Assembly (NCBI RefSeq): GCF_007164525.1
Contig: NZ_AP019791.1
Span: 1,785,501 to 1,849,500, forward strand
Direction of reading: 5' to 3'
DNA length: 64,000 bases
Source: Rubrobacter xylanophilus
GTDB taxonomy: Bacteria; Actinomycetota; Rubrobacteria; Rubrobacterales; Rubrobacteraceae
The translations under genes and the position numbers were made by a program. Positions within the stretch are counted from its first letter, which is position 1; every line of letters starts with the position of its first letter. The notes under the pieces were generated by a model. That model was not told where the DNA came from and searched no databases. It saw only the letters and a list, made by a program, of their open reading frames with translations. Below, one piece after another: positions 1-64,000 of this stretch.

Positions 1-887
1 CGCTCGACGTCGCGCGCAGGCGGCTCGCCGAAGAGCCGCTTGTAGTCGCGGGTGAAGTGCGAGGGGTCGCGGTAGCCGACGCGGTGGGCGGCGCCTGCGG
101 CGTCGAGTCCCTCGCCGAGCATGAGCCGCCGGGCCTCCTGCAGCCTCATCCTCTTCTGGAACTGCAGCGGGCTCATCGCGGTGACCGCCTTGAAGTGGTG
201 GTGGAAGCTCGATGTGCTCATCCCGAGCTCGCGCGCGAGCTCCTCGATGCGCAGCGGCCGGGCGAGATCTTCGCGCAGCCTCTCCATGGCCCTCGCGATG
301 CGGTGGGCGTGCCCGCCGCGGATGGCGATCTGACGCAGCCGCGCCCCCTGATCCCCCCGCAGGAGCCGGAAGACGATCTCCCGGATTACGAGCGGCCTGA
401 GAAAGCGCGCCTCCTCTTCCGGCTCCTCCAGGAGCCGCAGCAACCTCACGACGGCGTCCAGGAGCCCCCCGTCCAGCGGGCTCACGTCGAAGGCCCGCAC
501 GGCGCGCTCCCCGGAGACGGCGTGCCCGGCCTCGACCATCACCGAACCGATGAGCGCGGGGTCCAGATCCAACACTACGCCGAGATACGGCCGTTCCTCC
601 GAGGCCTCCGTGATCCGGCTGGCGATGGGGAGGGCGGCGGCGGTGACGAGGTAGTGGTTGGCGTCGTAGCGGTAGAGCTCGTCGCCGAGCCAGACCTCCT
701 TCGCCCCCTGCGCGACCACGCACACCGCAGGGAACGAGACGCCGTGATCCAGCCCGGTGGGCGCGCAGGCCCTGCGCAGCCGCAGCCCGCCGGGCAGCTC
801 GACGGCCCCGGCCTCGCGCACGGCCCGCCCGACGCGCTCCACGAGCTCCCGGCGCCTCTCCGTCTCCTGACCGTCCATCGAGTCCAT
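1..887 (-). CDS. AraC-family regulator with AraC_N domain (3' end outside window)
   Basis: Transcription factor truncated by the window edge; about 295 codons are visible. The N-terminal part matches the AraC_N cupin-like sensor domain. The last visible ~90 residues form the two-HTH AraC DNA-binding domain (GMSTSSFHHHFK, then VGYRDPSHFTRDYKRLFG). The ATG at 887 follows GGAGGGGG on the minus strand, and a second in-frame ATG lies 9 nt downstream. It is divergent from the alcohol dehydrogenase/AKR genes at 1089-5779. In E. coli the AraC_N regulator YqhC controls the neighbouring yqhD and dkgA aldehyde reductases, so control of the divergent operon is a reasonable inference. A TATAAT-like -10 lies at 947-952 on the minus strand. 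Confidence 0.88.
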   Translation of the reverse strand, partial: MDSMDGQETERRRELVERVGRAVREAGAVELPGGLRLRRACAPTGLDHGVSFPAVCVVAQGAKEVWLGDELYRYDANHYLVTAAALPIASRITEASEERPYLGVVLDLDPALIGSVMVEAGHAVSGERAVRAFDVSPLDGGLLDAVVRLLRLLEEPEEEARFLRPLVIREIVFRLLRGDQGARLRQIAIRGGHAHRIARAMERLREDLARPLRIEELARELGMSTSSFHHHFKAVTAMSPLQFQKRMRLQEARRLMLGEGLDAAGAAHRVGYRDPSHFTRDYKRLFGEPPARDVE

Positions 888-946
888 GACGCCCCCTCCG
901 CCCGATTCCGCAGGTTTGCAGGATGATACAAGAGTTCTGGAGGATC

Positions 947-952
947 ATTATA
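947..952 (-). promoter_or_regulatory. -10 element upstream of the AraC-type regulator
   Basis: TATAAT read on the minus strand, about 60 bp before the ATG at 887. I see no good -35 hexamer 17 bp upstream. The AraC protein may act within this 200-bp divergent region, but no operator can be assigned by eye. Confidence 0.4.
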
Positions 953-1088
953 CCGGCCCTCGCTCTAACGCTCGTAAAATAGCCGGCGTGCGGAGGAATA
1001 TTTCACCGGGCTTCGGAATCCGCCCGGACTTTCGTCCAAGTAGTGTGCTCCGCCGTCGGTGAGATCGCAGACAGGAGGTAGCCAAACC

Positions 1089-2111
1089 ATGCGAGGAACG
1101 GTTCTCTATGGAACGCGGGACGTGCGCGTCGAGGAGCGTCCGGAGCCGGAGATCGTCGAGCCGACCGACGCCATCATCCGGCTCTCGGCGGCGTGCGTGT
1201 GCGGCTCGGACCTCTGGCCCTACCGCGGCATCGACCCGGTGAGCGAGCCGACGCCGATGGGCCACGAGTACGTCGGCGTCGTCGAGGAGGTCGGCAGCGA
1301 GGTACGGAACATAAAGCCGGGGCAGTTCGTCGTCGGCTCCTTCTTCGCCTCGGACAACACCTGCGAGATCTGCCAGAGTGGCTACCAGTCCTCCTGCGTC
1401 AACCGCGTGCTCATGGGGAGCATCGGAACCCAGGCCGAGTACGCCCGCATCCCACTGGCTGATGGCACATTGGTGGCGACGCCGGACATACCCGATGACG
1501 ACCTGATCCCCCACCTCCTCGCCGCCTCGGACGTGCTCGGCACCGGCTGGTTCGGCGCGGTGGCGGCCGAGGCCGGCCCGGGCAAGACGGTCGCGGTCGT
1601 CGGCGACGGCGCGGTCGGGTTGCTCGCGGTGCTCTCCGCGAAGCAGATGGGTGCCGAGCGGATCATCGCGATGAGCCGGCACGAATCGCGCCAGAGGCTC
1701 GCGCTCGAGTTCGGCGCAACCGACATCGTCGAGGAGCGCGGGGACGCGGGCGTCGAGCGCATAAAGGAGCTGACCGACGGGCTCGGGGCGCACTCGGTCG
1801 TCGAGGCGGTCGGGACGCAGGAGGCGATGATGCAGGCGATCCGATCGACCCGTCCCGGCGGACACGTGGGCTTCGTCGGCGTGCTGCACGGGGTGGAGAT
1901 CCCGGGCGAGGAGTTCTTCTCCTCGCACGTGCACCTGCACGGCGGTCCGGCTCCGGTGCGGCGCTTTCTGCCCGAGCTGATCGACCTGATCTGGCAGCGC
2001 AGGATCGAGCCGGGGAAGGTCTTCGACCTGGAGCTGCCCCTGGAAGAGGCCCCGGAGGGCTACCGTGCGATGGACGAGCGCCGCGCGATCAAGGCGCTGC
2101 TGCGGCCGTAG
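1089..2111 (+). CDS. Zinc-dependent alcohol dehydrogenase family protein
   Basis: MDR-superfamily NAD(P)-dependent dehydrogenase, 340 aa, probably cytosolic and oxidising or reducing alcohols/aldehydes. The catalytic zinc site is visible: C38 in VCGSD, and H59-E60 in GHEY. The structural-zinc lobe has C92, C95 and C103, but Asp89 sits where the first Cys normally is. The Rossmann motif is VGDGAVG at about 171-177. The ATG at 1089 was chosen because AGGAGGT ends 10 nt before it; an upstream in-frame start lacks such a site. It heads a same-strand run of reductases divergent from the AraC regulator, which suggests carbonyl detoxification. The exact substrate cannot be read from sequence. Confidence 0.9.
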   Translation: MRGTVLYGTRDVRVEERPEPEIVEPTDAIIRLSAACVCGSDLWPYRGIDPVSEPTPMGHEYVGVVEEVGSEVRNIKPGQFVVGSFFASDNTCEICQSGYQSSCVNRVLMGSIGTQAEYARIPLADGTLVATPDIPDDDLIPHLLAASDVLGTGWFGAVAAEAGPGKTVAVVGDGAVGLLAVLSAKQMGAERIIAMSRHESRQRLALEFGATDIVEERGDAGVERIKELTDGLGAHSVVEAVGTQEAMMQAIRSTRPGGHVGFVGVLHGVEIPGEEFFSSHVHLHGGPAPVRRFLPELIDLIWQRRIEPGKVFDLELPLEEAPEGYRAMDERRAIKALLRP

Positions 2112-2257
2112 GTTGACGAAGGATACGGGACACGGAACGGATCCGCGGTGAGCGAGCCTCCGGCAGGCCCGGAGCGCGCGCTCACCGTGATGCTCGCCCG
2201 CGGTCTTCCGGAGAGGGACCGTGCGGCGTCTCCGGCCACCGGGAAGGAGGAGCGGGT

Positions 2258-3031
2258 GTGAGCCCGCAGCCATCGCGCGTCTTCGTAACGGGCTCTGCGG
2301 ACGGGCTCGGGCGGGCGGCGGCGCGGGCACTGTTGGAGCAGGGGCACGAGGTCGTCGTGCACGCCCGGAACCGCAAGCGGCTGGAGGCGGTGCGCGAGCT
2401 TCTGGAGCGGGGGGCGGAGGCCGTGGTCGGGGATCTCTCCGATCCCGGCGAGACGCTCGGCGTCGCGGAGCAGGTGAACCGCCTCGGGCGGATGGACGCG
2501 GTGATCCACAACGCCGCCGACGGCGGCGGGCTGCAAGTGCTGCCGGTCAACGTGGTCGCCCCGTATCTGCTCACCGCCCGGATCCGGCGTCCCCGGCGCC
2601 TGATCTACATCTCCAGCGGCATGCACCGCGGCGGCAGGGCCGACCCGGGCGGCATGGACTGGAGCGGCAGCCGGGCGACGGCCTCCTACTCGGACTCGAA
2701 GCTCTTCGTCACCGCGCTCGCGATGGCCGTCGCCCGGCTCTGGCCGGACGTGTTCAGCAACGCGGTGAACCCGGGCTGGGTGCCGACGAAGATGGGCGGG
2801 CCCGGCGCCCCGGACGACCTGCGCCTCGGGCACACGACCCAGGTGTGGCTCGCCACCAGCGACGACCCGGAGGCGCGCACCTCCGGCGGCTACTGGTATC
2901 ACATGCGCCGCCAGGAGCCGGCCAGGATCGTCCACGACGAAAGCTTCCAGGACGAACTGCTCGAAGAGCTGGCCCGCTTCACCGGGATCCGCCTCACCCC
3001 CGACGAAACGTCGACAGAGGAGGAGCGATGA
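2258..3031 (+). CDS. Short-chain dehydrogenase/reductase
   Basis: Classical SDR, 257 aa, NAD(P)-dependent. The nucleotide-binding motif TGSADGLG begins at residue 11. HNAAD corresponds to the NNAG motif. The catalytic Ser is in the S119/S120 pair, and the active-site pair is Y144/K148 (YSDSK). The GTG start at 2258 follows GGAAGGAGG. The 3' end overlaps the next gene by ATGA, indicating translational coupling. The long 146-bp gap from the dehydrogenase still leaves them on one strand and probably in one transcript. Substrate unknown. Confidence 0.9.
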   Translation: MSPQPSRVFVTGSADGLGRAAARALLEQGHEVVVHARNRKRLEAVRELLERGAEAVVGDLSDPGETLGVAEQVNRLGRMDAVIHNAADGGGLQVLPVNVVAPYLLTARIRRPRRLIYISSGMHRGGRADPGGMDWSGSRATASYSDSKLFVTALAMAVARLWPDVFSNAVNPGWVPTKMGGPGAPDDLRLGHTTQVWLATSDDPEARTSGGYWYHMRRQEPARIVHDESFQDELLEELARFTGIRLTPDETSTEEER

Positions 3032-3405
3032 GCGGATGGACGGATGAAGAGCTCGAAGGGATCAGCGGAGCAGAAGAGATCGAGATATCCCCCCTCCGGC
3101 GCGACGGGAGTCCGGGGAAGGCGGTGCCGGTCTGGGTCGTGCGCGTCGGCGATAACCTCTACGTCCGCTCGTGGCGCGGGCGCGGCGGATGCTGGTACCG
3201 CACCGCCCTCGCCACGGGCGAAGGGCGCATCCGGGCCGGCGGCGTCGAGAAACAGGTCGGCTTCGTCGAAGAGAAGGACCCCGCCATCAACGACCGGATC
3301 GACGCCGCCTACCGCGAGAAGTACGGACGCTACCCGGGCTACGTCCGGCCCATGGTCGCCCCCGAGGCGCGCGCCACGACGCTCAGGCTCGTGCCGCGAC
3401 CTTGA
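3028..3405 (+). CDS. DUF2255 family protein
   Basis: Protein of 125 aa resembling the DUF2255 family: an N-terminal WTDEEL start, a central VWVVRVGDNLYVRSWRGR-like core and a C-terminal YREKYGRY segment. These small cytosolic proteins have a split-barrel look and are often encoded beside oxidoreductases; their reaction is not established. The start is fixed by the ATGA overlap with the SDR stop, and AGGAG lies just upstream. No membrane segment or signal peptide is visible. Its role in the reductase operon is unknown. Confidence 0.8.
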   Translation: MSGWTDEELEGISGAEEIEISPLRRDGSPGKAVPVWVVRVGDNLYVRSWRGRGGCWYRTALATGEGRIRAGGVEKQVGFVEEKDPAINDRIDAAYREKYGRYPGYVRPMVAPEARATTLRLVPRP

Positions 3406-3443
3406 AGGCAAACCGTCCAGACCAGGAAGGGAGAGAACCGGAT

Positions 3444-4305
3444 ATGAGCGGACCATTGCTGAAGCTCAAAGGTGGCGTCGAGATGCCCGCGCTGGGGTTC
3501 GGTGTCTTCCAGATACCGCCGGAGGAGACCGCGGCGGCGGTGGAGGCGGCTCTGCGCACCGGGTACCGCCTGATCGACACCGCCGCGGCCTACATGAACG
3601 AGCGCGAGGTCGGGGAGGGCATCCGCCGCAGCGGCGTGCCGCGCGAAGAGGTGTTCATCGAGACGAAGGTCTGGATCAGCGACTACGGCCACGACGCGAC
3701 GCTGCACGCCTTCGAGAAGAGCAGCCGGAAGCTGGTGGTCGCCGTTATCGACCTGCTCATCCTCCATCAGCCGCTGCCGGGCCGCTTCGGCCTGACGATC
3801 GAGGCGTACCGGGCGCTCGAGGAACTGCTCGCCGACGGCCGGGTGCGCGCCATCGGGGTGAGCAACTTCATGCCCGAGCACCTCGACCGCCTGCTCGAAG
3901 TCGCGTCCGTCGTGCCCGCCGTCAACCAGATCGAGCTGCACCCCTACTTCCAGCAGAAGGAGCTGCAGCGGCGGCATGCCGGGATGGGCATCGTGACGCA
4001 GGCGTGGTCGCCGATCGGCGGGATCACGTTCTACCGGGAGAGCGAGAGAAGCACGCTCGACGACCCGACGATCGGCGAGATCGCGCGCCAGCACGGCAAG
4101 ACGGCGGCGCAGGTGATGCTGCGCTGGCACCTGCAGGCGGGCCGCTCCGCGATCCCGAAGTCGGTCCGGCCCGAGCGCATCGCCGAGAACTTCGACGTCT
4201 TCGACTTCGAGCTGACACCGGAGGAGATGGCGGCGATCGACGCCCTCGACACCGGCGTGCGCGGCGGACCGGAGCCAGAGAGCATCACCCTGGAAACGTA
4301 CGGCC

Positions 4306-4325
<20 letters not shown>
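3444..4325 (+). CDS. Aldo/keto reductase (DkgA-like)
   Basis: AKR of 293 aa, NADPH-dependent carbonyl reductase of the 2,5-diketo-D-gluconate reductase type. The catalytic tetrad is visible as D45, Y50, K75 and H108 (LILHQP). The cofactor-binding C-terminus has IPKSVRPERI. Start ATG at 3444 lies behind GGGAGAG. The family reduces 2-oxoaldehydes and related compounds, which fits the AraC/ADH context. Residues around LVVAVIDLLILHQP deviate from the usual LGLDYVDLYLIHWP, so activity should be similar but selectivity may differ. Confidence 0.9.
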
Positions 4326-5779
<1,454 letters not shown>

Positions 5780-5827
5780 AGTGAGGCGCGCCTCACGAAC
5801 TGCCAGAGTCGCATCGAGGAGGTGGAG

Positions 5828-6244
5828 ATGAAGGTCACGAGAAACGGAAGGAGGCCCTCCGGCAGAGGACCTGCGGAGTGGTTCACCGGAGACGTCTACA
5901 TCGACACCGCGGCCGAGCCCTCGGGGCCCTCCCGCCTGGCGGCGAGCGTCGTCCACTTCACCCCGGGGGCCCGCACGGCGTGGCACACCCACCCGGGCGG
6001 CCAGACCATCTACGTCACCGAGGGCGTGGGGCTGTGCCAGCGCAGGGGAGGGCCGGTCGAGGTGATAAGGCCCGGAGACTCCGTCTTCTTCGAGCCGGGC
6101 GAGGAGCACTGGCACGGGGCGGCCCCGGACCGCTTCATGACCCACGTGGCGATGCAGCAGACCGACGAGGAGGGCAACGCCGCCTTCTGGGGCGAGCACG
6201 TCACCGACGAGGAGTACGGCGCGGCACCGCCCACGGGCAGCTGA
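5828..6244 (+). CDS. Cupin-fold protein, hydroxynitrile lyase-like
   Basis: Single-domain cupin of 138 aa. From the ATG at 5828 (AGGAGG just upstream) the metal ligands fall at H53, H55, Q59 and H94, in WHTHPGGQ and GEEHWHG. These are the same positions and the same unusual Gln ligand as in the manganese cupin (R)-hydroxynitrile lyase of Granulicella tundricola, and the flanking sequence ([15 protein letters not shown]) is very similar. The family cleaves or forms cyanohydrins in vitro; its physiological role is unknown. It sits at the end of the carbonyl-reductase operon, so an aldehyde-related substrate is plausible. Confidence 0.85.
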
Positions 6245-6553
6245 CACCCACGAGCCGGGAAGATCTGGCCGCGGAGCCTCGGATTTCGGCGGCTCCCGCG
6301 AAACGGCCCGGTGTCTCTTCCGGGCTCCTCGAGTACCGTTCGGTGGGAGCGGCACACGAGGGAATGGGAGGCAGAGCCGTAGCCGGGTTCCCGTACGAAA
6401 GTCCAGAAGGAGATACCATCCTTCCCACCGAGGCGCTCCCTCCCTGCGGCGGGTATCATCTCGGCGCGGTCCCTGGACGGCCGCGGGCACCGGTTCGGCG
6501 GCGACCTCTCCGGGGTCGCCCGGGACATCATGGGGCCGTAAAGGAGAGTTTTT
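6245..6553 (+). other. Intergenic region, 309 bp
   Basis: Gap between the cupin and the ABC transporter. It is GC-rich and open in several frames, but I see no start with a ribosome site and no recognised protein. No convincing -35/-10 pair or riboswitch core could be assigned. It presumably carries the promoter of the ABC operon. Confidence 0.4.
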
Positions 6554-7510
6554 ATGGGAGTCACGATCGAACACGAGGAGCAGTCCCGGCCCGCCATCTC
6601 CATCTCCGGGCTCTGCAAGACCTACGCCTCCGGCCTGGAGGCGCTCAAAGGGATAGACCTGGAGATCCGGCGCGGCGAGATCTTCGCCCTCCTCGGGCCG
6701 AACGGGGCCGGCAAGACGACGCTCATCGGGATCGTCTGCGGGCTGGTGAACGCCAGCCGGGGGAAGGTGCTCGTCGACGGGCACGACATCGTCTCCGACT
6801 ACCGCGAGGCGCGCTCCCTCGTCGGGCTCGTCCCGCAGGAGCTCGTGACCGAGACCTTCGAGACGGTCTGGGACACCGTCAACTTCAGCCGGGGGCTCTT
6901 CGGGAAGCGCTCGGACCCGGAATACGTCGAGAAGGTGCTGCGGGAGCTCTCGCTGTGGGACAAGAGGGACGAGAAGATCATGGCGCTCTCCGGCGGGATG
7001 AAGCGGCGGGTCATGATCGCCAAGGCGCTCGCCCACGAGCCGCGCATCCTCTTTCTGGACGAGCCGACGGCGGGCGTGGACGTGGAGCTCAGGCGCGATA
7101 TGTGGGGCACGGTGCGCCGCCTGCGCGAGAGCGGCGTGACGATCATCCTCACCACCCACTACATCGAGGAGGCCGAGGAGCTCGCAGACCGCATCGGCGT
7201 CATGAACCGCGGCGAGCTGGTGCTCGTCGAGGAGAAGCGGAAGCTGATGCGCCGGCTCGGCAGGAAGAAGCTGACGCTGCAGCTCGCGGAGAGGCTCGAG
7301 GAGGTACCGCCCGCGCTCGCCGGCTACCGGCTGGAGCTCTCCGAAGACGGCAGGGAGCTGGTCTACACCTACGAGACGCAGGCCGGGCGGGTAGGCATCG
7401 CCTCGCTGCTCGCCGACCTGAACGCGGCGGGCATCCGCTTCGAGGATCTGCAGACCGAGCAGAGCACGCTGGAGGAGATCTTCGTCGGTTTGGTGAGAGG
7501 AGAGAGATGA
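6554..7510 (+). CDS. ABC transporter ATP-binding protein (ABC-2 exporter)
   Basis: Nucleotide-binding subunit, 318 aa, energising the permease encoded next. Walker [10 protein letters not shown] is at 48-56, the Q-loop Gln at 95, the signature LSGGMK at 145-150, Walker B ILFLDEPT at 165-172 and the H-loop His at 202. The C-terminal ~100 residues form the extension usual in DrrA/NodI-type exporters. ATG 6554 follows AAGGAGAG. It overlaps the permease by ATGA. The family exports drugs, lipids or polysaccharide precursors; the substrate cannot be inferred here. Confidence 0.92.
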
Positions 7511-8268
7511 ACCTCTACGCGATACGCGCGATCTACAAGTTCGAGATGGCCCGCACCTTCCGCACGCTGCTGCAGAGCGGCGTCTCGCCGGTCGTCTCGA
7601 CCTCGCTGTACTTCGTCGTCTTCGGCGCGGCCATCGGCACGCGCATAACCGACGTGGACGGGGTACCCTACGGCGCGTTCATCGTGCCGGGGCTCGTCAT
7701 GCTCTCGCTGCTGACCCAGAGCATCTCCAACGCCTCGTTCGGGATCTTCTTCCCCAAGTTCACCGGCACCATCTACGAGGTGCTCTCCGCACCGGTCTCC
7801 TGGCTCGAGGTGGTCATCGGCTACGTCGGGGCGGCGGCGACCAAGTCCGTGGGGCTCGGCCTGATCATCCTCGCCACCTCCTCCCTCTTCGTGCCGCTGC
7901 AGATAGAGCACCCCTTCTGGATGCTCGCGTTCCTCCTGCTCACCGCCATCACGTTCTGCCTCTTCGGGTTCGTCCTGGGGATCTGGGCCGAGAACTTCGA
8001 GAAGCTGCAGCTCGTGCCGTTCCTCATCGTCACGCCCCTGGTCTTCCTCGGCGGCAGCTTCTACTCCATCGAGATGCTCCCGCCCTTCTGGCAGACGGCG
8101 AGCCTCTTCAACCCGGTCGTCTACCTGATCAGCGCCTTCCGCTGGAGCTTCTACGGAAGCTCCGACGTGAGCGTCTCCGTGAGCGTGGCGATGACGCTGG
8201 TCTTCCTGGCCGCCTGCCTGTTTGCGGTGCGCTGGATCTTCAAGACCGGCTACCACCTGCGGACGTAG
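7507..8268 (+). CDS. ABC-2 type permease
   Basis: Integral membrane subunit of 253 aa with about six hydrophobic segments and the ABC-2 signature region ([17 protein letters not shown], then [13 protein letters not shown]). It pairs with the upstream ATPase; the start codon overlaps that gene's stop, implying coupled synthesis. Length and topology match the NodJ/DrrB group. Substrate unknown. Confidence 0.92.
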
Positions 8269-8342
8269 CGACGCTCGTTGGTCGCCGCACGAAGCGGTAA
8301 TATTACCCGAAGCCTCGCAGCGAGCACCGGGAGGAACGAGGG

Positions 8343-8567
8343 TTGGGTGAGAAACGAGACAGGGACGTGGAGAAGGTCTACTCGACGGAGGAGTTCGTTG
8401 CGAAGCTGCGCCGGCTCGCGGACGCCCTCGAGTCCGGCGGGCGCTTCGAGATCCAGGTGGCAGGCGAGAGGATCTACGTCCCCGCACGCGCGGAGTTCAA
8501 CGTGGAGCACGAGCGCGAGGGCGACGAGGAGGAGCTGGAGTTCCAGCTGAAGTGGAGAAACCGCTGA
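8343..8567 (+). CDS. Amphi-Trp domain-containing protein
   Basis: Short cytosolic protein of 74 aa: an N-terminal helix (YSTEEFVAKLRRLADALE), a small sheet with FEIQVAGERIYVP, and a terminal ELEFQLKW ending in the conserved Trp. This layout fits the amphi-Trp domain, whose function is unknown. The TTG start at 8343 is supported by GGGAGGAA six bases before it; a GTG at 8370 would be shorter. A 12-bp palindrome lies upstream at 8296-8307. It is convergent with the cupin gene and separated from it by only 4 bp. Confidence 0.72.
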   Translation: MGEKRDRDVEKVYSTEEFVAKLRRLADALESGGRFEIQVAGERIYVPARAEFNVEHEREGDEEELEFQLKWRNR

Positions 8568-8580
8568 GGGCTCAGCCCTC
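8566..8580. terminator. Short inverted repeat over the convergent stop codons
   Basis: GAGGGC-TCA-GCCCTC, a 6-bp stem covering both stop codons of the facing genes. There is no T-run, so it may be only a weak bidirectional terminator. Confidence 0.3.
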
Positions 8581-9096
8581 TCCCCAGAGCTCGATGAGCG
8601 GGCCGCCCTCCCCGAAGAGCGGGTCCCGCTCCGGCAGGGGAACCCGCCGGATGTTCTCCAGCACCCGCGGACGCTCCCCGGGCTCCCCGGTACACAGATC
8701 CCACGACTGCCCCACCGGATAGGCCCCGACCACCAGAAGATCCCGGCTCGCTCCCCTGTTGCAGTGCCCCACGCCCGCCGGGATGACCACCGCATCCCCG
8801 ACACCCACCTCCAGCGTAACCCCTCCCTCACCGCCGAAGGTCACCCGGGCAGCGCCCCGGGCCACCCCGAGCACCTCGTGCGCCGTGCTGTGGTAGTGGT
8901 GGTAGCCGAAGATCCCATCGCGCCACATGCCATCCCACCCGTTGCCCCGGAAGAGCCCCTCGAAGCCCTCCGCCCCTCCGCCGGGTAGCGCTCCCCTGTA
9001 GACGAGAAGCGGCAGATGCGGGTTGTTGGGGATCCTCCCGTCGTCCCCGAAGCGGTAGGAGAGCACCTCGGGTTCCCCCGTAAACCCCGAAATCAT
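8572..9096 (-). CDS. Cupin domain protein (YjlB-like)
   Basis: Cytosolic cupin, 174 aa, resembling the Bacillus YjlB group. Likely metal ligands are H67, H69 and E74 in HHYHSTAHEVLG, and H111 in AGVGHCN. The N-terminal PNNPHLPLLVYRGAL segment is also characteristic. ATG 9096 follows AGGAGGT with a 10-nt spacer. The family's substrate is not established. It stands alone, facing the amphi-Trp gene. Confidence 0.82.
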   Translation of the reverse strand: MISGFTGEPEVLSYRFGDDGRIPNNPHLPLLVYRGALPGGGAEGFEGLFRGNGWDGMWRDGIFGYHHYHSTAHEVLGVARGAARVTFGGEGGVTLEVGVGDAVVIPAGVGHCNRGASRDLLVVGAYPVGQSWDLCTGEPGERPRVLENIRRVPLPERDPLFGEGGPLIELWGEG

Positions 9097-9162
9097 CGCG
9101 CTTCAAACCTCCTTCCGTTACCATACCCCGCAAAACCAACCGGAAAAGCTGGAAGGGGTCTG

Positions 9163-9417
9163 ATGTCGTACCTGGAAGGATACCTTCGCGCCAGAGAGAA
9201 CGGCGACGAGGCCGAACACACCGGCTACGTCTTCGAACTGGAGGTGGACATGTCCGCCGTGGAGAACGCCGACGAACTCGTCGGCGAACAGCTCGCCATA
9301 ACCGGCGACGTGGAGATGGTGGACCTCCCGAACCGCGGGAAGATCCTGGTCTTCAAAGTCACCTCGGCCGCCACCATAGAAGAAGAGCCCGAGGAAAACG
9401 GAACATCAAACGAATAA
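9163..9417 (+). CDS. Hypothetical protein, acidic, 84 aa
   Basis: Not recognised. The protein is strongly acidic (an EEEPEEN-rich tail) with no signal peptide or membrane segment. The central part (HTGYVFELEVDMSAV, then LVGEQLAITGDVEMVDLP) could form a small beta fold. ATG 9163 follows GGAAGGGG. A perfect 32-bp palindrome that works as a terminator comes directly after the stop, which supports it being a real transcription unit. Confidence 0.6.
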   Translation: MSYLEGYLRARENGDEAEHTGYVFELEVDMSAVENADELVGEQLAITGDVEMVDLPNRGKILVFKVTSAATIEEEPEENGTSNE

Positions 9418-9419
9418 AC

Positions 9420-9451
9420 GAGGGCCGGGGGCTTCGAAGCCCCCGGCCCTC
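9420..9451. terminator. Bidirectional terminator, 32-bp perfect palindrome
   Basis: A perfect inverted repeat centred on TTCGAA (16-bp arms, with at most a tiny loop in RNA). It lies between the stop of the 84-aa gene and the facing surface-protein gene. The T-run is weak, but the stem is very GC-rich. Confidence 0.7.
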
Positions 9452-9497
9452 TAAACCCGGCTCCCCAAAGAGAAGCCGGAACTCCCAACCTCCCGTC

Positions 9498-9731
9498 TTA
9501 CTTGCGCCGCAGCACAGCGAAGGTCAGGATGCCCGAGCCGAGCAGCAGAGCCGCAGCAGGCAGCAACACCGCCGGACCACCGCTCGAAGGCAGACCACCA
9601 GTGGTCCCCTGACCAGAGACCGTCTGCTCCATCCCGGTCTCCTCCATCACGGTCCCCTGAGCAAAGGCCGCCGACGCCATGACCAGCACGGTCACCAGCG
9701 CAGCCACCGCCAGCACCAGAACCCGCTTCAT
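9498..9731 (-). CDS. Small secreted protein with LPxTG-like sorting signal
   Basis: Protein of 77 aa: a signal peptide to about residue 25 (ASAAFAQ), a short Gln/Thr/Gly-rich middle, LPSSG at 47-51, a hydrophobic segment and a final LRRK. This is the layout of a sortase substrate, although Ser replaces Thr in the motif. After processing only about 25 residues would be exposed. ATG 9731 follows AAGGAGGG. It shares architecture, but not the central domain, with the four LPxTG proteins at 53.2-55.8 kb. No sortase is in this window. Confidence 0.7.
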   Translation of the reverse strand: MKRVLVLAVAALVTVLVMASAAFAQGTVMEETGMEQTVSGQGTTGGLPSSGGPAVLLPAAALLLGSGILTFAVLRRK

Positions 9732-9889
9732 TCTCCCTCCTTCTTCATCCGTCCGCTCTCAAGAGCCTGCACATACTCTCTCCTCTTTACGAGAGGTGAC
9801 AATATTTTACCCACTCCAGACCGAGAAGTCTTTATTATCTTAATAATTTTTAATAAATTTAATATGGTTGCAGCATCGGTGGGGATAGG

Positions 9890-9974
9890 CGGGGGCAGTA
9901 GGATTCGAACCTACGGGCGCTTGCGCGCCTCCGGTTTTCAAGACCGGCGCATTCGTCCGCTCTGCCATACCCCC
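9890..9974 (-). tRNA. tRNA-Ser (UGA)
   Basis: Type II tRNA of 85 nt. The acceptor GGGGGUA pairs with UGCCCCC and the discriminator is G. The anticodon stem CCGGU/ACCGG encloses the loop CUUGAAA, giving anticodon UGA. There is a long variable arm, then a T-arm GUAGG-UUCGAAU-CCUAC. CCA is not encoded. A TATAAT -10 for the minus strand lies upstream at 9999-10004. Confidence 0.93.
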
Positions 9975-9998
9975 GCGTCCGCAAGGTGCATCCGGAAG

Positions 9999-10004
9999 AT
10001 TATA
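9999..10004 (-). promoter_or_regulatory. -10 element of the tRNA-Ser gene
   Basis: TATAAT on the minus strand, 25 bp before the mature 5' end. No canonical -35 is visible. Confidence 0.45.
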
Positions 10005-10016
10005 CGACGGCCACCG

Positions 10017-10045
10017 TTGACGTGGGGAGGGAGCGGACATAGAAT
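10017..10045 (+). promoter_or_regulatory. Promoter of the DUF59/amidohydrolase unit
   Basis: TTGACG (10017-10022), a 17-bp spacer and TAGAAT (10040-10045), close to the housekeeping consensus. The start codon at 10087 lies about 35 nt after the predicted transcription start. Confidence 0.65.
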
Positions 10046-10086
10046 GCAATCATTGTTTTTTGGTGAGGGAAAGGAGCGTGTGGGGC

Positions 10087-10476
10087 GTGTCGGAGGCTGC
10101 TGGCGGCGTTGCGGCGTTGCGGCGGGAGGACGTCATCCGGGTACTGGACGGGTGCTACGACCCCTGCTGCGAGGAGCGAAGGATAAGCGTCGTGGACATG
10201 GGGCTCATCGAGGACGTTGAGATATGCGGGGGGCGGGTGGGGATCCGGATGCTCCTCACCAGCGGGTGGTGTCCTTTTGCGGCCCGGCTCACGGAGACCA
10301 TCCGGGAACGGGTGGGTGGGCTGCCGGGGGTCGAGGCGGTAGAGGTGGAGGTGGTCTGGGATCCGGTCTGGAGTCCGGAGAGGATGAGCGAGTCGGCGCG
10401 GGAGAAGCTCCGGCTTCCGCTGGAGCGGCTCCTGCCGCTGCGCGAGGCCCGCATCGGGAGAGGAGGCAGGCGGTGA
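10087..10476 (+). CDS. MIP18/PaaD-like (DUF59) iron-sulfur assembly domain protein
   Basis: Protein of 129 aa with the DUF59 fold: a helix, then SVVDMGLIEDVEI, and the conserved Cys62 in TSGWCPF. Related proteins (SufT, PaaD, CIA2) help mature Fe-S proteins. GTG 10087 is chosen because AAGGAG lies 10 nt upstream; a nearer GTG at 10078 is too close. The stop overlaps the GTG of the amidohydrolase gene. The client is not evident: the neighbouring amidohydrolase is not an Fe-S protein by family. N-terminal extra Cys residues (C23, C27, C28) are unusual. Confidence 0.75.
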   Translation: MSEAAGGVAALRREDVIRVLDGCYDPCCEERRISVVDMGLIEDVEICGGRVGIRMLLTSGWCPFAARLTETIRERVGGLPGVEAVEVEVVWDPVWSPERMSESAREKLRLPLERLLPLREARIGRGGRR

Positions 10477-11473
10477 TCAGGGACGACGTGCTGGTCTTCG
10501 ACGGGGTTGCGCACCCGTTCAACTTCGACCGGAGCAACTATCTGGGGAGCGGAGGTGAGCTCTTCGCCAACCACCTCTATGCATTCCACACCGTGCTCAC
10601 CCCGGAGGACGAACCCAAGCTCGGCGCCGAGGAGTTTCTGAGGGAGTGGCGTCCCGAGGAGATCCGGCGGATGGTCTTCGAGGAATCCGACACCGACCTG
10701 CTGGTCTCCATGCCGCTGCCGCTCACCGACCTCTTCCGCGACGGGCTCTCGGCCTGGGAGCGGTGCGCCGAGCTCGCCGAGCAGGACCCGGACCGGACCG
10801 TCTTCTGGGGGACCGTCAACCCGCTGGAGGGCCGGCGGGCGCTGGAGCTCATGGAGATACAGGTGAAGGAGTACGGGGCCAGGGCGTTCAAGTTCTACAA
10901 CGTCCGCTACGACTACGGCGAGCCCTTCCCCTGGAGGATGGACGATCCGCAGGTGGCCTTCCCCATCTACGAGAAGGCCCTCGAGCTCGGGGTGAACCTC
11001 ATAGGGGTGCACAAAGGCGTGCCGCTGGGGCCGCAGCCCATCGAGGCCACTCAGACCTGGGACATGGACGGGGCTGCGGCCAACTTCCCCGACATAAACT
11101 TCGTCATCTTCCACGTGGGGCTGCCGTTCATCGACGAGACCTGCTGGCAGCTCGTACGATACCCCAACCTCTACGCCTCGCTCGCGGCGACCATAAACTT
11201 CGTGGTGCGCTCGCCGAGGCAGTTCGCCGAGTGGATCGGCAAGCTCCTGTTCTGGTGCGGGGAGGACAAGATCGTCTACGGCTCCGAGGCCCCATCTTCC
11301 ACCCGCGGTGGGCGCTCGAGGCCTTCTGGAACTTCAAGATCCCCGAAGACCTCGTCGAGGGCTACGGCTACCCGCAGCTCACCGAGCAGGCCAAGCGCAA
11401 GATCCTGGGCGAGAACCTCCTGCGCCTGCACGGGATGGATGTGGAGGAGACCCGCCGCAGGCTCGCCGCCTGA
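10473..11473 (+). pseudogene. Amidohydrolase (COG2159-like) interrupted by a one-base frameshift
   Basis: TIM-barrel metal-dependent hydrolase/decarboxylase family. The GTG at 10473 overlaps the DUF59 stop. The first ~273 codons read well through KIVYGSEA. The homologous end (PIFHPRWALEAFWNFKIPED to GMDVEETRRRLAA) continues in the +2 frame up to a stop at 11473. The switch falls in the C-run at 11290-11293, where four C's stand and five would restore the frame. The total of 1,001 nt is one short of a multiple of three. Without correction the protein runs into an unrelated Arg/Ser-rich tail. This may be a real mutation or a sequencing error. Confidence 0.8.
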
Positions 11474-11526
11474 AGAACGAGCGCGGGAAAGGAGGGGGAG
11501 GCCAAAGGGCCTCCCCCTCCGACCTT

Positions 11527-12777
11527 CTATCCCGCCGAGGCCTGGCGCCCCAGGTCGCGTGCCACCAGCTCCTCCTCCGAAGGCCGGATGTCGAAGTCGA
11601 AGATCTCGGTCGGGATGTACAGGGTGGCACAGGCGTTCGGAATGTCCACCATGCCGCTGAACCGGGCCTCTATCGGGGCGGCCGAGAGGAGGAGGTATGC
11701 CTGCTCCCGGGTGTAGCCCTGGCGGCTCAGGTAGTCGATGGCGTTCAGGCACGCCCGGCGGTAAGCGAGGGTGGCGTCCATGTAGTGGTTGTTGCCCTCC
11801 TCGTCCACCGAGATCCCGATGAACGACAGGAACTCCGAGTAGCGGGGTTCGACCGGGCCGGGCCTGAAGAACGGGGTGTTCATCCCGTACTTCGCCATCC
11901 CGCCCTTGATGAGGTCCACTCCGAACTCGATCCAGCCACCCATCTCGATGGCGCCGCAGAAGGAGATCTCACCGTCCCCCTGCGAGAAGTGCAGATCCCC
12001 CACCGAGAACTTGGCGCCCTCCACGTACACCGGCAGGTAGGCGCGAGCGCCCCGCGAGAGGTTCTTGATGTCCACGTTTCCGCAGTGCTCCCGTGGCGGG
12101 ACCGTCCGGCAGGCCTCGGCGGCCACCCGCTCGCGCTCGCTCTCGGGCAGCGTGCCGAGCAGCGCGTTTCTGGGCTCCGGAGGAAGAGCCAGCGGGGGCA
12201 CCCGGTTCGGGTCCGTTTCGATGAGCGCCCGCTCCCTACGGTTCCACTCGGCCAGAAGCTCGTGCGAGGGTGCACAGCCGAAGAGCCCGGGATGCCCTAT
12301 GCCGGCGAAGCGCACGCCCGGTACGTGGCGACTGGTGGCGTAGATCCCGTGGAAGTCCCAGATGGCCTTCTGCGCCTCCGGGAAGTGGTCCGAGAGAAAG
12401 CCCCCGCCGTTCTCCCGGGCGAAGATGCCCGTGTATCCCCACCCGGCGCCGGCCGCTTCCTCCGGCGCGCCCTTCTCCGGAACGAAGGGGCCGAGGTCCA
12501 GGATGTCCACCACCAGGATGTCCCCCGGCTCCGCCCCCTCTATCTCGACCGGCCCCGAGAGCACGTGGTTCTTGCTGAGGTCCATGTCCCGGATGTCGTT
12601 GGCGTCGTCGGTGTTCTTCACCTGCCCGTCGGTCCACTCCAGACAGTCCATCCGGAAGTCCGAGCCCGGGCGGACGCTGGCGACCGCCGGTATCTCCGGG
12701 TGCCAGCGGTTGTGCCCGGGCACCTCCTGCTCGAACATGCTCTTCGCGGGATCCAGCGGAAAGACGTTCTCGGCCAC
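11527..12777 (-). CDS. Acetamidase/formamidase family protein
   Basis: Protein of 416 aa, full family length (FmdA of Methylophilus is about 410). Typical segments are GHNRWHPEIP near the N-terminus, HPGLFGCAPS, TVPPREHCGNVDIKNL, and the metal-site region FSVGDLHFSQGDGEISFCGAIEM. The family hydrolyses formamide or short amides to ammonia and the acid in the cytosol. GTG 12777 follows AGGAGGAG. It is divergent from an FmdB-like zinc-ribbon gene, a classic fmdA/fmdB pairing. Substrate range cannot be settled from sequence. Confidence 0.9.
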   Translation of the reverse strand: MAENVFPLDPAKSMFEQEVPGHNRWHPEIPAVASVRPGSDFRMDCLEWTDGQVKNTDDANDIRDMDLSKNHVLSGPVEIEGAEPGDILVVDILDLGPFVPEKGAPEEAAGAGWGYTGIFARENGGGFLSDHFPEAQKAIWDFHGIYATSRHVPGVRFAGIGHPGLFGCAPSHELLAEWNRRERALIETDPNRVPPLALPPEPRNALLGTLPESERERVAAEACRTVPPREHCGNVDIKNLSRGARAYLPVYVEGAKFSVGDLHFSQGDGEISFCGAIEMGGWIEFGVDLIKGGMAKYGMNTPFFRPGPVEPRYSEFLSFIGISVDEEGNNHYMDATLAYRRACLNAIDYLSRQGYTREQAYLLLSAAPIEARFSGMVDIPNACATLYIPTEIFDFDIRPSEEELVARDLGRQASAG

Positions 12778-12860
12778 CGCGCTCCTCCTTTCCCGATGCC
12801 CTTGCCGCTTCAAGCCTACAATACCCGTTGCGAAGACGCCATCGTCGAGAGGGGTGATGG

Positions 12861-13145
12861 ATGCCGTACTACGAGTTCCGGTGCACAACCTGCGGCGGCT
12901 TCGAGGAGCGCCGCAGCATCTCGGAGCCGGCCGAGGAGGCGACCTGCCCGGGCTGCGGGCGCCGGGCCCGGCGGATCTACTCGACGTTCCACGCGTCCTC
13001 CGTTCCAGCGGAAGTCCGCAAGGCCCGCCGCCTGAACGAGAGCGGCGCCGAGCCGCGCGTGGTCGGGCGGAAACCCGACCCGGAGCGGAAAAAGAACCCC
13101 GGGATACGGCGCGTGCCCGGGCGCCCCTGGCAGATCGGCCACTGA
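12861..13145 (+). CDS. FmdB-family zinc-ribbon protein
   Basis: Protein of 94 aa. The N-terminal zinc ribbon has C8-x2-C11 and C29-x2-C32, preceded by the usual MPYYEFRC start. The basic tail (RKPDPERKKNPG) is low-complexity. In Methylophilus FmdB is thought to regulate amide use. ATG 12861 follows GAGAGGGG. It is divergent from the formamidase and 8 bp upstream of an MFS permease, so it is probably co-transcribed with that gene. Confidence 0.85.
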   Translation: MPYYEFRCTTCGGFEERRSISEPAEEATCPGCGRRARRIYSTFHASSVPAEVRKARRLNESGAEPRVVGRKPDPERKKNPGIRRVPGRPWQIGH

Positions 13146-13153
13146 ACGGCCCC

Positions 13154-14344
13154 GTGGCGCGCCGCCCCTGGTCGATGGTCGTGGCGCTCGCGGCCATCGT
13201 GAACGTCGGCTACGGAACCATCTTCTACTCCTTCAGCGTGCTGCTCGGGGAGGGGGCGGCGGTCGGGGACTTCGGCAGGACGGTCCTCTCGGTGGCCCTG
13301 GGGCTCGGGGTCGTCGTATCCGGGGTTCTCGCCCCGCTCGTCGGCACCGTCTGCGACGTCGCGGGGCCGCGTCGGGTGTTCCTCTGCGGGGCGGTGCTGG
13401 GCTTCGCCGGCCTGGCGGGCTTCTCCCGGGCCGGGGAGGGCTGGCATGTGATCGTCGTCTGGGGGTTGCTCCTGGGTCCGGCGATGGCCTGCACCTTCTA
13501 CGAGCCCGCCTACGTGGCCATCGACCAGTGGTTCGAGAGGTCGCAGGGGACCGCGCTGGGGATCCTCACCCTCATAGCCGGGCTTTCGGCCACGATCTTC
13601 ATCCCCCTCACCCAGCTGCTGGTGGAGGCTCTGGGGTGGCGGGACGCGACGCTCACGCTGGGAGTGGTGCTCCTGTTCGCGGGCGGAGGGCTCGCGGCGG
13701 CCGCGGTGCGCGACCGGCCGAGGGAGCAGAGCGCGGGCGGGCTCCAGGGCGTCTACCGGGCGCTCATAACCGGTGCCCGCGGGGCGGACGGGAGCTTCTG
13801 GCTGATCACCGCCGCCTTCTTCCTGGCGCTCGCGGCGATGTTCGGGATGCTCTTCCACCAGGTGGCCTACCTGCAGGATCTCGGCTTCCCCCCGCAGGGA
13901 GTGGCGGCCGCGGCGGGCATCGTAGGGATCGCCAGCCTCCCGGCCCGGTTCCTGCTCCCTGCTCTGTCCGACCTCCTCGGCCCGTGGTGGCCGACGGCGG
14001 GCGTGCTGGCGGCGCTCGCGGCCTCCGCCCTGCTGCTCCCCGGCGCGGAGGGGTGGTGGCGGATCTACGCGTACGTGGGGCTCTTCGGCGCCGCGTTCGG
14101 GGCGGTGCTCCCGATGCGGGCGGCGATCATGGCCCGCCGCTTCGGGGGATCGCGCTACGGACGGCTGATGGGCCTCCAGCAGGTGTTCCTGGCCCTCGCC
14201 ATGGCGGCAGGACCCTCCCTGGGCGGGCTGGCTCGCGACGCCACCGGGAGCTACACCCCGGCCTGGCTCGCCGCCCCCGTCCTGTGCCTCGCGGCCGTAC
14301 CGCTGCTCCTCGCCGCAGCCCGCGGGGGCCGGGCGTCAGGCTAG
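13154..14344 (+). CDS. MFS transporter
   Basis: Membrane permease, 396 aa, with about 12 hydrophobic segments. It resembles the oxalate/formate-antiporter-like group (conserved DQWFERSQGTALGI in the first half). It lies between two formamidase-family genes and behind fmdB, so an amide, small acid or amine substrate is plausible but unproven. GTG 13154 has no good ribosome site and probably depends on coupling to fmdB; ATG 13175 is an alternative. It overlaps the convergent formamidase by four bases at the 3' end. Confidence 0.85.
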   Translation: MARRPWSMVVALAAIVNVGYGTIFYSFSVLLGEGAAVGDFGRTVLSVALGLGVVVSGVLAPLVGTVCDVAGPRRVFLCGAVLGFAGLAGFSRAGEGWHVIVVWGLLLGPAMACTFYEPAYVAIDQWFERSQGTALGILTLIAGLSATIFIPLTQLLVEALGWRDATLTLGVVLLFAGGGLAAAAVRDRPREQSAGGLQGVYRALITGARGADGSFWLITAAFFLALAAMFGMLFHQVAYLQDLGFPPQGVAAAAGIVGIASLPARFLLPALSDLLGPWWPTAGVLAALAASALLLPGAEGWWRIYAYVGLFGAAFGAVLPMRAAIMARRFGGSRYGRLMGLQQVFLALAMAAGPSLGGLARDATGSYTPAWLAAPVLCLAAVPLLLAAARGGRASG

Positions 14345-15468
14345 ACGAAGATGTCCAGCGGCAGCAGGGCGCTCACCAGCAGGTTCGGCACGTCCACCGT
14401 CTGGCTGATGCGCAGGTCCACCGCCACGCTGCACAGGGCATAGGCCTGCTGGCGGTCGAAGCCTCGGGTCTCGAGGTGACCGATCATGTTCAACAGCGCG
14501 TTGCGGGCCGCCAGCGTAAGGTCCTCGCTGCGGTTGGCCCCGCCGCTCTCCACACAGATGCCGGTGGTGGCGTAGAAGCGCCGCGGGGCGGCGAGCTCCG
14601 GCGCGGTGAAGTAGGTGTCGCGGAAGAACTGCAGGTCCCTTATCCCCCGGCGGGCGGCCTCGCCCTTGCGCAGCCCGAAGCGCACCCGTACCCGCGAGCG
14701 CATCTCTATGGCCGTCCCGCAGGCCTCACAGTCGCCCTGGGCGAAGTGGACGTCCCCCGTGGAGACCAGCGCGCCCTCCACGTGCACCGGAATCAGCATG
14801 GTCGTCCCCGGAGAGAACTGCTTGATGTCTATGTTCCCGGCGTTCTCCCGCGGCGGCACCGTCCTAAGACCTTCGGAGGCCACCGGCTCACCGGCGGGTA
14901 CCGCCCCGTCCGGATCGGGGGGAAGGGCGAAGCCTCCCCGCTGCGCGGCCTCCGCCTCCCGCTCGGCCGCCCGGCGGCGCAGCTCCGCGCTCGGCGCCAC
15001 CCCGAAGACGCCCGGATGGGGGTTGTAGCGGATGCGCACCCCCGGCAGCTGCTCGGACTCCGCGTAGCCCTCGTGCAGCCGCCAGTGGACGATGTACGGC
15101 TCCGGGAAGTGATCGCGCAGAAAACCGAAGCCCGGGACCTCCACGGTGTAGCCCCAGCCCTCCCAGGGATCCGCCTCGATACCCACGAGCTCGACCTCCA
15201 GGAGGTCTCCGGGCTCGGCCCCCTTCACGTACACCGGTCCGGTCAGCGGGTGCACCGGCCCCAGGTCCAGACTCCCCACGTCTTGGCCGGTGGAGGCCGG
15301 GCCGAGCTGTCCGTCGAAGGCGTCGCGGGTCTCGTAGACGACCAGATCCCCGGGCTCCACCTCGAGTACGGGCTCAAGCGCCTCGTGCCACCTGTTGTGC
15401 CCCCGGTCCGGCTCCTCCGCAAGCGGCCGCGACGGGTCTATCTCGACGACGTGCTCCCTCACCTGCAT
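14341..15468 (-). CDS. Acetamidase/formamidase family protein, second copy
   Basis: Protein of 375 aa, about 40 shorter than the copy at 11527 and only moderately similar. It keeps GHNRWHEAL, NPHPGVFGVAPS, TVPPRENAGNIDIKQF and STGDVHFAQGDCEACGTAIEM. The changes near the active region (ACGTAIEM against SFCGAIEM) suggest another amide substrate. ATG 15468 directly abuts GGGAGGG, so the in-frame GTG at 15462 may be the true start. It is convergent with the MFS gene and overlaps its stop. Confidence 0.88.
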   Translation of the reverse strand: MQVREHVVEIDPSRPLAEEPDRGHNRWHEALEPVLEVEPGDLVVYETRDAFDGQLGPASTGQDVGSLDLGPVHPLTGPVYVKGAEPGDLLEVELVGIEADPWEGWGYTVEVPGFGFLRDHFPEPYIVHWRLHEGYAESEQLPGVRIRYNPHPGVFGVAPSAELRRRAAEREAEAAQRGGFALPPDPDGAVPAGEPVASEGLRTVPPRENAGNIDIKQFSPGTTMLIPVHVEGALVSTGDVHFAQGDCEACGTAIEMRSRVRVRFGLRKGEAARRGIRDLQFFRDTYFTAPELAAPRRFYATTGICVESGGANRSEDLTLAARNALLNMIGHLETRGFDRQQAYALCSVAVDLRISQTVDVPNLLVSALLPLDIFV

Positions 15469-15635
15469 CCCTCCCTGCCAGGCTCTCCGAAACCGACAAC
15501 GGTCATTCTCCACCATGCGGCCGCCCCCGCGCCACATCCCGGGAGCCCGCGCGGTAAAAAATCTAATAGAATCCCCGATGAGCAGCGCGAGGAGGAGAGG
15601 CCCTGGCAGGAGGCGACGAGATAACCCGTCTCTGG

Positions 15636-18600
15636 GTGCGGAGGCTGCTGCCGGCAGCCGTGCTCATCTCCGTGCTCATCGGCTGGCTCAGGTTCGAAGG
15701 GGAGAGAGCCGGGCTCTACGGCACGACCACCGGCGTCGTGATGATGACCGCCGCGAACATCCTGGTCGTCTTGGCGCTGATGCTGTGGGGAGCCCGGATG
15801 CTGCGGCGCGTTGAGCGCGGCCGGACCGCGGCGGAGGAGAACTACCGCTCCATCTACGAGAACGCGGTGGAGGGCATCTTCCAGAGCACCCCGGAGGGAA
15901 AACTCATCACCGCCAACCCCGCCATGGCACGCATGTTCGGCTACGGCTCCCCCCGGGAGATGGTCTCGGAGATGACCGACCTCGGCAGCCAGCTCTGGGA
16001 AAAGCCGGAAGACAGGGAACGCTTCGTGGAGAAGCTCCGACGGGAGGGCTCCGTCTCCGGGTTCGAGGCCCGGCTGCGGCGGAGGGACGGGAGCCCGCTG
16101 TGGGCCTCCCTCAGCGGGCGCGCGGTCACCGATGGCGAGGGCCGGGTGGTGCGTCTGGAGGGCGCGGTGCAGGACATCAGCTGGCGCAAGCGGCAGGAGG
16201 AGGCCCTGGAGGAGAGCCGCCGGCAGTTCAGGGATCTCTTCGAGCGCTCCGTGGACGCCCTGCTGATACACGACGGCGAGGGCAACATCGCGGACTGCAA
16301 CGCCGAAGCCTGCCGCAGTCTGGGCTACAGCAGAGAAGAGCTGCTGCGGATGAACGTCAGGGACTTCGCCACGAACCTCGTCCGCAGGGACCACAGACCC
16401 CCCGGGGAGCCCACGCTGTGGGAGCGGGCGCTCTCCGGAGATCCCGGGGTGGTCGCCGGGGTGCACTTCGGGGAGCATCGCCGCAGGGACGGGACGACCT
16501 TCCCGGTGGAGGTGCGGGTGGGACCCGTAGTCTATGACGGACGACGGATGATACTGGCCTCCGCCCGGGACATCACCGAGCGGAAACGGAAGGAGGAGGA
16601 GCTCAGGAGGGCCGAGGAAAGGTACCGCAGGCTCATCGAACAGATCCCGGGCATCGTCTACATAGAGGACATAGAGACTGGGGCCACCCTCTACGACAGC
16701 CCGAAGATAGAGGAGATCCTGGGCTACCCGGCCGACACCTACAAAAGCGATCCCCACTACTGGCAGAAGATCGTCCATCCCGAGGATCGGGAGCTCCTCC
16801 GGCGGGAAGAAGAGAAGGCCCTGAAGACGGGCAAGCTCAGCGTCGAGTACCGGGTCCTGGCCCAGGACGGCAGGGTGGTGTGGGTGCGGGAGGAGGCGAT
16901 CGTCATCCCCGGCGAACAGGGACAGGCGTCGGTGTGGCAGGGCCTGATCCTGGACATAACCGAGCGCAAGCAGGCCGAACAGGCGCTCTACGAGAGCGAG
17001 CAGCGCTTCCGCAGGTCCTTCGACGACGCCCCCATAGGCATGGCCCTCGTAAGCCCGGAGGGGCGCTTCCTGCAGGTCAACCGCGCCCTGTGTGAGATCA
17101 TCGGCTACCCGCCGGAGCGGCTGATGCAGAAGACCTTCCAGGAGATCACCCACCCGGAGGACCTGGAGAAGGATCTGGCGCTCCTGCGGCGCCTGATGGC
17201 CCGGGAGATTCCCAGATACCAGATGGAGAAGCGCTACATCCACGCCTCCGGACGGATCGTGTGGGCCCAGCTGAGCGTCTCGATGGTCACCGACGAGAAG
17301 GGCGAGCCCCTCCACTTCATCGGCCAGGTGCAGGACATCACCGAGAGAAAGCGGATAGAGGAGGAGCTGAGGGAGGCCAAGGAGCAGGCAGAGGCGGCGA
17401 GCCGGGCGAAGAGCGAGTTCGTGGCCAACATGTCCCACGAGATAAGGACCCCCATGAACGGCATCATCGGCATGGCCGAGCTGCTCCTGGACACCCCGCT
17501 GGACCCCGAGCAGGAGGAGTACGCGAGGACCATCCGCTCCTCCGGAGAGACCCTGCTCTCCATCCTCAACGACATCCTGGACTTCTCCAAGATAGAGGCC
17601 GGCAGGCTGACGCTGGAGAGGATCCCCTTCGAGATCCATAGGGAGGTCGAGGAGGTCGCCTCGCTGCTCGCCACCCGCGCCCACGCGAAGGGCCTCGAGC
17701 TCGTCTGCTTCGTGGAGCCCGAAGTCCCCCCGCTCCTGGAGGGCGACCCCTTCAGGCTCAGGCAGGTCCTCACCAACCTCATCGGCAACGCCATAAAGTT
17801 CACCGACGAGGGAGAGGTGGTGGTCCAGGCCTCCCTCTCCGACGGAAGCCCCACTCCGGAGGGGACGGTGGAGCTGCGCTTCGAGGTCACGGACAGCGGC
17901 ATAGGGATGAGCGAGGAGCAACAGCGGCGCCTCTTCGAGGCCTTCTCCCAGGCCGACGCCTCCACGACCCGCCGCTACGGGGGCACCGGCCTCGGGCTCG
18001 CCATAAGCCGCCAGCTGGTGGAGATGATGGGCGGGACGATCGGGGTGCGGAGCAGCCCCGGGGAGGGCTCCACCTTCCACTTCACCGCCCGATTCTCCCT
18101 CCCCGGGAGCGACGGCGGCTCCCCGCCGGAGAAGGCCGAAACGTACGTTGGACCGCCGCCCGAGGACCGCGAGAGCCTGGCCGGGTTGAAGGTCCTCATA
18201 GTGGACGACAACGCCACGAACAGGACCATCCTCTGCCGCCAGCTCGAGGCCTGGAGGATGCACCCGAAGAGCGTGCCGGGCGCGGAGGAGGCGATGAGGG
18301 AGCTCGCGGAGTCCGGGACCTTCGATGGCTCATCCTCCGGATACGAGCTGATCATCCTGGACATGCAGATGCCGGATGTGGACGGTCTCGAGCTCGCCCG
18401 CCGGATACGCGAGCGGCTTCCCACAGGAGCCCGAAGCTCACCCCGCCTCCTGCTCCTCACCTCGATGGACCCGGACATAAAGGAGAGGGCCCGCGCCTCG
18501 GGGATAGAGGCCACCCTACAGAAACCCGTCCGCCAGTCCCAGCTCTACGACGCCATAGCCAACCTCCTGCAGCGAAAGGAGCGGCGGCCCGCGCCGCGCC

Positions 18601-19421
18601 CGGCCGCGCGGGAGAGAGCCGCCTCCGGCGGGCTCGTGCTGCTCGCCGAGGACAACCCCGTCAATCAGCGGGTCGCCTCCCGCATGCTGCACAGGCTCGG
18701 CTACGAGGTGGAGGTGGCGCAGGACGGCGAGGAGGCGCTGGAGAAGCTCTTCGGCGAGGAGGGACGGGAGTACGCCGCCGTCCTCATGGACATCCAGATG
18801 CCGAGGATGGACGGGCTGGAGGCCACCCGCCGCATCCGCAACAAAGAAGAGGAAGAGGGGCTCCCCCGCCTCCCTATCATCGCCATGAGCGCCCACGCCA
18901 TGCAGGAGGACCGCACGAGGGCCCTGGAAGCGGGGATGGACCACTACATCTCCAAGCCGGTGAAGACGGCGGTGCTCGAGGAGGTACTGGAGCGCTTCGT
19001 CCGAAAGAGAGAGAAGGCGTCGCCCGGCGAACCCACCCCCTCCACCGCCGACGAACCCGCCCTGGCCCCGGAGAGCCTGCGGGAGCTCGACGAGCTCGGA
19101 GAGGAGGTCTTCGGCGAGCTCGCCGAGCTCTTCCTGGAGGACGCCCCCTCCAGGATAGCGGGTATGAAAGAGGCGCTCGAGAAGGAGGGGAGCTGCGAGG
19201 AGCGGGCCCAGAGGCTCCGCGCGCTCTCCCACGCCCTCAAGGGAAGCGCGGCGAGCCTGGGGGCCAAGAGGCTGTCCTCCCTGGCCCAAAAACTGAACGA
19301 GGGCACTTCGGCGGCCGCGGTGGAGCGGGAGGAGCAACGGAGAGACCTCCTCCGGCTCATGGAGGAGATCGAGCGGGAGTTCGCGCGGGTCAGGGAGGAG
19401 ATAGAGGGGCGGCTCAGCTAG
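15636..19421 (+). CDS. Hybrid sensor histidine kinase with four PAS domains, two receivers and Hpt
   Basis: Membrane-attached BarA-like kinase, 1,261 aa. Order: two TM segments (about 5-18 and 34-53), PAS1 66-180, PAS2 190-310, PAS3 318-436, PAS4 445-568, then the H-box [11 protein letters not shown] with phospho-His H601. The ATPase domain follows ([20 protein letters not shown]). Receiver 1 has D909 (ILDMQMPD), receiver 2 has D1052 (LMDIQMPR) and the Hpt domain has H1199 ([12 protein letters not shown]). No DNA-binding output is present, so the Hpt should pass phosphate to a separate receiver; the receiver-PP2C protein at 29581 is the obvious local candidate. GTG 15636 is used; a purine-rich site lies rather far upstream (15609-15614). 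Confidence 0.93.
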
Positions 19422-19836
19422 AGGGTCTTCGCTCGCGCAGGCGGACCATCGTGAGCGTCGTCCCGCCCCCGGGAGAGGGCGCGTACCGGACTTCGTCCAT
19501 GATGACGCGCATGAGGTGCACTCCGTAGCCGCTCTCGTGCGCCTGGCTCAGATCTGGGGGGGTGTAGGAGGCGGGATCGAAGGGCTTGCCGGTATCCCTG
19601 ATGCGGACCACGAGGCGTTCGGCGTCCGCGTCGAGCTCCAGGTCTATGGCGTTCCCGGCCGCCCCGCCGTAGGCGTGCTTTATCACGTTGGTGCAGGCCT
19701 CGGAGAGGGCCAGGCCGAGCCGGTGTGTCTCGTCCTCCGGGAAGCCCGCCTCCAGCGCGTGCTCCATCAGCCACCGGCGGGCCCGGGAGACCTCCTCCAA
19801 CCGGCTGTCTATCCGCAGCTTCGACCTCAAAAGCAC
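19414..19836 (-). CDS. RsbW/SpoIIAB-like serine kinase (anti-sigma-factor type ATPase)
   Basis: GHKL ATPase of about 140 aa. The N-box is [15 protein letters not shown], the G1 box [10 protein letters not shown], and the G2 region [16 protein letters not shown]. RsbW-type proteins phosphorylate a Ser on STAS antagonists and bind a partner, often a sigma factor. GTG 19836 is preferred (AGGGAG five bases upstream); an earlier GTG at 19869 has poor spacing. The 3' end overlaps the hybrid kinase's end by 8 bp. It is divergent from a STAS gene, and no sigma factor is adjacent, so it may act on a non-sigma target. Confidence 0.85.
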
Positions 19837-19966
19837 CGCCGCTCCCTGGCCCGCCCCACGAAAACGCACTCTCTTTCCAGAAGTCTACCAGCCCGCGGCA
19901 TTCTCCGGGACAACTGTGGTAGAGTGCTTGCCGTACGGGCGGTAAGGAGAAGGGGAGGAAGGCGTC

Positions 19967-20386
19967 TTGAATCCCGAGCGTCACGACGTCGGGCGCGGCG
20001 AGCCGGAGGGGCGCATCTCCGGCTACAGGGAGCTGGAGCCGGTCGACGGGGTTGGCGCGGTGGAGCTCCTCCCGGAGGGGGACCTCGACATAGAGTCCGC
20101 CGAGGAGTTCCGCCGGTCGTTCGAGCAGCTGCTGGACTCAGGGGTGGCGCACTTCTTCGTGAACCTCGGAGGGGTGGGCTACCTGGACAGCACGGGCCTC
20201 GGCGCCCTCATGCAACTCTACCGGCGAGCCAGGGAGGCCGGCGGGGCGGCCCGCTTCTACGACCTGCGCCCGGAGGTGCGGGAGATCTTCCGCCTCACCC
20301 ACCTGGACAGGATCATCGACATAGACCAGAAGCGCGAAGCCGTCCTCTCGGGCGTCGAGGGGAGGAAGGGAACCGGAAGGAGCTGA
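19967..20386 (+). CDS. STAS-domain anti-sigma-factor antagonist
   Basis: Cytosolic STAS protein, 139 aa, with about 30 extra N-terminal residues. The phospho-acceptor region is YLDSTGLGALMQLYR, where the Ser after Asp is the residue modified by RsbW-type kinases in SpoIIAA/RsbV. The TTG start at 19967 follows GAGGAAGG. It is the first gene of the plus-strand run entering pelD only 27 bp later, so it is probably expressed with the polysaccharide genes. Confidence 0.88.
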   Translation: MNPERHDVGRGEPEGRISGYRELEPVDGVGAVELLPEGDLDIESAEEFRRSFEQLLDSGVAHFFVNLGGVGYLDSTGLGALMQLYRRAREAGGAARFYDLRPEVREIFRLTHLDRIIDIDQKREAVLSGVEGRKGTGRS

Positions 20387-20413
20387 GTCGCACCGGGACG
20401 AGGGATCCAGCGG

Positions 20414-21847
20414 ATGAGGACGCGCCTGGCGCACCTTCTCCGGCGGGGCGGGCAAGCCGGGAAACGTCCAGCCCGGACGCTCGCCTACGCCGAGACTGCC
20501 GCCGCCCTGGTCATCATCGTAGGCGCCGGGCTGCTCCTGCAACCGCAGAACCCGGGGTTCGTCGGGGTCTCTCCCCACCCCTTCTGGCTCGTCGTGATCC
20601 CCGTAGCCGCCCTGCACGGAAGCCCTCCGGGATATGCGGCGGGGGCGGCCTCCGCGCTGGTCTACCTGGGGCTCACCGCCGTGCAGGCGGGTTCGGTCAC
20701 CAATCCCGCCCTCCTGCGCCCGGACCTCCTTCTCGAACCCGTCCTCTTCCTGGTGGCCGGCGGGGCCCTCGGGGAGCTCAGGGAGGCCCAGCGGCGGCGG
20801 GAGGAGGCCCTCCTGCAGCGTCAGGAGGAGCTGGAGAGGGACCTGCAGGACCTCGCCCAGCGCTACCTGGCCTCCGTGGAGCTCGCCCGCGAGCTCGAGC
20901 GCAGGATCGCCGACCAGACCTCTACCGTCACCACGCTCTACGAGGCAGCGAAGGCGCTAGAGCGGCTGGAGGTCGAGGAGCTCTCCCCGGCGGTACTGGA
21001 GCTGGCCAGCAGCTTCGTCGACGTGGAGGCATGTTCACTCTACCTGCTCAGGGACGGCCGTTTCGTCCTTGCGGCCGGCCGGCCGGAGAATGCCTCTCGT
21101 CCGCGGGAGCTGGACGTCTCGGGCGGGCTCCCCGCGATCGTGAGCTCCGAGCGCCGGACGGCCACCGTACACGAGCTCCTCACCGAGCCAACCCCCGGCC
21201 GCCTGGCCCGCCAGCCGATGCTGATGGCCGCGCCCATACTAGACACCGACGGCGAGGTGGCCGGGATGCTGGTCGCCGAGCGGATGCCCTTCCTGCGCTT
21301 CACCCCGGCCGCAACGCGGCTGTTCACGCTGCTCGGAGACTGGGCCTCGAGCGCCTTCCAGCGGGCGCTGCGCTTCCAGCAGACGCGCGACAGGAACGTC
21401 GAGGACGAGCTCACCGGCGCCTACAACCACGCCTACCTGCTCAAGCGGGCCGAGGAGGAGGTCTTCCGGGCCAGGACCTACGGCGTCCCGCTCTCGCTGC
21501 TGGCGCTCCGGGCGGAGGACCACGAACGGATTCCCCCGGTGCGGCTTCCGGGGGTGCTGCGAACCCTGAGCCTGGTCTTTCGCCACCACATCCGCCCCGT
21601 CGACGTCCTGGGGAAACACGCCGAGGAGGGCACCTTCCTGCTGCTGCTCCCCCACCTCACCGCCGGGGAGGCCGAGGCGCTGGCGGAGAAACTCCGGAGG
21701 GAGGTCGAGGGTTTCGGCTTCAAGCCCTTCGAGACGGACGACCGCACCCTTCGGCTGTGCACGGGAAGGGCCACGTTCTCCGGAGCCGGAGGAGCTCGGG
21801 AGCTGGTGGAGGCCGCGGTGCGCTCCCTCGGGAAGGGGAGCGGATGA
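20414..21847 (+). CDS. pelD: PelD-like c-di-GMP receptor of polysaccharide synthesis
   Basis: Inner-membrane regulator, 477 aa. Four TM segments lie within about 28-120, a coiled coil at about 122-165, a GAF domain at about 175-320 and a GGDEF-derived domain at about 330-475. The catalytic motif has become AEEGT (403-407), but the inhibitory-site motif R394-P-V-D397 is intact exactly five residues before it. P. aeruginosa PelD has this arrangement and binds c-di-GMP to switch on Pel synthesis. It overlaps the next gene by ATGA. The assignment rests on architecture plus the PelE/F/G genes that follow. Confidence 0.88.
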   Translation: MRTRLAHLLRRGGQAGKRPARTLAYAETAAALVIIVGAGLLLQPQNPGFVGVSPHPFWLVVIPVAALHGSPPGYAAGAASALVYLGLTAVQAGSVTNPALLRPDLLLEPVLFLVAGGALGELREAQRRREEALLQRQEELERDLQDLAQRYLASVELARELERRIADQTSTVTTLYEAAKALERLEVEELSPAVLELASSFVDVEACSLYLLRDGRFVLAAGRPENASRPRELDVSGGLPAIVSSERRTATVHELLTEPTPGRLARQPMLMAAPILDTDGEVAGMLVAERMPFLRFTPAATRLFTLLGDWASSAFQRALRFQQTRDRNVEDELTGAYNHAYLLKRAEEEVFRARTYGVPLSLLALRAEDHERIPPVRLPGVLRTLSLVFRHHIRPVDVLGKHAEEGTFLLLLPHLTAGEAEALAEKLRREVEGFGFKPFETDDRTLRLCTGRATFSGAGGARELVEAAVRSLGKGSG

Positions 21848-22830
21848 TGGGACCGCTGCTGTGGCTCGTGAGCTTCCCGCTGGAGACGGCGGCGGGCTGG
21901 CTACTGTTGGGCGGGAGTCCGGGGCGCATCATCGCCTCCGTGGCGGTGCACGCGGCGGCCTGCTGCGTCTTCGGCTGCTCACTGCTCCGGGCCAGGGGAA
22001 GGGGCTGGCCGATGGTGGGCTTCACGCTCTCGCTGGTGGTCTTCCCGCTCGCCGGGATGCTCGCCGCGGCCCTGGCCTACGCGGCGGCGGCGCTCCCCCA
22101 GCCACGGTGGCGCCCCTCCGGAGAACCCGAGGTGAGAGAGGAAGACCCCCTCTCGCGGGCAAGGAGGGTGGAGATCTCGCTGCTCGAAGAGCGGGAGGTG
22201 GAGCCGGTGGTGGACGTGCTGCGGGAGGAAGACCCGGAGGCCAAGCGGGCGGCGATCGAGCGGCTCGCGCTGCGGCGCGACTCGGAGGCGATCCGGGTGC
22301 TTCGGGGGCTGCTGCACGACCCGTCCCCCGAGGCGCGGCTGTTCGCCTCGCTGACCCTCTCCCGGCTGGAGGACGAGATCGGCAAGGAGATCCTCGCCGC
22401 CCGCCGGGACGCCGAGAGAGCCCCGGAGGACCCGGCGGCGCGCGAGCGTCTCGCAGACCTCTACCTCGAGTACGCCCTCAGCGGGCTGCTGGAGGACGCC
22501 GCCCGGGACTACTATCTCAGGATGGCCTGCGAGGAGTACGAGGCTGCCCTCCGGGCCGGGGCCGGGAAGGGGCGCAACGGTCTGCGCCTCGCCCGGGCCC
22601 ATCTGGGGCTCGGCGAGATCGCGCAGGCCGCCGGGCTCCTCGACGAGCTGGGCCGCGAGCGCCCCGACGACCCGGAGGTGCACCTGCTCCGGATGGAGAC
22701 GATCTTCGACTTCGGCGACCTGCGGGAGCTCAAAACGTACGCCCGGCGGGTACTCGGGCGCCTGCCCGAGGGCTCCGAGGCCCGCGAGCTCGCCGGATGG
22801 TGGGCCGGGGAGGCCGAGGGTGGCGCGTAA
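21844..22830 (+). CDS. pelE: PelE-like membrane protein with helical repeats
   Basis: Protein of 328 aa. Two to three TM segments occupy about 1-85, then a soluble alpha-helical part follows. It has a HEAT-like stretch (AAIERLALRRDSEAIRVLRG) and TPR-like repeats to the end. PelE in Gram-negative operons likewise joins TM segments to TPRs and works beside PelD and PelG in the synthase complex. Start ATG 21844 overlaps the pelD stop; the next ATG at 21847 is equally possible. Sequence similarity alone would be weak; position between pelD and pelF decides the call. Confidence 0.68.
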   Translation: MMGPLLWLVSFPLETAAGWLLLGGSPGRIIASVAVHAAACCVFGCSLLRARGRGWPMVGFTLSLVVFPLAGMLAAALAYAAAALPQPRWRPSGEPEVREEDPLSRARRVEISLLEEREVEPVVDVLREEDPEAKRAAIERLALRRDSEAIRVLRGLLHDPSPEARLFASLTLSRLEDEIGKEILAARRDAERAPEDPAARERLADLYLEYALSGLLEDAARDYYLRMACEEYEAALRAGAGKGRNGLRLARAHLGLGEIAQAAGLLDELGRERPDDPEVHLLRMETIFDFGDLRELKTYARRVLGRLPEGSEARELAGWWAGEAEGGA

Positions 22831-24328
22831 CGGCGGGGTGGTGGACGTGTGCCTGGTCGTCGAGGGGACCTACCCCTACGTCCGGGGCGGGGTCTCCTCC
22901 TGGGTGCACAACCTCATCCGGGGGCTCCCGGAGAAGAGCTTCAGGGTGCTCTTCATCGGGCCGTCGCCCGAGATGGACTACGAGGAGCGCTACGAGCTGC
23001 CGGAGAACCTCCTGGGCATCGACAAGGTCTACGCCCAGGACTTCCGGCCGGAGAGCATGAGGAGCCCGGTAGCCGGGAAAGACTCCCGGAAGGGCTGGGA
23101 GATCCTGCGGAGCTTCCACGAGCATCTCGCGCAGGGGCGGGGGGTGCCGCTCTTCGACGAGGTCTACGCCGCGGCCGGGAACCCCAAGAGCCGCTCGCTC
23201 GGGGTGCAGGATCTCTTCCGCTCGCCCGAGTCCTGGCGGATGGTGGTGGACCTCTACCGCAGAAACGGCCGCGACGCCTCCTTCGTGGACTACTACTGGA
23301 CCTGGCGCTTCACACACCTGCCGCTCTTCCAGATGATGCAGGCCGAGGTCCCTCCGGCCAGGGTCTACCACACCGTCTCCACCGGCTACGCCGGGTTCCT
23401 GGCGGCGCTGGCCAAAAAGCGGACCGGCTCCCCCATGATCGTCACCGAGCACGGCATCTACACCCGGGAGCGGAGCATCGAGATAGCGCAGGCCGACTGG
23501 ATCCACGTCACCGAGCCCCAGGACTACAGGATCCGGCGCACCCAGGGCTTCTTCAAGCAGTGGTGGACCAACATGTTCAGGATGATGAGCCGGCTCTGCT
23601 ACCAGGAGGCGGACCGGGTGATCACCATAACCCAGGTCAACCAGCGCTACCAGCTCGAAGAGGGGGCAGCACCCGAGAGTATGCTGGTCATCCCCAACGG
23701 CATAAGGCCCGAGAGGTTCCGCCCGGCCCGCGAGGCCCGACGCCCGGAGGAGGAGTTCGTCGTGGGGTTCGTCGGCCGGGTCGTCCCCATAAAGGACGTC
23801 AAGACCTTCATCCGGGCCATCAAGCTGGCCGAGCCTGAGATCCCCAACCTTCGGGCCTACGTCGTAGGCCCCAACGAGGAGGATCCGGAGTACTTCGCCG
23901 AGTGCCGCCAGCTCACCTCGCTCCTCGGGCTGGAGGACAGGATCGTCTACACCGGTCCCCAGGACGTGCTGGAGTACTACCGACGGATGCACGTGCTGGT
24001 GATCACCAGCATCAGCGAGGGTCAGCCGCTGGTCATCCTGGAGGCCAACAGCGCCGGGGTGCCGGTGGTGGCCACCAACGTGGGCGCCTGCGCCGAGCTG
24101 ATCCACGGCCGCACCCCCGAAGACCGGGCGCTGGGCCCCGGGGGCATCGTCACCGCGGTGGCCAGCCCCCGGGAGACGGCCGACGCCCTCATCCGGCTGG
24201 CCCGGAACCCACGGTTGCGAGAGAAGATGGCGCGGGCCGGCACAGTCCGGATGGAGCGCTTCTACCGGGAGGACGAGCTGAACAGGACTTATCTCGGGAT
24301 CTACGACGAGCTGGTGAAGGGGGGCTGA
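22820..24328 (+). CDS. pelF: PelF glycosyltransferase (GT4)
   Basis: Cytosolic GT-B enzyme, 502 aa, that polymerises the Pel chain from UDP-sugars. PelF hallmarks are EGTYPYVRGGVSSWVHNLI near 15-33, TEHGIYTRER around 209-218, and the retaining-GT4 EX7E motif at E400 and E408 (SEGQPLVILE). The GTG at 22820 lies inside the end of pelE (11-bp overlap). PelF normally needs PelD/E/G at the membrane, all encoded around it. The Aspergillus galactosaminogalactan polymerase Gt4c belongs to the same GT4 group. Confidence 0.95.
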   Translation: MARNGGVVDVCLVVEGTYPYVRGGVSSWVHNLIRGLPEKSFRVLFIGPSPEMDYEERYELPENLLGIDKVYAQDFRPESMRSPVAGKDSRKGWEILRSFHEHLAQGRGVPLFDEVYAAAGNPKSRSLGVQDLFRSPESWRMVVDLYRRNGRDASFVDYYWTWRFTHLPLFQMMQAEVPPARVYHTVSTGYAGFLAALAKKRTGSPMIVTEHGIYTRERSIEIAQADWIHVTEPQDYRIRRTQGFFKQWWTNMFRMMSRLCYQEADRVITITQVNQRYQLEEGAAPESMLVIPNGIRPERFRPAREARRPEEEFVVGFVGRVVPIKDVKTFIRAIKLAEPEIPNLRAYVVGPNEEDPEYFAECRQLTSLLGLEDRIVYTGPQDVLEYYRRMHVLVITSISEGQPLVILEANSAGVPVVATNVGACAELIHGRTPEDRALGPGGIVTAVASPRETADALIRLARNPRLREKMARAGTVRMERFYREDELNRTYLGIYDELVKGG

Positions 24329-24331
24329 GAG

Positions 24332-25705
24332 GTGGCGGGTATAGGCTTCGAGCTGCAAAAGGCCCTCCGGGAGGAGAGCTACCTCGGCAAGATCCGGGGC
24401 TACCTCTACGCGGCGGTAATCTCCTCCGGTCCCTGGCTGCTCTCCGTGGTGGCGCTCAGCCTGCTCGGGGTCGTCTCGGCGACCTTTCTTTCGCGCGAGG
24501 CCGTGGCCCTCTTCGCGGCCACCATCACCCACACCTTCGCCGTCTCGCTCATCACCACCGGCCTGATACAGATGGTCGTCACCCGCTACCTCGCCGACGA
24601 GCTCTACATGAACCGTCCGGAGTCGGTCGGGCCCACCTTCGTAGCCGTCCTGGTTCTCTCCAGCGGGGTGCAGTTCGTGATCATAAACGCCCTGCTGGCC
24701 CTCACCGACCTCCCGCTCGGCTACCGGCTCCCGGCGGCGGCGCTCTACGTCGCCGTGAGCGGCCTCTGGGTGGCGATGGTCTTCCTCTCGGCCGCCCGCG
24801 ACTACCTCTCCATCGTGGCGGCCTTCGCGGCCGGGTATCTGATCAGCTTCCTCGCCGCCGCGCTGCTCGGCTCGCGCTACGGGCTCTCGGCCTACCTGAT
24901 GGGCTTCGCCGGCGGGCAGATGATCGCGCTGGGCCTGCTCTCGGCCCGGGTGCTGGCGGAGTTCGAGCCGGAGAGACCGTTGAACCTGAGCTTCGCCGGC
25001 TACTTCCGGCGCTACCCCTCCCTGGCGGCAATCGGCCTGACCTACAACCTGGGGCTGTGGGCGGACAAGATCGTCTTCTGGATCTCCCCGACCGGGGTGG
25101 ACGTGGGGAGCTTCATGAACGTCTTCCAGCCCTACGACACCTCGTTCTTCGTGGCGAGCCTGGTGATCATCCCGTCCCTCGCCCTGTTCACCGTGAACAT
25201 CGAGACGGACTTCTACACCCACTACAGGAGCTTCTACGACGCCATCCAGAGCCGGCTGAGCCTGGGGGACCTGCTAGCCGCGAAACGGGGCATGGCCCGC
25301 TCCCTGAAAGGGAGCTACCTCTCCCTGTTCAAGGTGCAGGGGGCGGTGGCCCTACTCTCCGTCACGGTGCTCACGCCCCTCACCCGCATCATGAATCTCC
25401 CTCCCGGTTACTGGCCGCTCTTCAGGGTGATGGTGCTGGGGATGAGCGCCCAGGTCTTTCTGCTGTTCACCGTCCTGATCCTGCTGTACCTCGACCTCCG
25501 GGGCAGCGCGCTCGCCGCCTGCTGCACGTTTCTGGCGGCGAACGTGGTGCTCACGGCGCTCACCATCCCGGCCGGGCCCGGCCTCTACGGCTACGGGTTC
25601 CTCGCCGCCTCGGTGCTCGGGGCGCTCTTCTCGGTGGCGCTATTGCGGGAGCGCTTCGGAAAGCTGGAGTACCTGACCTTCAGCCGGCAGCCGATGTCTT
25701 CGTGA
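24332..25705 (+). CDS. pelG: PelG membrane transporter
   Basis: Polytopic membrane protein, 457 aa, with about 12 TM segments. It opens with the family signature GIGFELQKALREESYLGKI, followed by ISSGPWLLS. PelG is a Wzx/MATE-like protein thought to export the growing polymer together with PelF. The GTG at 24332 comes 4 bp after the pelF stop, behind GAGAGG. Length equals that of Pseudomonas PelG. Membrane segments occur throughout except the loop around 290-325. Confidence 0.92.
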   Translation: MAGIGFELQKALREESYLGKIRGYLYAAVISSGPWLLSVVALSLLGVVSATFLSREAVALFAATITHTFAVSLITTGLIQMVVTRYLADELYMNRPESVGPTFVAVLVLSSGVQFVIINALLALTDLPLGYRLPAAALYVAVSGLWVAMVFLSAARDYLSIVAAFAAGYLISFLAAALLGSRYGLSAYLMGFAGGQMIALGLLSARVLAEFEPERPLNLSFAGYFRRYPSLAAIGLTYNLGLWADKIVFWISPTGVDVGSFMNVFQPYDTSFFVASLVIIPSLALFTVNIETDFYTHYRSFYDAIQSRLSLGDLLAAKRGMARSLKGSYLSLFKVQGAVALLSVTVLTPLTRIMNLPPGYWPLFRVMVLGMSAQVFLLFTVLILLYLDLRGSALAACCTFLAANVVLTALTIPAGPGLYGYGFLAASVLGALFSVALLRERFGKLEYLTFSRQPMSS

Positions 25706-25717
25706 GGTGAGAGAACC

Positions 25718-27673
25718 GTGCGACCACCACTCTACGTCCTCATCACGGTCTCATCGTTTTTCGCCCTCGGCCTGGCGGTCCTGTTCCTGACCCTACCCGG
25801 GGTGGGCCGGTACGAGATCGGGCTGCGGGTGCCGGAGAACTACGGAGAAGTCTCCCCCGACACGGCGGATGAGAGCGAATCCTCTCCGCACGCGCTGCCC
25901 CCGGCGACCTCACCGTGGCCCTCCTCCGAAGATCTAGGGTGCCCGAGCAGGGACCTGCGCCTGCTCGTCCTCTCGGCCGACGGCGAAGAGAGCACCCTCC
26001 CGGCCATCCGGCAAGCGCTGGACTACCTGGGCACCCCCTACTCGGTTTACGTGGCCTCCGAGGAGCCGCCGCTGACCCGCGAACGGCTCGCGGAGGGCTG
26101 CCACGGCTTCTATCAAGGCGTGATTCTGGCCAGCGGCAACCTCTCCTACACCCCGCCGGGAGAGGAGCGGTCGCGCAGCGCGCTCTCCGAGGAGGAGTGG
26201 GAGGCGCTGCGCGAATACGAGGCGGACTTCGGGGTGCGCCGGCTCGCCTGGTACGCCTACCCGCAGCCGGAGTACGGGCTCGGCCCGCCCGAAGCCTCCG
26301 GAGACGAACCCGTCCGGGGCCGGCTCACCAAACGGGGACGCGAGCTCTTCGGCTACCTGAACCCCGAGACCCCCGTGACGATCCGGGACGCCTTCGTCTA
26401 CCGCTCCCGTCCGGCGGAGGACGCCATCCCGCTGCTCACCGACGGCGAGGGGCATGCCCTCGCCGTCGTCGCCGACCATCCCGGCGGCCGGCAGACCCTC
26501 GCCCTCACCTTCTCCAGCAACCCCTGGCTCACCCACAACCTCCTCCTCTCCTACGGCCTCGTCGACTGGGTCACCGGCGGGCTCTTCCTGGGCGAGCGGC
26601 GGGTGTACCTCACCGCCCACGTGGACGACGTCTTCATCCCGAACCGGCTGATCGGCGGCGACTCCTACAGGATGACCGGCGACGACCTGCAGGCGACGCT
26701 CGCACGCCAGCGCGAGTGGCGCTCCCGAGAGCTCTTCCGCGAGATCCGGCTGGACATGGCGTACAACGCCTACGGGACCACCGGCCTCTACATCCCCGAC
26801 ACCCTCACCCCCACCGCCCGCGAGCTGGAGGGGGAGTTCCGCTGGATCAACCACACCTACCGCCATCTGGACTGGGACGAGGTCAGATACCAGACCGCCG
26901 CCTCCGAGCTGCGGCAGAACGACGTCTGGGCCCGGGAGACGGAACTCTCCCGCTACAGCCCGCTCAACCTCGTCACGCCGGAGTACTCGGGGATGAACAA
27001 CCCGGAGGCCATGCGGGCCGTCCGCGACGCGGGGGTCCGCTACATGGTCGGGGACACCTCCGAGCCGGGCTTCGACAACCCCTCTCCGAACGCCGGCCTG
27101 GACCACCCGCTCGAGCCCTCCGTCTTCGTCGTTCCCCGCTACCCCACCAACCTGGGCTTCGACGTCTCCACCCCCGAGGAGTGGACCAGCGACTACAACC
27201 GGCGCTACCGGGAATTCTGGGGCGAGAGGCTCTCCTACGATGAGGTGCTGGACCGCGAGAGCGACGTGCTCCTCTCCTACATGCTAAAGGGGGACATAAA
27301 CCCGCTGATGTTCCACCAGGCCAACCTCAGGGCCTACGATGGGGAGCACACCCTGCTCACCGACCTCCTGCAGGCCACCCTGCGAAAATATGCCCGGCTC
27401 TACAGGCTGCCGGTCCTGAGCCCCCCGATGCAGGAGCTGGGGGAGCGCGTGGAGCGCCGGACGACCTACGACGCGGCGGGCGTGATGGCGAGCGTGGTGC
27501 CCGGCGAGAGGATACGGCTGCTCTCCCGGCGGGCGGCGGAGGCCCCGGTCACGGGGCTCAGGACCCCCGGGGCGGAGACGTACGGCGGGGAACCCACCAC
27601 CCGCGTCGGGCTCGAGCCCGGCGAGCCCGTGGTCCTGCCCCTGCGGAGCGGCCGGGAAGGCGGGGGATCGTAG
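25718..27673 (+). CDS. Secreted polysaccharide deacetylase, Agd3/PelA-type (CE18-like)
   Basis: Protein of 651 aa anchored by one N-terminal TM segment (about 5-27) with the rest extracellular. A Rossmann-like N-terminal domain precedes the deacetylase barrel, which has the metal-site motif H301-V-D303-D304 (TAHVDDVF) and N378-H379-x3-H383 (NHTYRH). This pattern matches the Agd3 deacetylase of Aspergillus and the PelA deacetylase domain, which de-N-acetylate GalNAc-containing polymers and make them cationic. GTG 25718 follows GAGGTGAGA. Directly behind pelG, it is surely part of the same operon. It lacks a fused hydrolase domain; a separate GH135-like gene lies at 28048. Confidence 0.85.
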   Translation: MRPPLYVLITVSSFFALGLAVLFLTLPGVGRYEIGLRVPENYGEVSPDTADESESSPHALPPATSPWPSSEDLGCPSRDLRLLVLSADGEESTLPAIRQALDYLGTPYSVYVASEEPPLTRERLAEGCHGFYQGVILASGNLSYTPPGEERSRSALSEEEWEALREYEADFGVRRLAWYAYPQPEYGLGPPEASGDEPVRGRLTKRGRELFGYLNPETPVTIRDAFVYRSRPAEDAIPLLTDGEGHALAVVADHPGGRQTLALTFSSNPWLTHNLLLSYGLVDWVTGGLFLGERRVYLTAHVDDVFIPNRLIGGDSYRMTGDDLQATLARQREWRSRELFREIRLDMAYNAYGTTGLYIPDTLTPTARELEGEFRWINHTYRHLDWDEVRYQTAASELRQNDVWARETELSRYSPLNLVTPEYSGMNNPEAMRAVRDAGVRYMVGDTSEPGFDNPSPNAGLDHPLEPSVFVVPRYPTNLGFDVSTPEEWTSDYNRRYREFWGERLSYDEVLDRESDVLLSYMLKGDINPLMFHQANLRAYDGEHTLLTDLLQATLRKYARLYRLPVLSPPMQELGERVERRTTYDAAGVMASVVPGERIRLLSRRAAEAPVTGLRTPGAETYGGEPTTRVGLEPGEPVVLPLRSGREGGGS

Positions 27674-27697
27674 AGGCGAGAAAGGGGGTCTGGCGAG

Positions 27698-28051
27698 ATG
27701 GGGATCCTGAAGGTGCGAAAGGAAGGCGACGGAATCACCGTGGTCGGCTGCGAGCCGGGCACGGTGCTCGACGCGGCCGGTTCCAGCGAACTGCGCACAC
27801 GGGCCGAAGAGCTGCTCGGAGCCCCTCCCCGACTGGTCTTCGACATGGGCGGCGTGGAATTCGTGGACAGCTCGGCCATCGGGGCGCTCGTCGGGCTGCT
27901 GCGCTCGGCCCGGGAGGCCGGCGGAGACGTGAGGCTGGCCCGGGTGGGACGGGACGTGCGCACGATCTTCGAGCTCACCCGACTCGACTCGGTATTCGAA
28001 ATCCATCCCTCCGTCGAGGAGGCGGTGCTCTCCTTCCGGAACGCTCCCTAG
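27698..28051 (+). CDS. STAS-domain anti-sigma-factor antagonist, second copy
   Basis: STAS protein of 117 aa with the acceptor loop VEFVDSSAIGALVGLLR and a final VFEIHPSVEEAVLSF helix. ATG 27698 follows AAAGGGGG. It ends the pel operon, 24 bp after the deacetylase, and its stop overlaps the convergent Sph3-like gene. Together with the STAS gene before pelD it brackets the synthase genes. It could be a target of the RsbW-like kinase (19414) and the PP2C phosphatase (29581). Confidence 0.88.
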   Translation: MGILKVRKEGDGITVVGCEPGTVLDAAGSSELRTRAEELLGAPPRLVFDMGGVEFVDSSAIGALVGLLRSAREAGGDVRLARVGRDVRTIFELTRLDSVFEIHPSVEEAVLSFRNAP

Positions 28052-29577
28052 TCCAGCACCAGGAAGGCGTCCACGTCAATCCGGGTGCCGGTGGAGCGGG
28101 CGTCGGCGGAGCCCAGAGGCCGGACCTCCAGCGAGTGCGTCCCCCGCTCGCCGAAGTCCCTGCGGAAGACGACCTCCCGCGCCTTTACCATGTCACCGTA
28201 GAGGTCCACGGTCGGCACCCGTACCCCGTCGACCCACACCTCGGCCCTGCCGCGGTTCGGCCCCTCTACCGCCACCCAGCCCACCTCGCGACCCGTGAAG
28301 ACGAACCGGGCGACTGCCGGGGGATCCTTCTCGTGCCTGAGCCCCCCTCCGTAGGCTCCGGACGGTTGTGCCAGCCTCCACCGGCCCGCCGGGTAGGTGA
28401 CCCCGGGCCCGTCCTCCTGACTGGCGGCGAGCGAGAACGTCCGGGATACGGCCCAGCCGCCGGTGTTCCCGGCTCTATCCCGGGCCCGGATCCTGAAGGC
28501 GTGGTCGCCGGGAGCGAGCCGGAGGGTCACCCCGGTGGCGGAGGGCTCCGGCAACGAGACGGGCTCGAAGGGTCCACCGCCCTCGCTGTGCTCCAGCTCG
28601 TACCCTGCCACGCCGCTCTGCCCGTCGGAGCCGGACCAGCTCACCCGCACAGGGATCGGCGAGGAGCCGGTCCCGAGCTGCGCAGAGAGGACAAGGTTCT
28701 CCACCGGAGCAGACACCGTCGGCGGCGTCTCGTCGGCCGTGTCGGCGGCGGCCCGCCGCTCGGCCTCCCAGTAGTCCGGGCCGGGCAGGGTGTCCCAGGG
28801 GTTGGGGAGATCGTCCGGGGTGACGTAGATCCAGCCCGCGTTGCGCCGCTTGCTCAGGTAGACGTCCCTCAGCATCTCCGCCTCCCCCGGAACGGCGTAG
28901 ACCAGGTGCCAGAAGCGCTCCGGCGGGTAGCCGGAGACCCATGCCGGCGCCGAGTACTCCTCGGTGTAGGTGGCGTGGGAACCCTCGAAGTTCACGACGA
29001 TGTCCGCGGCGGACATGTAGCACTCGCTGGTCTGGGTGCCCGGGTTGAGGACCACCAGCCCGCCCCGCGCCTTTATGTAGTCGTAGAGCCCGGCGTAGTA
29101 GGGCTGGTCGGCGCAGCCGGTGCTCGCCTCGTCCAGGAAGATGCCGTCCACCCCGTACCAGGAGTAGTAGCGGTCGATCTCCTCCCGCACCCGCTCCCCA
29201 GAGCGGGCGGCGTAGCTGGTGTGCACGTAACCGAGCACCGTGAGCCCCGAAGCCCGGCTCTCGCGCACCTGGGCGGCGTAGTCCGGGTTCGGCGCCTCCC
29301 CGGGGCCGCTGGCCGGGTTTATGACGGCGAGGCGGGCCTCGGGGAAGGAGGCCCCCAGCCGGTCCCACAGAGAGCCCGGGTAGAAGTACGAGGGGACCGC
29401 GATGGACTGGGAGTCGGCGGCGAGCACGACCTCCCTCCCCCCGCCCAGGAGGGCCGCCGTAGCGAGCAGCGCCACCAGCAGCCCCCGCCTTCCGGGGAAC
29501 CCGAAAAGCGCGGCGAGCACCATCCTGGTTCTCTCACGAACCCTCACGGAGGAGGTTATCGGCGGGCGGGAAGGCAT
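28048..29577 (-). CDS. Secreted spherulin-4/Sph3-type glycosidase (GH135-like) with Fn3-like and C-terminal beta domain
   Basis: Protein of 509 aa. A signal segment lies at about 31-54. A (beta/alpha)8 domain covers about 58-290 (VPSYFYPGSLWDRL) with likely catalytic acids D149-E150 (GIFLDEAS) and a further acid E198 (NFEGS). A fibronectin-III-like module spans about 300-385, and a C-terminal jelly-roll-like domain follows (GWVAVEGPNRGRAEVWVDG). Sph3 of Aspergillus is an endo-alpha-1,4-N-acetylgalactosaminidase needed for galactosaminogalactan synthesis. ATG 29577 is preceded by GGGAGGG lying within the end of the PP2C gene, so the two are coupled. It faces the pel operon. Confidence 0.85.
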   Translation of the reverse strand: MPSRPPITSSVRVRERTRMVLAALFGFPGRRGLLVALLATAALLGGGREVVLAADSQSIAVPSYFYPGSLWDRLGASFPEARLAVINPASGPGEAPNPDYAAQVRESRASGLTVLGYVHTSYAARSGERVREEIDRYYSWYGVDGIFLDEASTGCADQPYYAGLYDYIKARGGLVVLNPGTQTSECYMSAADIVVNFEGSHATYTEEYSAPAWVSGYPPERFWHLVYAVPGEAEMLRDVYLSKRRNAGWIYVTPDDLPNPWDTLPGPDYWEAERRAAADTADETPPTVSAPVENLVLSAQLGTGSSPIPVRVSWSGSDGQSGVAGYELEHSEGGGPFEPVSLPEPSATGVTLRLAPGDHAFRIRARDRAGNTGGWAVSRTFSLAASQEDGPGVTYPAGRWRLAQPSGAYGGGLRHEKDPPAVARFVFTGREVGWVAVEGPNRGRAEVWVDGVRVPTVDLYGDMVKAREVVFRRDFGERGTHSLEVRPLGSADARSTGTRIDVDAFLVLD

Positions 29578-29580
29578 CCT

Positions 29581-30744
29581 TTAGCCCTCCCTGTGGAGCA
29601 CGAGCACCGTCAGGTCGTCGGAGAGGGGCTGCCCGGTGTCCGCGATCCGGACGAGGCGCTCCAGCATCTCGCGCGCCCCGGAGGCCCCGGCGAGGCTCTC
29701 CGAGAGCTCCCCGGCGGCCAGCAGGGAGCCCGGACGGGCCTCGGCCAGCCCGTCGCTGTAGACGACGAGCGTGTCCCCGCGCCCGAGCCGGAGCGTCCCC
29801 TCCCGGTAGGCGTAGCCGGGCACGGTTCCGAGCGGGACGCCGCCCCCCGGCAGGCGCCCGGTGCTCCCGTCGGCGCGCCGGACGAAGGCGTGACCGTGCC
29901 CCGCGTCCACGTAGGAGAGGGTGCCGCTCGGGAGATCGAGCTGGGCGTGGAAGAGGGTGACGAAGCTCCCGGAGCGCAGCAGGTCGTCTTCCAGCGCCCG
30001 GGCGGCGAGGTTGAGCGCCCGCTCCGGGGGGTTCTGGCGGGAGAGCGCCCGCAGGACGGCGCGGGCGGTGGCCATGAGCAGGGCCGCCGGCATCCCTTTG
30101 CCCATGACGTCCCCGAGGGTGAGGGTGAGGGTCCTGGGGTCGGGGCGCAGCCAGCCGTAGAAGTCGCCGCCGATCTCCCGCGCCGGGATGCACCGCGCCT
30201 CGAGCTCGAAACCCGCCAGCTCGGGCGCTCCGACGGGGAGCAGCTCCGCCTGCACCCTCGCGGCCCGGGAGAGCTCCGCCTCGAGCTGGCGCCGCTTCTC
30301 GTCCAGCTGGCGCCGCAGGGCGCGGTTCTGGCGCTCCAGCCGCAGCCGCTCCACCGTGCGCTCCAGCACCGCCTCGAACTCCGCCTGCTGCAGCGGCTTG
30401 CGCAGGTAGTCGTCCGCACCGCGCCTGAGAGCCTCGACGGCCACCTCCTCGGTCCCGTAGGCGGTCATCATGATCACCGCCACGTCCAACCCACGCTCCC
30501 GAACCCACTCCAGAACCTCCAGCCCCCCCATCCCGGGCATGGAGACGTCGAGCAGCAGCACGTCGGGCGCCGTCTGGGGGATCATCCCCAGCGCCTTCCG
30601 GCCGTCGGCGGCGGAGAAGACCTCGTAGCCCAGCTTCTCCAGGCGCCGCTGCATGAGCCGGTTGGAGACCGGGTCGTCGTCGACCACGAGCAGCCGCCGG
30701 ACGGGTGCCTCCCCAGGTTTGTATTCTGCAGCAGCTTCCGCCAT
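29581..30744 (-). CDS. Receiver-PP2C serine phosphatase (RsbU-like response regulator)
   Basis: Protein of 387 aa. The N-terminal receiver has D22/D23 and phospho-acceptor D66 (LLLDVSMPG). A coiled-coil linker sits at about 140-175, and the PP2C/SpoIIE phosphatase domain (EIGGDFYGW, GDVMGKGMPAALLM, YSDGLAEA) runs to the end. Such proteins dephosphorylate STAS antagonists when their receiver is activated. The hybrid kinase at 15636 could supply the phosphate through its Hpt. ATG 30744 follows GAGGGG. The stop lies 4 bp before the Sph3-like gene, forming a two-gene unit. Confidence 0.92.
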   Translation of the reverse strand: MAEAAAEYKPGEAPVRRLLVVDDDPVSNRLMQRRLEKLGYEVFSAADGRKALGMIPQTAPDVLLLDVSMPGMGGLEVLEWVRERGLDVAVIMMTAYGTEEVAVEALRRGADDYLRKPLQQAEFEAVLERTVERLRLERQNRALRRQLDEKRRQLEAELSRAARVQAELLPVGAPELAGFELEARCIPAREIGGDFYGWLRPDPRTLTLTLGDVMGKGMPAALLMATARAVLRALSRQNPPERALNLAARALEDDLLRSGSFVTLFHAQLDLPSGTLSYVDAGHGHAFVRRADGSTGRLPGGGVPLGTVPGYAYREGTLRLGRGDTLVVYSDGLAEARPGSLLAAGELSESLAGASGAREMLERLVRIADTGQPLSDDLTVLVLHREG

Positions 30745-30868
30745 CAGACCCCTCTCTCTACACCGGATGATACCAGCCGCCGCAGGTGGGTTCCCATATG
30801 CGATCAAGAATCGTCTAATATGGGCGCGCTGTGAACGGAGACAACGGATTCCGGAAGAGGCCAGGAGC

Positions 30869-32056
30869 GTGGATCTCTTGAGGCTTGCGGGGCGGATGGA
30901 ACGGCTCGGGACCGAGTCGGCGTTCTCGGTGCTGGCGAGGGCCCGGGAGCTGGAGGCGCGGGGCAGGGACGTCATCCACCTGGAGATCGGGGAGCCGGAC
31001 TTCGACACCCCGGAGCACATCGTGGAGGCCGGCTGCCGGGCGCTGCGCGGGGGCCACACCCACTACACCCCGGCGGCGGGCGTCCCCGAGCTGCGGGAGG
31101 CCATCGCCGAGGACGTCTCCCGCAGCCGTGGTATCCCCGTGGACCCCTCGCAGGTGGTCGTCACCCCCGGCGGGAAGCCGGTGATGTTCTTCGCCATCCT
31201 GGCGCTGGTGGAGGCGGGGGACGAGGTGCTGCTGCCCAACCCGGCCTTCCCCATCTACGAGTCCATGGTCAACTTCGTCGGCGGGCGGCCGGTCTATGTC
31301 CCGCTGCGCCAGGAGAACGGGTTCAGGTTCGACCTGGACGAGTTCCGGGACCGCCTCGGTCCGCGGACGAAGCTCGTCATCCTCAACTCCCCCGCCAACC
31401 CCACCGGCGGCGTGCTGACACCGGAGGACATCTCCGGGCTGGCGGAGATCCTGCGCGAGCGCCCCGACGTGTACGTGCTCTCCGACGAGATCTACTCCCG
31501 CCTCGTCTACCCGGAGGCGACCTTCGCCAGCATCGCCTCCGAACCGGGGCTCGGCCCCGACGGGCGCACCATCATCCTCGACGGGTTCTCCAAGACCTAC
31601 GCCATGACCGGCTGGCGGCTGGGCTACGGGGTAATGCCCCACCGGCTGGCCGGGGAGTTCACGAAGCTGCAGGTCAACTCCAGCTCCTGCCCGAACGCCG
31701 CCGCCCAGCAGGCCGGCCTCGCCGCGCTCGCGGGTCCGCAGGAGCCGGTGGAGGAGATGGTGCGGGAGTTTTGCGCGCGGAGGGACATGATCGTGGAGGG
31801 CCTCAACGCCCTCCCCGGGGTGGAGTGCCTCACGCCCCGCGGCGCCTTCTACGCCTTCCCGCGCATCACCGGAACCGGACGCGCCGCCGGGGAGCTGGCC
31901 CGGCTGCTGCTGGAGGAGGCGGGCGTCGCATGCCTCTCGGGGGACGGGTTCGGGCGCTACGGCGAGGGTCACCTGCGCTTCTCCTACGCCAACTCGCGGG
32001 AGAACATCTCGCGGGCCCTGGAGCGGGTGGCCAGGGTGCTCGCGGGCGTCCGCTAG
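30869..32056 (+). CDS. Class I/II pyridoxal-phosphate aminotransferase
   Basis: Cytosolic fold-type I enzyme, 395 aa, of the aspartate-aminotransferase-like group. Visible motifs are GEPDFDTPEHI, NSPANPTGG, the PLP lysine K242 in DGFSKTYAMTGWRLGY, and RFSYANS with the substrate-carboxylate Arg. GTG 30869 has GGAAGAGG eight bases upstream; TTG 30878 is an alternative. The amino donor cannot be read from sequence. It is divergent from the PP2C gene and seems unrelated to the pel locus. Confidence 0.9.
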   Translation: MDLLRLAGRMERLGTESAFSVLARARELEARGRDVIHLEIGEPDFDTPEHIVEAGCRALRGGHTHYTPAAGVPELREAIAEDVSRSRGIPVDPSQVVVTPGGKPVMFFAILALVEAGDEVLLPNPAFPIYESMVNFVGGRPVYVPLRQENGFRFDLDEFRDRLGPRTKLVILNSPANPTGGVLTPEDISGLAEILRERPDVYVLSDEIYSRLVYPEATFASIASEPGLGPDGRTIILDGFSKTYAMTGWRLGYGVMPHRLAGEFTKLQVNSSSCPNAAAQQAGLAALAGPQEPVEEMVREFCARRDMIVEGLNALPGVECLTPRGAFYAFPRITGTGRAAGELARLLLEEAGVACLSGDGFGRYGEGHLRFSYANSRENISRALERVARVLAGVR

Positions 32057-32292
32057 GGCCCGAAGCGCATCCGGTCCAGCGGCCAGGGCATCCACACCGG
32101 CCGGCGGCCTTCCCGCCGGGCCTCCCGGTACTCGCCCTCCTCGGCGACCCGCACGACCACCCCGTAGCGGTCGTCGCTGAGCGGACCCGAGACGGCGACG
32201 AACCCGTCCCGCCACCGGCCGTCCGGGCCCAGCAGGCTCACCCGCTGCCCGGGGTCGGGTACCTCAGGCCGGCGCTTCCTCGCGAAAGGCAT
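32053..32292 (-). CDS. Hypothetical protein, 79 aa
   Basis: Not recognised. A basic N-terminus is followed by a small beta-rich core (RVSLLGPDGRW, then RYGVVVRVAEEGEY) and a Pro/Trp-rich end. No signal peptide. The ATG at 32292 has no clear ribosome site. It overlaps the aminotransferase stop by four bases and lies 12 bp after nth on the same strand, so it may be the second gene of an nth transcript. Confidence 0.5.
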   Translation of the reverse strand: MPFARKRRPEVPDPGQRVSLLGPDGRWRDGFVAVSGPLSDDRYGVVVRVAEEGEYREARREGRRPVWMPWPLDRMRFGP

Positions 32293-32304
32293 CTCGTGAT
32301 GATT

Positions 32305-32949
32305 CTAGCGCGGTCGGCCCGAGAGCCTGCTGGAGGGGCAGATGTCGTTGAGGACGCAGTTTGGGCAGTCGGGCCTGCGGGCCTTGCACACCCGGCGGCC
32401 GTGGAAGATCAGGAGGTGCGCGAAGAGGGTCCGTTCCTCCTCCGGTATCTGCGGGAGAAGGTCGCGCTCTATCTTCTCCGGGTCCTCGTTTTCGGTCAGG
32501 CCCAGACGCCGGGAGACCCGCCGGACGTGGGTGTCCACCACCACCCCCTCGTTGACGCCGAAGGCGTTGCCGAGCACGACGTTGGCCGTCTTGCGCCCCA
32601 CCCCTGGCAGGGCGACGAGCTCCTCCATGGTGCGGGGCACCTCCCCGCCGTGGCGCTCGAGCAGGGCGCGGGCCATCCCCTGCAGGGCTCTGGCCTTGTT
32701 GCGGTAGAAGCCGGTGGGCCGAATGTCCTCCTCCAGCTCCTCCAGCGGCGCCCCGGCATAATCCTCGGCGGTCCGGTACTTCCGGAAGAGCTGCTCCGTG
32801 ACCCGGTTCACCCGCTCGTCGGTGCACTGGGCGGAGAGGATCACCGCCACCAGAAGCTCCAGCGGGTTCGACCAGTTCAACGCCGTCTTGGCGTCGGGAT
32901 ACTCTCTCTTCAGCCGGGCGATCACCTCGCCCACCGGGGCGGCGCTCAT
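32305..32949 (-). CDS. nth: Endonuclease III
   Basis: DNA base-excision repair glycosylase/AP lyase of 214 aa, removing oxidised pyrimidines. The helix-hairpin-helix is LPGVGRKTA with catalytic K120, and the catalytic D139 lies in VVDTHVRR. The [4Fe-4S] cluster ligands are C188, C195, C198 and C204 with the standard 6-2-5 spacing. All key residues are present. A minus-strand TATAAT ends only 8 nt before the ATG, so the message may be leaderless. Confidence 0.95.
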   Translation of the reverse strand: MSAAPVGEVIARLKREYPDAKTALNWSNPLELLVAVILSAQCTDERVNRVTEQLFRKYRTAEDYAGAPLEELEEDIRPTGFYRNKARALQGMARALLERHGGEVPRTMEELVALPGVGRKTANVVLGNAFGVNEGVVVDTHVRRVSRRLGLTENEDPEKIERDLLPQIPEEERTLFAHLLIFHGRRVCKARRPDCPNCVLNDICPSSRLSGRPR

Positions 32950-32957
32950 GGCCCGGG

Positions 32958-32963
32958 ATTATA
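32958..32963 (-). promoter_or_regulatory. -10 element of nth, probable leaderless transcript
   Basis: TATAAT on the minus strand followed by CCCGGGCC and then the ATG. This spacing puts the transcription start at or next to the start codon. No Shine-Dalgarno fits in between. Confidence 0.5.
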
Positions 32964-33014
32964 CCGTGCTCTAAACTACTCTCCGTCAGCGAGCTAGGGA
33001 GGAGCCACACCAAG

Positions 33015-34307
33015 ATGGCCGACGTCACCTTCGACTACCGGAACCTCCTGGAGGTGGAGGGGGGCCTCGAGGAGCGGGAGCTGCAGAAGCTCTCACCCCG
33101 GCTGGGCGAGGCGGTGGACGGCCTGCTCGACGAGCAGCCGGGCTTCATGCGCCTGCCCCGGACCCGTGAGTACCTGGAGGCCTCGCTGGAGGTGGCCGAG
33201 AAGATCCGCTCCAGCGGCGCCACGGACTTCGTGCACGTCGGCATCGGCGGCTCGGCGCTCGGGCCGATGGCGCTCCACCGCGCCCTGAACCACCCCTTCT
33301 ACAACCTCCTCCCCGACCGGGGCGGCCCGCGGCTCCACTTCGCGGAGAACGCCGACCCCATGACCCTCTCGGGGATCCTGGACGTGATCGACCCGAAGGG
33401 CACCTGGGTGAACGTGGTGACCAAGAGCGGCTCGACGGCGGAGACGATGGCGAACTTCCTGGTGATAAGGGGGGCGCTGGCCGAAGCGCTCGGGGACTTC
33501 GGCTACCAGGCGCGGACGGTGGCGACCACCGACCCGGAGAAGGGCTTTCTGAAGCGGATCGCCGACCGGGAAGACCTGGTGACGCTGCCCATACCTCAGG
33601 AGGTGGGGGGACGCTTCTCGGTGCTCTCCCCGGTGGGCCTGCTCCCGGCGGCGGTCGCGGGCCTCGACGCGGAGGCGCTGCTCGCCGGGGCGGCCCGGTG
33701 CGTCGAGGAGGTGGAGGAGCAGGGCGCGGAGCACCCCGCGGTCGCCGGGGCCGCGATGCACTACCTGATGGACACCTCCCGCAACCGCAACATCCGGGTG
33801 ATGATGGTCTACGCCGACGCCCTGGAGCGGCTCGCGGCGTGGTTCGTCCAGCTGTGGGCGGAGTCGCTCGGCAAGGGCGGCAAGGGCTCCACGCCCCACG
33901 GCGCCGTCGGGACCACCGACCAGCACTCCCAGCTGCAGCTGTACATGGAGGGCCCCCAGGACAAGGTCATCGAGATCGTCGAGGTCCGGAATCTCCCCCG
34001 GGACGTAGAGATCCCAGGGGCCTACGAGGACCTGGAGGGTGTCGGCTACCTGTCGGGGCACACGGTGGGCGAGCTGCTGGGCGTGGAGTGCGACGCCACC
34101 CGCAGGGCGCTCGCCGAGGCCGGACGCCCGAACGCCACCATCCGGCTGGGCTCGCTGAGCGAGGAGAACCTGGGATACCTGATGCAGGCCCTCGAGATAC
34201 AGACGGCCGTCGCCGGAACCCTCTACGGGGTCAACCCCTACGACCAGCCGGGGGTGGAGGCGGGCAAGAGGATAACCTACCGGCGGATGGGTCGTCCGGG
34301 GTATTAG
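33015..34307 (+). CDS. pgi: Glucose-6-phosphate isomerase
   Basis: Cytosolic glycolytic enzyme, 430 aa, of the short bacterial PGI type. Motifs are HVGIGGSALGP, VTKSGSTAET (phosphate-binding), LGKGGKGSTPHGAVGTTDQHSQLQLY (catalytic Glu/His region, in pieces) and a final GVEAGKRITY. ATG 33015 follows AGGGAGGAG. It is a housekeeping gene divergent from nth; fructose-6-phosphate made here feeds amino-sugar synthesis, but no link to the polysaccharide genes is shown. Confidence 0.94.
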   Translation: MADVTFDYRNLLEVEGGLEERELQKLSPRLGEAVDGLLDEQPGFMRLPRTREYLEASLEVAEKIRSSGATDFVHVGIGGSALGPMALHRALNHPFYNLLPDRGGPRLHFAENADPMTLSGILDVIDPKGTWVNVVTKSGSTAETMANFLVIRGALAEALGDFGYQARTVATTDPEKGFLKRIADREDLVTLPIPQEVGGRFSVLSPVGLLPAAVAGLDAEALLAGAARCVEEVEEQGAEHPAVAGAAMHYLMDTSRNRNIRVMMVYADALERLAAWFVQLWAESLGKGGKGSTPHGAVGTTDQHSQLQLYMEGPQDKVIEIVEVRNLPRDVEIPGAYEDLEGVGYLSGHTVGELLGVECDATRRALAEAGRPNATIRLGSLSEENLGYLMQALEIQTAVAGTLYGVNPYDQPGVEAGKRITYRRMGRPGY

Positions 34308-34470
34308 AGCCCAACGGTGCTTCGCCGTCTCCGCAAGGCAAACCGCCGTCCCCCCATCGAGGGCGCTCTCCCCCTGAAGACGCGCCCCGACACGCACGGG
34401 CCGGGAGAGGCATACGCCCCTCGACGAACCACCGTGGCACACCGGGCGGCAACGGGCATGCGGGAGCTCC

Positions 34471-35508
34471 TTGCCTGACCTTGGAGGCATCTCGCCATCG
34501 CTCTCCGTAACGTTGTTCCTGGCGTCCGCGCTGGTCATCGGGGTAGCGGGGACTCGGCTCACCGGCGTCTCGGATGTCCTGGCGGAGAGGACCGGCCTCG
34601 GTGAGGCCCTGATCGGCGCCGTTCTACTGGGGGCGACCACCTCTCTTTCGGGCATCGTCACCTCGGTGTCCGCCGCGGCGCTCGGCGACGCGGAGCTGGC
34701 CGTCAGCAACGCCGTGGGCGGCATCGCCGCGCAGACGGTCTTTCTGGCGGTCGCCGATGCGGCCTACCGCCGGGCCAACCTGGAACACGCCGCCGCCTCG
34801 CCGGCAAACCTCGCGCAGGGGGCCTTGCTGGTCACCCTCCTCGCCATACCCGTCATGGCCTTCTCCGGGCCAGAGATAACCCTCTGGGGCGTCCACCCGG
34901 CGACGATCCTCATCGTGGCCGCCTACCTCTTTGGTCTGCGAATAATCTCCCGGGCGCAGACCAAGCCCATGTGGGGAGCGGTGCAGACCCCGGAGACACA
35001 GAACGAGGAAGAGGAAGAAAACAATGACCACGAAAACACCAGCACTCGCGCGCTGTGGCTGCGCTTCGCGTTGCTCGCCCCCACGATAGGTGTCGCCGGT
35101 TGGGTGGTCGCCCGCACCGGGGTGAACATCTCCGAGCAGACCGGCCTCAGCGCGACCTTCGTGGGGGGCGTGCTGACGGCCGTGGCGACCTCGCTCCCGG
35201 AGCTGGTGACCTCCGTGGCCGCCGTGCGGCGCGGCGCCCTGACCCTGGCGGTGGGTGGCATCATCGGGGGCAACGCCTTCGACACCATCTTCCTGGCCTT
35301 CTCGGACGTAGCCTACCGGGAGGGGTCCATCTACCACGCCGTCTCCGAGCAGCAGCTGTACCTGATCTCCCTGACCGTCATGCTGACCGGCCTCCTGCTG
35401 ATGGGCCTGCTGCGCCGTGAGAAACACGGTATCGCCAACATCGGCTTCGAGAGTTTCCTGATCCTGCTCCTGTACCTCGGCTCCTTCGCCTTCCTGGCCT
35501 TTGACTGA
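34471..35508 (+). CDS. Sodium/calcium exchanger (CaCA) family membrane protein
   Basis: Cation antiporter of 345 aa with two inverted halves of five TM segments each. The alpha-repeats are GATTSLSGIVTSVSAAAL in the first half and VATSLPELVTSVAAVRRG with GGNAFDTIFL in the second. A charged Glu/Asn-rich cytosolic loop sits at about 170-192. The first repeat has Ser where the acidic Glu normally coordinates Ca2+ (SLSGIVTS against SLPELVTS), so ion selectivity may be altered. The TTG at 34471 has GGGAG upstream. Confidence 0.82.
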   Translation: MPDLGGISPSLSVTLFLASALVIGVAGTRLTGVSDVLAERTGLGEALIGAVLLGATTSLSGIVTSVSAAALGDAELAVSNAVGGIAAQTVFLAVADAAYRRANLEHAAASPANLAQGALLVTLLAIPVMAFSGPEITLWGVHPATILIVAAYLFGLRIISRAQTKPMWGAVQTPETQNEEEEENNDHENTSTRALWLRFALLAPTIGVAGWVVARTGVNISEQTGLSATFVGGVLTAVATSLPELVTSVAAVRRGALTLAVGGIIGGNAFDTIFLAFSDVAYREGSIYHAVSEQQLYLISLTVMLTGLLLMGLLRREKHGIANIGFESFLILLLYLGSFAFLAFD

Positions 35509-35564
35509 TAAATCACCAGGGATCGCGGCCTCTGAAAACCCCGATGCAACGCCCCCGCCGGCGG

Positions 35565-36392
35565 CTACTTCACCGCAACGCCGAAGACCACCGGGGCGGG
35601 CGGGCCGTGCAGCGGCTCCCGCTCCCGGTCGGCGACGACCCTCCACAGGGCGGGTTGCCTCTCCAGGAGCTCCCCGAAGGCGGCGTTGCGCTCCACGTCG
35701 TCGGCGAGCACCGCTCCCCCCGGCCGCAGACGCGGCCAGACGGCACCGAACTCGAAGCGCATGTTCCGCAGGGTGTGCAGGCTGTCGTGGAGAAAGAGGT
35801 CCACCTCCCCCAGCTCCGCGAGCAGCCCGGGCAGGACCCTGCGGCTGGAGCCGCGGTGCAACGTCCAGCGCCCTCTGAACTCCTCCGGGACGGCTATGCC
35901 CCAGAAGTGCCCGGCCCGGGGCCTCAACGGGGGCAGGTCCACGCTGTGCAGCTCCCCGTGCCCGTTCTCCTCCAGGGCGGCCAGGAGGAACGCCGAAGAA
36001 ACCCCGTAGGCAACCCCGGTCTCGAGCACCACCGCCGGACGCAGCAGCCGGCACAGCAGGTAACAGGCGCGGGCGAGCAGCGAGTCCGCGGCCCAGCGCT
36101 GGAGAAACGGGTCTTCGCCCCGGATCTCCCGCAGCAGCCGGCGGACTCCGACCTCCGTCTCCAGCAGGGCGCGCTCCCGCAGGACGGGACCCACCTTCCG
36201 GCCGCAGAGGCTTTCGAGGTCGCGCAGCGCTCGTTCCCAGCCCACCGTCTCGTAGGGGTGGCGGCCGCCGGGCCGCAGGCGCTCGACAGCCGCCGCCGCA
36301 TAGCCGCCCAGAAGATCCCAGCCGTCGAGCAGCCGCCTGCCGAGGGAAGGCTGAGCCTTCTCCCCGGGTGCGGATGAACCAGGACCAGACAC
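35565..36392 (-). CDS. Class I SAM-dependent methyltransferase (Methyltransf_24-like)
   Basis: Protein of 275 aa. The SAM-binding core begins VVLETGVAYGVSSAFLLAAL, then ELHSVDLPP, VDLFLHDSLHTLRNMRFE and a post-core GGAVLADDV. GTG 36392 is chosen because GGGAGGA lies eight bases upstream; an ATG at 36470 would add an unlikely N-terminus. This family often modifies sugars or glycolipids near surface-polysaccharide genes. It is convergent with the CaCA gene. Confidence 0.78.
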   Translation of the reverse strand: MSGPGSSAPGEKAQPSLGRRLLDGWDLLGGYAAAAVERLRPGGRHPYETVGWERALRDLESLCGRKVGPVLRERALLETEVGVRRLLREIRGEDPFLQRWAADSLLARACYLLCRLLRPAVVLETGVAYGVSSAFLLAALEENGHGELHSVDLPPLRPRAGHFWGIAVPEEFRGRWTLHRGSSRRVLPGLLAELGEVDLFLHDSLHTLRNMRFEFGAVWPRLRPGGAVLADDVERNAAFGELLERQPALWRVVADREREPLHGPPAPVVFGVAVK

Positions 36393-36550
36393 GGAAAGCG
36401 TCCTCCCATATAAAGCGAAGGGCCGGGGCGATTCGACGCGAACTATAATGCAAAGGTGCCCGCAGCACATCCCCGGGAAGAGCTCGCGGTGCTGGTGGCC
36501 TCCCGGACGGGCCGCTCTCCGTGCCGGGCCGGGGATGGCTTTCCGGGCGG

Positions 36551-36556
36551 TATAAT
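36551..36556 (+). promoter_or_regulatory. -10 element upstream of the 214-aa Cys-motif protein
   Basis: TATAAT 33 bp before the ATG at 36590. No clear -35 is seen. Another TATAAT stands at 36444-36449. Confidence 0.45.
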
Positions 36557-36589
36557 GGCTTCAAGCGCAGGCGAGGGAAGGAAGCTCCC

Positions 36590-37234
36590 ATGAAGTGGCT
36601 CAAGGTCTACGGTCTCCCGAAGCTCCCGCTCTTTCTGGCGAAGCTCGCCATGCGCCTCGGGCTGCCCGGCCCCTCCTGGTACAAGTGGAAGGCCGCGGCA
36701 AGCGGTACGGGTGTGATCCTGGACGAGATGATCCGGGCGGCCGACGACCTGGGCTACGACGGCCAGAAGATAGCCAAGCTCGCCATGACCCGCATCGGCG
36801 AGAAGCAGGGCACCGACCTTCGCGAGCAGCTCGGCGTGAAGACCATGAAGGACACCGTGGACGTCGTCATGCTCGCCAACCGCTTCTTCGACATCGAGAT
36901 CACGCTCACCGAGCAGAAAGAGGGCAAGTACGTAATAAACGCCGACCGCTGCCCCTGGTTCGGCGGGATGGGCCACGAGGGCGTCCCCGGCTGGGACGTC
37001 AAGCCCTGCGCCGCGTTCTCCACCTACGAGAAGGCGCTCGTCAAGGCCATAAACCCGAACGTCAGGCTCGCCTACACCGAGAAGCGCACCACCGGCGGTC
37101 ACACCTGCCGCGGCGTCTACCAGTACCGGGACAAGGCCCTGGGCGACGGCCCCGCCGAAGGCGTGCAGCCCGAGATGGTCAGCATCTGCAAAAAGCCGAA
37201 GAGAGCCGGCGGAGCAGGCCTGGGGCAGGCCTAG
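36590..37234 (+). CDS. Conserved protein with Cys-rich C-terminal motif, possibly ATC-hydrolase-like
   Basis: Protein of 214 aa without a signal peptide. Its second half carries ADRCPWFGGMGHEG, a KPCAAFSTYEKAL stretch, INPNVRLAYTEKRTTGG and HTCRGVY, giving three spaced Cys residues. The order of CPW, a second Cys, NP and a final G-x-x-C recalls the L-2-amino-thiazoline-4-carboxylate hydrolase family (PF14196), but the match is weak and I do not assign a reaction. ATG 36590 follows GGGAAGGAAG. It is a single-gene unit. Confidence 0.6.
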   Translation: MKWLKVYGLPKLPLFLAKLAMRLGLPGPSWYKWKAAASGTGVILDEMIRAADDLGYDGQKIAKLAMTRIGEKQGTDLREQLGVKTMKDTVDVVMLANRFFDIEITLTEQKEGKYVINADRCPWFGGMGHEGVPGWDVKPCAAFSTYEKALVKAINPNVRLAYTEKRTTGGHTCRGVYQYRDKALGDGPAEGVQPEMVSICKKPKRAGGAGLGQA

Positions 37235-37593
37235 AAAAGAGCGGGGCGAGCGCCCGCAGCCAGAGCACGCAGGCCACCGGCCCAAGATCCATGAGCACCG
37301 CCTCCCCTCCTGGCTTCCACGGAACCCGCGCGGCGCGGTGCGGGGCCACCTAAGGCGGTGAGCGCGAGCGCCCGGAAGCTCATACCCCCTCCCCTTACCC
37401 AGCGGACGCGGAAGCGGATGCCACCACGGCTCCCGCTCGGCGCGAAGGGCGCGAGTCGGCCGCTCCCGCCCGAAACTGCAACCCGCAGGCGTCCCCTCAC
37501 GGGGGGATTGCACCCGACGCCACAGGAATCCTCGATCCCGGCGCATGCTAGACTCGCCCCCGCAAGAGCGGAGAACGGCAAGGGAGAAGGAGC
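37235..37593 (+). other. Intergenic region, 359 bp
   Basis: No gene that I can support. A GC-rich imperfect hairpin (GCGGGGCGAGCGCCCGC) lies just after the upstream stop at about 37240-37260 and may end that transcript. The remainder is GC-rich with no recognisable RNA or promoter consensus. Confidence 0.4.
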
Positions 37594-38193
37594 ATGAAGC
37601 ACATCGAGATGGACACCGCCAGGGGCAGGGAGCGCATCCCGCCGGGGCAGTACCTCGTCGGGGAGCGGTGGCCGGTGCTGACCTACGGCCCCACCCCCGA
37701 GGTGGACCTGCGCAGCTGGGACTTCGCAGTCACCGGGCTCGTGGAGAACCCGCTGCGCCTCACCTGGGAGGAGTGGGAGGAGCTGCCCACCGTCGAGGTG
37801 AAGGCGGACATGCACTGCGTCACCTCCTGGAGCAGGCTGGACAACCTCTGGGGCGGGGTGCAGGCGAAGCACGTCCTCGAGCTGGCGCGACCGAGGCCCG
37901 AGGCCTGCTACGTCTCGGTCTTCTGCGACGGCGGATATACGACCAACCTGCCGCTCGAGGAACTCTACGAGGAGGATGTGCTCTTCGCCACCCATCACGA
38001 CGGAGAGCTCCTCACCCCGGAGCACGGCTGGCCGCTGCGGCTGGTGGTCCCGCGTCTGTACGCCTGGAAGAGCGCCAAGTGGGTGCGGGGGATGGAGCTC
38101 CTCGCGGAGGACAGGCCCGGCTTCTGGGAGCAGAACGGCTACCACAACTACGGCGATCCCTGGCGGGAGCAGCGCTACAGCTTCAGCCTGTGA
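37594..38193 (+). CDS. Molybdopterin-dependent oxidoreductase, sulfite-oxidase/YedY fold
   Basis: Protein of 199 aa with the oxidoreductase molybdopterin-binding domain only. The Mo-ligating cysteine lies in ADMHCVTSWSRLDN, with other cofactor-site segments FCDGGYTTN and GWPLRLVVPRLYAWKSAKWV. No signal peptide or Tat motif is present, unlike E. coli YedY/MsrP, so it should be cytosolic. The dimerisation domain of sulfite oxidase is missing. ATG 37594 follows AGAAGGAG. Substrate unknown. Its 3' end overlaps the convergent sulfotransferase by 11 bp. Confidence 0.85.
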   Translation: MKHIEMDTARGRERIPPGQYLVGERWPVLTYGPTPEVDLRSWDFAVTGLVENPLRLTWEEWEELPTVEVKADMHCVTSWSRLDNLWGGVQAKHVLELARPRPEACYVSVFCDGGYTTNLPLEELYEEDVLFATHHDGELLTPEHGWPLRLVVPRLYAWKSAKWVRGMELLAEDRPGFWEQNGYHNYGDPWREQRYSFSL

Positions 38194-39109
38194 GCGAATA
38201 CCCGTAGTGCGGCAGGAGCGGCAGGGTCAGCGCGGTGGCGACGGCCCGGTCGCGAGGAGACATCCCGCTCCTCCACCGCTCGTCGGGCCTGAGCTCCACC
38301 GCCCCGGTCTCGAAGCGGTTGGGGTTGCCGGAGACGGTGTGGCTTATACCGAGCTTCACCTCCCGCTCGCCCACGAGCGGGAGGTCGGCCCCCGGCTCCC
38401 CGGCGAAGTCCAGGATGGAGCGGAGGTTCGGTCCCGGCTCCGCGACGAAGTCCTCGTAGCGGAGCCGCAGGTACCGCCCGTTCCTCCACAGCGCCTCGGC
38501 GGAGAGGTTCCAGGCGTCCCAGAGCACGGCGCTCCGCGCCGGCCCCATGCGGAACATGTAGCGCCGCATCTCGCTGTCCGGCTGCTCCTTCTTCTTCAGC
38601 CACGAGTAGGCGGCGGCGCGGGGGTCCCGGACCAGGTGCACCACGCGCAGGTCCACCCCCGGGACCATGCCCACGGCGTAGCCGTAGGCGGGCTCCTTGG
38701 AGGAGTCGACGATGACCCGGCTCCCGGTGACCTCGGCCATCGCCCGGTAGAGCCGGCCGGTGTTGGCCAAATACTCCCGCAGCCGGGCAGCGATGCGCCG
38801 CCGGCCGGCCGGCAGCAGCATGGGAAGCACATGCCGGGTGCGGGCGCCAGAGGCCTGCAGGGAGATCATCCGCCGGGCGTCCACCGCGTCCATCCCTCCG
38901 AAAGCCCTCTCGAAGACCTCCCGCCACACCGGGCACTCCCTGAAGGGGGTGCCGCAGCCGCACAGGCGGTTCTCCAGCACGTTGTGCTTCCAGATGAAGT
39001 TCAGCTCGCCCGCCGAGAAGAAGCCCTCCACCTGGCCGAGCGAGTTGGCCAGGATGGTGCTCCCGCTGCGGCCGAGCCCGGCGACGTAGAGAACCTTAAG
39101 ACCGTCCAC
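38183..39109 (-). CDS. Sulfotransferase
   Basis: PAPS-dependent enzyme of 308 aa. The 5'-phosphosulfate loop GLGRSGSTILAN starts at residue 11 and the 3'-phosphate motif is VRDPRAAAYSW. Four Cys residues in LCGCGTPFRECPVW are typical of bacterial polysaccharide sulfotransferases. GTG 39109 follows GGAGGGG and overlaps the flippase end by 14 bp. It is last in a four-gene minus-strand run that includes a flippase, so the acceptor is probably a surface glycan. Confidence 0.88.
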   Translation of the reverse strand: MDGLKVLYVAGLGRSGSTILANSLGQVEGFFSAGELNFIWKHNVLENRLCGCGTPFRECPVWREVFERAFGGMDAVDARRMISLQASGARTRHVLPMLLPAGRRRIAARLREYLANTGRLYRAMAEVTGSRVIVDSSKEPAYGYAVGMVPGVDLRVVHLVRDPRAAAYSWLKKKEQPDSEMRRYMFRMGPARSAVLWDAWNLSAEALWRNGRYLRLRYEDFVAEPGPNLRSILDFAGEPGADLPLVGEREVKLGISHTVSGNPNRFETGAVELRPDERWRSGMSPRDRAVATALTLPLLPHYGYSLTG

Positions 39110-40706
39110 GGCCCCTCCGCAAATAGCGTCTGGCCACGTTCCAGAAGGCGGCGACGAACTCGCGGTCCGTCGCCGAGAGCCCGAAGAGCAGGAGCAGCGC
39201 CAGGTACGAGACGCCGAACGCCGCCCCCACGGCGACTATGGTGGGGATGGCGGCCGAGAAGGGGAGCGCGAGCCCCAGCAGGTAGGCCGCGCCCGCGGCC
39301 AGGAGCCCGGCCGCCAGCGGTTTGAGCCACTCGGCGTTGTACGGCCAGAAGCCCAGCCGCCGCCGGACGGCGGCGAGCGTCAGGGTGTTCTCGGAGATGA
39401 TCGCGGAGGACATCCCGATCGCAGCGCCCAGGATCTTGGCCTCCGGGGTGGAGGCGAGTCCCACCAGCAGAACGCTCACCACGACCCCGACGAGGGCCGC
39501 GGTCGCGGTGGCGAACATCACCACGTTCTGGTTGTCGGTCATCGCGAGCATCCTCGGGGTCGGCCCCACCGAGGAGCTGTAGAGCTGGGCGAAGGCCACG
39601 AGGATGAGGGCGGCCCACCCGGCGGTGAAGTCGCCGCCGAAGAGGGCCAGTATCTCGTGCGAGAGCAGGAGGATGACCATGAAGATGGCGAAGGCCCCCA
39701 TGAAGATCCAGCGCGAGATGTCCTTGTAGAGACGCCCCATGTTCTGCCGGTCGCCCTGGGCGTGGAGGCTGGAGATGATGGGTGAGAAGATGCCGCTGAA
39801 GGCAAACCGGACGATGGTGGAGAAGGTGGCGGTGCGGGCGGCGGCGTTGAAGATCCCGACCGGCGCCCCGGAGGCGAAGTAGGCGAGGATCCAGGTCGCA
39901 GACCAGGTGTTGAGGTACTGGGCCCCGGTGGAGATACTCATGGGCACCGAGACGGAGAAGAGGGCCCGGGTCTCGAACTTGGGCCTGACCTTGGGGTCGA
40001 AGATCTCCGGGAAGAGCCGCCACAGGAAGTAGAGGGCAACCACCCCGCCGAGCAGCATGGAGAGCCCGTAGGCCGCGACGACCCCAACGATGCCGTCGGT
40101 GACCAGGTAGAAGGCCGGCACCAGCAGCAGGTAGAGCGCCGGCCGGATTATCTGCTGGACGTAGGCGGCGTAGGTGACGGTCTGGAAGCCCTGGGTGGCC
40201 CACAGCACCATCATCATGAACACGAAGAAGGGCAGCACGGCCGAGAAGGCCCGCAGCACGCCGGCCATGGTGGGCTCCTTGTAGTACCAGCCGGCCATGA
40301 AGTCCGCCCCGAAGAACATCACCGCCGAGAGCAGCAGGCTCACCAGACAGGAGACGGCCACCGCCTGGATTATGGTGCCCCGCACCCGCGAAGCGTCCCC
40401 CCGGGCCCTGTAGTGTGCCACGTAGCGGACGACCCCGTTCTCCATCCCGAAGCGAGAGACGATCTGGGCGAGGTTGAGGGCCGCCACGCCCGCGGTGTAG
40501 AACCCGTAGGAGGCGGGCCCGAAGAGCCGGGCTATTAGGATCTGGGTGAGGTACCCCAGCAGCCTCCCCATCCCCTGCCCGGCGGTGCTTATCCCGGCTC
40601 CGCGGGCGACGCGGGCCACGTAGGAGTCCTCTCCGGAGGGCACCACCTCCGGCGCCCCGGAGCGCGGCTCTTTCCCGGCAGGGTTGGGGGGAACCCGCGA
40701 ACTCAT
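39096..40706 (-). CDS. Oligosaccharide flippase (Wzx/MurJ-superfamily)
   Basis: Polytopic membrane protein, 536 aa, with about 14 TM segments after a soluble ~30-residue N-terminus. The opening GAGISTAGQGMGRLLGYLTQILIARLFGP is characteristic of polysaccharide-export MOP proteins. It should move lipid-linked repeat units across the membrane. ATG 40706 lacks a Shine-Dalgarno; a TATAAT ends 8 nt before it, as at nth. It is flanked by a sulfotransferase and a membrane protein. It could serve the polymer made by the 45-53 kb operon, which has a ligase but no flippase of its own. Confidence 0.88.
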   Translation of the reverse strand: MSSRVPPNPAGKEPRSGAPEVVPSGEDSYVARVARGAGISTAGQGMGRLLGYLTQILIARLFGPASYGFYTAGVAALNLAQIVSRFGMENGVVRYVAHYRARGDASRVRGTIIQAVAVSCLVSLLLSAVMFFGADFMAGWYYKEPTMAGVLRAFSAVLPFFVFMMMVLWATQGFQTVTYAAYVQQIIRPALYLLLVPAFYLVTDGIVGVVAAYGLSMLLGGVVALYFLWRLFPEIFDPKVRPKFETRALFSVSVPMSISTGAQYLNTWSATWILAYFASGAPVGIFNAAARTATFSTIVRFAFSGIFSPIISSLHAQGDRQNMGRLYKDISRWIFMGAFAIFMVILLLSHEILALFGGDFTAGWAALILVAFAQLYSSSVGPTPRMLAMTDNQNVVMFATATAALVGVVVSVLLVGLASTPEAKILGAAIGMSSAIISENTLTLAAVRRRLGFWPYNAEWLKPLAAGLLAAGAAYLLGLALPFSAAIPTIVAVGAAFGVSYLALLLLFGLSATDREFVAAFWNVARRYLRRGRGRS

Positions 40707-40714
40707 GGCGTCAG

Positions 40715-40720
40715 ATTATA
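40715..40720 (-). promoter_or_regulatory. -10 element of the flippase gene, possible leaderless start
   Basis: TATAAT on the minus strand overlapping the stop codon of the upstream gene; CTGACGCC then separates it from the ATG. The arrangement equals that of nth. No good -35. Confidence 0.4.
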
Positions 40721-41384
40721 TAGGTGTTTGGCCGGCGTTTACCCGGTCCCGCTTGCCGGAGGCCCTCCGCTTCCTTAGCAACCGCCTCACCTCCCCGACC
40801 AGCACCACCAGCCCGAGCCACGCCCACCCCACCCCGAACATGACCCACATCGCCTCCCCCACCGGCCCGTAGTCCCTCATGACGGAGATGAGCCCCCCGA
40901 GGGAGCCTATGGCGAAGGGCAGCGTCCCCGCCAGCGCGACCCGCCGCTCCCGGGCCACCCCGAACCCGAAGAGCAAAGACCCCGCGCACAGCAGCACGAG
41001 CCCCGCCCGCATGGTCCTGTAGGCCGGGGCGGTCATGATGTAGACGTCGTCGAGGCGTATATAGAACTTGCCGACGTCCCCCGCCACCGTGAGGAGCCCG
41101 CCGAGCACCGCCACGGCAAACCCTACGCGCTCCAGCCCCCCGGCCCGCCGCCCCCGCAGGGCGAACAGGTGCGCGTACAGCCCCACGAGCCCCACGAGCA
41201 TCAGAAGGGGGGCCGAAGGAAAGAGCTTCCAGAAGACCTCGGGGGTCTTGTATTTGTACTCAGAGAGGTAGACCCCGAGCGGGGAGAGCGCCCACAGTAC
41301 GCCGCCGGGAATGCACAGCAGCCACCCGAGCCCGAGCGCCCGGCGGGCCGAGAGGGGAGGTCGGGATCTCTCGCTGCGGGCCAC
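40716..41384 (-). CDS. Conserved membrane protein, unknown function
   Basis: Protein of 222 aa with about six TM segments (for example LGLGWLLCIPGGVLWALSPLG, LLMLVGLVGLYAHLFAL and MRAGLVLLCAGSLLFGFG, each one helix). A basic tail follows (RRLLRKRRASGKRDR). Not recognised as a named family. The GTG at 41384 comes 4 bp after the sulfatase-like stop and has no clear ribosome site, so translation probably depends on coupling. Confidence 0.7.
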   Translation of the reverse strand: MARSERSRPPLSARRALGLGWLLCIPGGVLWALSPLGVYLSEYKYKTPEVFWKLFPSAPLLMLVGLVGLYAHLFALRGRRAGGLERVGFAVAVLGGLLTVAGDVGKFYIRLDDVYIMTAPAYRTMRAGLVLLCAGSLLFGFGVARERRVALAGTLPFAIGSLGGLISVMRDYGPVGEAMWVMFGVGWAWLGLVVLVGEVRRLLRKRRASGKRDRVNAGQTPI

Positions 41385-41388
41385 GGGA

Positions 41389-42861
41389 TCAATACTTGGG
41401 CAGTGGACCGCCCGCGTCCTCGAGGACGTAGCCCTCCCACATCCTCCGGACCACCTGCGGGTGCCGCCCCGAGACGTCGCGGTCCATGCCGGGGTCTTGT
41501 TCGAGGTCGTAGAGCCGGGCCTCCTTGCCGTCGTTGCGGCACACGAGCGCGTAGCGCTCGTCGCGGCAGAAGACGTAGTCGTTGTAGCCCAGCGTGAAGT
41601 GCTCCCGCTCCCGCTGCGGCCCCTTACCCTCCAGGAGGGGCGTGAGATCCTGCCCGTCCATCGGCTGCCAGGGCTCGATGTCCATCTGGGCGAGGATGGT
41701 GGGGGCTATGTCGTGGATGGAGGCGTAGAAGTCGCTGGTCTTGCCGGAGCCCTTGCCCTCGGGATGCCGCACGTAGAAGATTATGTCCGTGAGCTCCGGC
41801 CAGAGCGCCTCGTCCACCTTGCCCGTGTAGCCGTGCTCGCCCAAAGAGACCCCGTGGTCGGAGAGGACGAAGAGCAAGGTGTTCTCCAGAAAGCCCAGAG
41901 CGTCCATCCGGTCCAGGAAGTTGCCCAGCCACCGGTCGGCCATGGTAACCTCGGCGGCGTACAGGGTGCGCATCCGGCGCAGCTCGTCCTCGTCCAAATA
42001 GTCGGACCTGCTGTAGTTGGGCACGATGGGCTCCGGCCCCGGGTAGTCCTCGTCCCCGTAGAGCCCGATGTACTTCTTCGGTGGATCCCACGGCTCGTGG
42101 GGATCGAAGGAGTCCACGACCAGAAAGAACGGCTGGCCCGCCCTGGCGGCATCCTCCAGGTACTTCATCGCCCGCAGGAACACCCGGGGGGCGAACCAGT
42201 CCTCCTCCCTCTCCCTGTAGTAGTGGGTGTTGGCCACGTACTGGCGCACCTTCTCCACCATGCTGCGGTCGTTGCCGGGGACGACGTTTCTCTGGACCAG
42301 CTCCTCGGGGGCGGTCTGCTTGGGACGGTAGCGGTCCCGCTCCTGACCCCGGATGAAGTCGAAGACGTTGAAGCCCCGGTGGAAGTTCATGGAGGGCTTG
42401 AACTGGTGCTGGGTGTCGGTGATGAACACGGTGTCGAACTCGTTGTCCAGGAGGATCTCGGCGACGCTCCACTGGTCCTCCGGGATGCGCTGCCAACCGG
42501 CCGGGAAGAAGGTCTCCCCCTTCTGAGGCACCCAGTTCCTGAACGGCCAGGTCCTCCTGCCGGTGTGGACGGCCCGGCGGGCCGGGATGGTGGGGATGGA
42601 CTCGGGGTAGGGGCGGGTGAAGCGGAGGCTGTCACGGGCCAGCGCGTCCAGGGTGGGCGTCCGGATCCAATCGTTCCCGTAAGCGCCCACGTGATCCCGA
42701 CGCAGGCTGTCCAGTATCACAACTACGACGTTCATCCTGGAACCCCCGCTCGGAAGATAGCTGCTGCCACCGCACCCGGAACCAGCCCCCACCAGAGCCG
42801 CACCCGCAACCCCGGCGCCGGCGACCTTCAGGAACTCCTTCCTGCTAAGCGTCCGGCTCAA
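41389..42861 (-). CDS. Sulfatase-like lipoprotein (alkaline-phosphatase superfamily)
   Basis: Exported hydrolase of 490 aa. The N-terminus is Tat-like (SRKEFLKVAG) with a lipobox Cys at 30 (GAGSGC). Metal-site residues include D51 (VVVILDSLRRDH) and SDHGVSLGEHG. At the catalytic position the sulfatase Cys/Ser-x-Pro-x-Arg motif reads T91-I-P-A-R, so formylglycine cannot form. Thr nucleophiles occur in phosphoglycerol/phosphoethanolamine transferases of this superfamily. The TTG at 42861 follows GAGGGG. It is the first gene of the flippase/sulfotransferase operon. Confidence 0.85.
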   Translation of the reverse strand: MSRTLSRKEFLKVAGAGVAGAALVGAGSGCGGSSYLPSGGSRMNVVVVILDSLRRDHVGAYGNDWIRTPTLDALARDSLRFTRPYPESIPTIPARRAVHTGRRTWPFRNWVPQKGETFFPAGWQRIPEDQWSVAEILLDNEFDTVFITDTQHQFKPSMNFHRGFNVFDFIRGQERDRYRPKQTAPEELVQRNVVPGNDRSMVEKVRQYVANTHYYREREEDWFAPRVFLRAMKYLEDAARAGQPFFLVVDSFDPHEPWDPPKKYIGLYGDEDYPGPEPIVPNYSRSDYLDEDELRRMRTLYAAEVTMADRWLGNFLDRMDALGFLENTLLFVLSDHGVSLGEHGYTGKVDEALWPELTDIIFYVRHPEGKGSGKTSDFYASIHDIAPTILAQMDIEPWQPMDGQDLTPLLEGKGPQREREHFTLGYNDYVFCRDERYALVCRNDGKEARLYDLEQDPGMDRDVSGRHPQVVRRMWEGYVLEDAGGPLPKY

Positions 42862-42918
42862 AGAACATGCCCCTCATCTTCAGCCGCATACTCTATTACA
42901 CTCGCCGCATCACGTCAT

Positions 42919-42944
42919 GGTATCGGGAGGCGGTATCCGATACC
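42919..42944. promoter_or_regulatory. Palindromic operator candidate for PadR
   Basis: GGTATCGG at 42919-42926 is followed by the perfect palindrome GGTATC-C-GATACC at 42932-42944, 15 bp before the PadR start. The repeated GGTATC half-sites fit an autoregulatory dimer site. The region also separates padR from the divergent sulfatase-like operon, so it could control both. Confidence 0.5.
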
Positions 42945-42959
42945 GATATACCCTATCAT

Positions 42960-43283
42960 ATGCGTGAGATGGTGTTGAGGGATCTGGAGCTCGGGGCGAT
43001 TCGGGTGCACATCCTGTACCACGCCGCGCGGGGGCCGATCTATGGGTCGTGGATGGCCCGGGAGCTGGAGCGGCACGGCTACAGGCTCAGCTACGGCACC
43101 CTCTACCCGGCGCTGCACCGGATGGAGGAGGAGGGGCTGCTGGTGCGGGAGGAGCGGGTGGAGGGCGGGCGCGTCAGGAAGTACTACACGGCGACGGAGC
43201 GTGGTCTGGAGGAGCTGGGGCGGGCCCGGAGGATCATCCGGGAGCTATACCGGGAGGTGGTGGAGGGGGTTGAGCCGGGATAA
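42960..43283 (+). CDS. PadR-family transcriptional regulator
   Basis: Protein of 107 aa with the PadR winged helix: LELGAIRVHILYHAARGPIYGSWMA, then the recognition region YRLSYGTLYPALHRMEEEGLL, the wing VEGGRVRKYYTATERG, and a short C-terminal helix. ATG 42960 has no Shine-Dalgarno; ATG 42969 is an alternative. It overlaps the chromate transporter gene by 14 bp. In chr loci PadR/ChrB-type regulators respond to metal or oxyanion stress, so it probably controls chrA, perhaps through the palindromes just upstream. Confidence 0.88.
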   Translation: MREMVLRDLELGAIRVHILYHAARGPIYGSWMARELERHGYRLSYGTLYPALHRMEEEGLLVREERVEGGRVRKYYTATERGLEELGRARRIIRELYREVVEGVEPG

Positions 43284-44397
43284 GCCGGGCACGGGCGGGG
43301 AGCTCCGGGAGCTGGCCCTACTCTTCACCAAGCTTGGGTTCGTGGCCTTCGGGGGTCCGGCGGCCCACATCGCGATGATGCGCGAGGAGGTCGTCGTGCG
43401 GCGGGGGTGGATGGGCGAGCAGCGGTTTCTGGATCTGGTTGGGGCCACCAACCTCATTCCCGGCCCCAACTCCACCGAGCTGGCCATCCACATCGGGCGG
43501 CTGCGGGCCGGGTGGCGGGGGCTCGTGGTGGCCGGGAGCTGTTTCATCCTACCGGCGGCGCTCATGGTGCTGGCGCTGGCCGCGCTGTATGCCCGCTACG
43601 GGGGCACCCCGGCCGGAGAGAGCCTCATGTACGGCATCTCGCCGGTGATCATCGCGATCATCCTGCAGGCGCTCTGGGGTCTCGGGCGCGTGGCGATCAA
43701 GGACCTGACGACGGGGGTGGCAGGAGCGGCGGCGCTCGCGCTGTACCTGTTCGCGGGCGTCGGGGAGATACCGCTGCTGGTCGGCGGGGGGCTTGCGGTG
43801 CTCGCGGCGCGGAGGCGAGGAGGGCTCGCCGCGATGGTACCGCTCGGCGCGGTCGTGGCGACGCCGGTTTCCACGGCCGGCGGTGTGGGTTCGATCTTCC
43901 TCTCCTTCCTGAAGATAGGGTCTGTCCTCTTCGGCAGCGGGTACGTTCTGCTGGCCTTCCTGCGCTCCGAGTTCGTGGGACCGGGACTGCTCAGCGAGCG
44001 GCAGCTCATAGACGCGGTGGCCATCGGTCAATTCACCCCGGGCCCGGTCTTCACCACGGCGACGTTCATCGGGTACCTGCTGGAGGGCGTCCCCGGAGCG
44101 GCGGCGGCCACCGTCGGGATCTTCCTGCCCGCCTTCGTCTTCGTCGCCCTCACCGGCCCCTTCATCCCGCACCTGCGGCGATCGCCCGCTCTCTCCGGCC
44201 TGCTGGACGGGGTGAACGTGGTCTCTTTGGCCCTCATGATCGGGGTGAGCTGGGAGCTCGGTCGGGCGGCCATCGTGGACCCGGCGACGGCGCTGCTCGC
44301 GCTGCTCGCGCTGGCCCTCCTCGTCCGGTTCAGGGTCAACTCCGCCTGGCTGGTCCTGGGCGGCGGTGCCGTGGGGATCGCGCTGCAGCTTCTCTAG
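43270..44397 (+). CDS. chrA: Chromate transporter, CHR family
   Basis: Membrane protein of 375 aa, the long two-domain form with about 10-12 TM segments. The N-terminal CHR signature is LGFVAFGGPAAHIAMM, then ATNLIPGPNSTELAIHIG. The second half repeats it (KIGSVLFGSGYVLLAFL, then IGQFTPGPVFTTATFIGY). The family extrudes chromate with protons or exchanges it for sulfate. TTG 43270 lies inside the end of padR behind GGAGG. The sulfate connection is notable beside two sulfotransferase operons, but the link is only inference. Confidence 0.88.
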   Translation: MSRDKPGTGGELRELALLFTKLGFVAFGGPAAHIAMMREEVVVRRGWMGEQRFLDLVGATNLIPGPNSTELAIHIGRLRAGWRGLVVAGSCFILPAALMVLALAALYARYGGTPAGESLMYGISPVIIAIILQALWGLGRVAIKDLTTGVAGAAALALYLFAGVGEIPLLVGGGLAVLAARRRGGLAAMVPLGAVVATPVSTAGGVGSIFLSFLKIGSVLFGSGYVLLAFLRSEFVGPGLLSERQLIDAVAIGQFTPGPVFTTATFIGYLLEGVPGAAAATVGIFLPAFVFVALTGPFIPHLRRSPALSGLLDGVNVVSLALMIGVSWELGRAAIVDPATALLALLALALLVRFRVNSAWLVLGGGAVGIALQLL

Positions 44398-44462
44398 CGC
44401 CCGGGGCCGGTCGAGGGTATGATGTCCTCTGCAGGAGGGCGAGAGAATTCCGCGGAGGGGGA

Positions 44463-45110
44463 ATGAAGAACACGGCGCGTGAAGTGAAGCATGGGGGGCC
44501 GTCGGGCATCCTGGTCCCGCTCTCGCTTCTGTTGCTCCTGGGCGCGGTCCTCCTGTTCTCCGCCTCCTCGCCCGATACCGAGGCCCGGGCCGCGGAGAAC
44601 CGGGCCGTCCGCGCTCCCAACTCCATACTGGGGAAGCCCCTCTACGGGGAGGCCCGGGTGAAGCGGTACGCCCGCTCCATCGGCGCCACCCGCTACATCC
44701 TCAGGACCATCCCCATCTACTACCGGCTCGCCCCCAGGAGGGGCATAGCCCCCGACGTCCTCGTCGCCCAGGCCATCCTGGAGACCGGCGCCGGGCACTA
44801 TGGTGGGGACTCCCGCCCGTGGAACATGGCCGGGATCAAGAAGGGCGGCCGGGTGGGTGACGCGCCGCGGGACTTCGAGCGTCCCAGAACCCCGCGAGAG
44901 GGCGTCAGGATGCACGTAAACCACATGGCCGCCTACACCGGCCGACGTCCCATCGGCAGGCCCCACGACCGCTTCTACGACGCCCGCTCGGCGCAGAAGG
45001 CCCGGGGCTACTGGGTGAGGAGGATCAACCAGCTCGGGGACGGCGTGTGGGCCACGGATCCCGCCTACGGGCGCAAGATCCGGCGAATACTCAACGAGAT
45101 GGGTCAGTAG
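44463..45110 (+). CDS. Exported glucosaminidase-domain protein
   Basis: Protein of 215 aa with an N-terminal signal/anchor segment (LVPLSLLLLLGAVLLFSA). The glucosaminidase domain follows, with the general-acid Glu in LVAQAILETGAGHYG and the conserved RPWNMAGIKKG. The family cleaves beta-1,4-linked GlcNAc in peptidoglycan. No wall-binding repeats are present. ATG 44463 follows GGAGGGGG. It is convergent with the sugar transferase and overlaps it by 7 bp. Confidence 0.85.
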   Translation: MKNTAREVKHGGPSGILVPLSLLLLLGAVLLFSASSPDTEARAAENRAVRAPNSILGKPLYGEARVKRYARSIGATRYILRTIPIYYRLAPRRGIAPDVLVAQAILETGAGHYGGDSRPWNMAGIKKGGRVGDAPRDFERPRTPREGVRMHVNHMAAYTGRRPIGRPHDRFYDARSAQKARGYWVRRINQLGDGVWATDPAYGRKIRRILNEMGQ

Positions 45111-46480
45111 GCGCCCCGGCGTCCCAGCACCGCGCCGATGGTCTTCAGGATGATCTTCAGGTCGAACGAGAGCGACCAGTTCTCTATGTAGTAGAGGTCC
45201 AGGCGGACCATCTCCTCGAAGGGAAGGTCGCTCCGACCGCTGATCTGCCAGTAGCCGGTCATCCCGGGGAGCGCCGCGAGCCGCCGCTTGTGCAGCTCGC
45301 CCATCCGCTCGAAGTCCCGCAGGGGCAGCGGCCGCGGCCCGACCAGGCTCATCTCGCCCTTGAGGACGTTTACCAGCTGGGGAAGCTCGTCGATGCTCCA
45401 GCGCCGCAGGATGCGCCCGACCCGGGTCACGCGGGGGTCGTCCCGGAGTTTGAAGGTAACACCGCCGGCCTCGTTCAGCGGCTCCAGCTCCTCCTGACGT
45501 TCCTCGGCATCCCGATGCATCGAGCGGAACTTGTAGCAGATGAAGACCGTTTCGTCGGCCCCGACCCGCTTCTGGCGCAGCAGCACGGGACCCGGGGAGT
45601 CCAGCCGGATGGCGAGGGCCGCGGCGGCGAAGAGCGGAGCGAGGAGCACCAGCCCCAGAAGCGAGAACGTCACGTCCATCGCCCGCTTGAGCGCCCGTTG
45701 GGTGTTGTCCAGCCGGGGATAGCGCACCTCGAGCAGCGGCAGGCCCCCGTTATCGAGCCGCACCTGGCTGCGCAGCAGCGCCAGCGCTCCGGGCACCACC
45801 CTCAGCTGCACGCCCCGCAGCCGGACGGAGCGCAGCAGCCCGAGAAACGCCTCGTCCGGGAGCCGCTCGGCCCCCGTGAGGATCACGCTGCAGGCCCCCG
45901 CGCGATCGAGCTCCTCCCGCAGCGCCGGGAGATCCACCTCCCCCCCGCGGAGGTCCAGCTCCCCCACCGGCTCGTAGCCCCCTGGGGAGCGCTCCATCAT
46001 CCGGCGCAGGCGCTTCCGGTCCTCCGGCGGGCCCAGAAGAACGGCGGGAACCCGGGCGAGACCCCGGCGGTATATCCGGTCCACGATGCGCTCGTAGAGC
46101 AGCCGGAGGCCCCCGGCCGCGGCGACCGTGGGGAGGGCGGAGGGCAGGATCAGACCGAGCCCCAGGCCGCTCTCCGGGTAGACGGCCGCCCCCAGCGCCG
46201 CAAGCCCGGACCACACCAGCCCGGCCGCGACCAGCGCGGCCGGATTGCGCCGGGAGGGAGCAAGACCGTAGAGCCCGAGCACCGCGCAAACCCCGAGCCA
46301 GAGCGCCACGAGCAGCGGGATCAGCCGCAGCGCGTGCTCCCCGCCGGAGAGCGCCGCGGCCCCGAAGAGCCCGGCGGACGCCGCCAGGGCGTCGAGCAGG
46401 AGAAGCACCGTCACGCTCAGGGAGCGCCGCAGCGGCCCGATCCGGGAGACTTCCTTTATCAGAACCCCTAAAGCGCGCAA
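45104..46480 (-). CDS. Initiating sugar transferase (polyprenyl glycosylphosphotransferase)
   Basis: Membrane enzyme of 458 aa that starts repeat-unit assembly by moving a sugar-1-phosphate onto undecaprenyl phosphate. Four to five N-terminal TM segments precede a Rossmann-like middle. The catalytic C-terminal WbaP/CapM-type domain has [47 protein letters not shown], and [16 protein letters not shown] 46480 follows GGAGG with a nine-base spacer; an upstream TTG at 46510 lacks a site. It is last in the eight-gene polysaccharide run from 53132. Confidence 0.9.
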
Positions 46481-46529
46481 AACGGAGCACCTCCGCGCCA
46501 CCAGCGGCAAGAGAGTATACCGCGGCGCC

Positions 46530-47285
46530 CTAACCGCGGCCGAGCAGCCGCCATCTCAGCACCCGCAGCAGGAAGAGGGGGTTGCCGATCAGGTAGCGCC
46601 GCCACAGCCGACGCGGCTCGATGGCGAGCCGCGCCAGCCACTCCAGCCCGTTCTCGGTGAGAAGGCGCGGCCCACGCCGCAGACGTCCGGAGGCATAGTC
46701 GAAGACGGCCCCCCCGGTGAGCGCGACCCGGGCGGAGAGCCGCTCCCGGTTCTCGAAGAGCCACAGTTCCTGCTCCGGCATCCCGAAACCCACCAGCAGG
46801 ACGTCCGGGTCTGCGGCGTTGATCCGGCGTATGACCTCTTCGTTTTCGGGGCTCCCCGGACGCCGGTCGAAGTACCCGTGGTGCGTGCCGGCTATCCGCA
46901 GGGATGGGTGACGCGCCGAGAGTCTTCGGGCGGCCTCCTCCGCCACCCCCGGCCGGGCGCCGAGCAGGTACATAGAGAAGCCCCGCTCGGCGGCGACCCC
47001 GGCCAGCCGCCAGACCCAGTCGGCGTACGTGATCCTCTCCGGGATGTACCCCCCGCACAGGCGCGCCGCGAGCCGCACCCCGTTCCCGTCGCAGAAGACC
47101 AGGTCCGCCCCCCGCAGGGCCGCCCGCAGCCGCGAATCACGCCAGGCCAGGTTCAGGCAGTGGGCGTTCACGTTCAGCACCGTCGCCCGGCGCCCCTCCC
47201 GGATGAACCGTGAGATCTTTGCCTCCAGCTCGCCAGCCCTCACCGGGTCCACCCCGATCCCCAGCACCTCGACCCGGCGCCTCAC
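46530..47285 (-). CDS. WecG/TagA/CpsF-family glycosyltransferase
   Basis: GT26 enzyme of 251 aa. Motifs are VNAHCLNLAWRDS, GNGVRLAARLCG (active-site Asp just before, in FCDGNG), VLLVGFGMPEQELWLFEN and VGGAVFDYASG-like LTGGAVFDYASGR. It adds a sugar to a lipid-linked acceptor, as in teichoic-acid linkage units or enterobacterial common antigen. GTG 47285 overlaps the preceding gene's stop (GTGA) with GGAG upstream. It should act right after the sugar transferase encoded next. Confidence 0.9.
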   Translation of the reverse strand: MRRRVEVLGIGVDPVRAGELEAKISRFIREGRRATVLNVNAHCLNLAWRDSRLRAALRGADLVFCDGNGVRLAARLCGGYIPERITYADWVWRLAGVAAERGFSMYLLGARPGVAEEAARRLSARHPSLRIAGTHHGYFDRRPGSPENEEVIRRINAADPDVLLVGFGMPEQELWLFENRERLSARVALTGGAVFDYASGRLRRGPRLLTENGLEWLARLAIEPRRLWRRYLIGNPLFLLRVLRWRLLGRG

Positions 47286-48415
47286 AGCCGGCTCCACAAC
47301 GCCGCCTCCAGCTCGGCAAACCGCCTCTCCCAGGTATTGCGCCGGGCGAGATCCATCCGGGCCCGGCGCCGCTCCTCCGACTCCAGCCCGGGAAGCTCCC
47401 GCAACACCGCGACGTACTCCTCCGGGCTCTCCGCCAGGTACACGTGCCCCCCGAGCCCGGCCAGGGCCGGCAGCGGAGGCCCCACCACCGGAAGACCCGT
47501 GGCCAGGCACTCGTAGAGCTTGGCCGGAGCGATACCACGCGTCAGCCGGTTCACCAGATAGGGCAGGACGAACGCGTCCACCCCGGCGAGGGCCTCCGGA
47601 AGCTCCCTGTGGGGCACCTCCCCCCGGTAGTCTATCCCCGGCTCCTCCAGGAAACCCCGCTCAACCTCCCCGAGCCCGCCCACCAGGCGCACCCGGAAGC
47701 CGGCGGCGGCGATCCGCCGCAGAGCGGCGAAATCCGTCCGTTCCCGGCTCAGGTGCCCGAAGTAGCCGACGGTGCGCACCTCTCCGGAGGAAGGATTCCT
47801 GCCAAGGGGTTCGAAGAGCTCGGGATCCACCCCCGGTCCGCTCAGGAAGGCGTCGGGCCGCACCCGCCGGATCCTCTCCAAGAGAGTCTCGGAGGTGCAG
47901 CTCACGAGGTCAGCCCGCTCCAGCAGCCGGCGCTCGGTCTCCTCCATGTCCCCCGGCACCCCCGGCATCCCCGTGTACTCCTCGGAGCAGTCGTAGAGCA
48001 CCAGCCGCGGCCGCAGCGCCCGGAGGAGGTCCAGCGTGGTCTGCGTCGGCGGGTAGGCCAGGACCACGGGGTCGGGCCCGGAGAGGGACAGGATCTCCCT
48101 CGCGGCCCGCGGGATGAGCAGCCGCCGGTTCAGCGCCCGGAAGATCCGCAGGGTCGGCGGGGCCACCAGGGGCGGGTAGACGGCCGGACCACAGGACGGG
48201 GCCTTCCGCCGGCGGAAGGCCCGCCGCAGCCGGGAGGCGGCCTTCGCCAGAAATTCGGGGTCGGGGCGGGGATTGCGCAGCCCCGTGGTCTCCACGAAGA
48301 CCGTCGGGTATCCGGCGCGGGCGAAGAGGGTGGCCAGGATCTGGTGCCGCTGCCAGAGAAAATCCCAGCGGATGCCCGCCAGCAGCACGACCGGGGGCCT
48401 ACTCCCGGGCACCAC
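47282..48415 (-). CDS. Glycosyltransferase (TuaH-like)
   Basis: Cytosolic GT-B enzyme of 377 aa. The N-terminal VVLLAGIRWDFLWQRHQILATLF and later YDCSEEYTGMPG, TVGYFGHLSRERTDF and PAKLYECLATGLPVVG resemble the teichuronic-acid TuaH group. GTG 48415 has GAGGGGG seven bases upstream; an adjacent GTG at 48412 is equivalent. It overlaps the sulfotransferase gene before it. Donor and linkage cannot be read. Confidence 0.85.
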   Translation of the reverse strand: MVPGSRPPVVLLAGIRWDFLWQRHQILATLFARAGYPTVFVETTGLRNPRPDPEFLAKAASRLRRAFRRRKAPSCGPAVYPPLVAPPTLRIFRALNRRLLIPRAAREILSLSGPDPVVLAYPPTQTTLDLLRALRPRLVLYDCSEEYTGMPGVPGDMEETERRLLERADLVSCTSETLLERIRRVRPDAFLSGPGVDPELFEPLGRNPSSGEVRTVGYFGHLSRERTDFAALRRIAAAGFRVRLVGGLGEVERGFLEEPGIDYRGEVPHRELPEALAGVDAFVLPYLVNRLTRGIAPAKLYECLATGLPVVGPPLPALAGLGGHVYLAESPEEYVAVLRELPGLESEERRRARMDLARRNTWERRFAELEAALWSRL

Positions 48416-49331
48416 CGGCCACCCCCTCGCGCATGATCGCGAGCGCCCCGGAGCGGTCCGGGAGCGGCCCCGCGCCGTAGACCCGGTCCAGACCGAACGA
48501 CCGCAGCGCCTTAAGCCCCCGCAGCAGCTCATCTTCTCCCACCAGCGCCCTCCAGCCCTCCAGCCCCCCGCGCCGCGCTCTCCGCGCCGCCGCCAGGGCC
48601 TCCGGGGGCACCGGCCGGCCGAGGGCGGCGAACGCCGGGCGCAGCCCCTCCTCCGGATGCAGCAGGATCTCCTCGTAGAAGAGCAGCCCGACCTCGCGGG
48701 CAGAGAGCTGCCTCAGGGGCACCAGGTTCTCGACGCACCAGGCCAGCACGTGCCGCTCGAACGGCGTGGAGGCCCGCCGGAGCTCCGCCTCGAAGGGCGA
48801 GAGGAAGTCCTCCAGCAGCTTCGGCTGCCCCAGCATCTCCTCCAGGTTGTCGCGCCACCCGAGACGCGCCCGGGAGGCGGCCACGGCGAAGGGGTGCCGC
48901 AGCAGCAGGAGCATCGGCGTCTGCGGGAAGTTCTCCCGCAGCCACCCCAGCATCAGGTTCGCCCGGATCTCCTTGACCAGCCGCCGCCGGGAGACGAACT
49001 TCCGGTTGAACCGGTCGGCCCACCGGGAGCGGAGCCTCCCGGAGAGAACCGCCCGCACCGCCGCGAGGAACTCCTCCCCCGCCTCCTCCCGCCGCAGGTA
49101 CCGCCGGCGTCCCAGCCCGGCGAACCGCGGCACCCGCCGCGGTTCGAACGGCTCGAAGACGTACCGGTACTCGTTGCGGCAGTTGATCAGGGTGGACACC
49201 CAGCTCGTGCCGCTGCGGCCGCTCCCGGCGAGAAGCACGGCGGTGCGCGGATCCCGATCGAGGTCGAGGTAGAGGGTGCCGGCGAGAAGCTCCACCGGCC
49301 CGCGCCGTCCGTAGGGACCGCCGCCTCTCAA
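48399..49331 (-). CDS. Sulfotransferase, second polysaccharide operon
   Basis: PAPS-dependent enzyme of 310 aa with the 5' loop LAGSGRSGTSWVSTLIN and the 3'-phosphate region LLRHPFAVAASRARLGW. The TTG at 49331 overlaps the ligase stop, indicating coupling; a GTG further in is possible. Together with the sulfotransferase at 38183 it supports a sulfated cell-surface glycan. Only low similarity exists between the two enzymes, so they probably act on different positions or polymers. Confidence 0.85.
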   Translation of the reverse strand: MRGGGPYGRRGPVELLAGTLYLDLDRDPRTAVLLAGSGRSGTSWVSTLINCRNEYRYVFEPFEPRRVPRFAGLGRRRYLRREEAGEEFLAAVRAVLSGRLRSRWADRFNRKFVSRRRLVKEIRANLMLGWLRENFPQTPMLLLLRHPFAVAASRARLGWRDNLEEMLGQPKLLEDFLSPFEAELRRASTPFERHVLAWCVENLVPLRQLSAREVGLLFYEEILLHPEEGLRPAFAALGRPVPPEALAAARRARRGGLEGWRALVGEDELLRGLKALRSFGLDRVYGAGPLPDRSGALAIMREGVAGGARE

Positions 49332-50938
49332 TCCCGCCCGGAGCCACCCCCTTCCTCCGGCTCCGGCCAGTCCGCACGCGAGGCCACCTTCACGGCCACA
49401 CCGGCCAGGAAGAAGAACAGCAGCGTCGAGGGAGGGATATACCAGTGCCACTCGAACACCGAGGAGATCAGGTAGACGGCCAGCGCACAGGTGAGGCCCG
49501 AGAGGAGCATCCGCCGCTCGTTGCGCGTCCCGGAGCGCCAGGCAGCCCGGGCGGTGTACCCCAGAAGCAGGACCACGAAGCCCACCAGCGCCGCAAATGC
49601 GAAAACCCCGGTCTCCGTCCCCTGCTCCAGGTAGAGGTTATGGACCTGTCTAACGCCGGTGCTCACCGGGCGCTCCCTGAACCAGGTGTAGGTGAAGGTC
49701 CCGGCGCCGCTGCCGGTGAGCGGATGCTCCATCCACTCCTCCCATGCCACCCGCCAGTAGTCCTCCCGAAAGCCTATGCTGAGCGAGGCGAGGCGCTGGG
49801 CGACGTTCTGGGTCTGGTTGGGGTTGCTGACGAGCTCCTGGTAGGCCCGTACCATTCCGCCGTACTGACTCACGACGAGGATCCCCGCGGCCACCACCGC
49901 CGCGACCCCGGCGGCGGCGAAGGCCCCGCCGAGCAGCCGGCGCCCAGGCGGCAGAAGCTCGTAGCGGTTGACCAGAAAGGCGTACCCGACCTGCAGGACG
50001 AAGGCGGCGACCAGGGCCACGGCGAGGTGCTCGCCGAAGACCTCCCCGGCCGCGACCCTCTGCTCGTCGGTGGCCCCCTGCTGCAGGAGGCCTTCGAGAC
50101 CACGGGTGCTCCACCACAGCCAGACCCCCGGGAGCAGGGCGAGCATCAGGTTGGCCAGCGTCTGGAGCCGGTTGTTGGCCAGCGCCAGGAGCATCACGAG
50201 GCCGAGCGCCAGAGAACCTATCCCACCCCGCGAGACGGTGAGGTAGAGCGCCGCCAGGAAGGCGAGCAGCAGCACCGCGTACACCCCCCTGAAGAACACG
50301 CCACGCATCCGGGCCATCCTGGCCAGAGCGAGCACCACGCCCATCGCGAGCACAACGGCGGCGGTGTTGGAGTAGCCCAGCGTGGAGTCCACACGAACCC
50401 CGTCGAGGGAGGCCACCGGGTACTGCAAGGGCTCCAGCTTCTGCAAGAGCCCGTAGCCGGCCACCCCGCCCACGATCAGGCACACCATGTCCACCAGCGG
50501 CCAGACCTGCCGCCAGGAGGAGAGCGCCGCGAGCGCCATCAGGAAGACCGCCAGGTACATCGAGGAGCGCAGCGTCTCCTTTATGGTCTCCGACTCGCTC
50601 AGCGTCCAGAGCATGGAGAACCCCTTGATGCCCACCAGCGCCCCCATGAACCCCACCAGCACCCAACCGACGGTCGGCACGTCGGCGTAGAAGCCCCGCA
50701 CGAAGAGGGTCACGAAGAGAAGCGCCAAAAGTCCCGCGGCAAAGGGGAGCATCCGCTCGTCGCCCACGAGGTTCACGTCGAGCATCCCGTAGCCGGTGAC
50801 CACGACGATCACGAGCAACACCAGCGCCTTGAACGCGGCGAGCAGCCTGCCGGGCCGGCGATCCTTCTGCTCTTTGGACCTCTCCCAGCGGGACCACCGC
50901 TCTGGCACTCTTGAACTCCGGTGCGTCTTCTCGCTCAC
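49328..50938 (-). CDS. O-antigen ligase/polymerase family membrane protein
   Basis: Membrane protein of 536 aa with about 12-13 TM segments and a large external loop (about 350-445) carrying the Wzy_C signature HPLTGSGAGTFTYTWF and QVHNLYLEQGTETG. The family polymerises or ligates lipid-linked saccharides outside the membrane. GTG 50938 has no strong ribosome site. It probably acts as Wzy polymerase here, given the Wzz-like partner in the same operon. Confidence 0.88.
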   Translation of the reverse strand: MSEKTHRSSRVPERWSRWERSKEQKDRRPGRLLAAFKALVLLVIVVVTGYGMLDVNLVGDERMLPFAAGLLALLFVTLFVRGFYADVPTVGWVLVGFMGALVGIKGFSMLWTLSESETIKETLRSSMYLAVFLMALAALSSWRQVWPLVDMVCLIVGGVAGYGLLQKLEPLQYPVASLDGVRVDSTLGYSNTAAVVLAMGVVLALARMARMRGVFFRGVYAVLLLAFLAALYLTVSRGGIGSLALGLVMLLALANNRLQTLANLMLALLPGVWLWWSTRGLEGLLQQGATDEQRVAAGEVFGEHLAVALVAAFVLQVGYAFLVNRYELLPPGRRLLGGAFAAAGVAAVVAAGILVVSQYGGMVRAYQELVSNPNQTQNVAQRLASLSIGFREDYWRVAWEEWMEHPLTGSGAGTFTYTWFRERPVSTGVRQVHNLYLEQGTETGVFAFAALVGFVVLLLGYTARAAWRSGTRNERRMLLSGLTCALAVYLISSVFEWHWYIPPSTLLFFFLAGVAVKVASRADWPEPEEGGGSGRD

Positions 50939-50947
50939 GCGCGTACT

Positions 50948-51601
50948 CTAGGACATCCGGGCCCCATGCGCACCGTTCAATACCACGCCGAGCAGGTTGG
51001 CACCGGCCTCGACCAGGTCGTCGGTCGCCTCCCGGGCGACCCTGCGGGAGGTTCGGGAGGCATGGACGACGAGGAGGACGCCGTCGAAGCCGCCCAGCAG
51101 GGCGGGGGAGCCGAGAAGCTCCCCCACGACGGGCGCGTCGAGGAGCACCATCTCCCGCCCCTCCTCTAGCCTCCGGATGGCCTCGACGAGTCCTTCCCCC
51201 TCCAGGAGGGCGCGGGGGCTAGAGGTGACCGGGCCCGTCGGGACGACGAGCAGCCCTGGCAGAACTTCGCGCCCGTAACTCTCGAGCGGCCGCCGCCCGT
51301 CGAGCCCGCTCGTCAGGCCGACGAAGTTCGCCCCCCCGACGACCCGGTGCAGGTGCGGGCGGTCGAGGTTGCAGTCGACGACCGCCGTGGGACGACCGCT
51401 GCCGGCCAGCGCTGCCCCGAGACCCAGGCACACGCTGGTGCACCCTGCTCCCGGCTCGGGGGCGGTGACCACGACGCTCTTCGCTCCTCCCCCCTCGGCG
51501 ACCAGGTTGGCCGCCAGCTCCTCGTAGTGCCTGCGCAGCGGGGATTCGGGGGAGAGCAGCCTCCGCGCCTCTCCGAAGTCCCTCGTAGCTCGGGATTCCA
51601 C
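50948..51601 (-). CDS. CpsD/CapB-like P-loop protein, degenerate BY-kinase
   Basis: Protein of 217 aa related to bacterial tyrosine kinases that partner Wzz-like adaptors. The Walker A loop reads EPGAGCTSV: the essential Lys (GKT/GKS) is replaced by C54. Walker A' is recognisable as VVDCNLDRPHLH, and Walker B as MVLLDAPVV. The C-terminus ends GAHGARMS without a Tyr cluster. Catalysis is therefore doubtful; a scaffolding role is possible. GTG 51601 follows GGGAGGAA at longish spacing. It lies 6 bp after the Wzz-like gene. Confidence 0.82.
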   Translation of the reverse strand: MESRATRDFGEARRLLSPESPLRRHYEELAANLVAEGGGAKSVVVTAPEPGAGCTSVCLGLGAALAGSGRPTAVVDCNLDRPHLHRVVGGANFVGLTSGLDGRRPLESYGREVLPGLLVVPTGPVTSSPRALLEGEGLVEAIRRLEEGREMVLLDAPVVGELLGSPALLGGFDGVLLVVHASRTSRRVAREATDDLVEAGANLLGVVLNGAHGARMS

Positions 51602-51607
51602 GCCGGC

Positions 51608-52339
51608 CTATTCCTCCCGCTCGAGGGCGGAGTATTCCGGGATCACGCCGAGCACGGGCGCCCGCAGCGTCATCTCGGCGTCCCGCGCATCGCGCCAGCG
51701 GTGCCCCCGGCTGTCCAGCAGGAGCGCCGCGGCCCCACCGAGCACGACGCCCAGCGCCACGGCGAGCAGCAGGTAGAGCAAGGGATGATAGCTGAGGTAG
51801 GCCTCCCTGGGAGAGGCCGCGCCGACTAGCTCGGCCCCGGCCGCAAGGGAGCCCCCCGCGAGCCGCTCCTGACCGAGCCGGTTCACCCTCTCGACGAAGA
51901 GCCTCGCGTACGCGTTGGCCCCGGCCGCGGCCTGCCGCGGGTCGTCTCCCCGGAAGGTGACCCGCAGCACCGCCCGACCGTCCTGGGCAACAGAGGGCTC
52001 GGGGTCCAGCCGCTCCCGGAACTCCTCCGTCCGGCTGCCCCACCCGGCCCGCCGCGCGGCCTCCTCCAGGAGCCCACGGCTGGCCACGGCCCCGAACACC
52101 TCCTCGGCGAAGACCTCCTGCTCGGCGCTCTCGACGGACGGCTGCTGGGGCGTTATCCCGACGACCGCCTCCGCAGCGTAGTCCGGCCCCCGCACCAGGC
52201 TGAAGAAAAGCACCGCCAGCACCAGCAGCCCCACGGCGCACGTCACGAGCCCGCGCCGGCCCCACAGCACGTACAGGAGCTCCGAGACGGGCAGATCCTC
52301 CCGCCGGACGCGCCGTCCGGTGTGGTCAGTAGATCTCAC
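51608..52339 (-). CDS. Wzz/CpsC-like chain-length or adaptor protein
   Basis: Membrane protein of 243 aa with two TM segments (about 30-50 and 195-215) around an external domain that has PDYAAEAVVGITPQ and TFRGDDPRQAAAGANAYARLF. This is the usual polysaccharide co-polymerase topology. The Pro-rich segment usual before TM2 (PxxP) is weak. GTG 52339 lies 14 bp inside the TPR gene. It should work with the CpsD-like protein and the polymerase. Confidence 0.82.
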   Translation of the reverse strand: MRSTDHTGRRVRREDLPVSELLYVLWGRRGLVTCAVGLLVLAVLFFSLVRGPDYAAEAVVGITPQQPSVESAEQEVFAEEVFGAVASRGLLEEAARRAGWGSRTEEFRERLDPEPSVAQDGRAVLRVTFRGDDPRQAAAGANAYARLFVERVNRLGQERLAGGSLAAGAELVGAASPREAYLSYHPLLYLLLAVALGVVLGGAAALLLDSRGHRWRDARDAEMTLRAPVLGVIPEYSALEREE

Positions 52340-53132
52340 TGTCCAGCACCGACCGCCGGTACCCCTCGGGATCGGTGTCCAGAAGGTGCAGCAGCGCCGG
52401 TGCCTGCTCGGAGTTACTCTGCGCGATCATCCGCCGGGCTCGGACATAGTCTCCCTGCACGACGAGCGCGTCGGCGAGGGCGAGGTCCATGGACTCTATG
52501 AGCTCCCGCCGCCGCTCCCTGGCGGCCTCGTCGAGCTTGCCCATCCCGGAAGCCGCCTGCCGCCGGGCCCGCATTATGTAGCGGTACCCCTTCTCCGGCT
52601 CCCCGGTCCTCACGCACAAACGACCGAGATCGTAGAGGCCGAGGTAGGTGATCTCCCCCCTCCGCAAAAGCCGCTCGTAGACCCGGCGGGCCTCCTCCAG
52701 CTCGCCCTGCCGGATGAGCGCCTGCGCCAGCCCCGTGCTGGCCGCGCTGGCCCGGGGGTTGAGCCTGAGCACGTCCCGGTAGCTCTCCTCGGCCTCCTGG
52801 AAACGCCCGAGCGAGAGCTGCAGATTGCCCAGGATGAGATGCGGCAGGTAGTTGTTGGGATCCCGCTCCACGGCCTCCCGGAGCACATCCAGAGCCTCCT
52901 CGCTGCGTCCCTGCTGCTGCAGCAGGGAGGCCCGGGCCTCGAGCGCCTCCTCGTCGAAGGGATCCAACCGCACGGCGACCCGCGAGGCCTCCATAGCCCC
53001 CCGGAGATCCCCGGAGATGGCGAGCTCGCGCTGCTTGGCCAGGTAGTAGTCGGACAGAGCAAGAGAGAGGGCCAGCAGCGCGAGCGCCAGCACGAGGAAC
53101 CCCGCAGAGATCTTGAACAGCACCCGGCTCAT
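52326..53132 (-). CDS. TPR-repeat membrane-anchored protein
   Basis: Protein of 268 aa. One N-terminal TM segment (about 5-27) is followed by five or more TPR motifs, for example EEALDVLREAVERDPNNYLP and EAEESYRDVLRLNPRASAAS. It opens the polysaccharide operon; such proteins often organise synthesis complexes. ATG 53132 follows GAGGTGAGA. No catalytic motif. The preceding surface-protein gene ends in a strong hairpin, so this operon should have its own promoter, which I could not identify. Confidence 0.8.
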   Translation of the reverse strand: MSRVLFKISAGFLVLALALLALSLALSDYYLAKQRELAISGDLRGAMEASRVAVRLDPFDEEALEARASLLQQQGRSEEALDVLREAVERDPNNYLPHLILGNLQLSLGRFQEAEESYRDVLRLNPRASAASTGLAQALIRQGELEEARRVYERLLRRGEITYLGLYDLGRLCVRTGEPEKGYRYIMRARRQAASGMGKLDEAARERRRELIESMDLALADALVVQGDYVRARRMIAQSNSEQAPALLHLLDTDPEGYRRSVLDSEIY

Positions 53133-53186
53133 CCCGTCTCACCTCGCATGGAAGTGAGGATATAGCCAGAGAGCGGCGAGTACAAG

Positions 53187-53219
53187 AAGAGGGCGGGCCC
53201 CGTACGGGACCCGCCCTCC
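53187..53219 (-). terminator. Terminator of LPxTG surface gene 1
   Basis: GC-rich inverted repeat (GAGGGCGGGTCCC arm, loop GTAC) followed on the minus strand by TTCTTGT. It is nearly identical to the hairpin behind surface gene 4. Confidence 0.75.
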
Positions 53220-53252
53220 GTTCGGCTTAGAGCCGTTCTCTCTGGGCTTCGC

Positions 53253-53735
53253 TTACCGGACGATCCGGCGAGCGAGCAGACCACCGGCCACCAGCAGCGC
53301 GCCGGCGCCCAGCGCAAGCAGCGAAGCGCCACCGGTGTCAGGGAGCGCACCACCCGTAGCAGCGGCGGCAGCACCCTCCTCCGCGGCAGCGGCGCCGCTC
53401 GGAACGGTCACGACCTCGCCGCTCGGCAGAACGACCTCGATGACCCCACCCTCGGTGATGTTGATGTCACCGCCGGCCTGCAGGCAGTTCTGCACCGCGT
53501 CGACCGAGATGCCAAACTCCTGCGCGATCTCGGAAGCCGCAGCGCTGCCCAGATCACCAGCGACAGCGCCGGCATCGCCGTACTGCCCCTGCTCGCCGAT
53601 GGCCTGGATCAGCTGGGTGCACTCCTGGTACTGCACCTGCACGTCACCACCCACCGCGTTGGCCTGCGCCAGCGCAGGAGCAGCAGCGACCAGCGCCATC
53701 GCCAGCATCGCCGCCACCAACATTACCTTCCTCAA
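53253..53735 (-). CDS. LPxTG surface protein 1 of a four-gene paralogous array
   Basis: Secreted wall protein, 160 aa. The signal peptide runs to about A24 (AAPALAQ). A ~65-residue conserved domain follows with C39 (YQECTQL) and C84 (DAVQNCLQAGGD), probably paired. Next come a Val/Gly linker (VVLPSGEVVTVPSG), an Ala-rich stretch, LPDTG at 131-135, a hydrophobic helix and ARRIVR. The layout predicts sortase anchoring. TTG 53735 follows GAGGAGGT. Domain function unknown. Its 5' part is identical to gene 3 and its 3' part to gene 4. Confidence 0.85.
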   Translation of the reverse strand: MRKVMLVAAMLAMALVAAAPALAQANAVGGDVQVQYQECTQLIQAIGEQGQYGDAGAVAGDLGSAAASEIAQEFGISVDAVQNCLQAGGDINITEGGVIEVVLPSGEVVTVPSGAAAAEEGAAAAATGGALPDTGGASLLALGAGALLVAGGLLARRIVR

Positions 53736-53781
53736 AACTCTACCTCCTCATGGTCTCCGACAACCTTCCTTGCAAGCAAAC

Positions 53782-53810
53782 ATTCTTCCACCCCGAACTC
53801 CAAATGTCAA
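53782..53810 (-). promoter_or_regulatory. Promoter of LPxTG surface gene 1
   Basis: TTGACA at 53805-53810, a 17-bp spacer and AAGAAT at 53782-53787, read on the minus strand. The predicted leader is about 40 nt. Confidence 0.65.
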
Positions 53811-53911
53811 CGCCTTATCGACAATCTTCTCTCTTTTTCTTAACAAATTTCAACATTGTGATATCCGGCTGAAACAGCGGGATGAATCCGGAGTGCTCTC
53901 AGGGCATGAGA

Positions 53912-53934
53912 AGGGGCCCCTTGACGGGGCCCCG
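53912..53934 (-). terminator. Terminator of LPxTG surface gene 2
   Basis: GGGGCCCC arms at 53913-53920 and 53926-53933 around a 5-nt loop, followed on the minus strand by CTTCTC. Confidence 0.7.
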
Positions 53935-53955
53935 AATCCCGCGCCCGTACCCGTA

Positions 53956-54462
53956 CTAGCGGAGCGCCCGGCGAACGAGCAGACCACCGGCCACCAGCAG
54001 CGCGCCGGCGCCCAGCGCAAGCAGCGAAGCGCCGCCCGTCTCGGGAAGCACGCCACCCGCGGCGGCCGCAGCGGCACCGCCGGCGGCAGCAGCGGCGGCA
54101 CCCTCCTCCGCGACAGCGGCGCCGCTCGGAACGGTCACGACCTCGCCGCTCGGCAGAACGACCTCGATGACCCCACCCTCGGTGACGTTGATGTCACCGC
54201 CGGCCTGCAGGCAGTTCTGCACCGCGTCGACCGAGATGCCGAGCTCCTGCGCGATGGAGGCTGCCGAAGCGCTACCGATGTCGCCGGAGACGGCTGTGGC
54301 GTCGCCGTACTGCACCTGCCCGCCGATGGCCTGAATCAGCTGGGTGCACTCCTGATACTGCACCTGCACGTCGCCACCCACCGCGTTGGCCTGCGCCAGC
54401 GCAGGAGCAGCAGCGACCAGCGCCATCGCCAGCATCGCCGCCACCAACATTACCTTCCTCAT
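53956..54462 (-). CDS. LPxTG surface protein 2 of the array
   Basis: Protein of 168 aa, same plan as gene 1: signal peptide, C39/C84 domain (GDIGSASAASIAQELG variant), VVLPSGEVVTVPSG linker, then a longer Ala/Gly repeat (GAAAAAAGGAAAAAAGG-like), LPETG at 139-143, a hydrophobic helix and VRRALR. ATG 54462 follows AGGAGGT; an upstream in-frame start at 54507 overlaps the promoter and is rejected. Function unknown. Confidence 0.85.
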   Translation of the reverse strand: MRKVMLVAAMLAMALVAAAPALAQANAVGGDVQVQYQECTQLIQAIGGQVQYGDATAVSGDIGSASAASIAQELGISVDAVQNCLQAGGDINVTEGGVIEVVLPSGEVVTVPSGAAVAEEGAAAAAAGGAAAAAAGGVLPETGGASLLALGAGALLVAGGLLVRRALR

Positions 54463-54506
54463 ACCCCCAACACCTCCTCTGTACAGGAACCTTCCGCTAG
54501 TAACCA

Positions 54507-54535
54507 ATTTTCCTAAGCTTCGTTACCCCTGTCAA
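54507..54535 (-). promoter_or_regulatory. Promoter of LPxTG surface gene 2
   Basis: TTGACA at 54530-54535, a 17-bp spacer and GAAAAT at 54507-54512 on the minus strand. Confidence 0.65.
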
Positions 54536-54597
54536 CACCAACATTCGCATCAGTGAACATCCCTGAACACCTTTGCCGCTTCTTACACACGCGAAAA

Positions 54598-54621
54598 GAC
54601 GGGCCCCGGATGGGGCCCGTC
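54598..54621 (-). terminator. Terminator of LPxTG surface gene 3
   Basis: Ten-bp stem GACGGGCCCC/GGGGCCCGTC with a GGAT loop (plus-strand reading), followed on the minus strand by TTTTCG. Confidence 0.75.
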
Positions 54622-54641
54622 CGGGAGGCTACCGGCTGGCT

Positions 54642-55136
54642 CTAGCGCAGGATCCGGCGAGCGAGCAGACCGCCGGCCACCAGCAGCGCACCGGCGCCCA
54701 GCGCGAGCAGCGAAGCGCCGCCCGTCTCCGGCAACACACCGCCGGTCGCGGCCGCAGCGGAAGCGGTAGCCGACGCGGTCGCGCCGTGCGAGCTTCCGTT
54801 ATCGTCGCCGTGGTTGTCATTCCACGACTCCACGACAACCGCTTCCTCGCCCTGCTCGACGCTTACGTCCTCCCCGGCCTGCAGGCAGTTCTGCACCGCG
54901 TCGACCGAGATGCCGAGCTGCTGAGCGATGTCCGCAGCGGCGGCGCTGCCCAGATCACCGGAGAAAGCGCCGGCATCGCCGTACTGCGCCTGCCCGCCAA
55001 TCACCTGGATCACCTGTGCACAGGTCTGGTCCTGGATCTGCACGTCACCACCCACCGCGTTGGCCTGCGCCAGCGCAGGAGCAGCAGCGACCAGCGCCAT
55101 CGCCAGCATCGCCGCCACCAACATTACCTTCCTCAA
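54642..55136 (-). CDS. LPxTG surface protein 3 of the array
   Basis: Protein of 164 aa with the shared signal peptide and C39/C84 domain (QTCAQVIQVIGGQ, DAVQNCLQAGEDV). The linker differs from genes 1 and 2: it is acidic and His/Asn-rich (SWNDNHGDDNGSSHG), a possible metal-binding stretch. LPETG is at 135-139, then the helix and ARRILR. TTG 55136 follows GAGGAGGT. The first 114 bp, including the ribosome site, match gene 1 exactly. Confidence 0.85.
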   Translation of the reverse strand: MRKVMLVAAMLAMALVAAAPALAQANAVGGDVQIQDQTCAQVIQVIGGQAQYGDAGAFSGDLGSAAAADIAQQLGISVDAVQNCLQAGEDVSVEQGEEAVVVESWNDNHGDDNGSSHGATASATASAAAATGGVLPETGGASLLALGAGALLVAGGLLARRILR

Positions 55137-55171
55137 AACTCTACCTCCTCAAGTAAGGGTGCCTACAAGAC

Positions 55172-55200
55172 ATTGTGGGCCATGCAATGCTTAAAGTCAA
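55172..55200 (-). promoter_or_regulatory. Promoter of LPxTG surface gene 3
   Basis: TTGACT at 55195-55200, a 17-bp spacer and CACAAT at 55172-55177 on the minus strand. Two CTTAA blocks 10 bp apart (55210-55214, 55220-55224) lie upstream. Confidence 0.6.
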
Positions 55201-55255
55201 CACCAATTTCTTAAATTCTCTTAAAATTGCCCTTTCGAGGATCCGGAACAAAGAA

Positions 55256-55283
55256 GAGGGCGGGCCCCATGGGACCCGCCCTC
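55256..55283 (-). terminator. Terminator of LPxTG surface gene 4
   Basis: GC-rich inverted repeat with GAGGGCGGG arm and CCATGG centre, followed on the minus strand by CTTCTTTGTT. Nearly the same sequence as the terminator of gene 1. Confidence 0.75.
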
Positions 55284-55317
55284 CGTTCGGCTTAGAGCCG
55301 TTCTCTCTGGGCTTCGC

Positions 55318-55776
55318 TTACCGGACGATCCGGCGAGCGAGCAGACCACCGGCCACCAGCAGCGCGCCGGCGCCCAGCGCGAGCAGCGAAGCGCCGCCCG
55401 TCTCCGGCAGGACGCCAGCAGCGGCGGCCGCAGCGCCGCCCTCCTCGGCGTACTGATACTGGACGGCAGCAGCGTTCTCCTCCTCGGCACCACCGGCGAC
55501 GTTTATGTCGCCGCCAGCCTGCAGGCAGTTCTGCACCGCGTCGACCGAGACGCCGAGCTCCTGCGCGATCTCGGAAGCCGCAGCGCTGCCGATGTCGCCG
55601 GCAGAGGCGCCGGAGCTGCCGAGGTTGGCCTGGCCACCCGCAGCCTCGACGACCTGCGCGCAAACGGAATTCTGCACCTGCACGTCACCGCTCACCGCGT
55701 TGTCCTGCGCCAGCGCGGGAGCAGCAGCGACCAGCACCATCGCCAGCATCGCCGCCAACAGCATTACCTTCCTCAA
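55318..55776 (-). CDS. LPxTG surface protein 4 of the array
   Basis: Protein of 152 aa, the most diverged in the domain (NSVCAQVVEAAGGQANLG) but with C39 and C84 (DAVQNCLQAGGD) kept. The linker is short and acidic (AEEENAAAVQYQYAEEGG). LPETG is at 123-127, then the helix and ARRIVR. The TTG at 55776 follows AAGGGGG; the longer reading from 55848 begins inside the -35 box and is rejected. It is the first gene of the array on the minus strand. Confidence 0.83.
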   Translation of the reverse strand: MRKVMLLAAMLAMVLVAAAPALAQDNAVSGDVQVQNSVCAQVVEAAGGQANLGSSGASAGDIGSAAASEIAQELGVSVDAVQNCLQAGGDINVAGGAEEENAAAVQYQYAEEGGAAAAAAGVLPETGGASLLALGAGALLVAGGLLARRIVR

Positions 55777-55819
55777 GACTCTAACCCCCTTGTCGCGGAG
55801 ACGACTTCCAACGTCACGT

Positions 55820-55848
55820 ATTTTCATAACTCCAACTTCGTCTGTCAA
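55820..55848 (-). promoter_or_regulatory. Promoter of LPxTG surface gene 4
   Basis: TTGACA at 55843-55848, a 17-bp spacer and GAAAAT at 55820-55825 on the minus strand. CTTAA blocks at 55856-55860 and 55866-55870 lie just upstream with a 10-bp period. Confidence 0.65.
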
Positions 55849-55975
55849 CCCATAGCTTAAATTTCCTTAACTTTTCTGACATATTCGCAAGCTGCTGGCC
55901 TTCCCCCCTACATATTGTTGATACAGAGGCGGGCGAGGTGGGACTTCCGGGACCTCTGGGGCGGTTCGCGGGGAC

Positions 55976-56110
55976 TTACTCGCCGCGGCCCTTCATAACC
56001 CAGTAGGTAAAGAGGACCGTGGAGACGGTAACGAGGATGATAAGCAGGAAGGCGAGGAAGAAGCGAGCGAGGGGTGGAAGGACGAGGAGGGCTTCCGGTA
56101 GTGCCACCAC
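55976..56110 (-). CDS. Single-TM small subunit of the respiratory cluster
   Basis: Peptide of 44 aa: a short N-terminus (VALPEALLVLPP), one TM helix (FFLAFLLIILVTVSTVLFTYWV) in two parts of the same span, and a basic end KGRGE. It is translationally coupled to the CydA-like gene before it (stop and start overlap; GGAGGGAG upstream). GTG 56110 or 56107 may start it. Position and size recall the CydX/CydS small subunits of bd oxidases, but sequence alone does not prove that. Confidence 0.6.
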   Translation of the reverse strand: MVALPEALLVLPPLARFFLAFLLIILVTVSTVLFTYWVMKGRGE

Positions 56111-57435
56111 TACAGGCTCCCTCCGGTCACGGGCGGGCAGGTTTCCGGGGTGATCTTCTGGTCGAGGGTGATGCAGCCGTTGATCAGGTAGCCGGGACCT
56201 TCGGCCCTGCGAGCGGTCTCTCGGGCGTAGCCCATGGTCATCATCGTAAAGACGACCGTCACGGCCACCACGATCAGGGCGTACTGACTCCAGCGACTGG
56301 AGCGGCCCCAATGGAAACCGCTCGCGGTAGCCTTGAGGTAGAGGGCCAGGACGAACAGACCGGCGAAGGTCATCCCGATCAGGCCGATGTACTTCCAGGG
56401 GTACATGTCGCCGAGCGGGATCTGGGTCCTCTCGCCCTCGGCGAAGACCAGTCCGATCTGCGGGACGAGGTTGGCGTCGGCCGGGATCACGTTCAGAACC
56501 CCGAAGATCGCCATGAAGCCCAAAGCGCCGGCCGCCGTCCGGCGCAGGGCGGGCATCGGGCGCACGGCGAAGCGCAGGCGGTGCAGAAAGTATGCCACGC
56601 CGGCGACGCCCATCACCGCCAGTTCGATCGCCAGCAGGTTGAACAGCCAGGACTTCTCACCCACCATCAGGTAGTCGAAGGCCGCCGGGCTGTGCTCCCG
56701 GATGCTCTTCAGGTAGCCGTAGCCGATGATCGGCTGCAGGAGCAGGAAGCCAAAGCCCCACACCATCCCCCAGTGGCCCATCCAGTCGTAGTACTCGCGG
56801 TCCTCCTCGCCGGCGCTCCTCAGGTAACGCCAGGCCGCCCACCCGGCGACCAGGAAGCCCACGAACGAGATGTTCCCTATGAACCGGTGCATGTTCAGCG
56901 GCACGAAGGTCGGGTTCAGAAACGTCGCCCCCACGTTCGTCGCCGGGGCCTCGGAGGGGGTGAGCATGTAGGAGCCCACCACGTTGATGAACGTCTGCTG
57001 GGCGAGCCCGAAGAGCCCCGCCATGAACCCGAAGACCACGTGCAGCCGCTTGCGGTAGGCCATCCGGTCCCAGGCGTTGTACCAGGCGTAGAGCAGGATG
57101 ATCTCCCCCACGAACATGAAGGCCTCCGCCAGGAGCGCCCAGAACATGATGTTCTGCAGGTAAGACCAGAACACCGGGTAGAGGGTTATGAGCATCAGGA
57201 CGAACGTGATCGCCAGCGCCGAGCCCGAGGCGAAGATCAGAATGGTGAACTTGGCGGCGTTGCGGGCGAAGCGATCGTACTTGGGCTGCTTGGTGACCAG
57301 CCCCAGGTACTCGCTCACCGGGGCGACCAGCGTGATCCCTATAACGAAGGCCGCGATCAGGATGTGGGGAACCACGAGCACCGGGATCAGAGCGTCGTTG
57401 CCGATCACCGGGAACTCTATGTCGCCTACCGGCAC
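56110..57435 (-). CDS. CydA-like cytochrome bd superfamily membrane protein 1
   Basis: Membrane protein of 441 aa with about nine TM segments. Residues matching CydA haem ligands are H24 (VVPHILIAAF), H183 (NMHRFIGN) and the acidic pair E104/E111 (LLAEAFMFVGE). The quinol-binding Q-loop motif GRQPW is absent. The external C-terminus carries two Cys (GCITLDQ, ETCPPV) but no CxxCH. GTG 57435 follows AGGAGGT. It directly follows the cytochrome b subunits, so it may receive electrons from that complex rather than from quinol. No CydB is present. Confidence 0.8.
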   Translation of the reverse strand: MPVGDIEFPVIGNDALIPVLVVPHILIAAFVIGITLVAPVSEYLGLVTKQPKYDRFARNAAKFTILIFASGSALAITFVLMLITLYPVFWSYLQNIMFWALLAEAFMFVGEIILLYAWYNAWDRMAYRKRLHVVFGFMAGLFGLAQQTFINVVGSYMLTPSEAPATNVGATFLNPTFVPLNMHRFIGNISFVGFLVAGWAAWRYLRSAGEEDREYYDWMGHWGMVWGFGFLLLQPIIGYGYLKSIREHSPAAFDYLMVGEKSWLFNLLAIELAVMGVAGVAYFLHRLRFAVRPMPALRRTAAGALGFMAIFGVLNVIPADANLVPQIGLVFAEGERTQIPLGDMYPWKYIGLIGMTFAGLFVLALYLKATASGFHWGRSSRWSQYALIVVAVTVVFTMMTMGYARETARRAEGPGYLINGCITLDQKITPETCPPVTGGSL

Positions 57436-57448
57436 GCCTCACACCTCC

Positions 57449-57931
57449 TCAGGACTGGGGGAAGTTCAGGATCCTGACCAGCGTCAGCAGCATGTTGAGC
57501 ACCACCGCGAGCACGACGAGGAACGCCACCACGACGGCGAACGGCCGCCGGGAGAGGCTGTGGCCCGGCTCGCGGTCCAGCCAGGGAACCGCGAGCAGCA
57601 GCGAAAAGAACAGAAGGGGCACCACCACACCGCCGACCGGGATCAGGAGCGAACCCGGGAAGAACATGAGCATCTGGTCGTAGAAGAAGAAGAACCACTC
57701 CGGCCGCGGCACGTAGGAGGTGGTGGAGAGGTCCGCGGGCTCGGTGAGCGGGGCCGGCACCAGGTAGGAGAGCGCGACCACCACCCCGAGCAGGACCGCC
57801 GAGACGGTGAGGTCCGCCACCACCTGTCCCGGGAAGAAGGCCATCGGCTCATCCGGCCTGTCGTAGACGTTCTCCTCGGTTATGATCTCGCCGTCCTCCA
57901 CGGGACGGGACGGTCCCCGCCGGGTCTCCAC
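57449..57931 (-). CDS. Cytochrome b C-terminal subunit (subunit IV type)
   Basis: Membrane protein of 160 aa with three TM segments after a hydrophilic 30-residue N-terminus. The Qo-site motif reads PEWFFFFYDQ (PEWF in place of PEWY). It corresponds to petD/subunit IV of b6f complexes. GTG 57931 follows GAGGAGTAAGG. It lies 3 bp after the cytochrome b N-terminal gene, forming a split cytochrome b. Confidence 0.9.
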   Translation of the reverse strand: METRRGPSRPVEDGEIITEENVYDRPDEPMAFFPGQVVADLTVSAVLLGVVVALSYLVPAPLTEPADLSTTSYVPRPEWFFFFYDQMLMFFPGSLLIPVGGVVVPLLFFSLLLAVPWLDREPGHSLSRRPFAVVVAFLVVLAVVLNMLLTLVRILNFPQS

Positions 57932-57934
57932 CCC

Positions 57935-58690
57935 TTACTCCTCCTCTTCCTCCAGGGAGCCCTCGATCCTGCGGCGCTCCCTGAGTTTGGCCAGCCGCTC
58001 GGAGTACTCGAACTCGCTGCCGAACTCCCCGTGCTTGCGCAGCAGGAACAGGTGCACCCCGATCAGCGGCGCGAGCAGCGCCGGCAGCAGCCACACGTGG
58101 ATGGCAAACAGCCGCGAGAGCGAGGCCGGTCCCATGGTGTCGCCGCCGAGCAGGAAGCTCACCACCCAGTCCCCGACGAGCGGGGTGTAGGAGGCGATCA
58201 TCACCCCCACCTCCCAGGCCCAGAATCCCTCCTGGTCCCAGCGCAGCCCGTAGCCTGTGAAGGCCAGGAAGGTGACGATGAAGATCAGGAAGACCCCCAC
58301 CACCCAGTTCATCTCCCGCGGCCGCTTGTAGGCCCCGCTGAGGAAGGTGCGCATCATGTGCAGCCCGATGACCACGATGAGGGCGTTGGCCGACCAGAAG
58401 TGGATGCCCCGGATGAGCTTGCCGAAGTAGACCTCGCTCATCACGTAGTAGATGGAGTCCCAGGCGTGGTCGGTGGTGGGCACGTAGTAGAAGAGCAGCA
58501 GGATGCCGGTGAGGAACTGCAGTGTTATGAGAAAGAGCGTCGCGCTCCCTAAAGTGTAGAGCCACCGGCCGCGGCTCGGAACCGGCTCGTAGAGGAAGTG
58601 CTCGGCCATGGAGACGATGCTGGTCCTCTCCTCCAGCCAGTCCAGAACCGATCTCCCGAGCCGGGCCGCCCGGCCCCTGCTAGACGACAT
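57935..58690 (-). CDS. Cytochrome b N-terminal subunit (b6 type)
   Basis: Membrane protein of 251 aa with four TM helices. The bis-His haem ligands are H97 and H111, then H198 and H213; the 15-residue step in the last pair is the b6-type spacing. At the place of the Cys that binds haem cn/ci in b6f complexes (YCLG) the sequence has T46 (YTLG), so that haem is probably not covalently held. ATG 58690 follows GGGAGGA and overlaps the Rieske gene. A charged EEEEE tail ends the protein. Confidence 0.92.
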   Translation of the reverse strand: MSSSRGRAARLGRSVLDWLEERTSIVSMAEHFLYEPVPSRGRWLYTLGSATLFLITLQFLTGILLLFYYVPTTDHAWDSIYYVMSEVYFGKLIRGIHFWSANALIVVIGLHMMRTFLSGAYKRPREMNWVVGVFLIFIVTFLAFTGYGLRWDQEGFWAWEVGVMIASYTPLVGDWVVSFLLGGDTMGPASLSRLFAIHVWLLPALLAPLIGVHLFLLRKHGEFGSEFEYSERLAKLRERRRIEGSLEEEEE

Positions 58691-59300
58691 ACGGCTTTCC
58701 TCCCTCGAACTCGTGCCTGATGCGGATGCCGCCGTCCCGGCGGATCTCGAACTCGTAGCGGTAGAGGCCGCGCGGCGGCGGTCCCCCCACGTAGCCCCCG
58801 TTTATGTCGTAGATGCCGCCGTGGCAGGGGCAGAGGATCTCATCCCGCCCCGGGAAGTAGCGCACGGGGCACCCGAGATGGGTGCAGTGGTTGGAGAGCA
58901 CGTTGAGCCTCCCGGTGAGCTCCCGGATCTCCTCCGGGCTCAGAGGCCCGCGCCCCCTCCCTCTCAGCAGCGGGGGCAGCTCCCCGTCCCTCCAGGAGAC
59001 GAGCACGGCGTTGGTTATGCTCCCCTCACCCAGCAGCTCCCCACCCCCATCGTAGGTCTGCCACTGGGGGAACTCCACCCGGTAGACCCTCACCCCGCCC
59101 TCGGGGACCTCGAAGACCGAGCCCAGCGGCCGCCACACGTCCGGCACGTCGGAGCGGCCCCGCAGCACGGAGTCGATGGCGGGATCGAGCAGGTAGACCG
59201 CCGGGGGGACGGTGAGCACGGCCCCCACCAGCGTCCCAAGCCCGCCCAACAGAAGGAACTGCCCGCGGCTCACCGGGTCCTTCTGCAGCTCACCGGCCAC
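58680..59300 (-). CDS. Rieske [2Fe-2S] protein
   Basis: Protein of 206 aa, one N-terminal TM helix with a Tat-like start (SRGQFLLLGG), then a soluble domain outside. Cluster ligands are C139 and H141 (CTHLGC) and C157 and H160 (CPCHG); C144 and C159 form the usual disulfide. An insertion of about 30 residues (ELPPLLRGRGRGPLSPEEIR) precedes the cluster. GTG 59300 follows GGGAGGGGG. It takes electrons from quinol at the Qo site of the cytochrome b encoded next. Confidence 0.93.
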   Translation of the reverse strand: MAGELQKDPVSRGQFLLLGGLGTLVGAVLTVPPAVYLLDPAIDSVLRGRSDVPDVWRPLGSVFEVPEGGVRVYRVEFPQWQTYDGGGELLGEGSITNAVLVSWRDGELPPLLRGRGRGPLSPEEIRELTGRLNVLSNHCTHLGCPVRYFPGRDEILCPCHGGIYDINGGYVGGPPPRGLYRYEFEIRRDGGIRIRHEFEGGKPYVV

Positions 59301-59302
59301 GC

Positions 59303-60622
59303 CTACTCACCCCCTCCCGGCCGGCCGACGATCTCCGGCACGACCGGCGTCTGGGGCTCCACCCGGTACTCGTCCTGACCGTAGATGGTGTAGGGCGCCC
59401 GGGAGTTGGACTTCATCCAGCCCATCCCGAGGGTCACGACCGCGGCGAGCACCCCGAGCGCAAGCAAGACAGCCCTGTAGCCTCCCCCGGGACTGCCGAA
59501 GCGAAAGCTCCGGTGGGCCCTCAGGTAGGCGACGAGAGCCCCGAGCGTGGCGAGCACCATGACGAGCAGCATGATGTAGCGCATGTACAGAAACGGTACC
59601 TCCGCGAGCGGTGAGATCGCATACAGCCCGCTCACCCCAGCCACAAGCCCAAAGAACCTTATCGGTACCCGCCCACCCCTCTCAGGGTGCCGGCCAGCCC
59701 CGAAATACATCCCCACGTTGGAGAGCACGAACAGCGCCACCACCAAGACCAGGTTCACGTACAGCAGGTCCGAGGTGAACGTGTCCCCCTGGGTGCCCAC
59801 GAGCCGCCCGTAGGCACCCGAGCTCCGCTGCATCGAGTAGGCGTTCAGGAAGCCCACGAACGGCTGCAGCAGGAGGAAGGCGGTCCCCCAGATGAGGCCG
59901 GCGGAGGTGGCCCAGTCGAAGAAGGCCCTGTCCTCCGGAGTCTTGGAGCGGATGTACATGAACGCCGCCCAGGCGCCGGCGGCGAACGCCGGCCAGGAGA
60001 GGTTCGCGAAGGTGCGGTGCAGCATCATCCAGTAGGACATGGGGTTCAGGAGGCCGTCGAGCCCCGCACCCAGGCTGCCGAAGCTCAGCCCGCCCCCGCT
60101 CTGCACAGGGGCCTCCCCGGGATCGCCGCCGGTCAACATGAAGGTGTCTATGCCCCCCAGGATCGCCTGCCAGAGCAGTATGAACGCCGCCGCGGCCAGC
60201 CCGGCGGCCACGTTCCGCCTCCCGCTCCGGTAGAAGTGCACGTAGAACAGCCACAGGGTCAGCACCATCGCGGTCATCGCGAGCACCGGGAAGAACCAGA
60301 AGAAGTGGGTGAAGAGCACCGCCGTCACCCGGGGGTAGAGCCCGACGATGAGCACCAGGAACATCACCGCCCAGGTGGCCCCTACGCTGAAGGTCAGCAC
60401 GTTGAAGTGCGCCAGCGAGTAGGCGAGCCGCCGGGCGTGCGGGTTTTCGCGCCGCCTCCCCCACCACTCCAGCAGCGGCGCCCCCACCGCGTAGCCCACG
60501 AACAGGGTGGCGAAGAAGATGTGGATGAGCATCACCACCCCGACGATCCCCCTGCTGCCCAGGTAGGGGAACTCGATGGAGGGCAGCTCGAAGCCCTGCG
60601 CGAGCATCACCGGGGCGCTCAC
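59303..60622 (-). CDS. CydA-like cytochrome bd superfamily membrane protein 2
   Basis: Membrane protein of 439 aa with about nine TM segments. H34 (MLIHIFFATL) and a second His in MMLHRTFANLSW match two CydA haem ligands, but the helix that should hold the acidic Glu pair (about 108-130, FFWFFPVLAMTAMVLTLWLF) has none, and no GRQPW loop exists. A haem-d oxygen site is therefore unlikely. The GTG at 60622 overlaps the upstream stop; an ATG at 60607 is possible. It lies before Rieske and cytochrome b, so it probably belongs to their complex. Confidence 0.72.
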   Translation of the reverse strand: MSAPVMLAQGFELPSIEFPYLGSRGIVGVVMLIHIFFATLFVGYAVGAPLLEWWGRRRENPHARRLAYSLAHFNVLTFSVGATWAVMFLVLIVGLYPRVTAVLFTHFFWFFPVLAMTAMVLTLWLFYVHFYRSGRRNVAAGLAAAAFILLWQAILGGIDTFMLTGGDPGEAPVQSGGGLSFGSLGAGLDGLLNPMSYWMMLHRTFANLSWPAFAAGAWAAFMYIRSKTPEDRAFFDWATSAGLIWGTAFLLLQPFVGFLNAYSMQRSSGAYGRLVGTQGDTFTSDLLYVNLVLVVALFVLSNVGMYFGAGRHPERGGRVPIRFFGLVAGVSGLYAISPLAEVPFLYMRYIMLLVMVLATLGALVAYLRAHRSFRFGSPGGGYRAVLLALGVLAAVVTLGMGWMKSNSRAPYTIYGQDEYRVEPQTPVVPEIVGRPGGGE

Positions 60623-61239
60623 TCCTCGCGCTCCTCTCCCGCCCGATGCATCACCGCCCCGCTCACCGGCCTGGGACACAGCAGCCCCTCAACCACGTAG
60701 CACTCGCCCCCCTCGCGCAGCAGGATCTCCCGGATCTTCCGCAGGGCGCCTCTCTCACGCGTTCCCGCGAACAGCAGCACACGACCCCGCTCGAAGGCGT
60801 CGTTCCAGAGGTCGGCATCCTCCGGGGGAACCCCCAGGTCGATCAGGATCGGATCCACCCCCACCCGGGTGAAGGCCCCGACCGCGAGGATCGCCGCCAG
60901 CGCGATGAAGAAGACGAAGAGGATCACCCCGATCTGCGGGGCGGCGAAGGCGAAGAGCAGCCCACTGACGACGAACACCGCCGCGAAGGCGACGCTGAGC
61001 TCCACACCCCGGTGGTCGTCGGGAACGACGATGTAGCGGGTTCCCTCCGGAAAAGGCTCGGCCTCGAGCGGGTCGGGACGCTTGAGGACCACCATAAGGT
61101 CCCCTTCCCCGACCCCGAGACGGCGCAGATCGGAGATCGCACGGTTCAACCCCGCGCCGTCCTCCATGAGGCCGACGACCGTGTATCCTCCGCCGGCCCG
61201 CGTGCCGGGCCCCTCTTCTTCGGCTACCGCTGGTTGCAA
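60619..61239 (-). CDS. Two-TM protein heading the respiratory operon, unknown function
   Basis: Protein of 206 aa. An N-terminal soluble part (YTVVGLMEDGAGLNRAISDL) is followed by two TM helices (FAAVFVVSGLLFAFAAPQIG and VILFVFFIALAAILAVGAF) and a soluble tail. The plan resembles ActD of alternative complex III or general-stress-protein-17M-like domains, but I see no decisive motif. TTG 61239 follows AGGAGGT. As first gene of the cytochrome operon it may be an assembly or accessory subunit. Confidence 0.6.
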   Translation of the reverse strand: MQPAVAEEEGPGTRAGGGYTVVGLMEDGAGLNRAISDLRRLGVGEGDLMVVLKRPDPLEAEPFPEGTRYIVVPDDHRGVELSVAFAAVFVVSGLLFAFAAPQIGVILFVFFIALAAILAVGAFTRVGVDPILIDLGVPPEDADLWNDAFERGRVLLFAGTRERGALRKIREILLREGGECYVVEGLLCPRPVSGAVMHRAGEEREE

Positions 61240-61427
61240 TGTAGAGACCTCCTACCCGGCGCCTTTTACCCCACCCTCCACGATTCTACGCCTCCGCAGA
61301 GCACTGAACTCCTTTAATACCTGATACCGGATGTCCCGGGAAATCCCAAAAAGCCCCTTTACGGGATCTTAACCGCCTCTTTACCGGCGGCTAATCGGGG
61401 CGGGTACCGGTAGGGGGAGCGGCCGGG

Positions 61428-61490
61428 AGGGTTTCGCCGGAGAGACCGGGAGGCACAAAGCATCCCGGGAAAGGCGAAAGCCTTTTTAAA
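61428..61490 (+). promoter_or_regulatory. Candidate transcription attenuator ahead of the MFS gene
   Basis: A hairpin AAAGGC-GAAA-GCCTTT followed by TT at 61470-61487 looks like an intrinsic terminator placed about 20 nt before the TTG start. TTTCGCC at 61432-61438 can pair with GGCGAAA at 61473-61479 and would break that hairpin. A further stem (CCGGGA...TCCCGG, 61447-61469) lies between. No known riboswitch family is recognised. Confidence 0.45.
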
Positions 61491-61509
61491 CGAAACGGAG
61501 GAAGGTTCC

Positions 61510-62985
61510 TTGAGCGAGGGCGGCGCAGGCGCAAAGACGGTGGAGAGCGCAGTACCGGCCAGGATGGATCGGCTCCCCTGGAGCGGGTGGCACTGGCTCG
61601 TCATAGCGGCGCTCGGGATCACCTGGATCCTGGACGGCCTCGAGGTGACCATCGTCGGGAACATAGCGGCGGTGCTCACCGACCCGGCCTCCGGCCTCGG
61701 CCTCACCGAGGGGCAGGTCGGGCTCGCCGGCGGCATCTACATCGCCGGGGCCTGCACCGGGGCGCTCTTCTTCTCCTACCTCACCGACCGCTACGGGAGG
61801 AAGAGGCTCTTCCTGATCACGCTGGCCATCTATTTGCTCTTCACGGTGGCCACCGCCTTCTCGTGGAACTTCTGGAGCTTCGCCGTCTTCCGCTTTCTGG
61901 CCGGGACCGGCATCGGCGGGGAGTACTCCGCCATCTACTCGGCCATAGACGAGCTCATCCCGGCCCGGGTGCGGGGTCAGGTCGCGCTGGCGATCAGCGG
62001 CTCCTACTGGGGAGGGGCGGCGGTGGGCAGCCTGCTGAGCGTGGCGCTGCTCTCGGAGGTCTTCGTGTCGCAGTTCTACGGCTGGCGGCTCGCCTTCGGT
62101 CTCGGGGCCGTGCTGGGGCTGTGCGTGCTCCTGATCCGGCGCTACATCCCGGAGAGCCCGCGCTGGCTCGCCACCCACGGCCGGAACGAGGAGGCGGAGC
62201 GGGTGGCCTCCGGGATCGAGGAGCGGGTCAGGCGCGAGAAGAACCTGCGGGAGCTCCCGCCCATCGACGAGGACGAGAAGATCACCATCGAGCAGCGCGA
62301 GAGCATCGGGTTCGGCCCCATACTGCGGGCGATGTTCATGATGTACCCCAAGCGCACGGTGCTGGGGCTCGTGCTGATGGGCACCCAGGCCTTCCTCTAC
62401 AACGCCGTGCTCTTCACCTACGGCCTGATCCTGAGCGGCTACTACGGGGTGCCGGGCGGAAACGTCGGCTACTACCTGGCGGCCTTCGCCGTCGGCAACC
62501 TGTGCGGCCCGCTGCTCCTGGGCCGGCTCTTCGACCGGGTGGGACGGGTGCCCATGATCTCGGGCTGCTACGTGGCCTCCGGGGCCGTGCTCGCCTTCTC
62601 GGCCTTTCTGTTCCACCAGCGGCTGCTCGACGCCACCACCCTCACGGCCCTGTGGACCCTCATGTTCTTCTTCGCCTCCTCGGCGGCCAGCGCCGCCTAC
62701 CTCACGGTGAGCGAGGTCTTCCCGATGGAGATCCGGGCCATGGCCATCGCCCTCTTCTACGCGATAGCCACCGGTCTCGGCGGGGTCACCGGCCCGATCA
62801 TCTTCGGCCAGCTCATCGGCACCGGCGACCGGTCGAACCTGCTCGTCGGGTTCATCCTCGCCGGGGCGCTGATGCTCGTTGCGGCCGCCTTCGAGATGTT
62901 CCTAGGGGTGCGGGCGGAGCGGCGCTCCCTGGAGAGCGTTGCAACCCCCCTCACCGCGATAAAGGAGCAGACGGGGTCGGCGTAG
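61510..62985 (+). CDS. MFS transporter, sugar-porter/SP-like family
   Basis: Permease of 491 aa with 12 TM segments. Family motifs are LTDRYGRKRLF in the loop after TM2, GTGIGGEYSAIYSAIDELIP in TM4-5, RYIPESPRWLATHGR before the central loop, and LFDRVGRVP in the second half. The group moves sugars, aromatic acids or other organic acids with protons. TTG 61510 follows GGAGG. It is divergent from the cytochrome operon, 270 bp away, and followed closely by a stress-protein gene. Confidence 0.88.
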   Translation: MSEGGAGAKTVESAVPARMDRLPWSGWHWLVIAALGITWILDGLEVTIVGNIAAVLTDPASGLGLTEGQVGLAGGIYIAGACTGALFFSYLTDRYGRKRLFLITLAIYLLFTVATAFSWNFWSFAVFRFLAGTGIGGEYSAIYSAIDELIPARVRGQVALAISGSYWGGAAVGSLLSVALLSEVFVSQFYGWRLAFGLGAVLGLCVLLIRRYIPESPRWLATHGRNEEAERVASGIEERVRREKNLRELPPIDEDEKITIEQRESIGFGPILRAMFMMYPKRTVLGLVLMGTQAFLYNAVLFTYGLILSGYYGVPGGNVGYYLAAFAVGNLCGPLLLGRLFDRVGRVPMISGCYVASGAVLAFSAFLFHQRLLDATTLTALWTLMFFFASSAASAAYLTVSEVFPMEIRAMAIALFYAIATGLGGVTGPIIFGQLIGTGDRSNLLVGFILAGALMLVAAAFEMFLGVRAERRSLESVATPLTAIKEQTGSA

Positions 62986-62999
62986 GAGGTGTAGGAAAG

Positions 63000-63506
63000 A
63001 TGAGCGGGTACCCGAACAGGATTCTCCTCGCCACCGACGGCACCGAGGACTCGGCACGGGCGGCCCGCCTCGCGGCGGCCCTCGCCGCGAAGTGCGCAGC
63101 GGAGCTGCACGTCGCTCACGTCTGGCGTCCGGGGGCCTCGGAGACGGTGACCGCCGCGGCCACCCGACCTCCGCTCCCCGGCGAACCCCCGGGCTACGCC
63201 GAGCGCCAGGCCCGCAAGGTGCTCGGCGCGGAGGTGCGGCGCGTCGAGGAGGAGGGCGCGCGCGTGGCGCAGACCCACCTGCGGCCCGGACGGCCGGCGC
63301 AGACGCTCGTGGCGCTCGCGGCGCGGATAGGGGCCGACCTCCTGGTCGTCGGCGGCGGGCGGCCGCGGGCGATGCGCCGGGCGGCGGCCCCGCGGCGGCC
63401 GCTCCTCGGCAAGGTGGCCGACGAGGTCGTCCGCAGCGCCGGCTGCCCGGTGCTGGTGGCCCACCGGGAGGCCCTCGAAGGAGCAGGCAGCGGAAGGGAG
63501 GCTTGA
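63000..63506 (+). CDS. Universal stress protein
   Basis: UspA-fold protein of 168 aa. The start is NRILLATDGTEDSARAARLA; the end is GADLLVVGGGRPRAMRR then LLGKVADEVVRSAGCPVLVAH. The ATP-binding G-x2-G-x9-G-S/T motif is altered by an Arg/Ala-rich insertion, so nucleotide binding is uncertain. ATG 63000 follows AGGAGGT. Its stop overlaps the ATG of the ASRT gene. Confidence 0.88.
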   Translation: MSGYPNRILLATDGTEDSARAARLAAALAAKCAAELHVAHVWRPGASETVTAAATRPPLPGEPPGYAERQARKVLGAEVRRVEEEGARVAQTHLRPGRPAQTLVALAARIGADLLVVGGGRPRAMRRAAAPRRPLLGKVADEVVRSAGCPVLVAHREALEGAGSGREA

Positions 63507-63883
63507 TGGCAGAACACATCGGCAGGCGGCGTTGGGCCATAGCCGAGGGGTACATCCCCTCCTACTCCAACGGGCCCGAGCCACAGTTCACCAGCCACGA
63601 GACCGCCTGCATCCTGAACACCGGCGACGCCCCGGCGAACGTCAGCATCACGGTGTACTTCGCCGACCGGGAGCCCGCGGGTCCCTACCGGGTCGCCGTC
63701 CCGCCCCGGCGCACGTTGCACCTGCGCTTCAACGAACTGGAGGACCCGGAGCCGATCCCGCACGACACCGACTACGCCAGCGTGATCGAGTCCGACGTCC
63801 CCGTCGTGGTGCAGCACACCCGGCTGGACTCCCGGCAGGCGGAGAACGCCCTGCTCTCCACCGTGGCCTACCCGGCCGGCTGA
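63506..63883 (+). CDS. Sensory rhodopsin transducer (ASRT) family protein
   Basis: Protein of 125 aa matching PF07100 along its whole length: RRWAIAEGYIPSYSNGPEP, TSHETACILNTGD, VYFADREPAGPYRV, DTDYASVIESDVPVVVQHTR and LDSRQAENALLSTVAYPAG are its signature blocks. In Anabaena the tetrameric ASRT protein binds sensory rhodopsin and DNA; many bacteria carry it without a rhodopsin, and the beta-fold is thought to bind small ligands such as sugars. No rhodopsin gene is in this window. It is coupled to the universal stress gene. Confidence 0.92.
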   Translation: MAEHIGRRRWAIAEGYIPSYSNGPEPQFTSHETACILNTGDAPANVSITVYFADREPAGPYRVAVPPRRTLHLRFNELEDPEPIPHDTDYASVIESDVPVVVQHTRLDSRQAENALLSTVAYPAG

Positions 63884-63919
63884 GAGAGGCAGAAAAGAGA
63901 AGGAGGTTCTGCAGAGACC

Positions 63920-64000
63920 ATGGCAAAGAGCACCGGACAGTTCATCCTGGAGCGCCTCGCCGACTGGGGGATAAAGCGGATCTACGGCTACCCCGGCGAC
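63920..64000 (+). CDS. Thiamine-pyrophosphate enzyme, N-terminal fragment
   Basis: Only 27 codons are visible before the window ends. ATG 63920 follows AGGAGGT. The text FILERLADWGIKRIYGYPGD is the start of the TPP-binding N-domain shared by acetolactate synthase, pyruvate oxidase and related enzymes (the Glu that activates TPP lies further on). The exact enzyme cannot be told. It probably shares a transcript with the ASRT gene. Confidence 0.75.
   Translation, partial: MAKSTGQFILERLADWGIKRIYGYPGD

Follow-up and report, generated by a model that had tools for sequence, protein, structure and literature searches.

INTRODUCTION

Pel in Rubrobacteria was already published in 2020. Among described systems, pelABCDEFG of Pseudomonas aeruginosa and pelDEA(DA)FG of Bacillus cereus (PMC7112168, PMC13254593) carry a deacetylase of family CE21 (PelA) or CE26 (PelA-DA). 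Bacterial agd3 operons with spherulin-4 were already published in 2020 (PMC7229062), and the fungal galactosaminogalactan cluster has previously been proposed to come from bacteria (PMC4817252, PMC7229062). The catalytic residues of the fungal enzymes have been named as D377, D378, H510, H514, R613, M666, and H668 for Agd3 (PMC7229062) and as D166, E167, and E222 for Sph3 (PMC10485009). Here, we describe a locus in a window of 64,000 nucleotides of DNA from Rubrobacter xylanophilus, a heat-loving bacterium of soil. Its composition was mostly foreseeable from published surveys; the new parts are the mosaic of a canonical Pel synthase with a CE18 deacetylase and a putative partner switch.

RESULTS

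The six genes of the pel/CE18/GH135 locus, as named in the original prediction, are all present where that prediction had placed them. The order is pelD, pelE, pelF, and pelG (20414 to 25705), followed by the CE18/CBM87 deacetylase gene, with the GH135 gene facing. The pelD and pelE genes overlap, as do pelE and pelF, while 3 bp separate pelF from pelG and 12 bp separate pelG from the CE18 gene. The plus-strand run reads STAS-pelDEFG-CE18-STAS, an RsbW-like kinase gene is divergent from it, and a REC-SpoIIE phosphatase gene lies 3 bp upstream of the GH135 gene. The features are as follows.

15636 to 19421, plus strand: hybrid histidine kinase with PAS repeats, HisKA, HATPase, two REC domains, and Hpt (His at about 1199), from Pfam
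19414 to 19869, minus strand: RsbW-like serine kinase (HATPase_c_2; PF13581, E 4e-31), divergent from the pel operon
19967 to 20386, plus strand: STAS 1, RsbV-like, LDSTGLG motif (PF01740, E 1.7e-17), 27 bp before pelD; exact start uncertain
20414 to 21847, plus strand: pelD, with TM, GAF, degenerate GGDEF (AEEGTF), and RxxD at residues 394 to 397
21844 to 22830, plus strand: pelE, two TM helices and HEAT/TPR repeats
22820 to 24328, plus strand: pelF, GT4 of the canonical PelF clade (NCBIfam NF038011, 506.8 bits against a cut-off of 100, E 7e-152; tree)
24332 to 25705, plus strand: pelG, exporter of about 10 TM helices (PF16933, 463.6 bits against a cut-off of 29, E 9e-139; tree, hydropathy)
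25718 to 27673, plus strand: CE18/CBM87 deacetylase, one N-terminal TM helix; D303/D304, H379/H383, R474, M531/H533
27698 to 28051, plus strand: STAS 2, SpoIIAA/RsbV-like, VDSSAIG motif (PF01740, E 5.8e-18), 24 bp after the deacetylase gene
28048 to 29577, minus strand: GH135 glycosidase (PF12138, Spherulin4, 155.7 bits against a cut-off of 30.2, E 1.9e-45), signal-like N terminus, FN3-like region, beta-rich C-terminal part; D149/E150/E198
29581 to 30744, minus strand: REC-SpoIIE serine phosphatase (PF07228, 4.5e-38; PF00072, 2.7e-30); start judged from conservation

No PelB or PelC is found between the genes of the locus, as had been predicted. A promoter scan gave no sigma-70 match upstream of the pel operon, and the terminator-like sites at the locus are few and weak. 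An epimerase gene adjoining or inside the pel/CE18/GH135 cluster was sought and none was found, and the GalE-like epimerases of the genome all score below the cut-off. The PGI-like gene at 33015 encodes a phosphoglucose isomerase.

In the tree, PelF (split 100/100) and PelG fall inside the canonical Pel clade. The profile search of PelD gave a GAF domain and a degenerate GGDEF domain. The Pfam PelD_GGDEF profile (PF16963) had no match in the Rubrobacter genome, nor in any of the 14 control genomes. PelD matches the PelD of an Azospirillum locus (1e-29, phmmer) and, weakly, the solved PelD (4e-4), and its RxxD is invariant across nine aligned PelDs while the GGDEF motif is degenerate. The assignment of PelE draws on its position, its TM plus HEAT/TPR layout, and weak matches (1e-6 to 1e-8) to the gene that other loci have between pelD and pelF. 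Since the genome contains five strong GGDEF matches, c-di-GMP is likely made in the host.

The deacetylase matched both PF25115 (Agd3_CE; E 1.6e-26) and PF25116 (CBM87; E 8.5e-12) above the curated cut-offs, and it aligned with the solved fungal Agd3 (6nwz; E 2.6e-25), its sole significant PDB match. All seven Agd3 catalytic residues are identical in the alignment, and the CE18 catalytic motifs CM1 to CM4 are present. By Pfam and PDB match, the locus deacetylase is a CE18 enzyme and not one of the PelA type (CE21 or CE26); we class the locus as a variant of Pel rather than a textbook case. The glycosidase aligned with the solved Sph3 (5d6t; E 6.4e-17), with the three Sph3 catalytic residues matched by the identical residues D149, E150, and E198. 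AlphaFold models were unusable, with a mean pLDDT of 35 for the CE18 protein (3-row alignment) and 44 for the GH135 protein (single sequence). Overall, profile, tree, and structure-sequence matches bear out the original assignments of PelD, PelE, PelF, PelG, CE18, and GH135: the proteins encoded from 25718 and 28048 lie within CE18 and GH135, the glycosyltransferase lies within the PelF clade, and the description of a Pel-like synthase served by CE18 and GH135 as separate enzymes holds.

An identical gene order, with the STAS, kinase, and phosphatase genes in it, is seen in a Rubrobacter congener (3,225,748-base contig), in which an ortholog of the hybrid kinase occupies the same position. Of 40 Rubrobacteria genomes, the same three, all of one genus, contain PelG, CE18, and full-length Spherulin4, and this co-occurrence may reflect a single evolutionary event. 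The locus is a mosaic, with canonical Pel-clade PelF and PelG beside CE18, unlike 23 further genomes with CE18 that were tested, from Deinococcota and Actinomycetota, none of which has a PelG above the family cut-off. In most of these other loci, the glycosyltransferase linked to CE18 belongs to a separate, fully supported clade and the adjoining membrane protein is unrelated; its candidacy as a remote PelG was rejected (hhalign probability, 0.1%). No PelF or PelG match was found within 12 kb of the CE18 genes of B. stagnalis. GH135 genes also occur apart from CE18, as in Vitreoscilla, and plasmids of Streptomyces and Kocuria hold sets of CE18, glycosyltransferase, GH135, and polygalactosaminidase genes, with or without an epimerase.

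The STAS genes, the HATPase_c_2 kinase, and the REC-SpoIIE phosphatase had not featured in the original prediction. By Pfam and alignment, a SpoIIE phosphatase, STAS proteins with a phospho-acceptor Ser, and a HATPase_c_2 kinase were identified, and a predicted RsbU/V/W-like partner switch, complete in its parts, surrounds the pel genes. These parts and their linkage are observed; the wiring and the target we infer. Among the genes examined around the locus, none was recognized as a sigma factor or as another target of the switch. The hybrid kinase with its Hpt domain adjoins the switch genes; from this position it possibly belongs to the locus, where it could provide the signal input.

DISCUSSION

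Judged from sequence, this is probably a Gram-positive Pel locus in which a membrane-anchored CE18 enzyme and a separately transcribed, secreted GH135 enzyme replace the PelA-type enzyme, under the control of c-di-GMP and a partner switch. The product of the cluster is very probably Pel, a sticky polymer with a positive charge. By analogy with their families, PelF would polymerize UDP-GalNAc, and PelG, together with PelD and PelE, would export the chain. CE18 would then take acetyl groups off the emerging chain, leaving a cationic matrix polymer of GalN/GalNAc, whose alpha-1,4-GalNAc stretches the GH135 endo-glycosidase may cleave to set chain length or release. Synthesis could be gated by binding of c-di-GMP at the RxxD site of PelD, the residues of which are observed. 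In the putative switch, the hybrid kinase, through its Hpt domain, would act on the REC-SpoIIE phosphatase, which would dephosphorylate one or both STAS proteins, with the RsbW-like kinase opposing it. It is an even call whether a canonical c-di-GMP-gated PelDEFG captured CE18 and GH135 in place of PelA and has its output gated post-translationally by an in-operon, phosphorelay-fed partner switch. Partner-switch control is unreported for any Pel system in the literature compared.

The pairing of CE18 with GH135, which are the tailoring enzymes of the fungal cluster and both align with solved fungal enzymes, might instead suggest that the product is a galactosaminogalactan-like heteropolymer of galactose and GalNAc, as in fungi. 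This seems improbable, since the locus has a canonical PelF as its polymerase and a canonical PelG as its exporter, accompanied by PelD and PelE, the cluster has no Uge3-like epimerase, and GH114 (PF03537) has no match in the genome. A glycosidase gene on the opposite strand, in a family whose members can stand apart from CE18, as in Vitreoscilla, could also mean that the GH135 gene and its phosphatase neighbor form an independent operon abutting the pel genes by chance. We regard this as unlikely: the pel transcription unit includes both STAS genes, one 27 bp from pelD and the other 24 bp from the CE18 gene, the congener has the entire order unchanged, and in Rubrobacteria Spherulin4 is found together with PelG and CE18.

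The original prediction also held that the locus may show the ancestral arrangement of the fungal cluster, and CE18 and GH135 are indeed common to both, with transfer from bacteria to fungi having been proposed (PMC4817252, PMC7229062). Descent of the fungal cluster from a Rubrobacter-like locus nevertheless appears very improbable and found no support here. In the tree, the Rubrobacter CE18 falls among the bacterial CE18s, and outside all of them, on a long branch, is fungal Agd3, represented by one partial sequence. The glycosyltransferase is a canonical PelF and not the type that accompanies CE18 elsewhere. The Streptomyces and Kocuria clusters, with CE18, a non-Pel glycosyltransferase, GH135, and polygalactosaminidase, hold more of the fungal gene set than the Rubrobacter locus, which has neither GH114 nor a cluster epimerase. 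The GH135 tree was sparse and long-branched, and placement of Sph3 from it was not possible. The label "fungal-type" given to the two enzymes is misleading, as both CE18 and GH135 are widespread in bacteria.

Returning to the variant Pel locus, its mosaic composition suggests that, in matrices of the GalNAc type, polymerase/exporter modules and tailoring modules can be exchanged: one deacetylase family works with a canonical Pel machine in Rubrobacter and, elsewhere, with another pair of glycosyltransferase and membrane protein. If the switch is real, the Pel complex would be gated by both c-di-GMP and serine phosphorylation. Coming from a thermophile genus, the enzymes may also serve as stable reagents to cut or deacetylate Pel and fungal galactosaminogalactan.

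Compared with the Aspergillus fumigatus galactosaminogalactan cluster (uge3, gtb3, agd3, ega3, sph3), the Rubrobacter cluster has CE18 and GH135 with identical catalytic residues but no counterpart of uge3 or ega3, and a canonical Pel synthase/exporter replaces the fungal glycosyltransferase. With the bacterial agd3-homolog operons of Deinococcus, Thermus, Streptomyces, and Kocuria (PMC7229062, Fig. 8), it has in common a CE18/CBM87 protein beside a PelF-like glycosyltransferase and a membrane protein, and, as in some Actinobacteria, spherulin-4. Unlike Rubrobacter, those operons have a glycosyltransferase of another clade, a membrane protein unrelated to PelG, no PelD or PelE, and GH114-type genes. 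The putative switch resembles SypE-SypA of Vibrio fischeri (PMC8256260, PMC4517449) and HptB-HsbR-HsbA of P. aeruginosa (PMC5085249, PMC6482189), in which a phosphatase with a REC domain acts on a STAS protein and is tied to a polysaccharide locus or c-di-GMP; its Hpt input is like HptB. Unlike these, the putative Rubrobacter switch has a separate kinase and two STAS genes and lies inside an actinobacterial pel operon. Finally, the order PelD (with its I-site), PelE, PelF, PelG is the same as in the Pel systems of P. aeruginosa and B. cereus, and the locus is like that of B. cereus in having its deacetylase and its hydrolase encoded by separate genes and in lacking PelB and PelC. In contrast to their CE21 or CE26 enzymes, the Rubrobacter deacetylase is CE18 and positioned after pelG, its hydrolase is GH135, and STAS, kinase, and phosphatase genes are part of the cluster.

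The pel-CE18-GH135 locus

Curated profiles bear out the six genes named in the original prediction, as do sequence matches to Aspergillus Agd3 and Sph3, both with solved crystal structures:

20414-25705 (+), pelD, pelE, pelF and pelG
25718-27673 (+), CE18 (Agd3-type) deacetylase
28048-29577 (-), GH135 (Sph3-type, spherulin-4) glycosidase

The source genome is a single contig of 3,022,875 bases, and the deacetylase of a Rubrobacter MAG shares 83% identity with the CE18 deacetylase of the window. From pelD to the CE18 gene the genes are packed as in an operon: pelE overlaps both pelD and pelF, and the subsequent gaps are 3 bp and then 12 bp.

An alignment that took in bacterial homologs and the fungal chain matched CE18 residues D303/D304, H379/H383, R474 and M531/H533 with Agd3 D377/D378, H510/H514, R613 and M666/H668. 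Likewise, GH135 D149/E150 and E198 align with Sph3 D166/E167 and E222; the first catalytic pair is Asp-Arg in the aligned Streptomyces and Kocuria proteins. The CE18 protein carries a single N-terminal transmembrane helix, and the N terminus of the GH135 protein is signal-like. The RxxD motif of PelD (394-397) is invariant in all nine aligned PelDs, and five residues after it a degenerate AEEGTF replaces GGDEF, which fits a predicted c-di-GMP receptor without cyclase activity. Five strong GGDEF matches were observed elsewhere in the genome.

Canonical Pel machinery combined with CE18

On sequence grounds, the Rubrobacter locus is a mosaic of canonical Pel clade machinery and CE18. We compared CE18 loci from Deinococcus, Thermus, Streptomyces, Kocuria and further relatives. 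In most fetched loci CE18 has two partners, a DUF3492-type glycosyltransferase (GT) and a ~420-515 aa protein that spans the membrane several times. This second partner had no Pfam hits in the copies scanned and is unrelated to PelG in a profile comparison; nucleotide-sugar enzyme and polygalactosaminidase genes often accompany the pair. One actinobacterial locus (genome G040) has CE18 without the DUF3492-type GT. In the PelF tree, the CE18-linked GTs (n=10) and the canonical PelFs from PelG-bearing loci (n=12, Rubrobacter among them) each form one group with support of 100/100. Inside the Pel group, in a tree that left out B. cereus, Rubrobacter joins Azospirillum and other Proteobacteria, not Cetobacterium and actinobacterial MAGs, with moderate support (94/92).

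PelG was above the cut-off in none of 23 CE18-matching genomes (20 Deinococcota, several with weak CE18 matches, and 3 actinobacterial) and was present in all three Rubrobacter genomes with CE18; no fetched canonical Pel locus had a CE18 match. CE18 occurs in 5 of 397 sampled Actinomycetota genomes, two of them Rubrobacter. The mosaic may not be unique, since Gram-negative CE18 genes have been described near Pel outer-membrane genes (PMC7229062) and the genome scans covered Actinomycetota and Deinococcota rather than Firmicutes, Chloroflexota or Proteobacteria.

The original prediction also held that the locus may show the ancestral arrangement of the fungal galactosaminogalactan (GAG) cluster. 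With one fungal sequence per family sampled, the partial fungal Agd3 branches on a long branch outside all bacterial CE18 rows of the midpoint-rooted tree, with no special tie to Rubrobacter CE18. Moreover, Kocuria and Streptomyces loci, which hold CE18, GT, GH135 and polygalactosaminidase together, are closer to the fungal gene set than the Rubrobacter locus is. The ancestral reading is therefore unsupported.

Earlier publications had already covered the enzyme families and the general idea: Pel operons were mentioned for Rubrobacteria (PMC7112194), a Gram-positive pelDEA(DA)FG was characterised (PMC7112168) and its deacetylase later placed in CE26 (PMC13254593), and bacterial operons with agd3 homologs, some of them, in Actinobacteria, including spherulin-4, were described in a study that also supported the view that the fungal cluster came from bacteria (PMC7229062). 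In the literature searched, we found neither a canonical PelDEFG set combined with CE18 and GH135 nor a partner switch within a pel operon.

CE18 and GH135 genes on other replicons

On plasmids of Streptomyces californicus and Kocuria rosea, the fungal GAG cluster has bacterial counterparts that are nearly complete, both with CE18, a PelF-like GT, a membrane protein, spherulin-4 and polygalactosaminidase; the Streptomyces set includes epimerase-type genes, and transposase genes flank the Kocuria set. A Deinococcus aquaticus plasmid has two tandem CE18 genes, and one Deinococcota genome (G470) has ten CE18 matches. Among plasmid records, the GH135 closest to that of Rubrobacter (52% identity) lies on Vitreoscilla filiformis plasmid pVF1 (7971-8672), where it is solitary and neither CE18 nor Pel genes are close by.

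Other features of the window

A second polysaccharide region (38183-53132), separate from the pel locus, possibly makes a sulfated Wzx/Wzy-type polymer:

38183-39109, sulfotransferase
39096-40706, Wzx-like flippase
41389-42861, sulfatase
45104-46510, initiating sugar transferase
49328-50938, Wzy/O-antigen ligase-like protein

At 53253-55848, a gene for a small secreted protein (start LRKVMLVAAMLAMALVAAAPALAQANAVGG) occurs in four tandem copies, spaced 640-730 bp and 80-90% identical; the two copies scanned matched no Pfam family.

A putative partner switch around the pel genes

Pfam searches and motifs revealed the components of a putative partner switch around the locus:

15636-19421 (+), PAS-HisKA-REC-REC-Hpt hybrid kinase, adjoining the next gene
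19414-19869 (-), RsbW-type HATPase, divergent from the first STAS gene
19967-20386 (+), STAS protein, 27 bp 5' of pelD
27698-28051 (+), second STAS protein, 24 bp 3' of the deacetylase gene
29581-30744 (-), REC-SpoIIE phosphatase, 3 bp 5' of the GH135 gene

The STAS serine motifs (LDSTGLG, VDSSAIG), the N, G1 and G2 boxes of the kinase, the metal-binding Asp motifs of the phosphatase, the REC Asp and the Hpt His are all visible in the sequences, and we take these to be the motifs expected for activity. All components occupy matching positions in a second Rubrobacter genome with the same gene order. From gene linkage, we infer that the switch acts on Pel. It is analogous to two switches that control matrix or biofilm, V. 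fischeri SypE-SypA (PMC8256260, PMC4517449) and P. aeruginosa HptB-HsbR-HsbA, in which HsbA binds a diguanylate cyclase (PMC5085249).

Follow-up and report, generated by a model that had tools for sequence, protein, structure and literature searches.

Rieske/b complexes and the bd superfamily

To our knowledge, the characterised Rieske/b complexes hand their electrons to a cytochrome c or to a blue copper protein. In SoxM of Sulfolobales and in the actinobacterial bcc-aa3, quinol oxidation by Rieske and cytochrome b is coupled to an O2 reductase within one respirasome, the reductase there being a haem-copper oxidase and the bridge sulfocyanin or a cytochrome cc. The families of the bd superfamily, OR-N among them, are said to have been defined by Murali et al. 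in 2021. The CydAA' pairs of OR-N have been proposed to be O2 reductases without quinol sites and are thought to use cytochrome c (PMC10839748), and the OR-N5 pairs of Nitrospirales are encoded directly downstream of alternative complex III, which oxidises quinol (PMC12342949).

The operon considered here is from a stretch of 64,000 nucleotides of the Rubrobacter xylanophilus genome, below called the window. Its two CydA-like proteins, A and B, resemble the OR-N CydAA' of Nitrospirota and Nitrospinota in being CydA-superfamily paralogues with no CydB and no quinol loop, for which a role as O2 reductase is proposed. However, whereas the donor to OR-N CydAA' is presumed to be cytochrome c or alternative complex III, here a Rieske/b6 module is encoded between the CydA-like genes and no genes for cytochrome c assembly were found. 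That module shares with cytochrome b6f, and with the b6c of Firmicutes, a cytochrome b split into b6 and subunit IV, the 14/15 spacing of its His ligands, the Rieske boxes and PEW(F/Y), but it comes with neither cytochrome f/c1 nor a cytochrome c fused to subunit IV, has no conserved haem ci cysteine, and is accompanied by two CydA-like subunits instead. In common with canonical cytochrome bd (qOR CydAB), A and B have, as modelled, the CydA fold, and the His/Glu/His and GluxxArg positions are kept in B; unlike it, they have no CydB, quinol loop, GRQPW motif or TM9, their C-terminus is predicted to be extracytoplasmic and their genes are linked to Rieske/b6. The coupling of Rieske/b to an O2 reductase is what the proposed complex would have in common with SoxM and bcc-aa3, from which it differs by their haem-copper oxidase and bridge.

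With a probability of roughly 0.7, we read the operon as encoding a single membrane-bound (mena)quinol:O2 oxidoreductase, in which a Q-cycle module of b6, subunit IV and Rieske passes electrons directly to CydAA'. Both CydAA' pairs and the association of their genes with alternative complex III are already known; what looks new is the joining to a c-less Rieske/b6 module. No account of it was found in the literature, though the superfamily survey of Murali 2021, which was out of reach, may mention the neighbourhood.

The operon and its genes

Seven genes make up a minus-strand operon at 55976-61239, with tight spacing throughout (neighbouring genes overlap by a few bases or are 2-13 bp apart). 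From its head they are:

60619..61239, minus strand: first operon gene, 206 aa, two predicted TM after an N-terminal domain with a faint resemblance to YflT stress proteins
59303..60679 (ORF, 458 aa), minus strand: CydA-like A, the putative CydA' partner; PF01654, E 2e-7
58680..59300, minus strand: Rieske [2Fe-2S] protein, 206 aa; PF00355, E 4e-8
57935..58690, minus strand: cytochrome b6, 251 aa; PF00033, E 6e-45
57449..57931, minus strand: subunit IV, 160 aa; PF00032, E 1.5e-7
56110..57435, minus strand: CydA-like B, the putative catalytic O2-reductase subunit, 441 aa; PF01654, E 5e-22
55976..56110, minus strand: 44-aa single-TM peptide with the consensus tail FTYWISKDE

A first-pass annotation of this DNA had already called b6, subunit IV, Rieske, a CydA-like protein on each side and the 44-aa TM peptide, and those calls and their coordinates proved correct, with Pfam matches. 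The probable start of A is the GTG at 60622 (giving 439 aa), which overlaps the stop of the 206-aa gene upstream. The product of that first gene gives no match in a Pfam search when the window's protein is used, and for its counterpart in the second copy of the operon (see below) the match to YflT is only faint (Pfam, E 0.0095); the gene is kept at the operon head in every locus that reaches that far, and an assembly or regulatory factor is one possible identity for its product. At the other end, the GTG start of the 44-aa TM peptide overlaps the stop of B. By phmmer comparison the peptide is present beside B in 14 of the 20 B-bearing loci, and it is a candidate for a CydX- or PetG-like small subunit. 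A CxxCH motif is absent from all operon genes in about 20 homologous loci, which bears out the earlier claim that the operon has no CxxCH protein.

Cytochrome b6, subunit IV and Rieske

Of what characterises bc1 and b6f complexes, the following is found: four haem-ligating His in b6 (the haem b ligands H97/H111 and H198/H213, with a spacing of 14/15), the two boxes of the Rieske protein (CTHLGC and CPCHGG, conserved in relatives) and the Qo motif PEWF of subunit IV, within a conserved PRPEWFFFF. The Rieske protein has a single N-terminal TM anchor, and the NCBIfam model for cytochrome b6, PRK03735, matches b6 at E 2e-65, which is under that model's cut-off. What is not found is the c-type cytochrome, be it c1, f or a fused c, the operon having no CxxCH and PF01578 occurring in 0 of the 39 family genomes. 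At what is presumably the haem ci cysteine position of b6f (PetB), b6 has Leu54, and Cys stands there in only 1 of 20 relatives; that this cysteine is not conserved agrees with a genome in which c-type haem attachment is lacking.

The two CydA-like proteins

Both proteins score above the PF01654 gathering cut-off of 26.2 bits (B 78.4, A 30.2). On the evidence of its AF2 model (pLDDT 78), which matches E. coli CydA (6rx4) at Z 27.9 over 322 residues with an rmsd of 3.6, A has the whole CydA fold. The model of B has a pLDDT of 70, and a structure search with it puts CydA at the top with Z 12.0 over 160 residues, a range that is ambiguous for helical proteins; a profile alignment joins A and B end to end (E 1.5e-38). 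Each model has ten long helices, which may be read as TM1 to TM6 of CydA, then a TM hairpin, then TM7 and TM8, with a C-terminal tail replacing TM9, and the distribution of charge agrees with N- and C-termini outside.

In both models the hairpin sits at the place of the quinol loop, between TM6 and TM7. The first-pass annotation had remarked that bd lineages without the quinol loop would fit the locus, and the models of A and B, neither with a canonical quinol loop, accord with that. Of the marks of a canonical qOR, then, A and B have neither a quinol loop nor a CydB beside CydA; those of OR-N that they show are the lack of a quinol loop and of a haem c motif, and two superfamily paralogues in one operon. 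Could A and B nevertheless take electrons straight from quinol at a different quinol site, with b6/Rieske feeding something else or being only a partner? The CydA fold is there, and archaeal CydAA' is, reportedly from Murali 2021, quinol-oxidising, but a TM hairpin replaces the quinol-loop region in both proteins and Rieske would be left with no known acceptor in a genome having no cytochrome c assembly. We regard this as decidedly improbable.

B keeps H24, E104, H183, E406 and R409, all five of which are invariant in relatives. By the alignment of B to 5doq_A together with the A-B alignment, the first three correspond in position to H19, E99 and H186 of E. coli, and E406/R409 are assigned to the E. 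coli GluxxArg pair E445/R448 by their spacing and their place at the end of TM8. In E. coli CydA we take H19, E99 and E445 to be ligands of the active-site haems and H186 to be the b558 ligand. A keeps H53, H221 and R427 (ORF numbering), and both glutamates are lost, Ala134 and Ser424 standing where B has Glu. The position of the haem b558 methionine (M393 in E. coli) is unconserved in both A and B, which makes the electron-entry haem of the proposal below a tentative one. Two cysteines, C421 and C433, are invariant in the extracytoplasmic C-terminal tail of B and could shape a docking surface.

A different reading of this site would have the module reduce some other substrate, such as NO or peroxide, or serve as some other quinol-linked redox module. 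O2 reduction by A/B is deduced from genes, and most relatives have Gln in place of E111 of B, the counterpart of E. coli E107. However, B keeps the ligands of the O2 site and twelve genomes of this aerobic family (listed below) have no other candidate of the bd or haem-copper type, and to a substrate other than O2 we would give hardly any weight.

Conservation and copies in the family

Is it by chance that these genes are neighbours? The synteny of the operon across loci rules that out: the order up-A-Rieske-b6-IV-B is identical wherever a locus extends far enough to show all of it, the samples being 20 loci from 18 related genomes and 29 loci of a named genome collection, two sets that overlap. 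By protein search, full-length A and B are present in 30 of the 39 Rubrobacteraceae genomes, and in 28 of these 30 about 3 kb separates them on a single contig, with the remaining two (G006 and G022) having them on separate short contigs. The nine family genomes in which full-length A or B is missing are mostly incomplete MAGs, and genus g8 shows none in three MAGs. Homologues whose CydA-like genes are unlinked from the b/Rieske genes, which the first-pass annotation held would tell against its interpretation, were looked for and the linkage turned out to be family-wide. Beyond the family, a search with B at E 1e-10 gave no match in 357 genomes from other families of the phylum (Actinomycetota); two peptide patterns derived from A, of a kind that favours close relatives, were found over some 85,000 species on Rubrobacter or actinobacterial contigs only, and a plasmid search gave one weak CydA. 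The hosts are heat-loving soil and hot-spring bacteria.

The window genome (3,022,875 bp, a single contig) carries a second syntenic operon (L006), and a third B paralogue in it stands alone. Trees built from A, B and b6 group the window copy with one copy of G001, away from a large cluster to which the second copy belongs; by this placement the window operon is a divergent paralogue, and the family-wide form is represented by the second one. G001 is a genus-mate of the window genome, complete at 3,225,748 bp. A 269-bp exact block common to the two A genes of the window genome indicates recent gene conversion.

The rest of the respiratory chain and the acceptor of Rieske

Outside the two operons the window genome has no cytochrome b gene. 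No COX1 was found there, and with COX1 in just 2 of the 39 family genomes a haem-copper oxidase as the true partner was ruled out. The absence of CydB noted in the first-pass annotation stands for the operon and does not stand for the genome: a genome search gave one CydB, at C1:1621782-1622786, adjoining another CydA as a canonical CydAB, which gives this strain an oxidase besides the operon. Across the family, CydB is present in 21 of 39 genomes, two of these under cut-off. Full-length A and B occur without CydB, COX1 or canonical CydA in twelve genomes (G001, G010, G013, G015, G016, G018, G021, G027, G029, G034, G035 and G038, of which G001 is complete, G010 99% complete and G016 near-complete, and several others are incomplete MAGs), and the operon is therefore their only O2 reductase candidate of the bd or haem-copper type, alternative oxidase (PF01786) being outside this census. 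Rubrobacteria have been reported to have no cytochrome c oxidase and have been assigned a ‘cytochrome bd ubiquinol oxidase’, and the MAGs examined gave no indication of anaerobic respiration (PMC7901476); R. radiotolerans is aerobic and oxidase-positive, and also uses nitrate (PMC4148983).

To what, then, could Rieske pass its electron? The cytochrome c assembly protein (System I/II, PF01578) is found in none of the 39 family genomes, whereas 9 of the 14 controls gave a match, and the window genome has no match to the one cytochrome c model used, PF13442. An acceptor cytochrome c elsewhere in the genome was rejected on these two results. Likewise rejected, for the window genome (G000), G001 and G010, was a plastocyanin-type carrier, PF00127, the one cupredoxin family covered, having no match in any of the three. 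The alternative previously entertained, that the complex has a cytochrome c encoded elsewhere, is thus hard to keep. With no cytochrome c assembly, and no plastocyanin-type cupredoxin in those three genomes, Rieske needs another acceptor, and apart from b6, A and B are the only redox proteins whose genes always accompany its own. Since A and B are its sole constant redox partners besides b6, and have no quinol loop, direct transfer from Rieske to CydAA' is the simplest account.

There could instead be two separate complexes that are co-encoded, b6/Rieske passing electrons through an unrecognised non-c-type carrier, soluble or membrane-bound, to CydAA'. It is consistent with this that cytochrome c is the assumed donor of the Nitrospinota OR-N enzymes (PMC10839748) and that 12 of the 39 family members have a PF00127 cupredoxin, but G000, G001 and G010 keep the operon without one, the family is devoid of PF01578 and the operon itself has no carrier gene, and we consider such an arrangement unlikely. 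A single complex was also one suggestion of the first-pass annotation, in which the Rieske/b part supplies electrons to a subunit of the bd superfamily, and the linkage, the lack of PF01578, the lack of a quinol loop and the active-site ligands kept in B support such a complex, with direct transfer within it, as probable. Gene content, family-wide linkage, the lack of cytochrome c maturation and, in several genomes, of any other oxidase of the bd or haem-copper type are shown by the genetics.

A proposed mechanism and what it would mean

We infer complex formation, direct Rieske-to-CydAA' transfer, operation of a Q cycle and O2 as the substrate. In the single complex that we favour, b6, subunit IV and Rieske would oxidise quinol at a Qo-type site, with bifurcation of the electrons, one to the b haems and one to the Rieske cluster. 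The head domain of the Rieske protein would then swing to the extracytoplasmic face of an A/B heterodimer and there reduce a b haem near the surface, so that A/B would fill the role of cytochrome f/c1. The electrons would be received by a haem pair in B which, with its full set of active-site ligands, would reduce O2 to water, and A, with both glutamates lost, may be a structural partner of the CydA' type that stands in for CydB.

More broadly, we incline, by a little, to the view that this is a complete aerobic respiratory chain that dispenses with c-type cytochromes and with haem-copper oxidases. Rieske would reduce a CydAA' heterodimer directly, a Q cycle would be coupled to a bd-type O2 reductase in one complex, and in some Rubrobacteria this complex would be the only terminal oxidase. 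The description of Rubrobacteria as having a ‘cytochrome bd ubiquinol oxidase’ (PMC7901476) would need refining, as many have no CydB. Cultures exist of thermophilic members, R. xylanophilus and R. taiwanensis among them, and the complex could be isolated from their native membranes. If the proposal is true, reduction of a bd-type O2 reductase by Rieske would add to the ways in which quinol oxidation is joined to O2 reduction, and bd-type respiration would gain the extra proton yield of the Q cycle.

Copies within and beyond the operon

The genome of the window (G000) also has the following, L006 and L007 being loci of it:

L006:6935-12616 (G000:C1:2519000-2537000), second complete syntenic operon
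L007:6134-7501, lone third paralogue of CydA-like B

An exact block of 269 bp is common to the window gene for CydA-like A (window 59531-59799) and the L006 operon, and this identity points to recent gene conversion between the two operon copies. The lone B paralogue is adjoined by a DsbA-like thioredoxin-fold protein, with no A, Rieske or b6 gene next to it, and an additional B apart from operons is present in genus-mate G001 and near-complete G010 too. Immediately downstream of the window operon is a tandem array of four paralogous secreted proteins (window 53253-55848), strongly alike at their N-termini and with LPxTG-like anchors at their C-termini.

Respiration in relatives

Three MAGs of genus g8 (G008, G019, G024) are without COX1; neither A nor B was found in them at full length, and no canonical CydAB scored above the cut-off. 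Either the assemblies are incomplete or the lineage respires another way. G025, one of two relatives with COX1, has it together with canonical CydAB on one short stretch (G025:C34:881-5999) and, because of that proximity and of the family being without cytochrome c assembly, its COX1 may be a quinol oxidase. Rubrobacter radiotolerans is reported to be positive in the cytochrome-oxidase test (PMC4148983), although cytochrome c assembly genes were not detected in the family. There, the test dye may be oxidised via the Rieske/CydAA' system.
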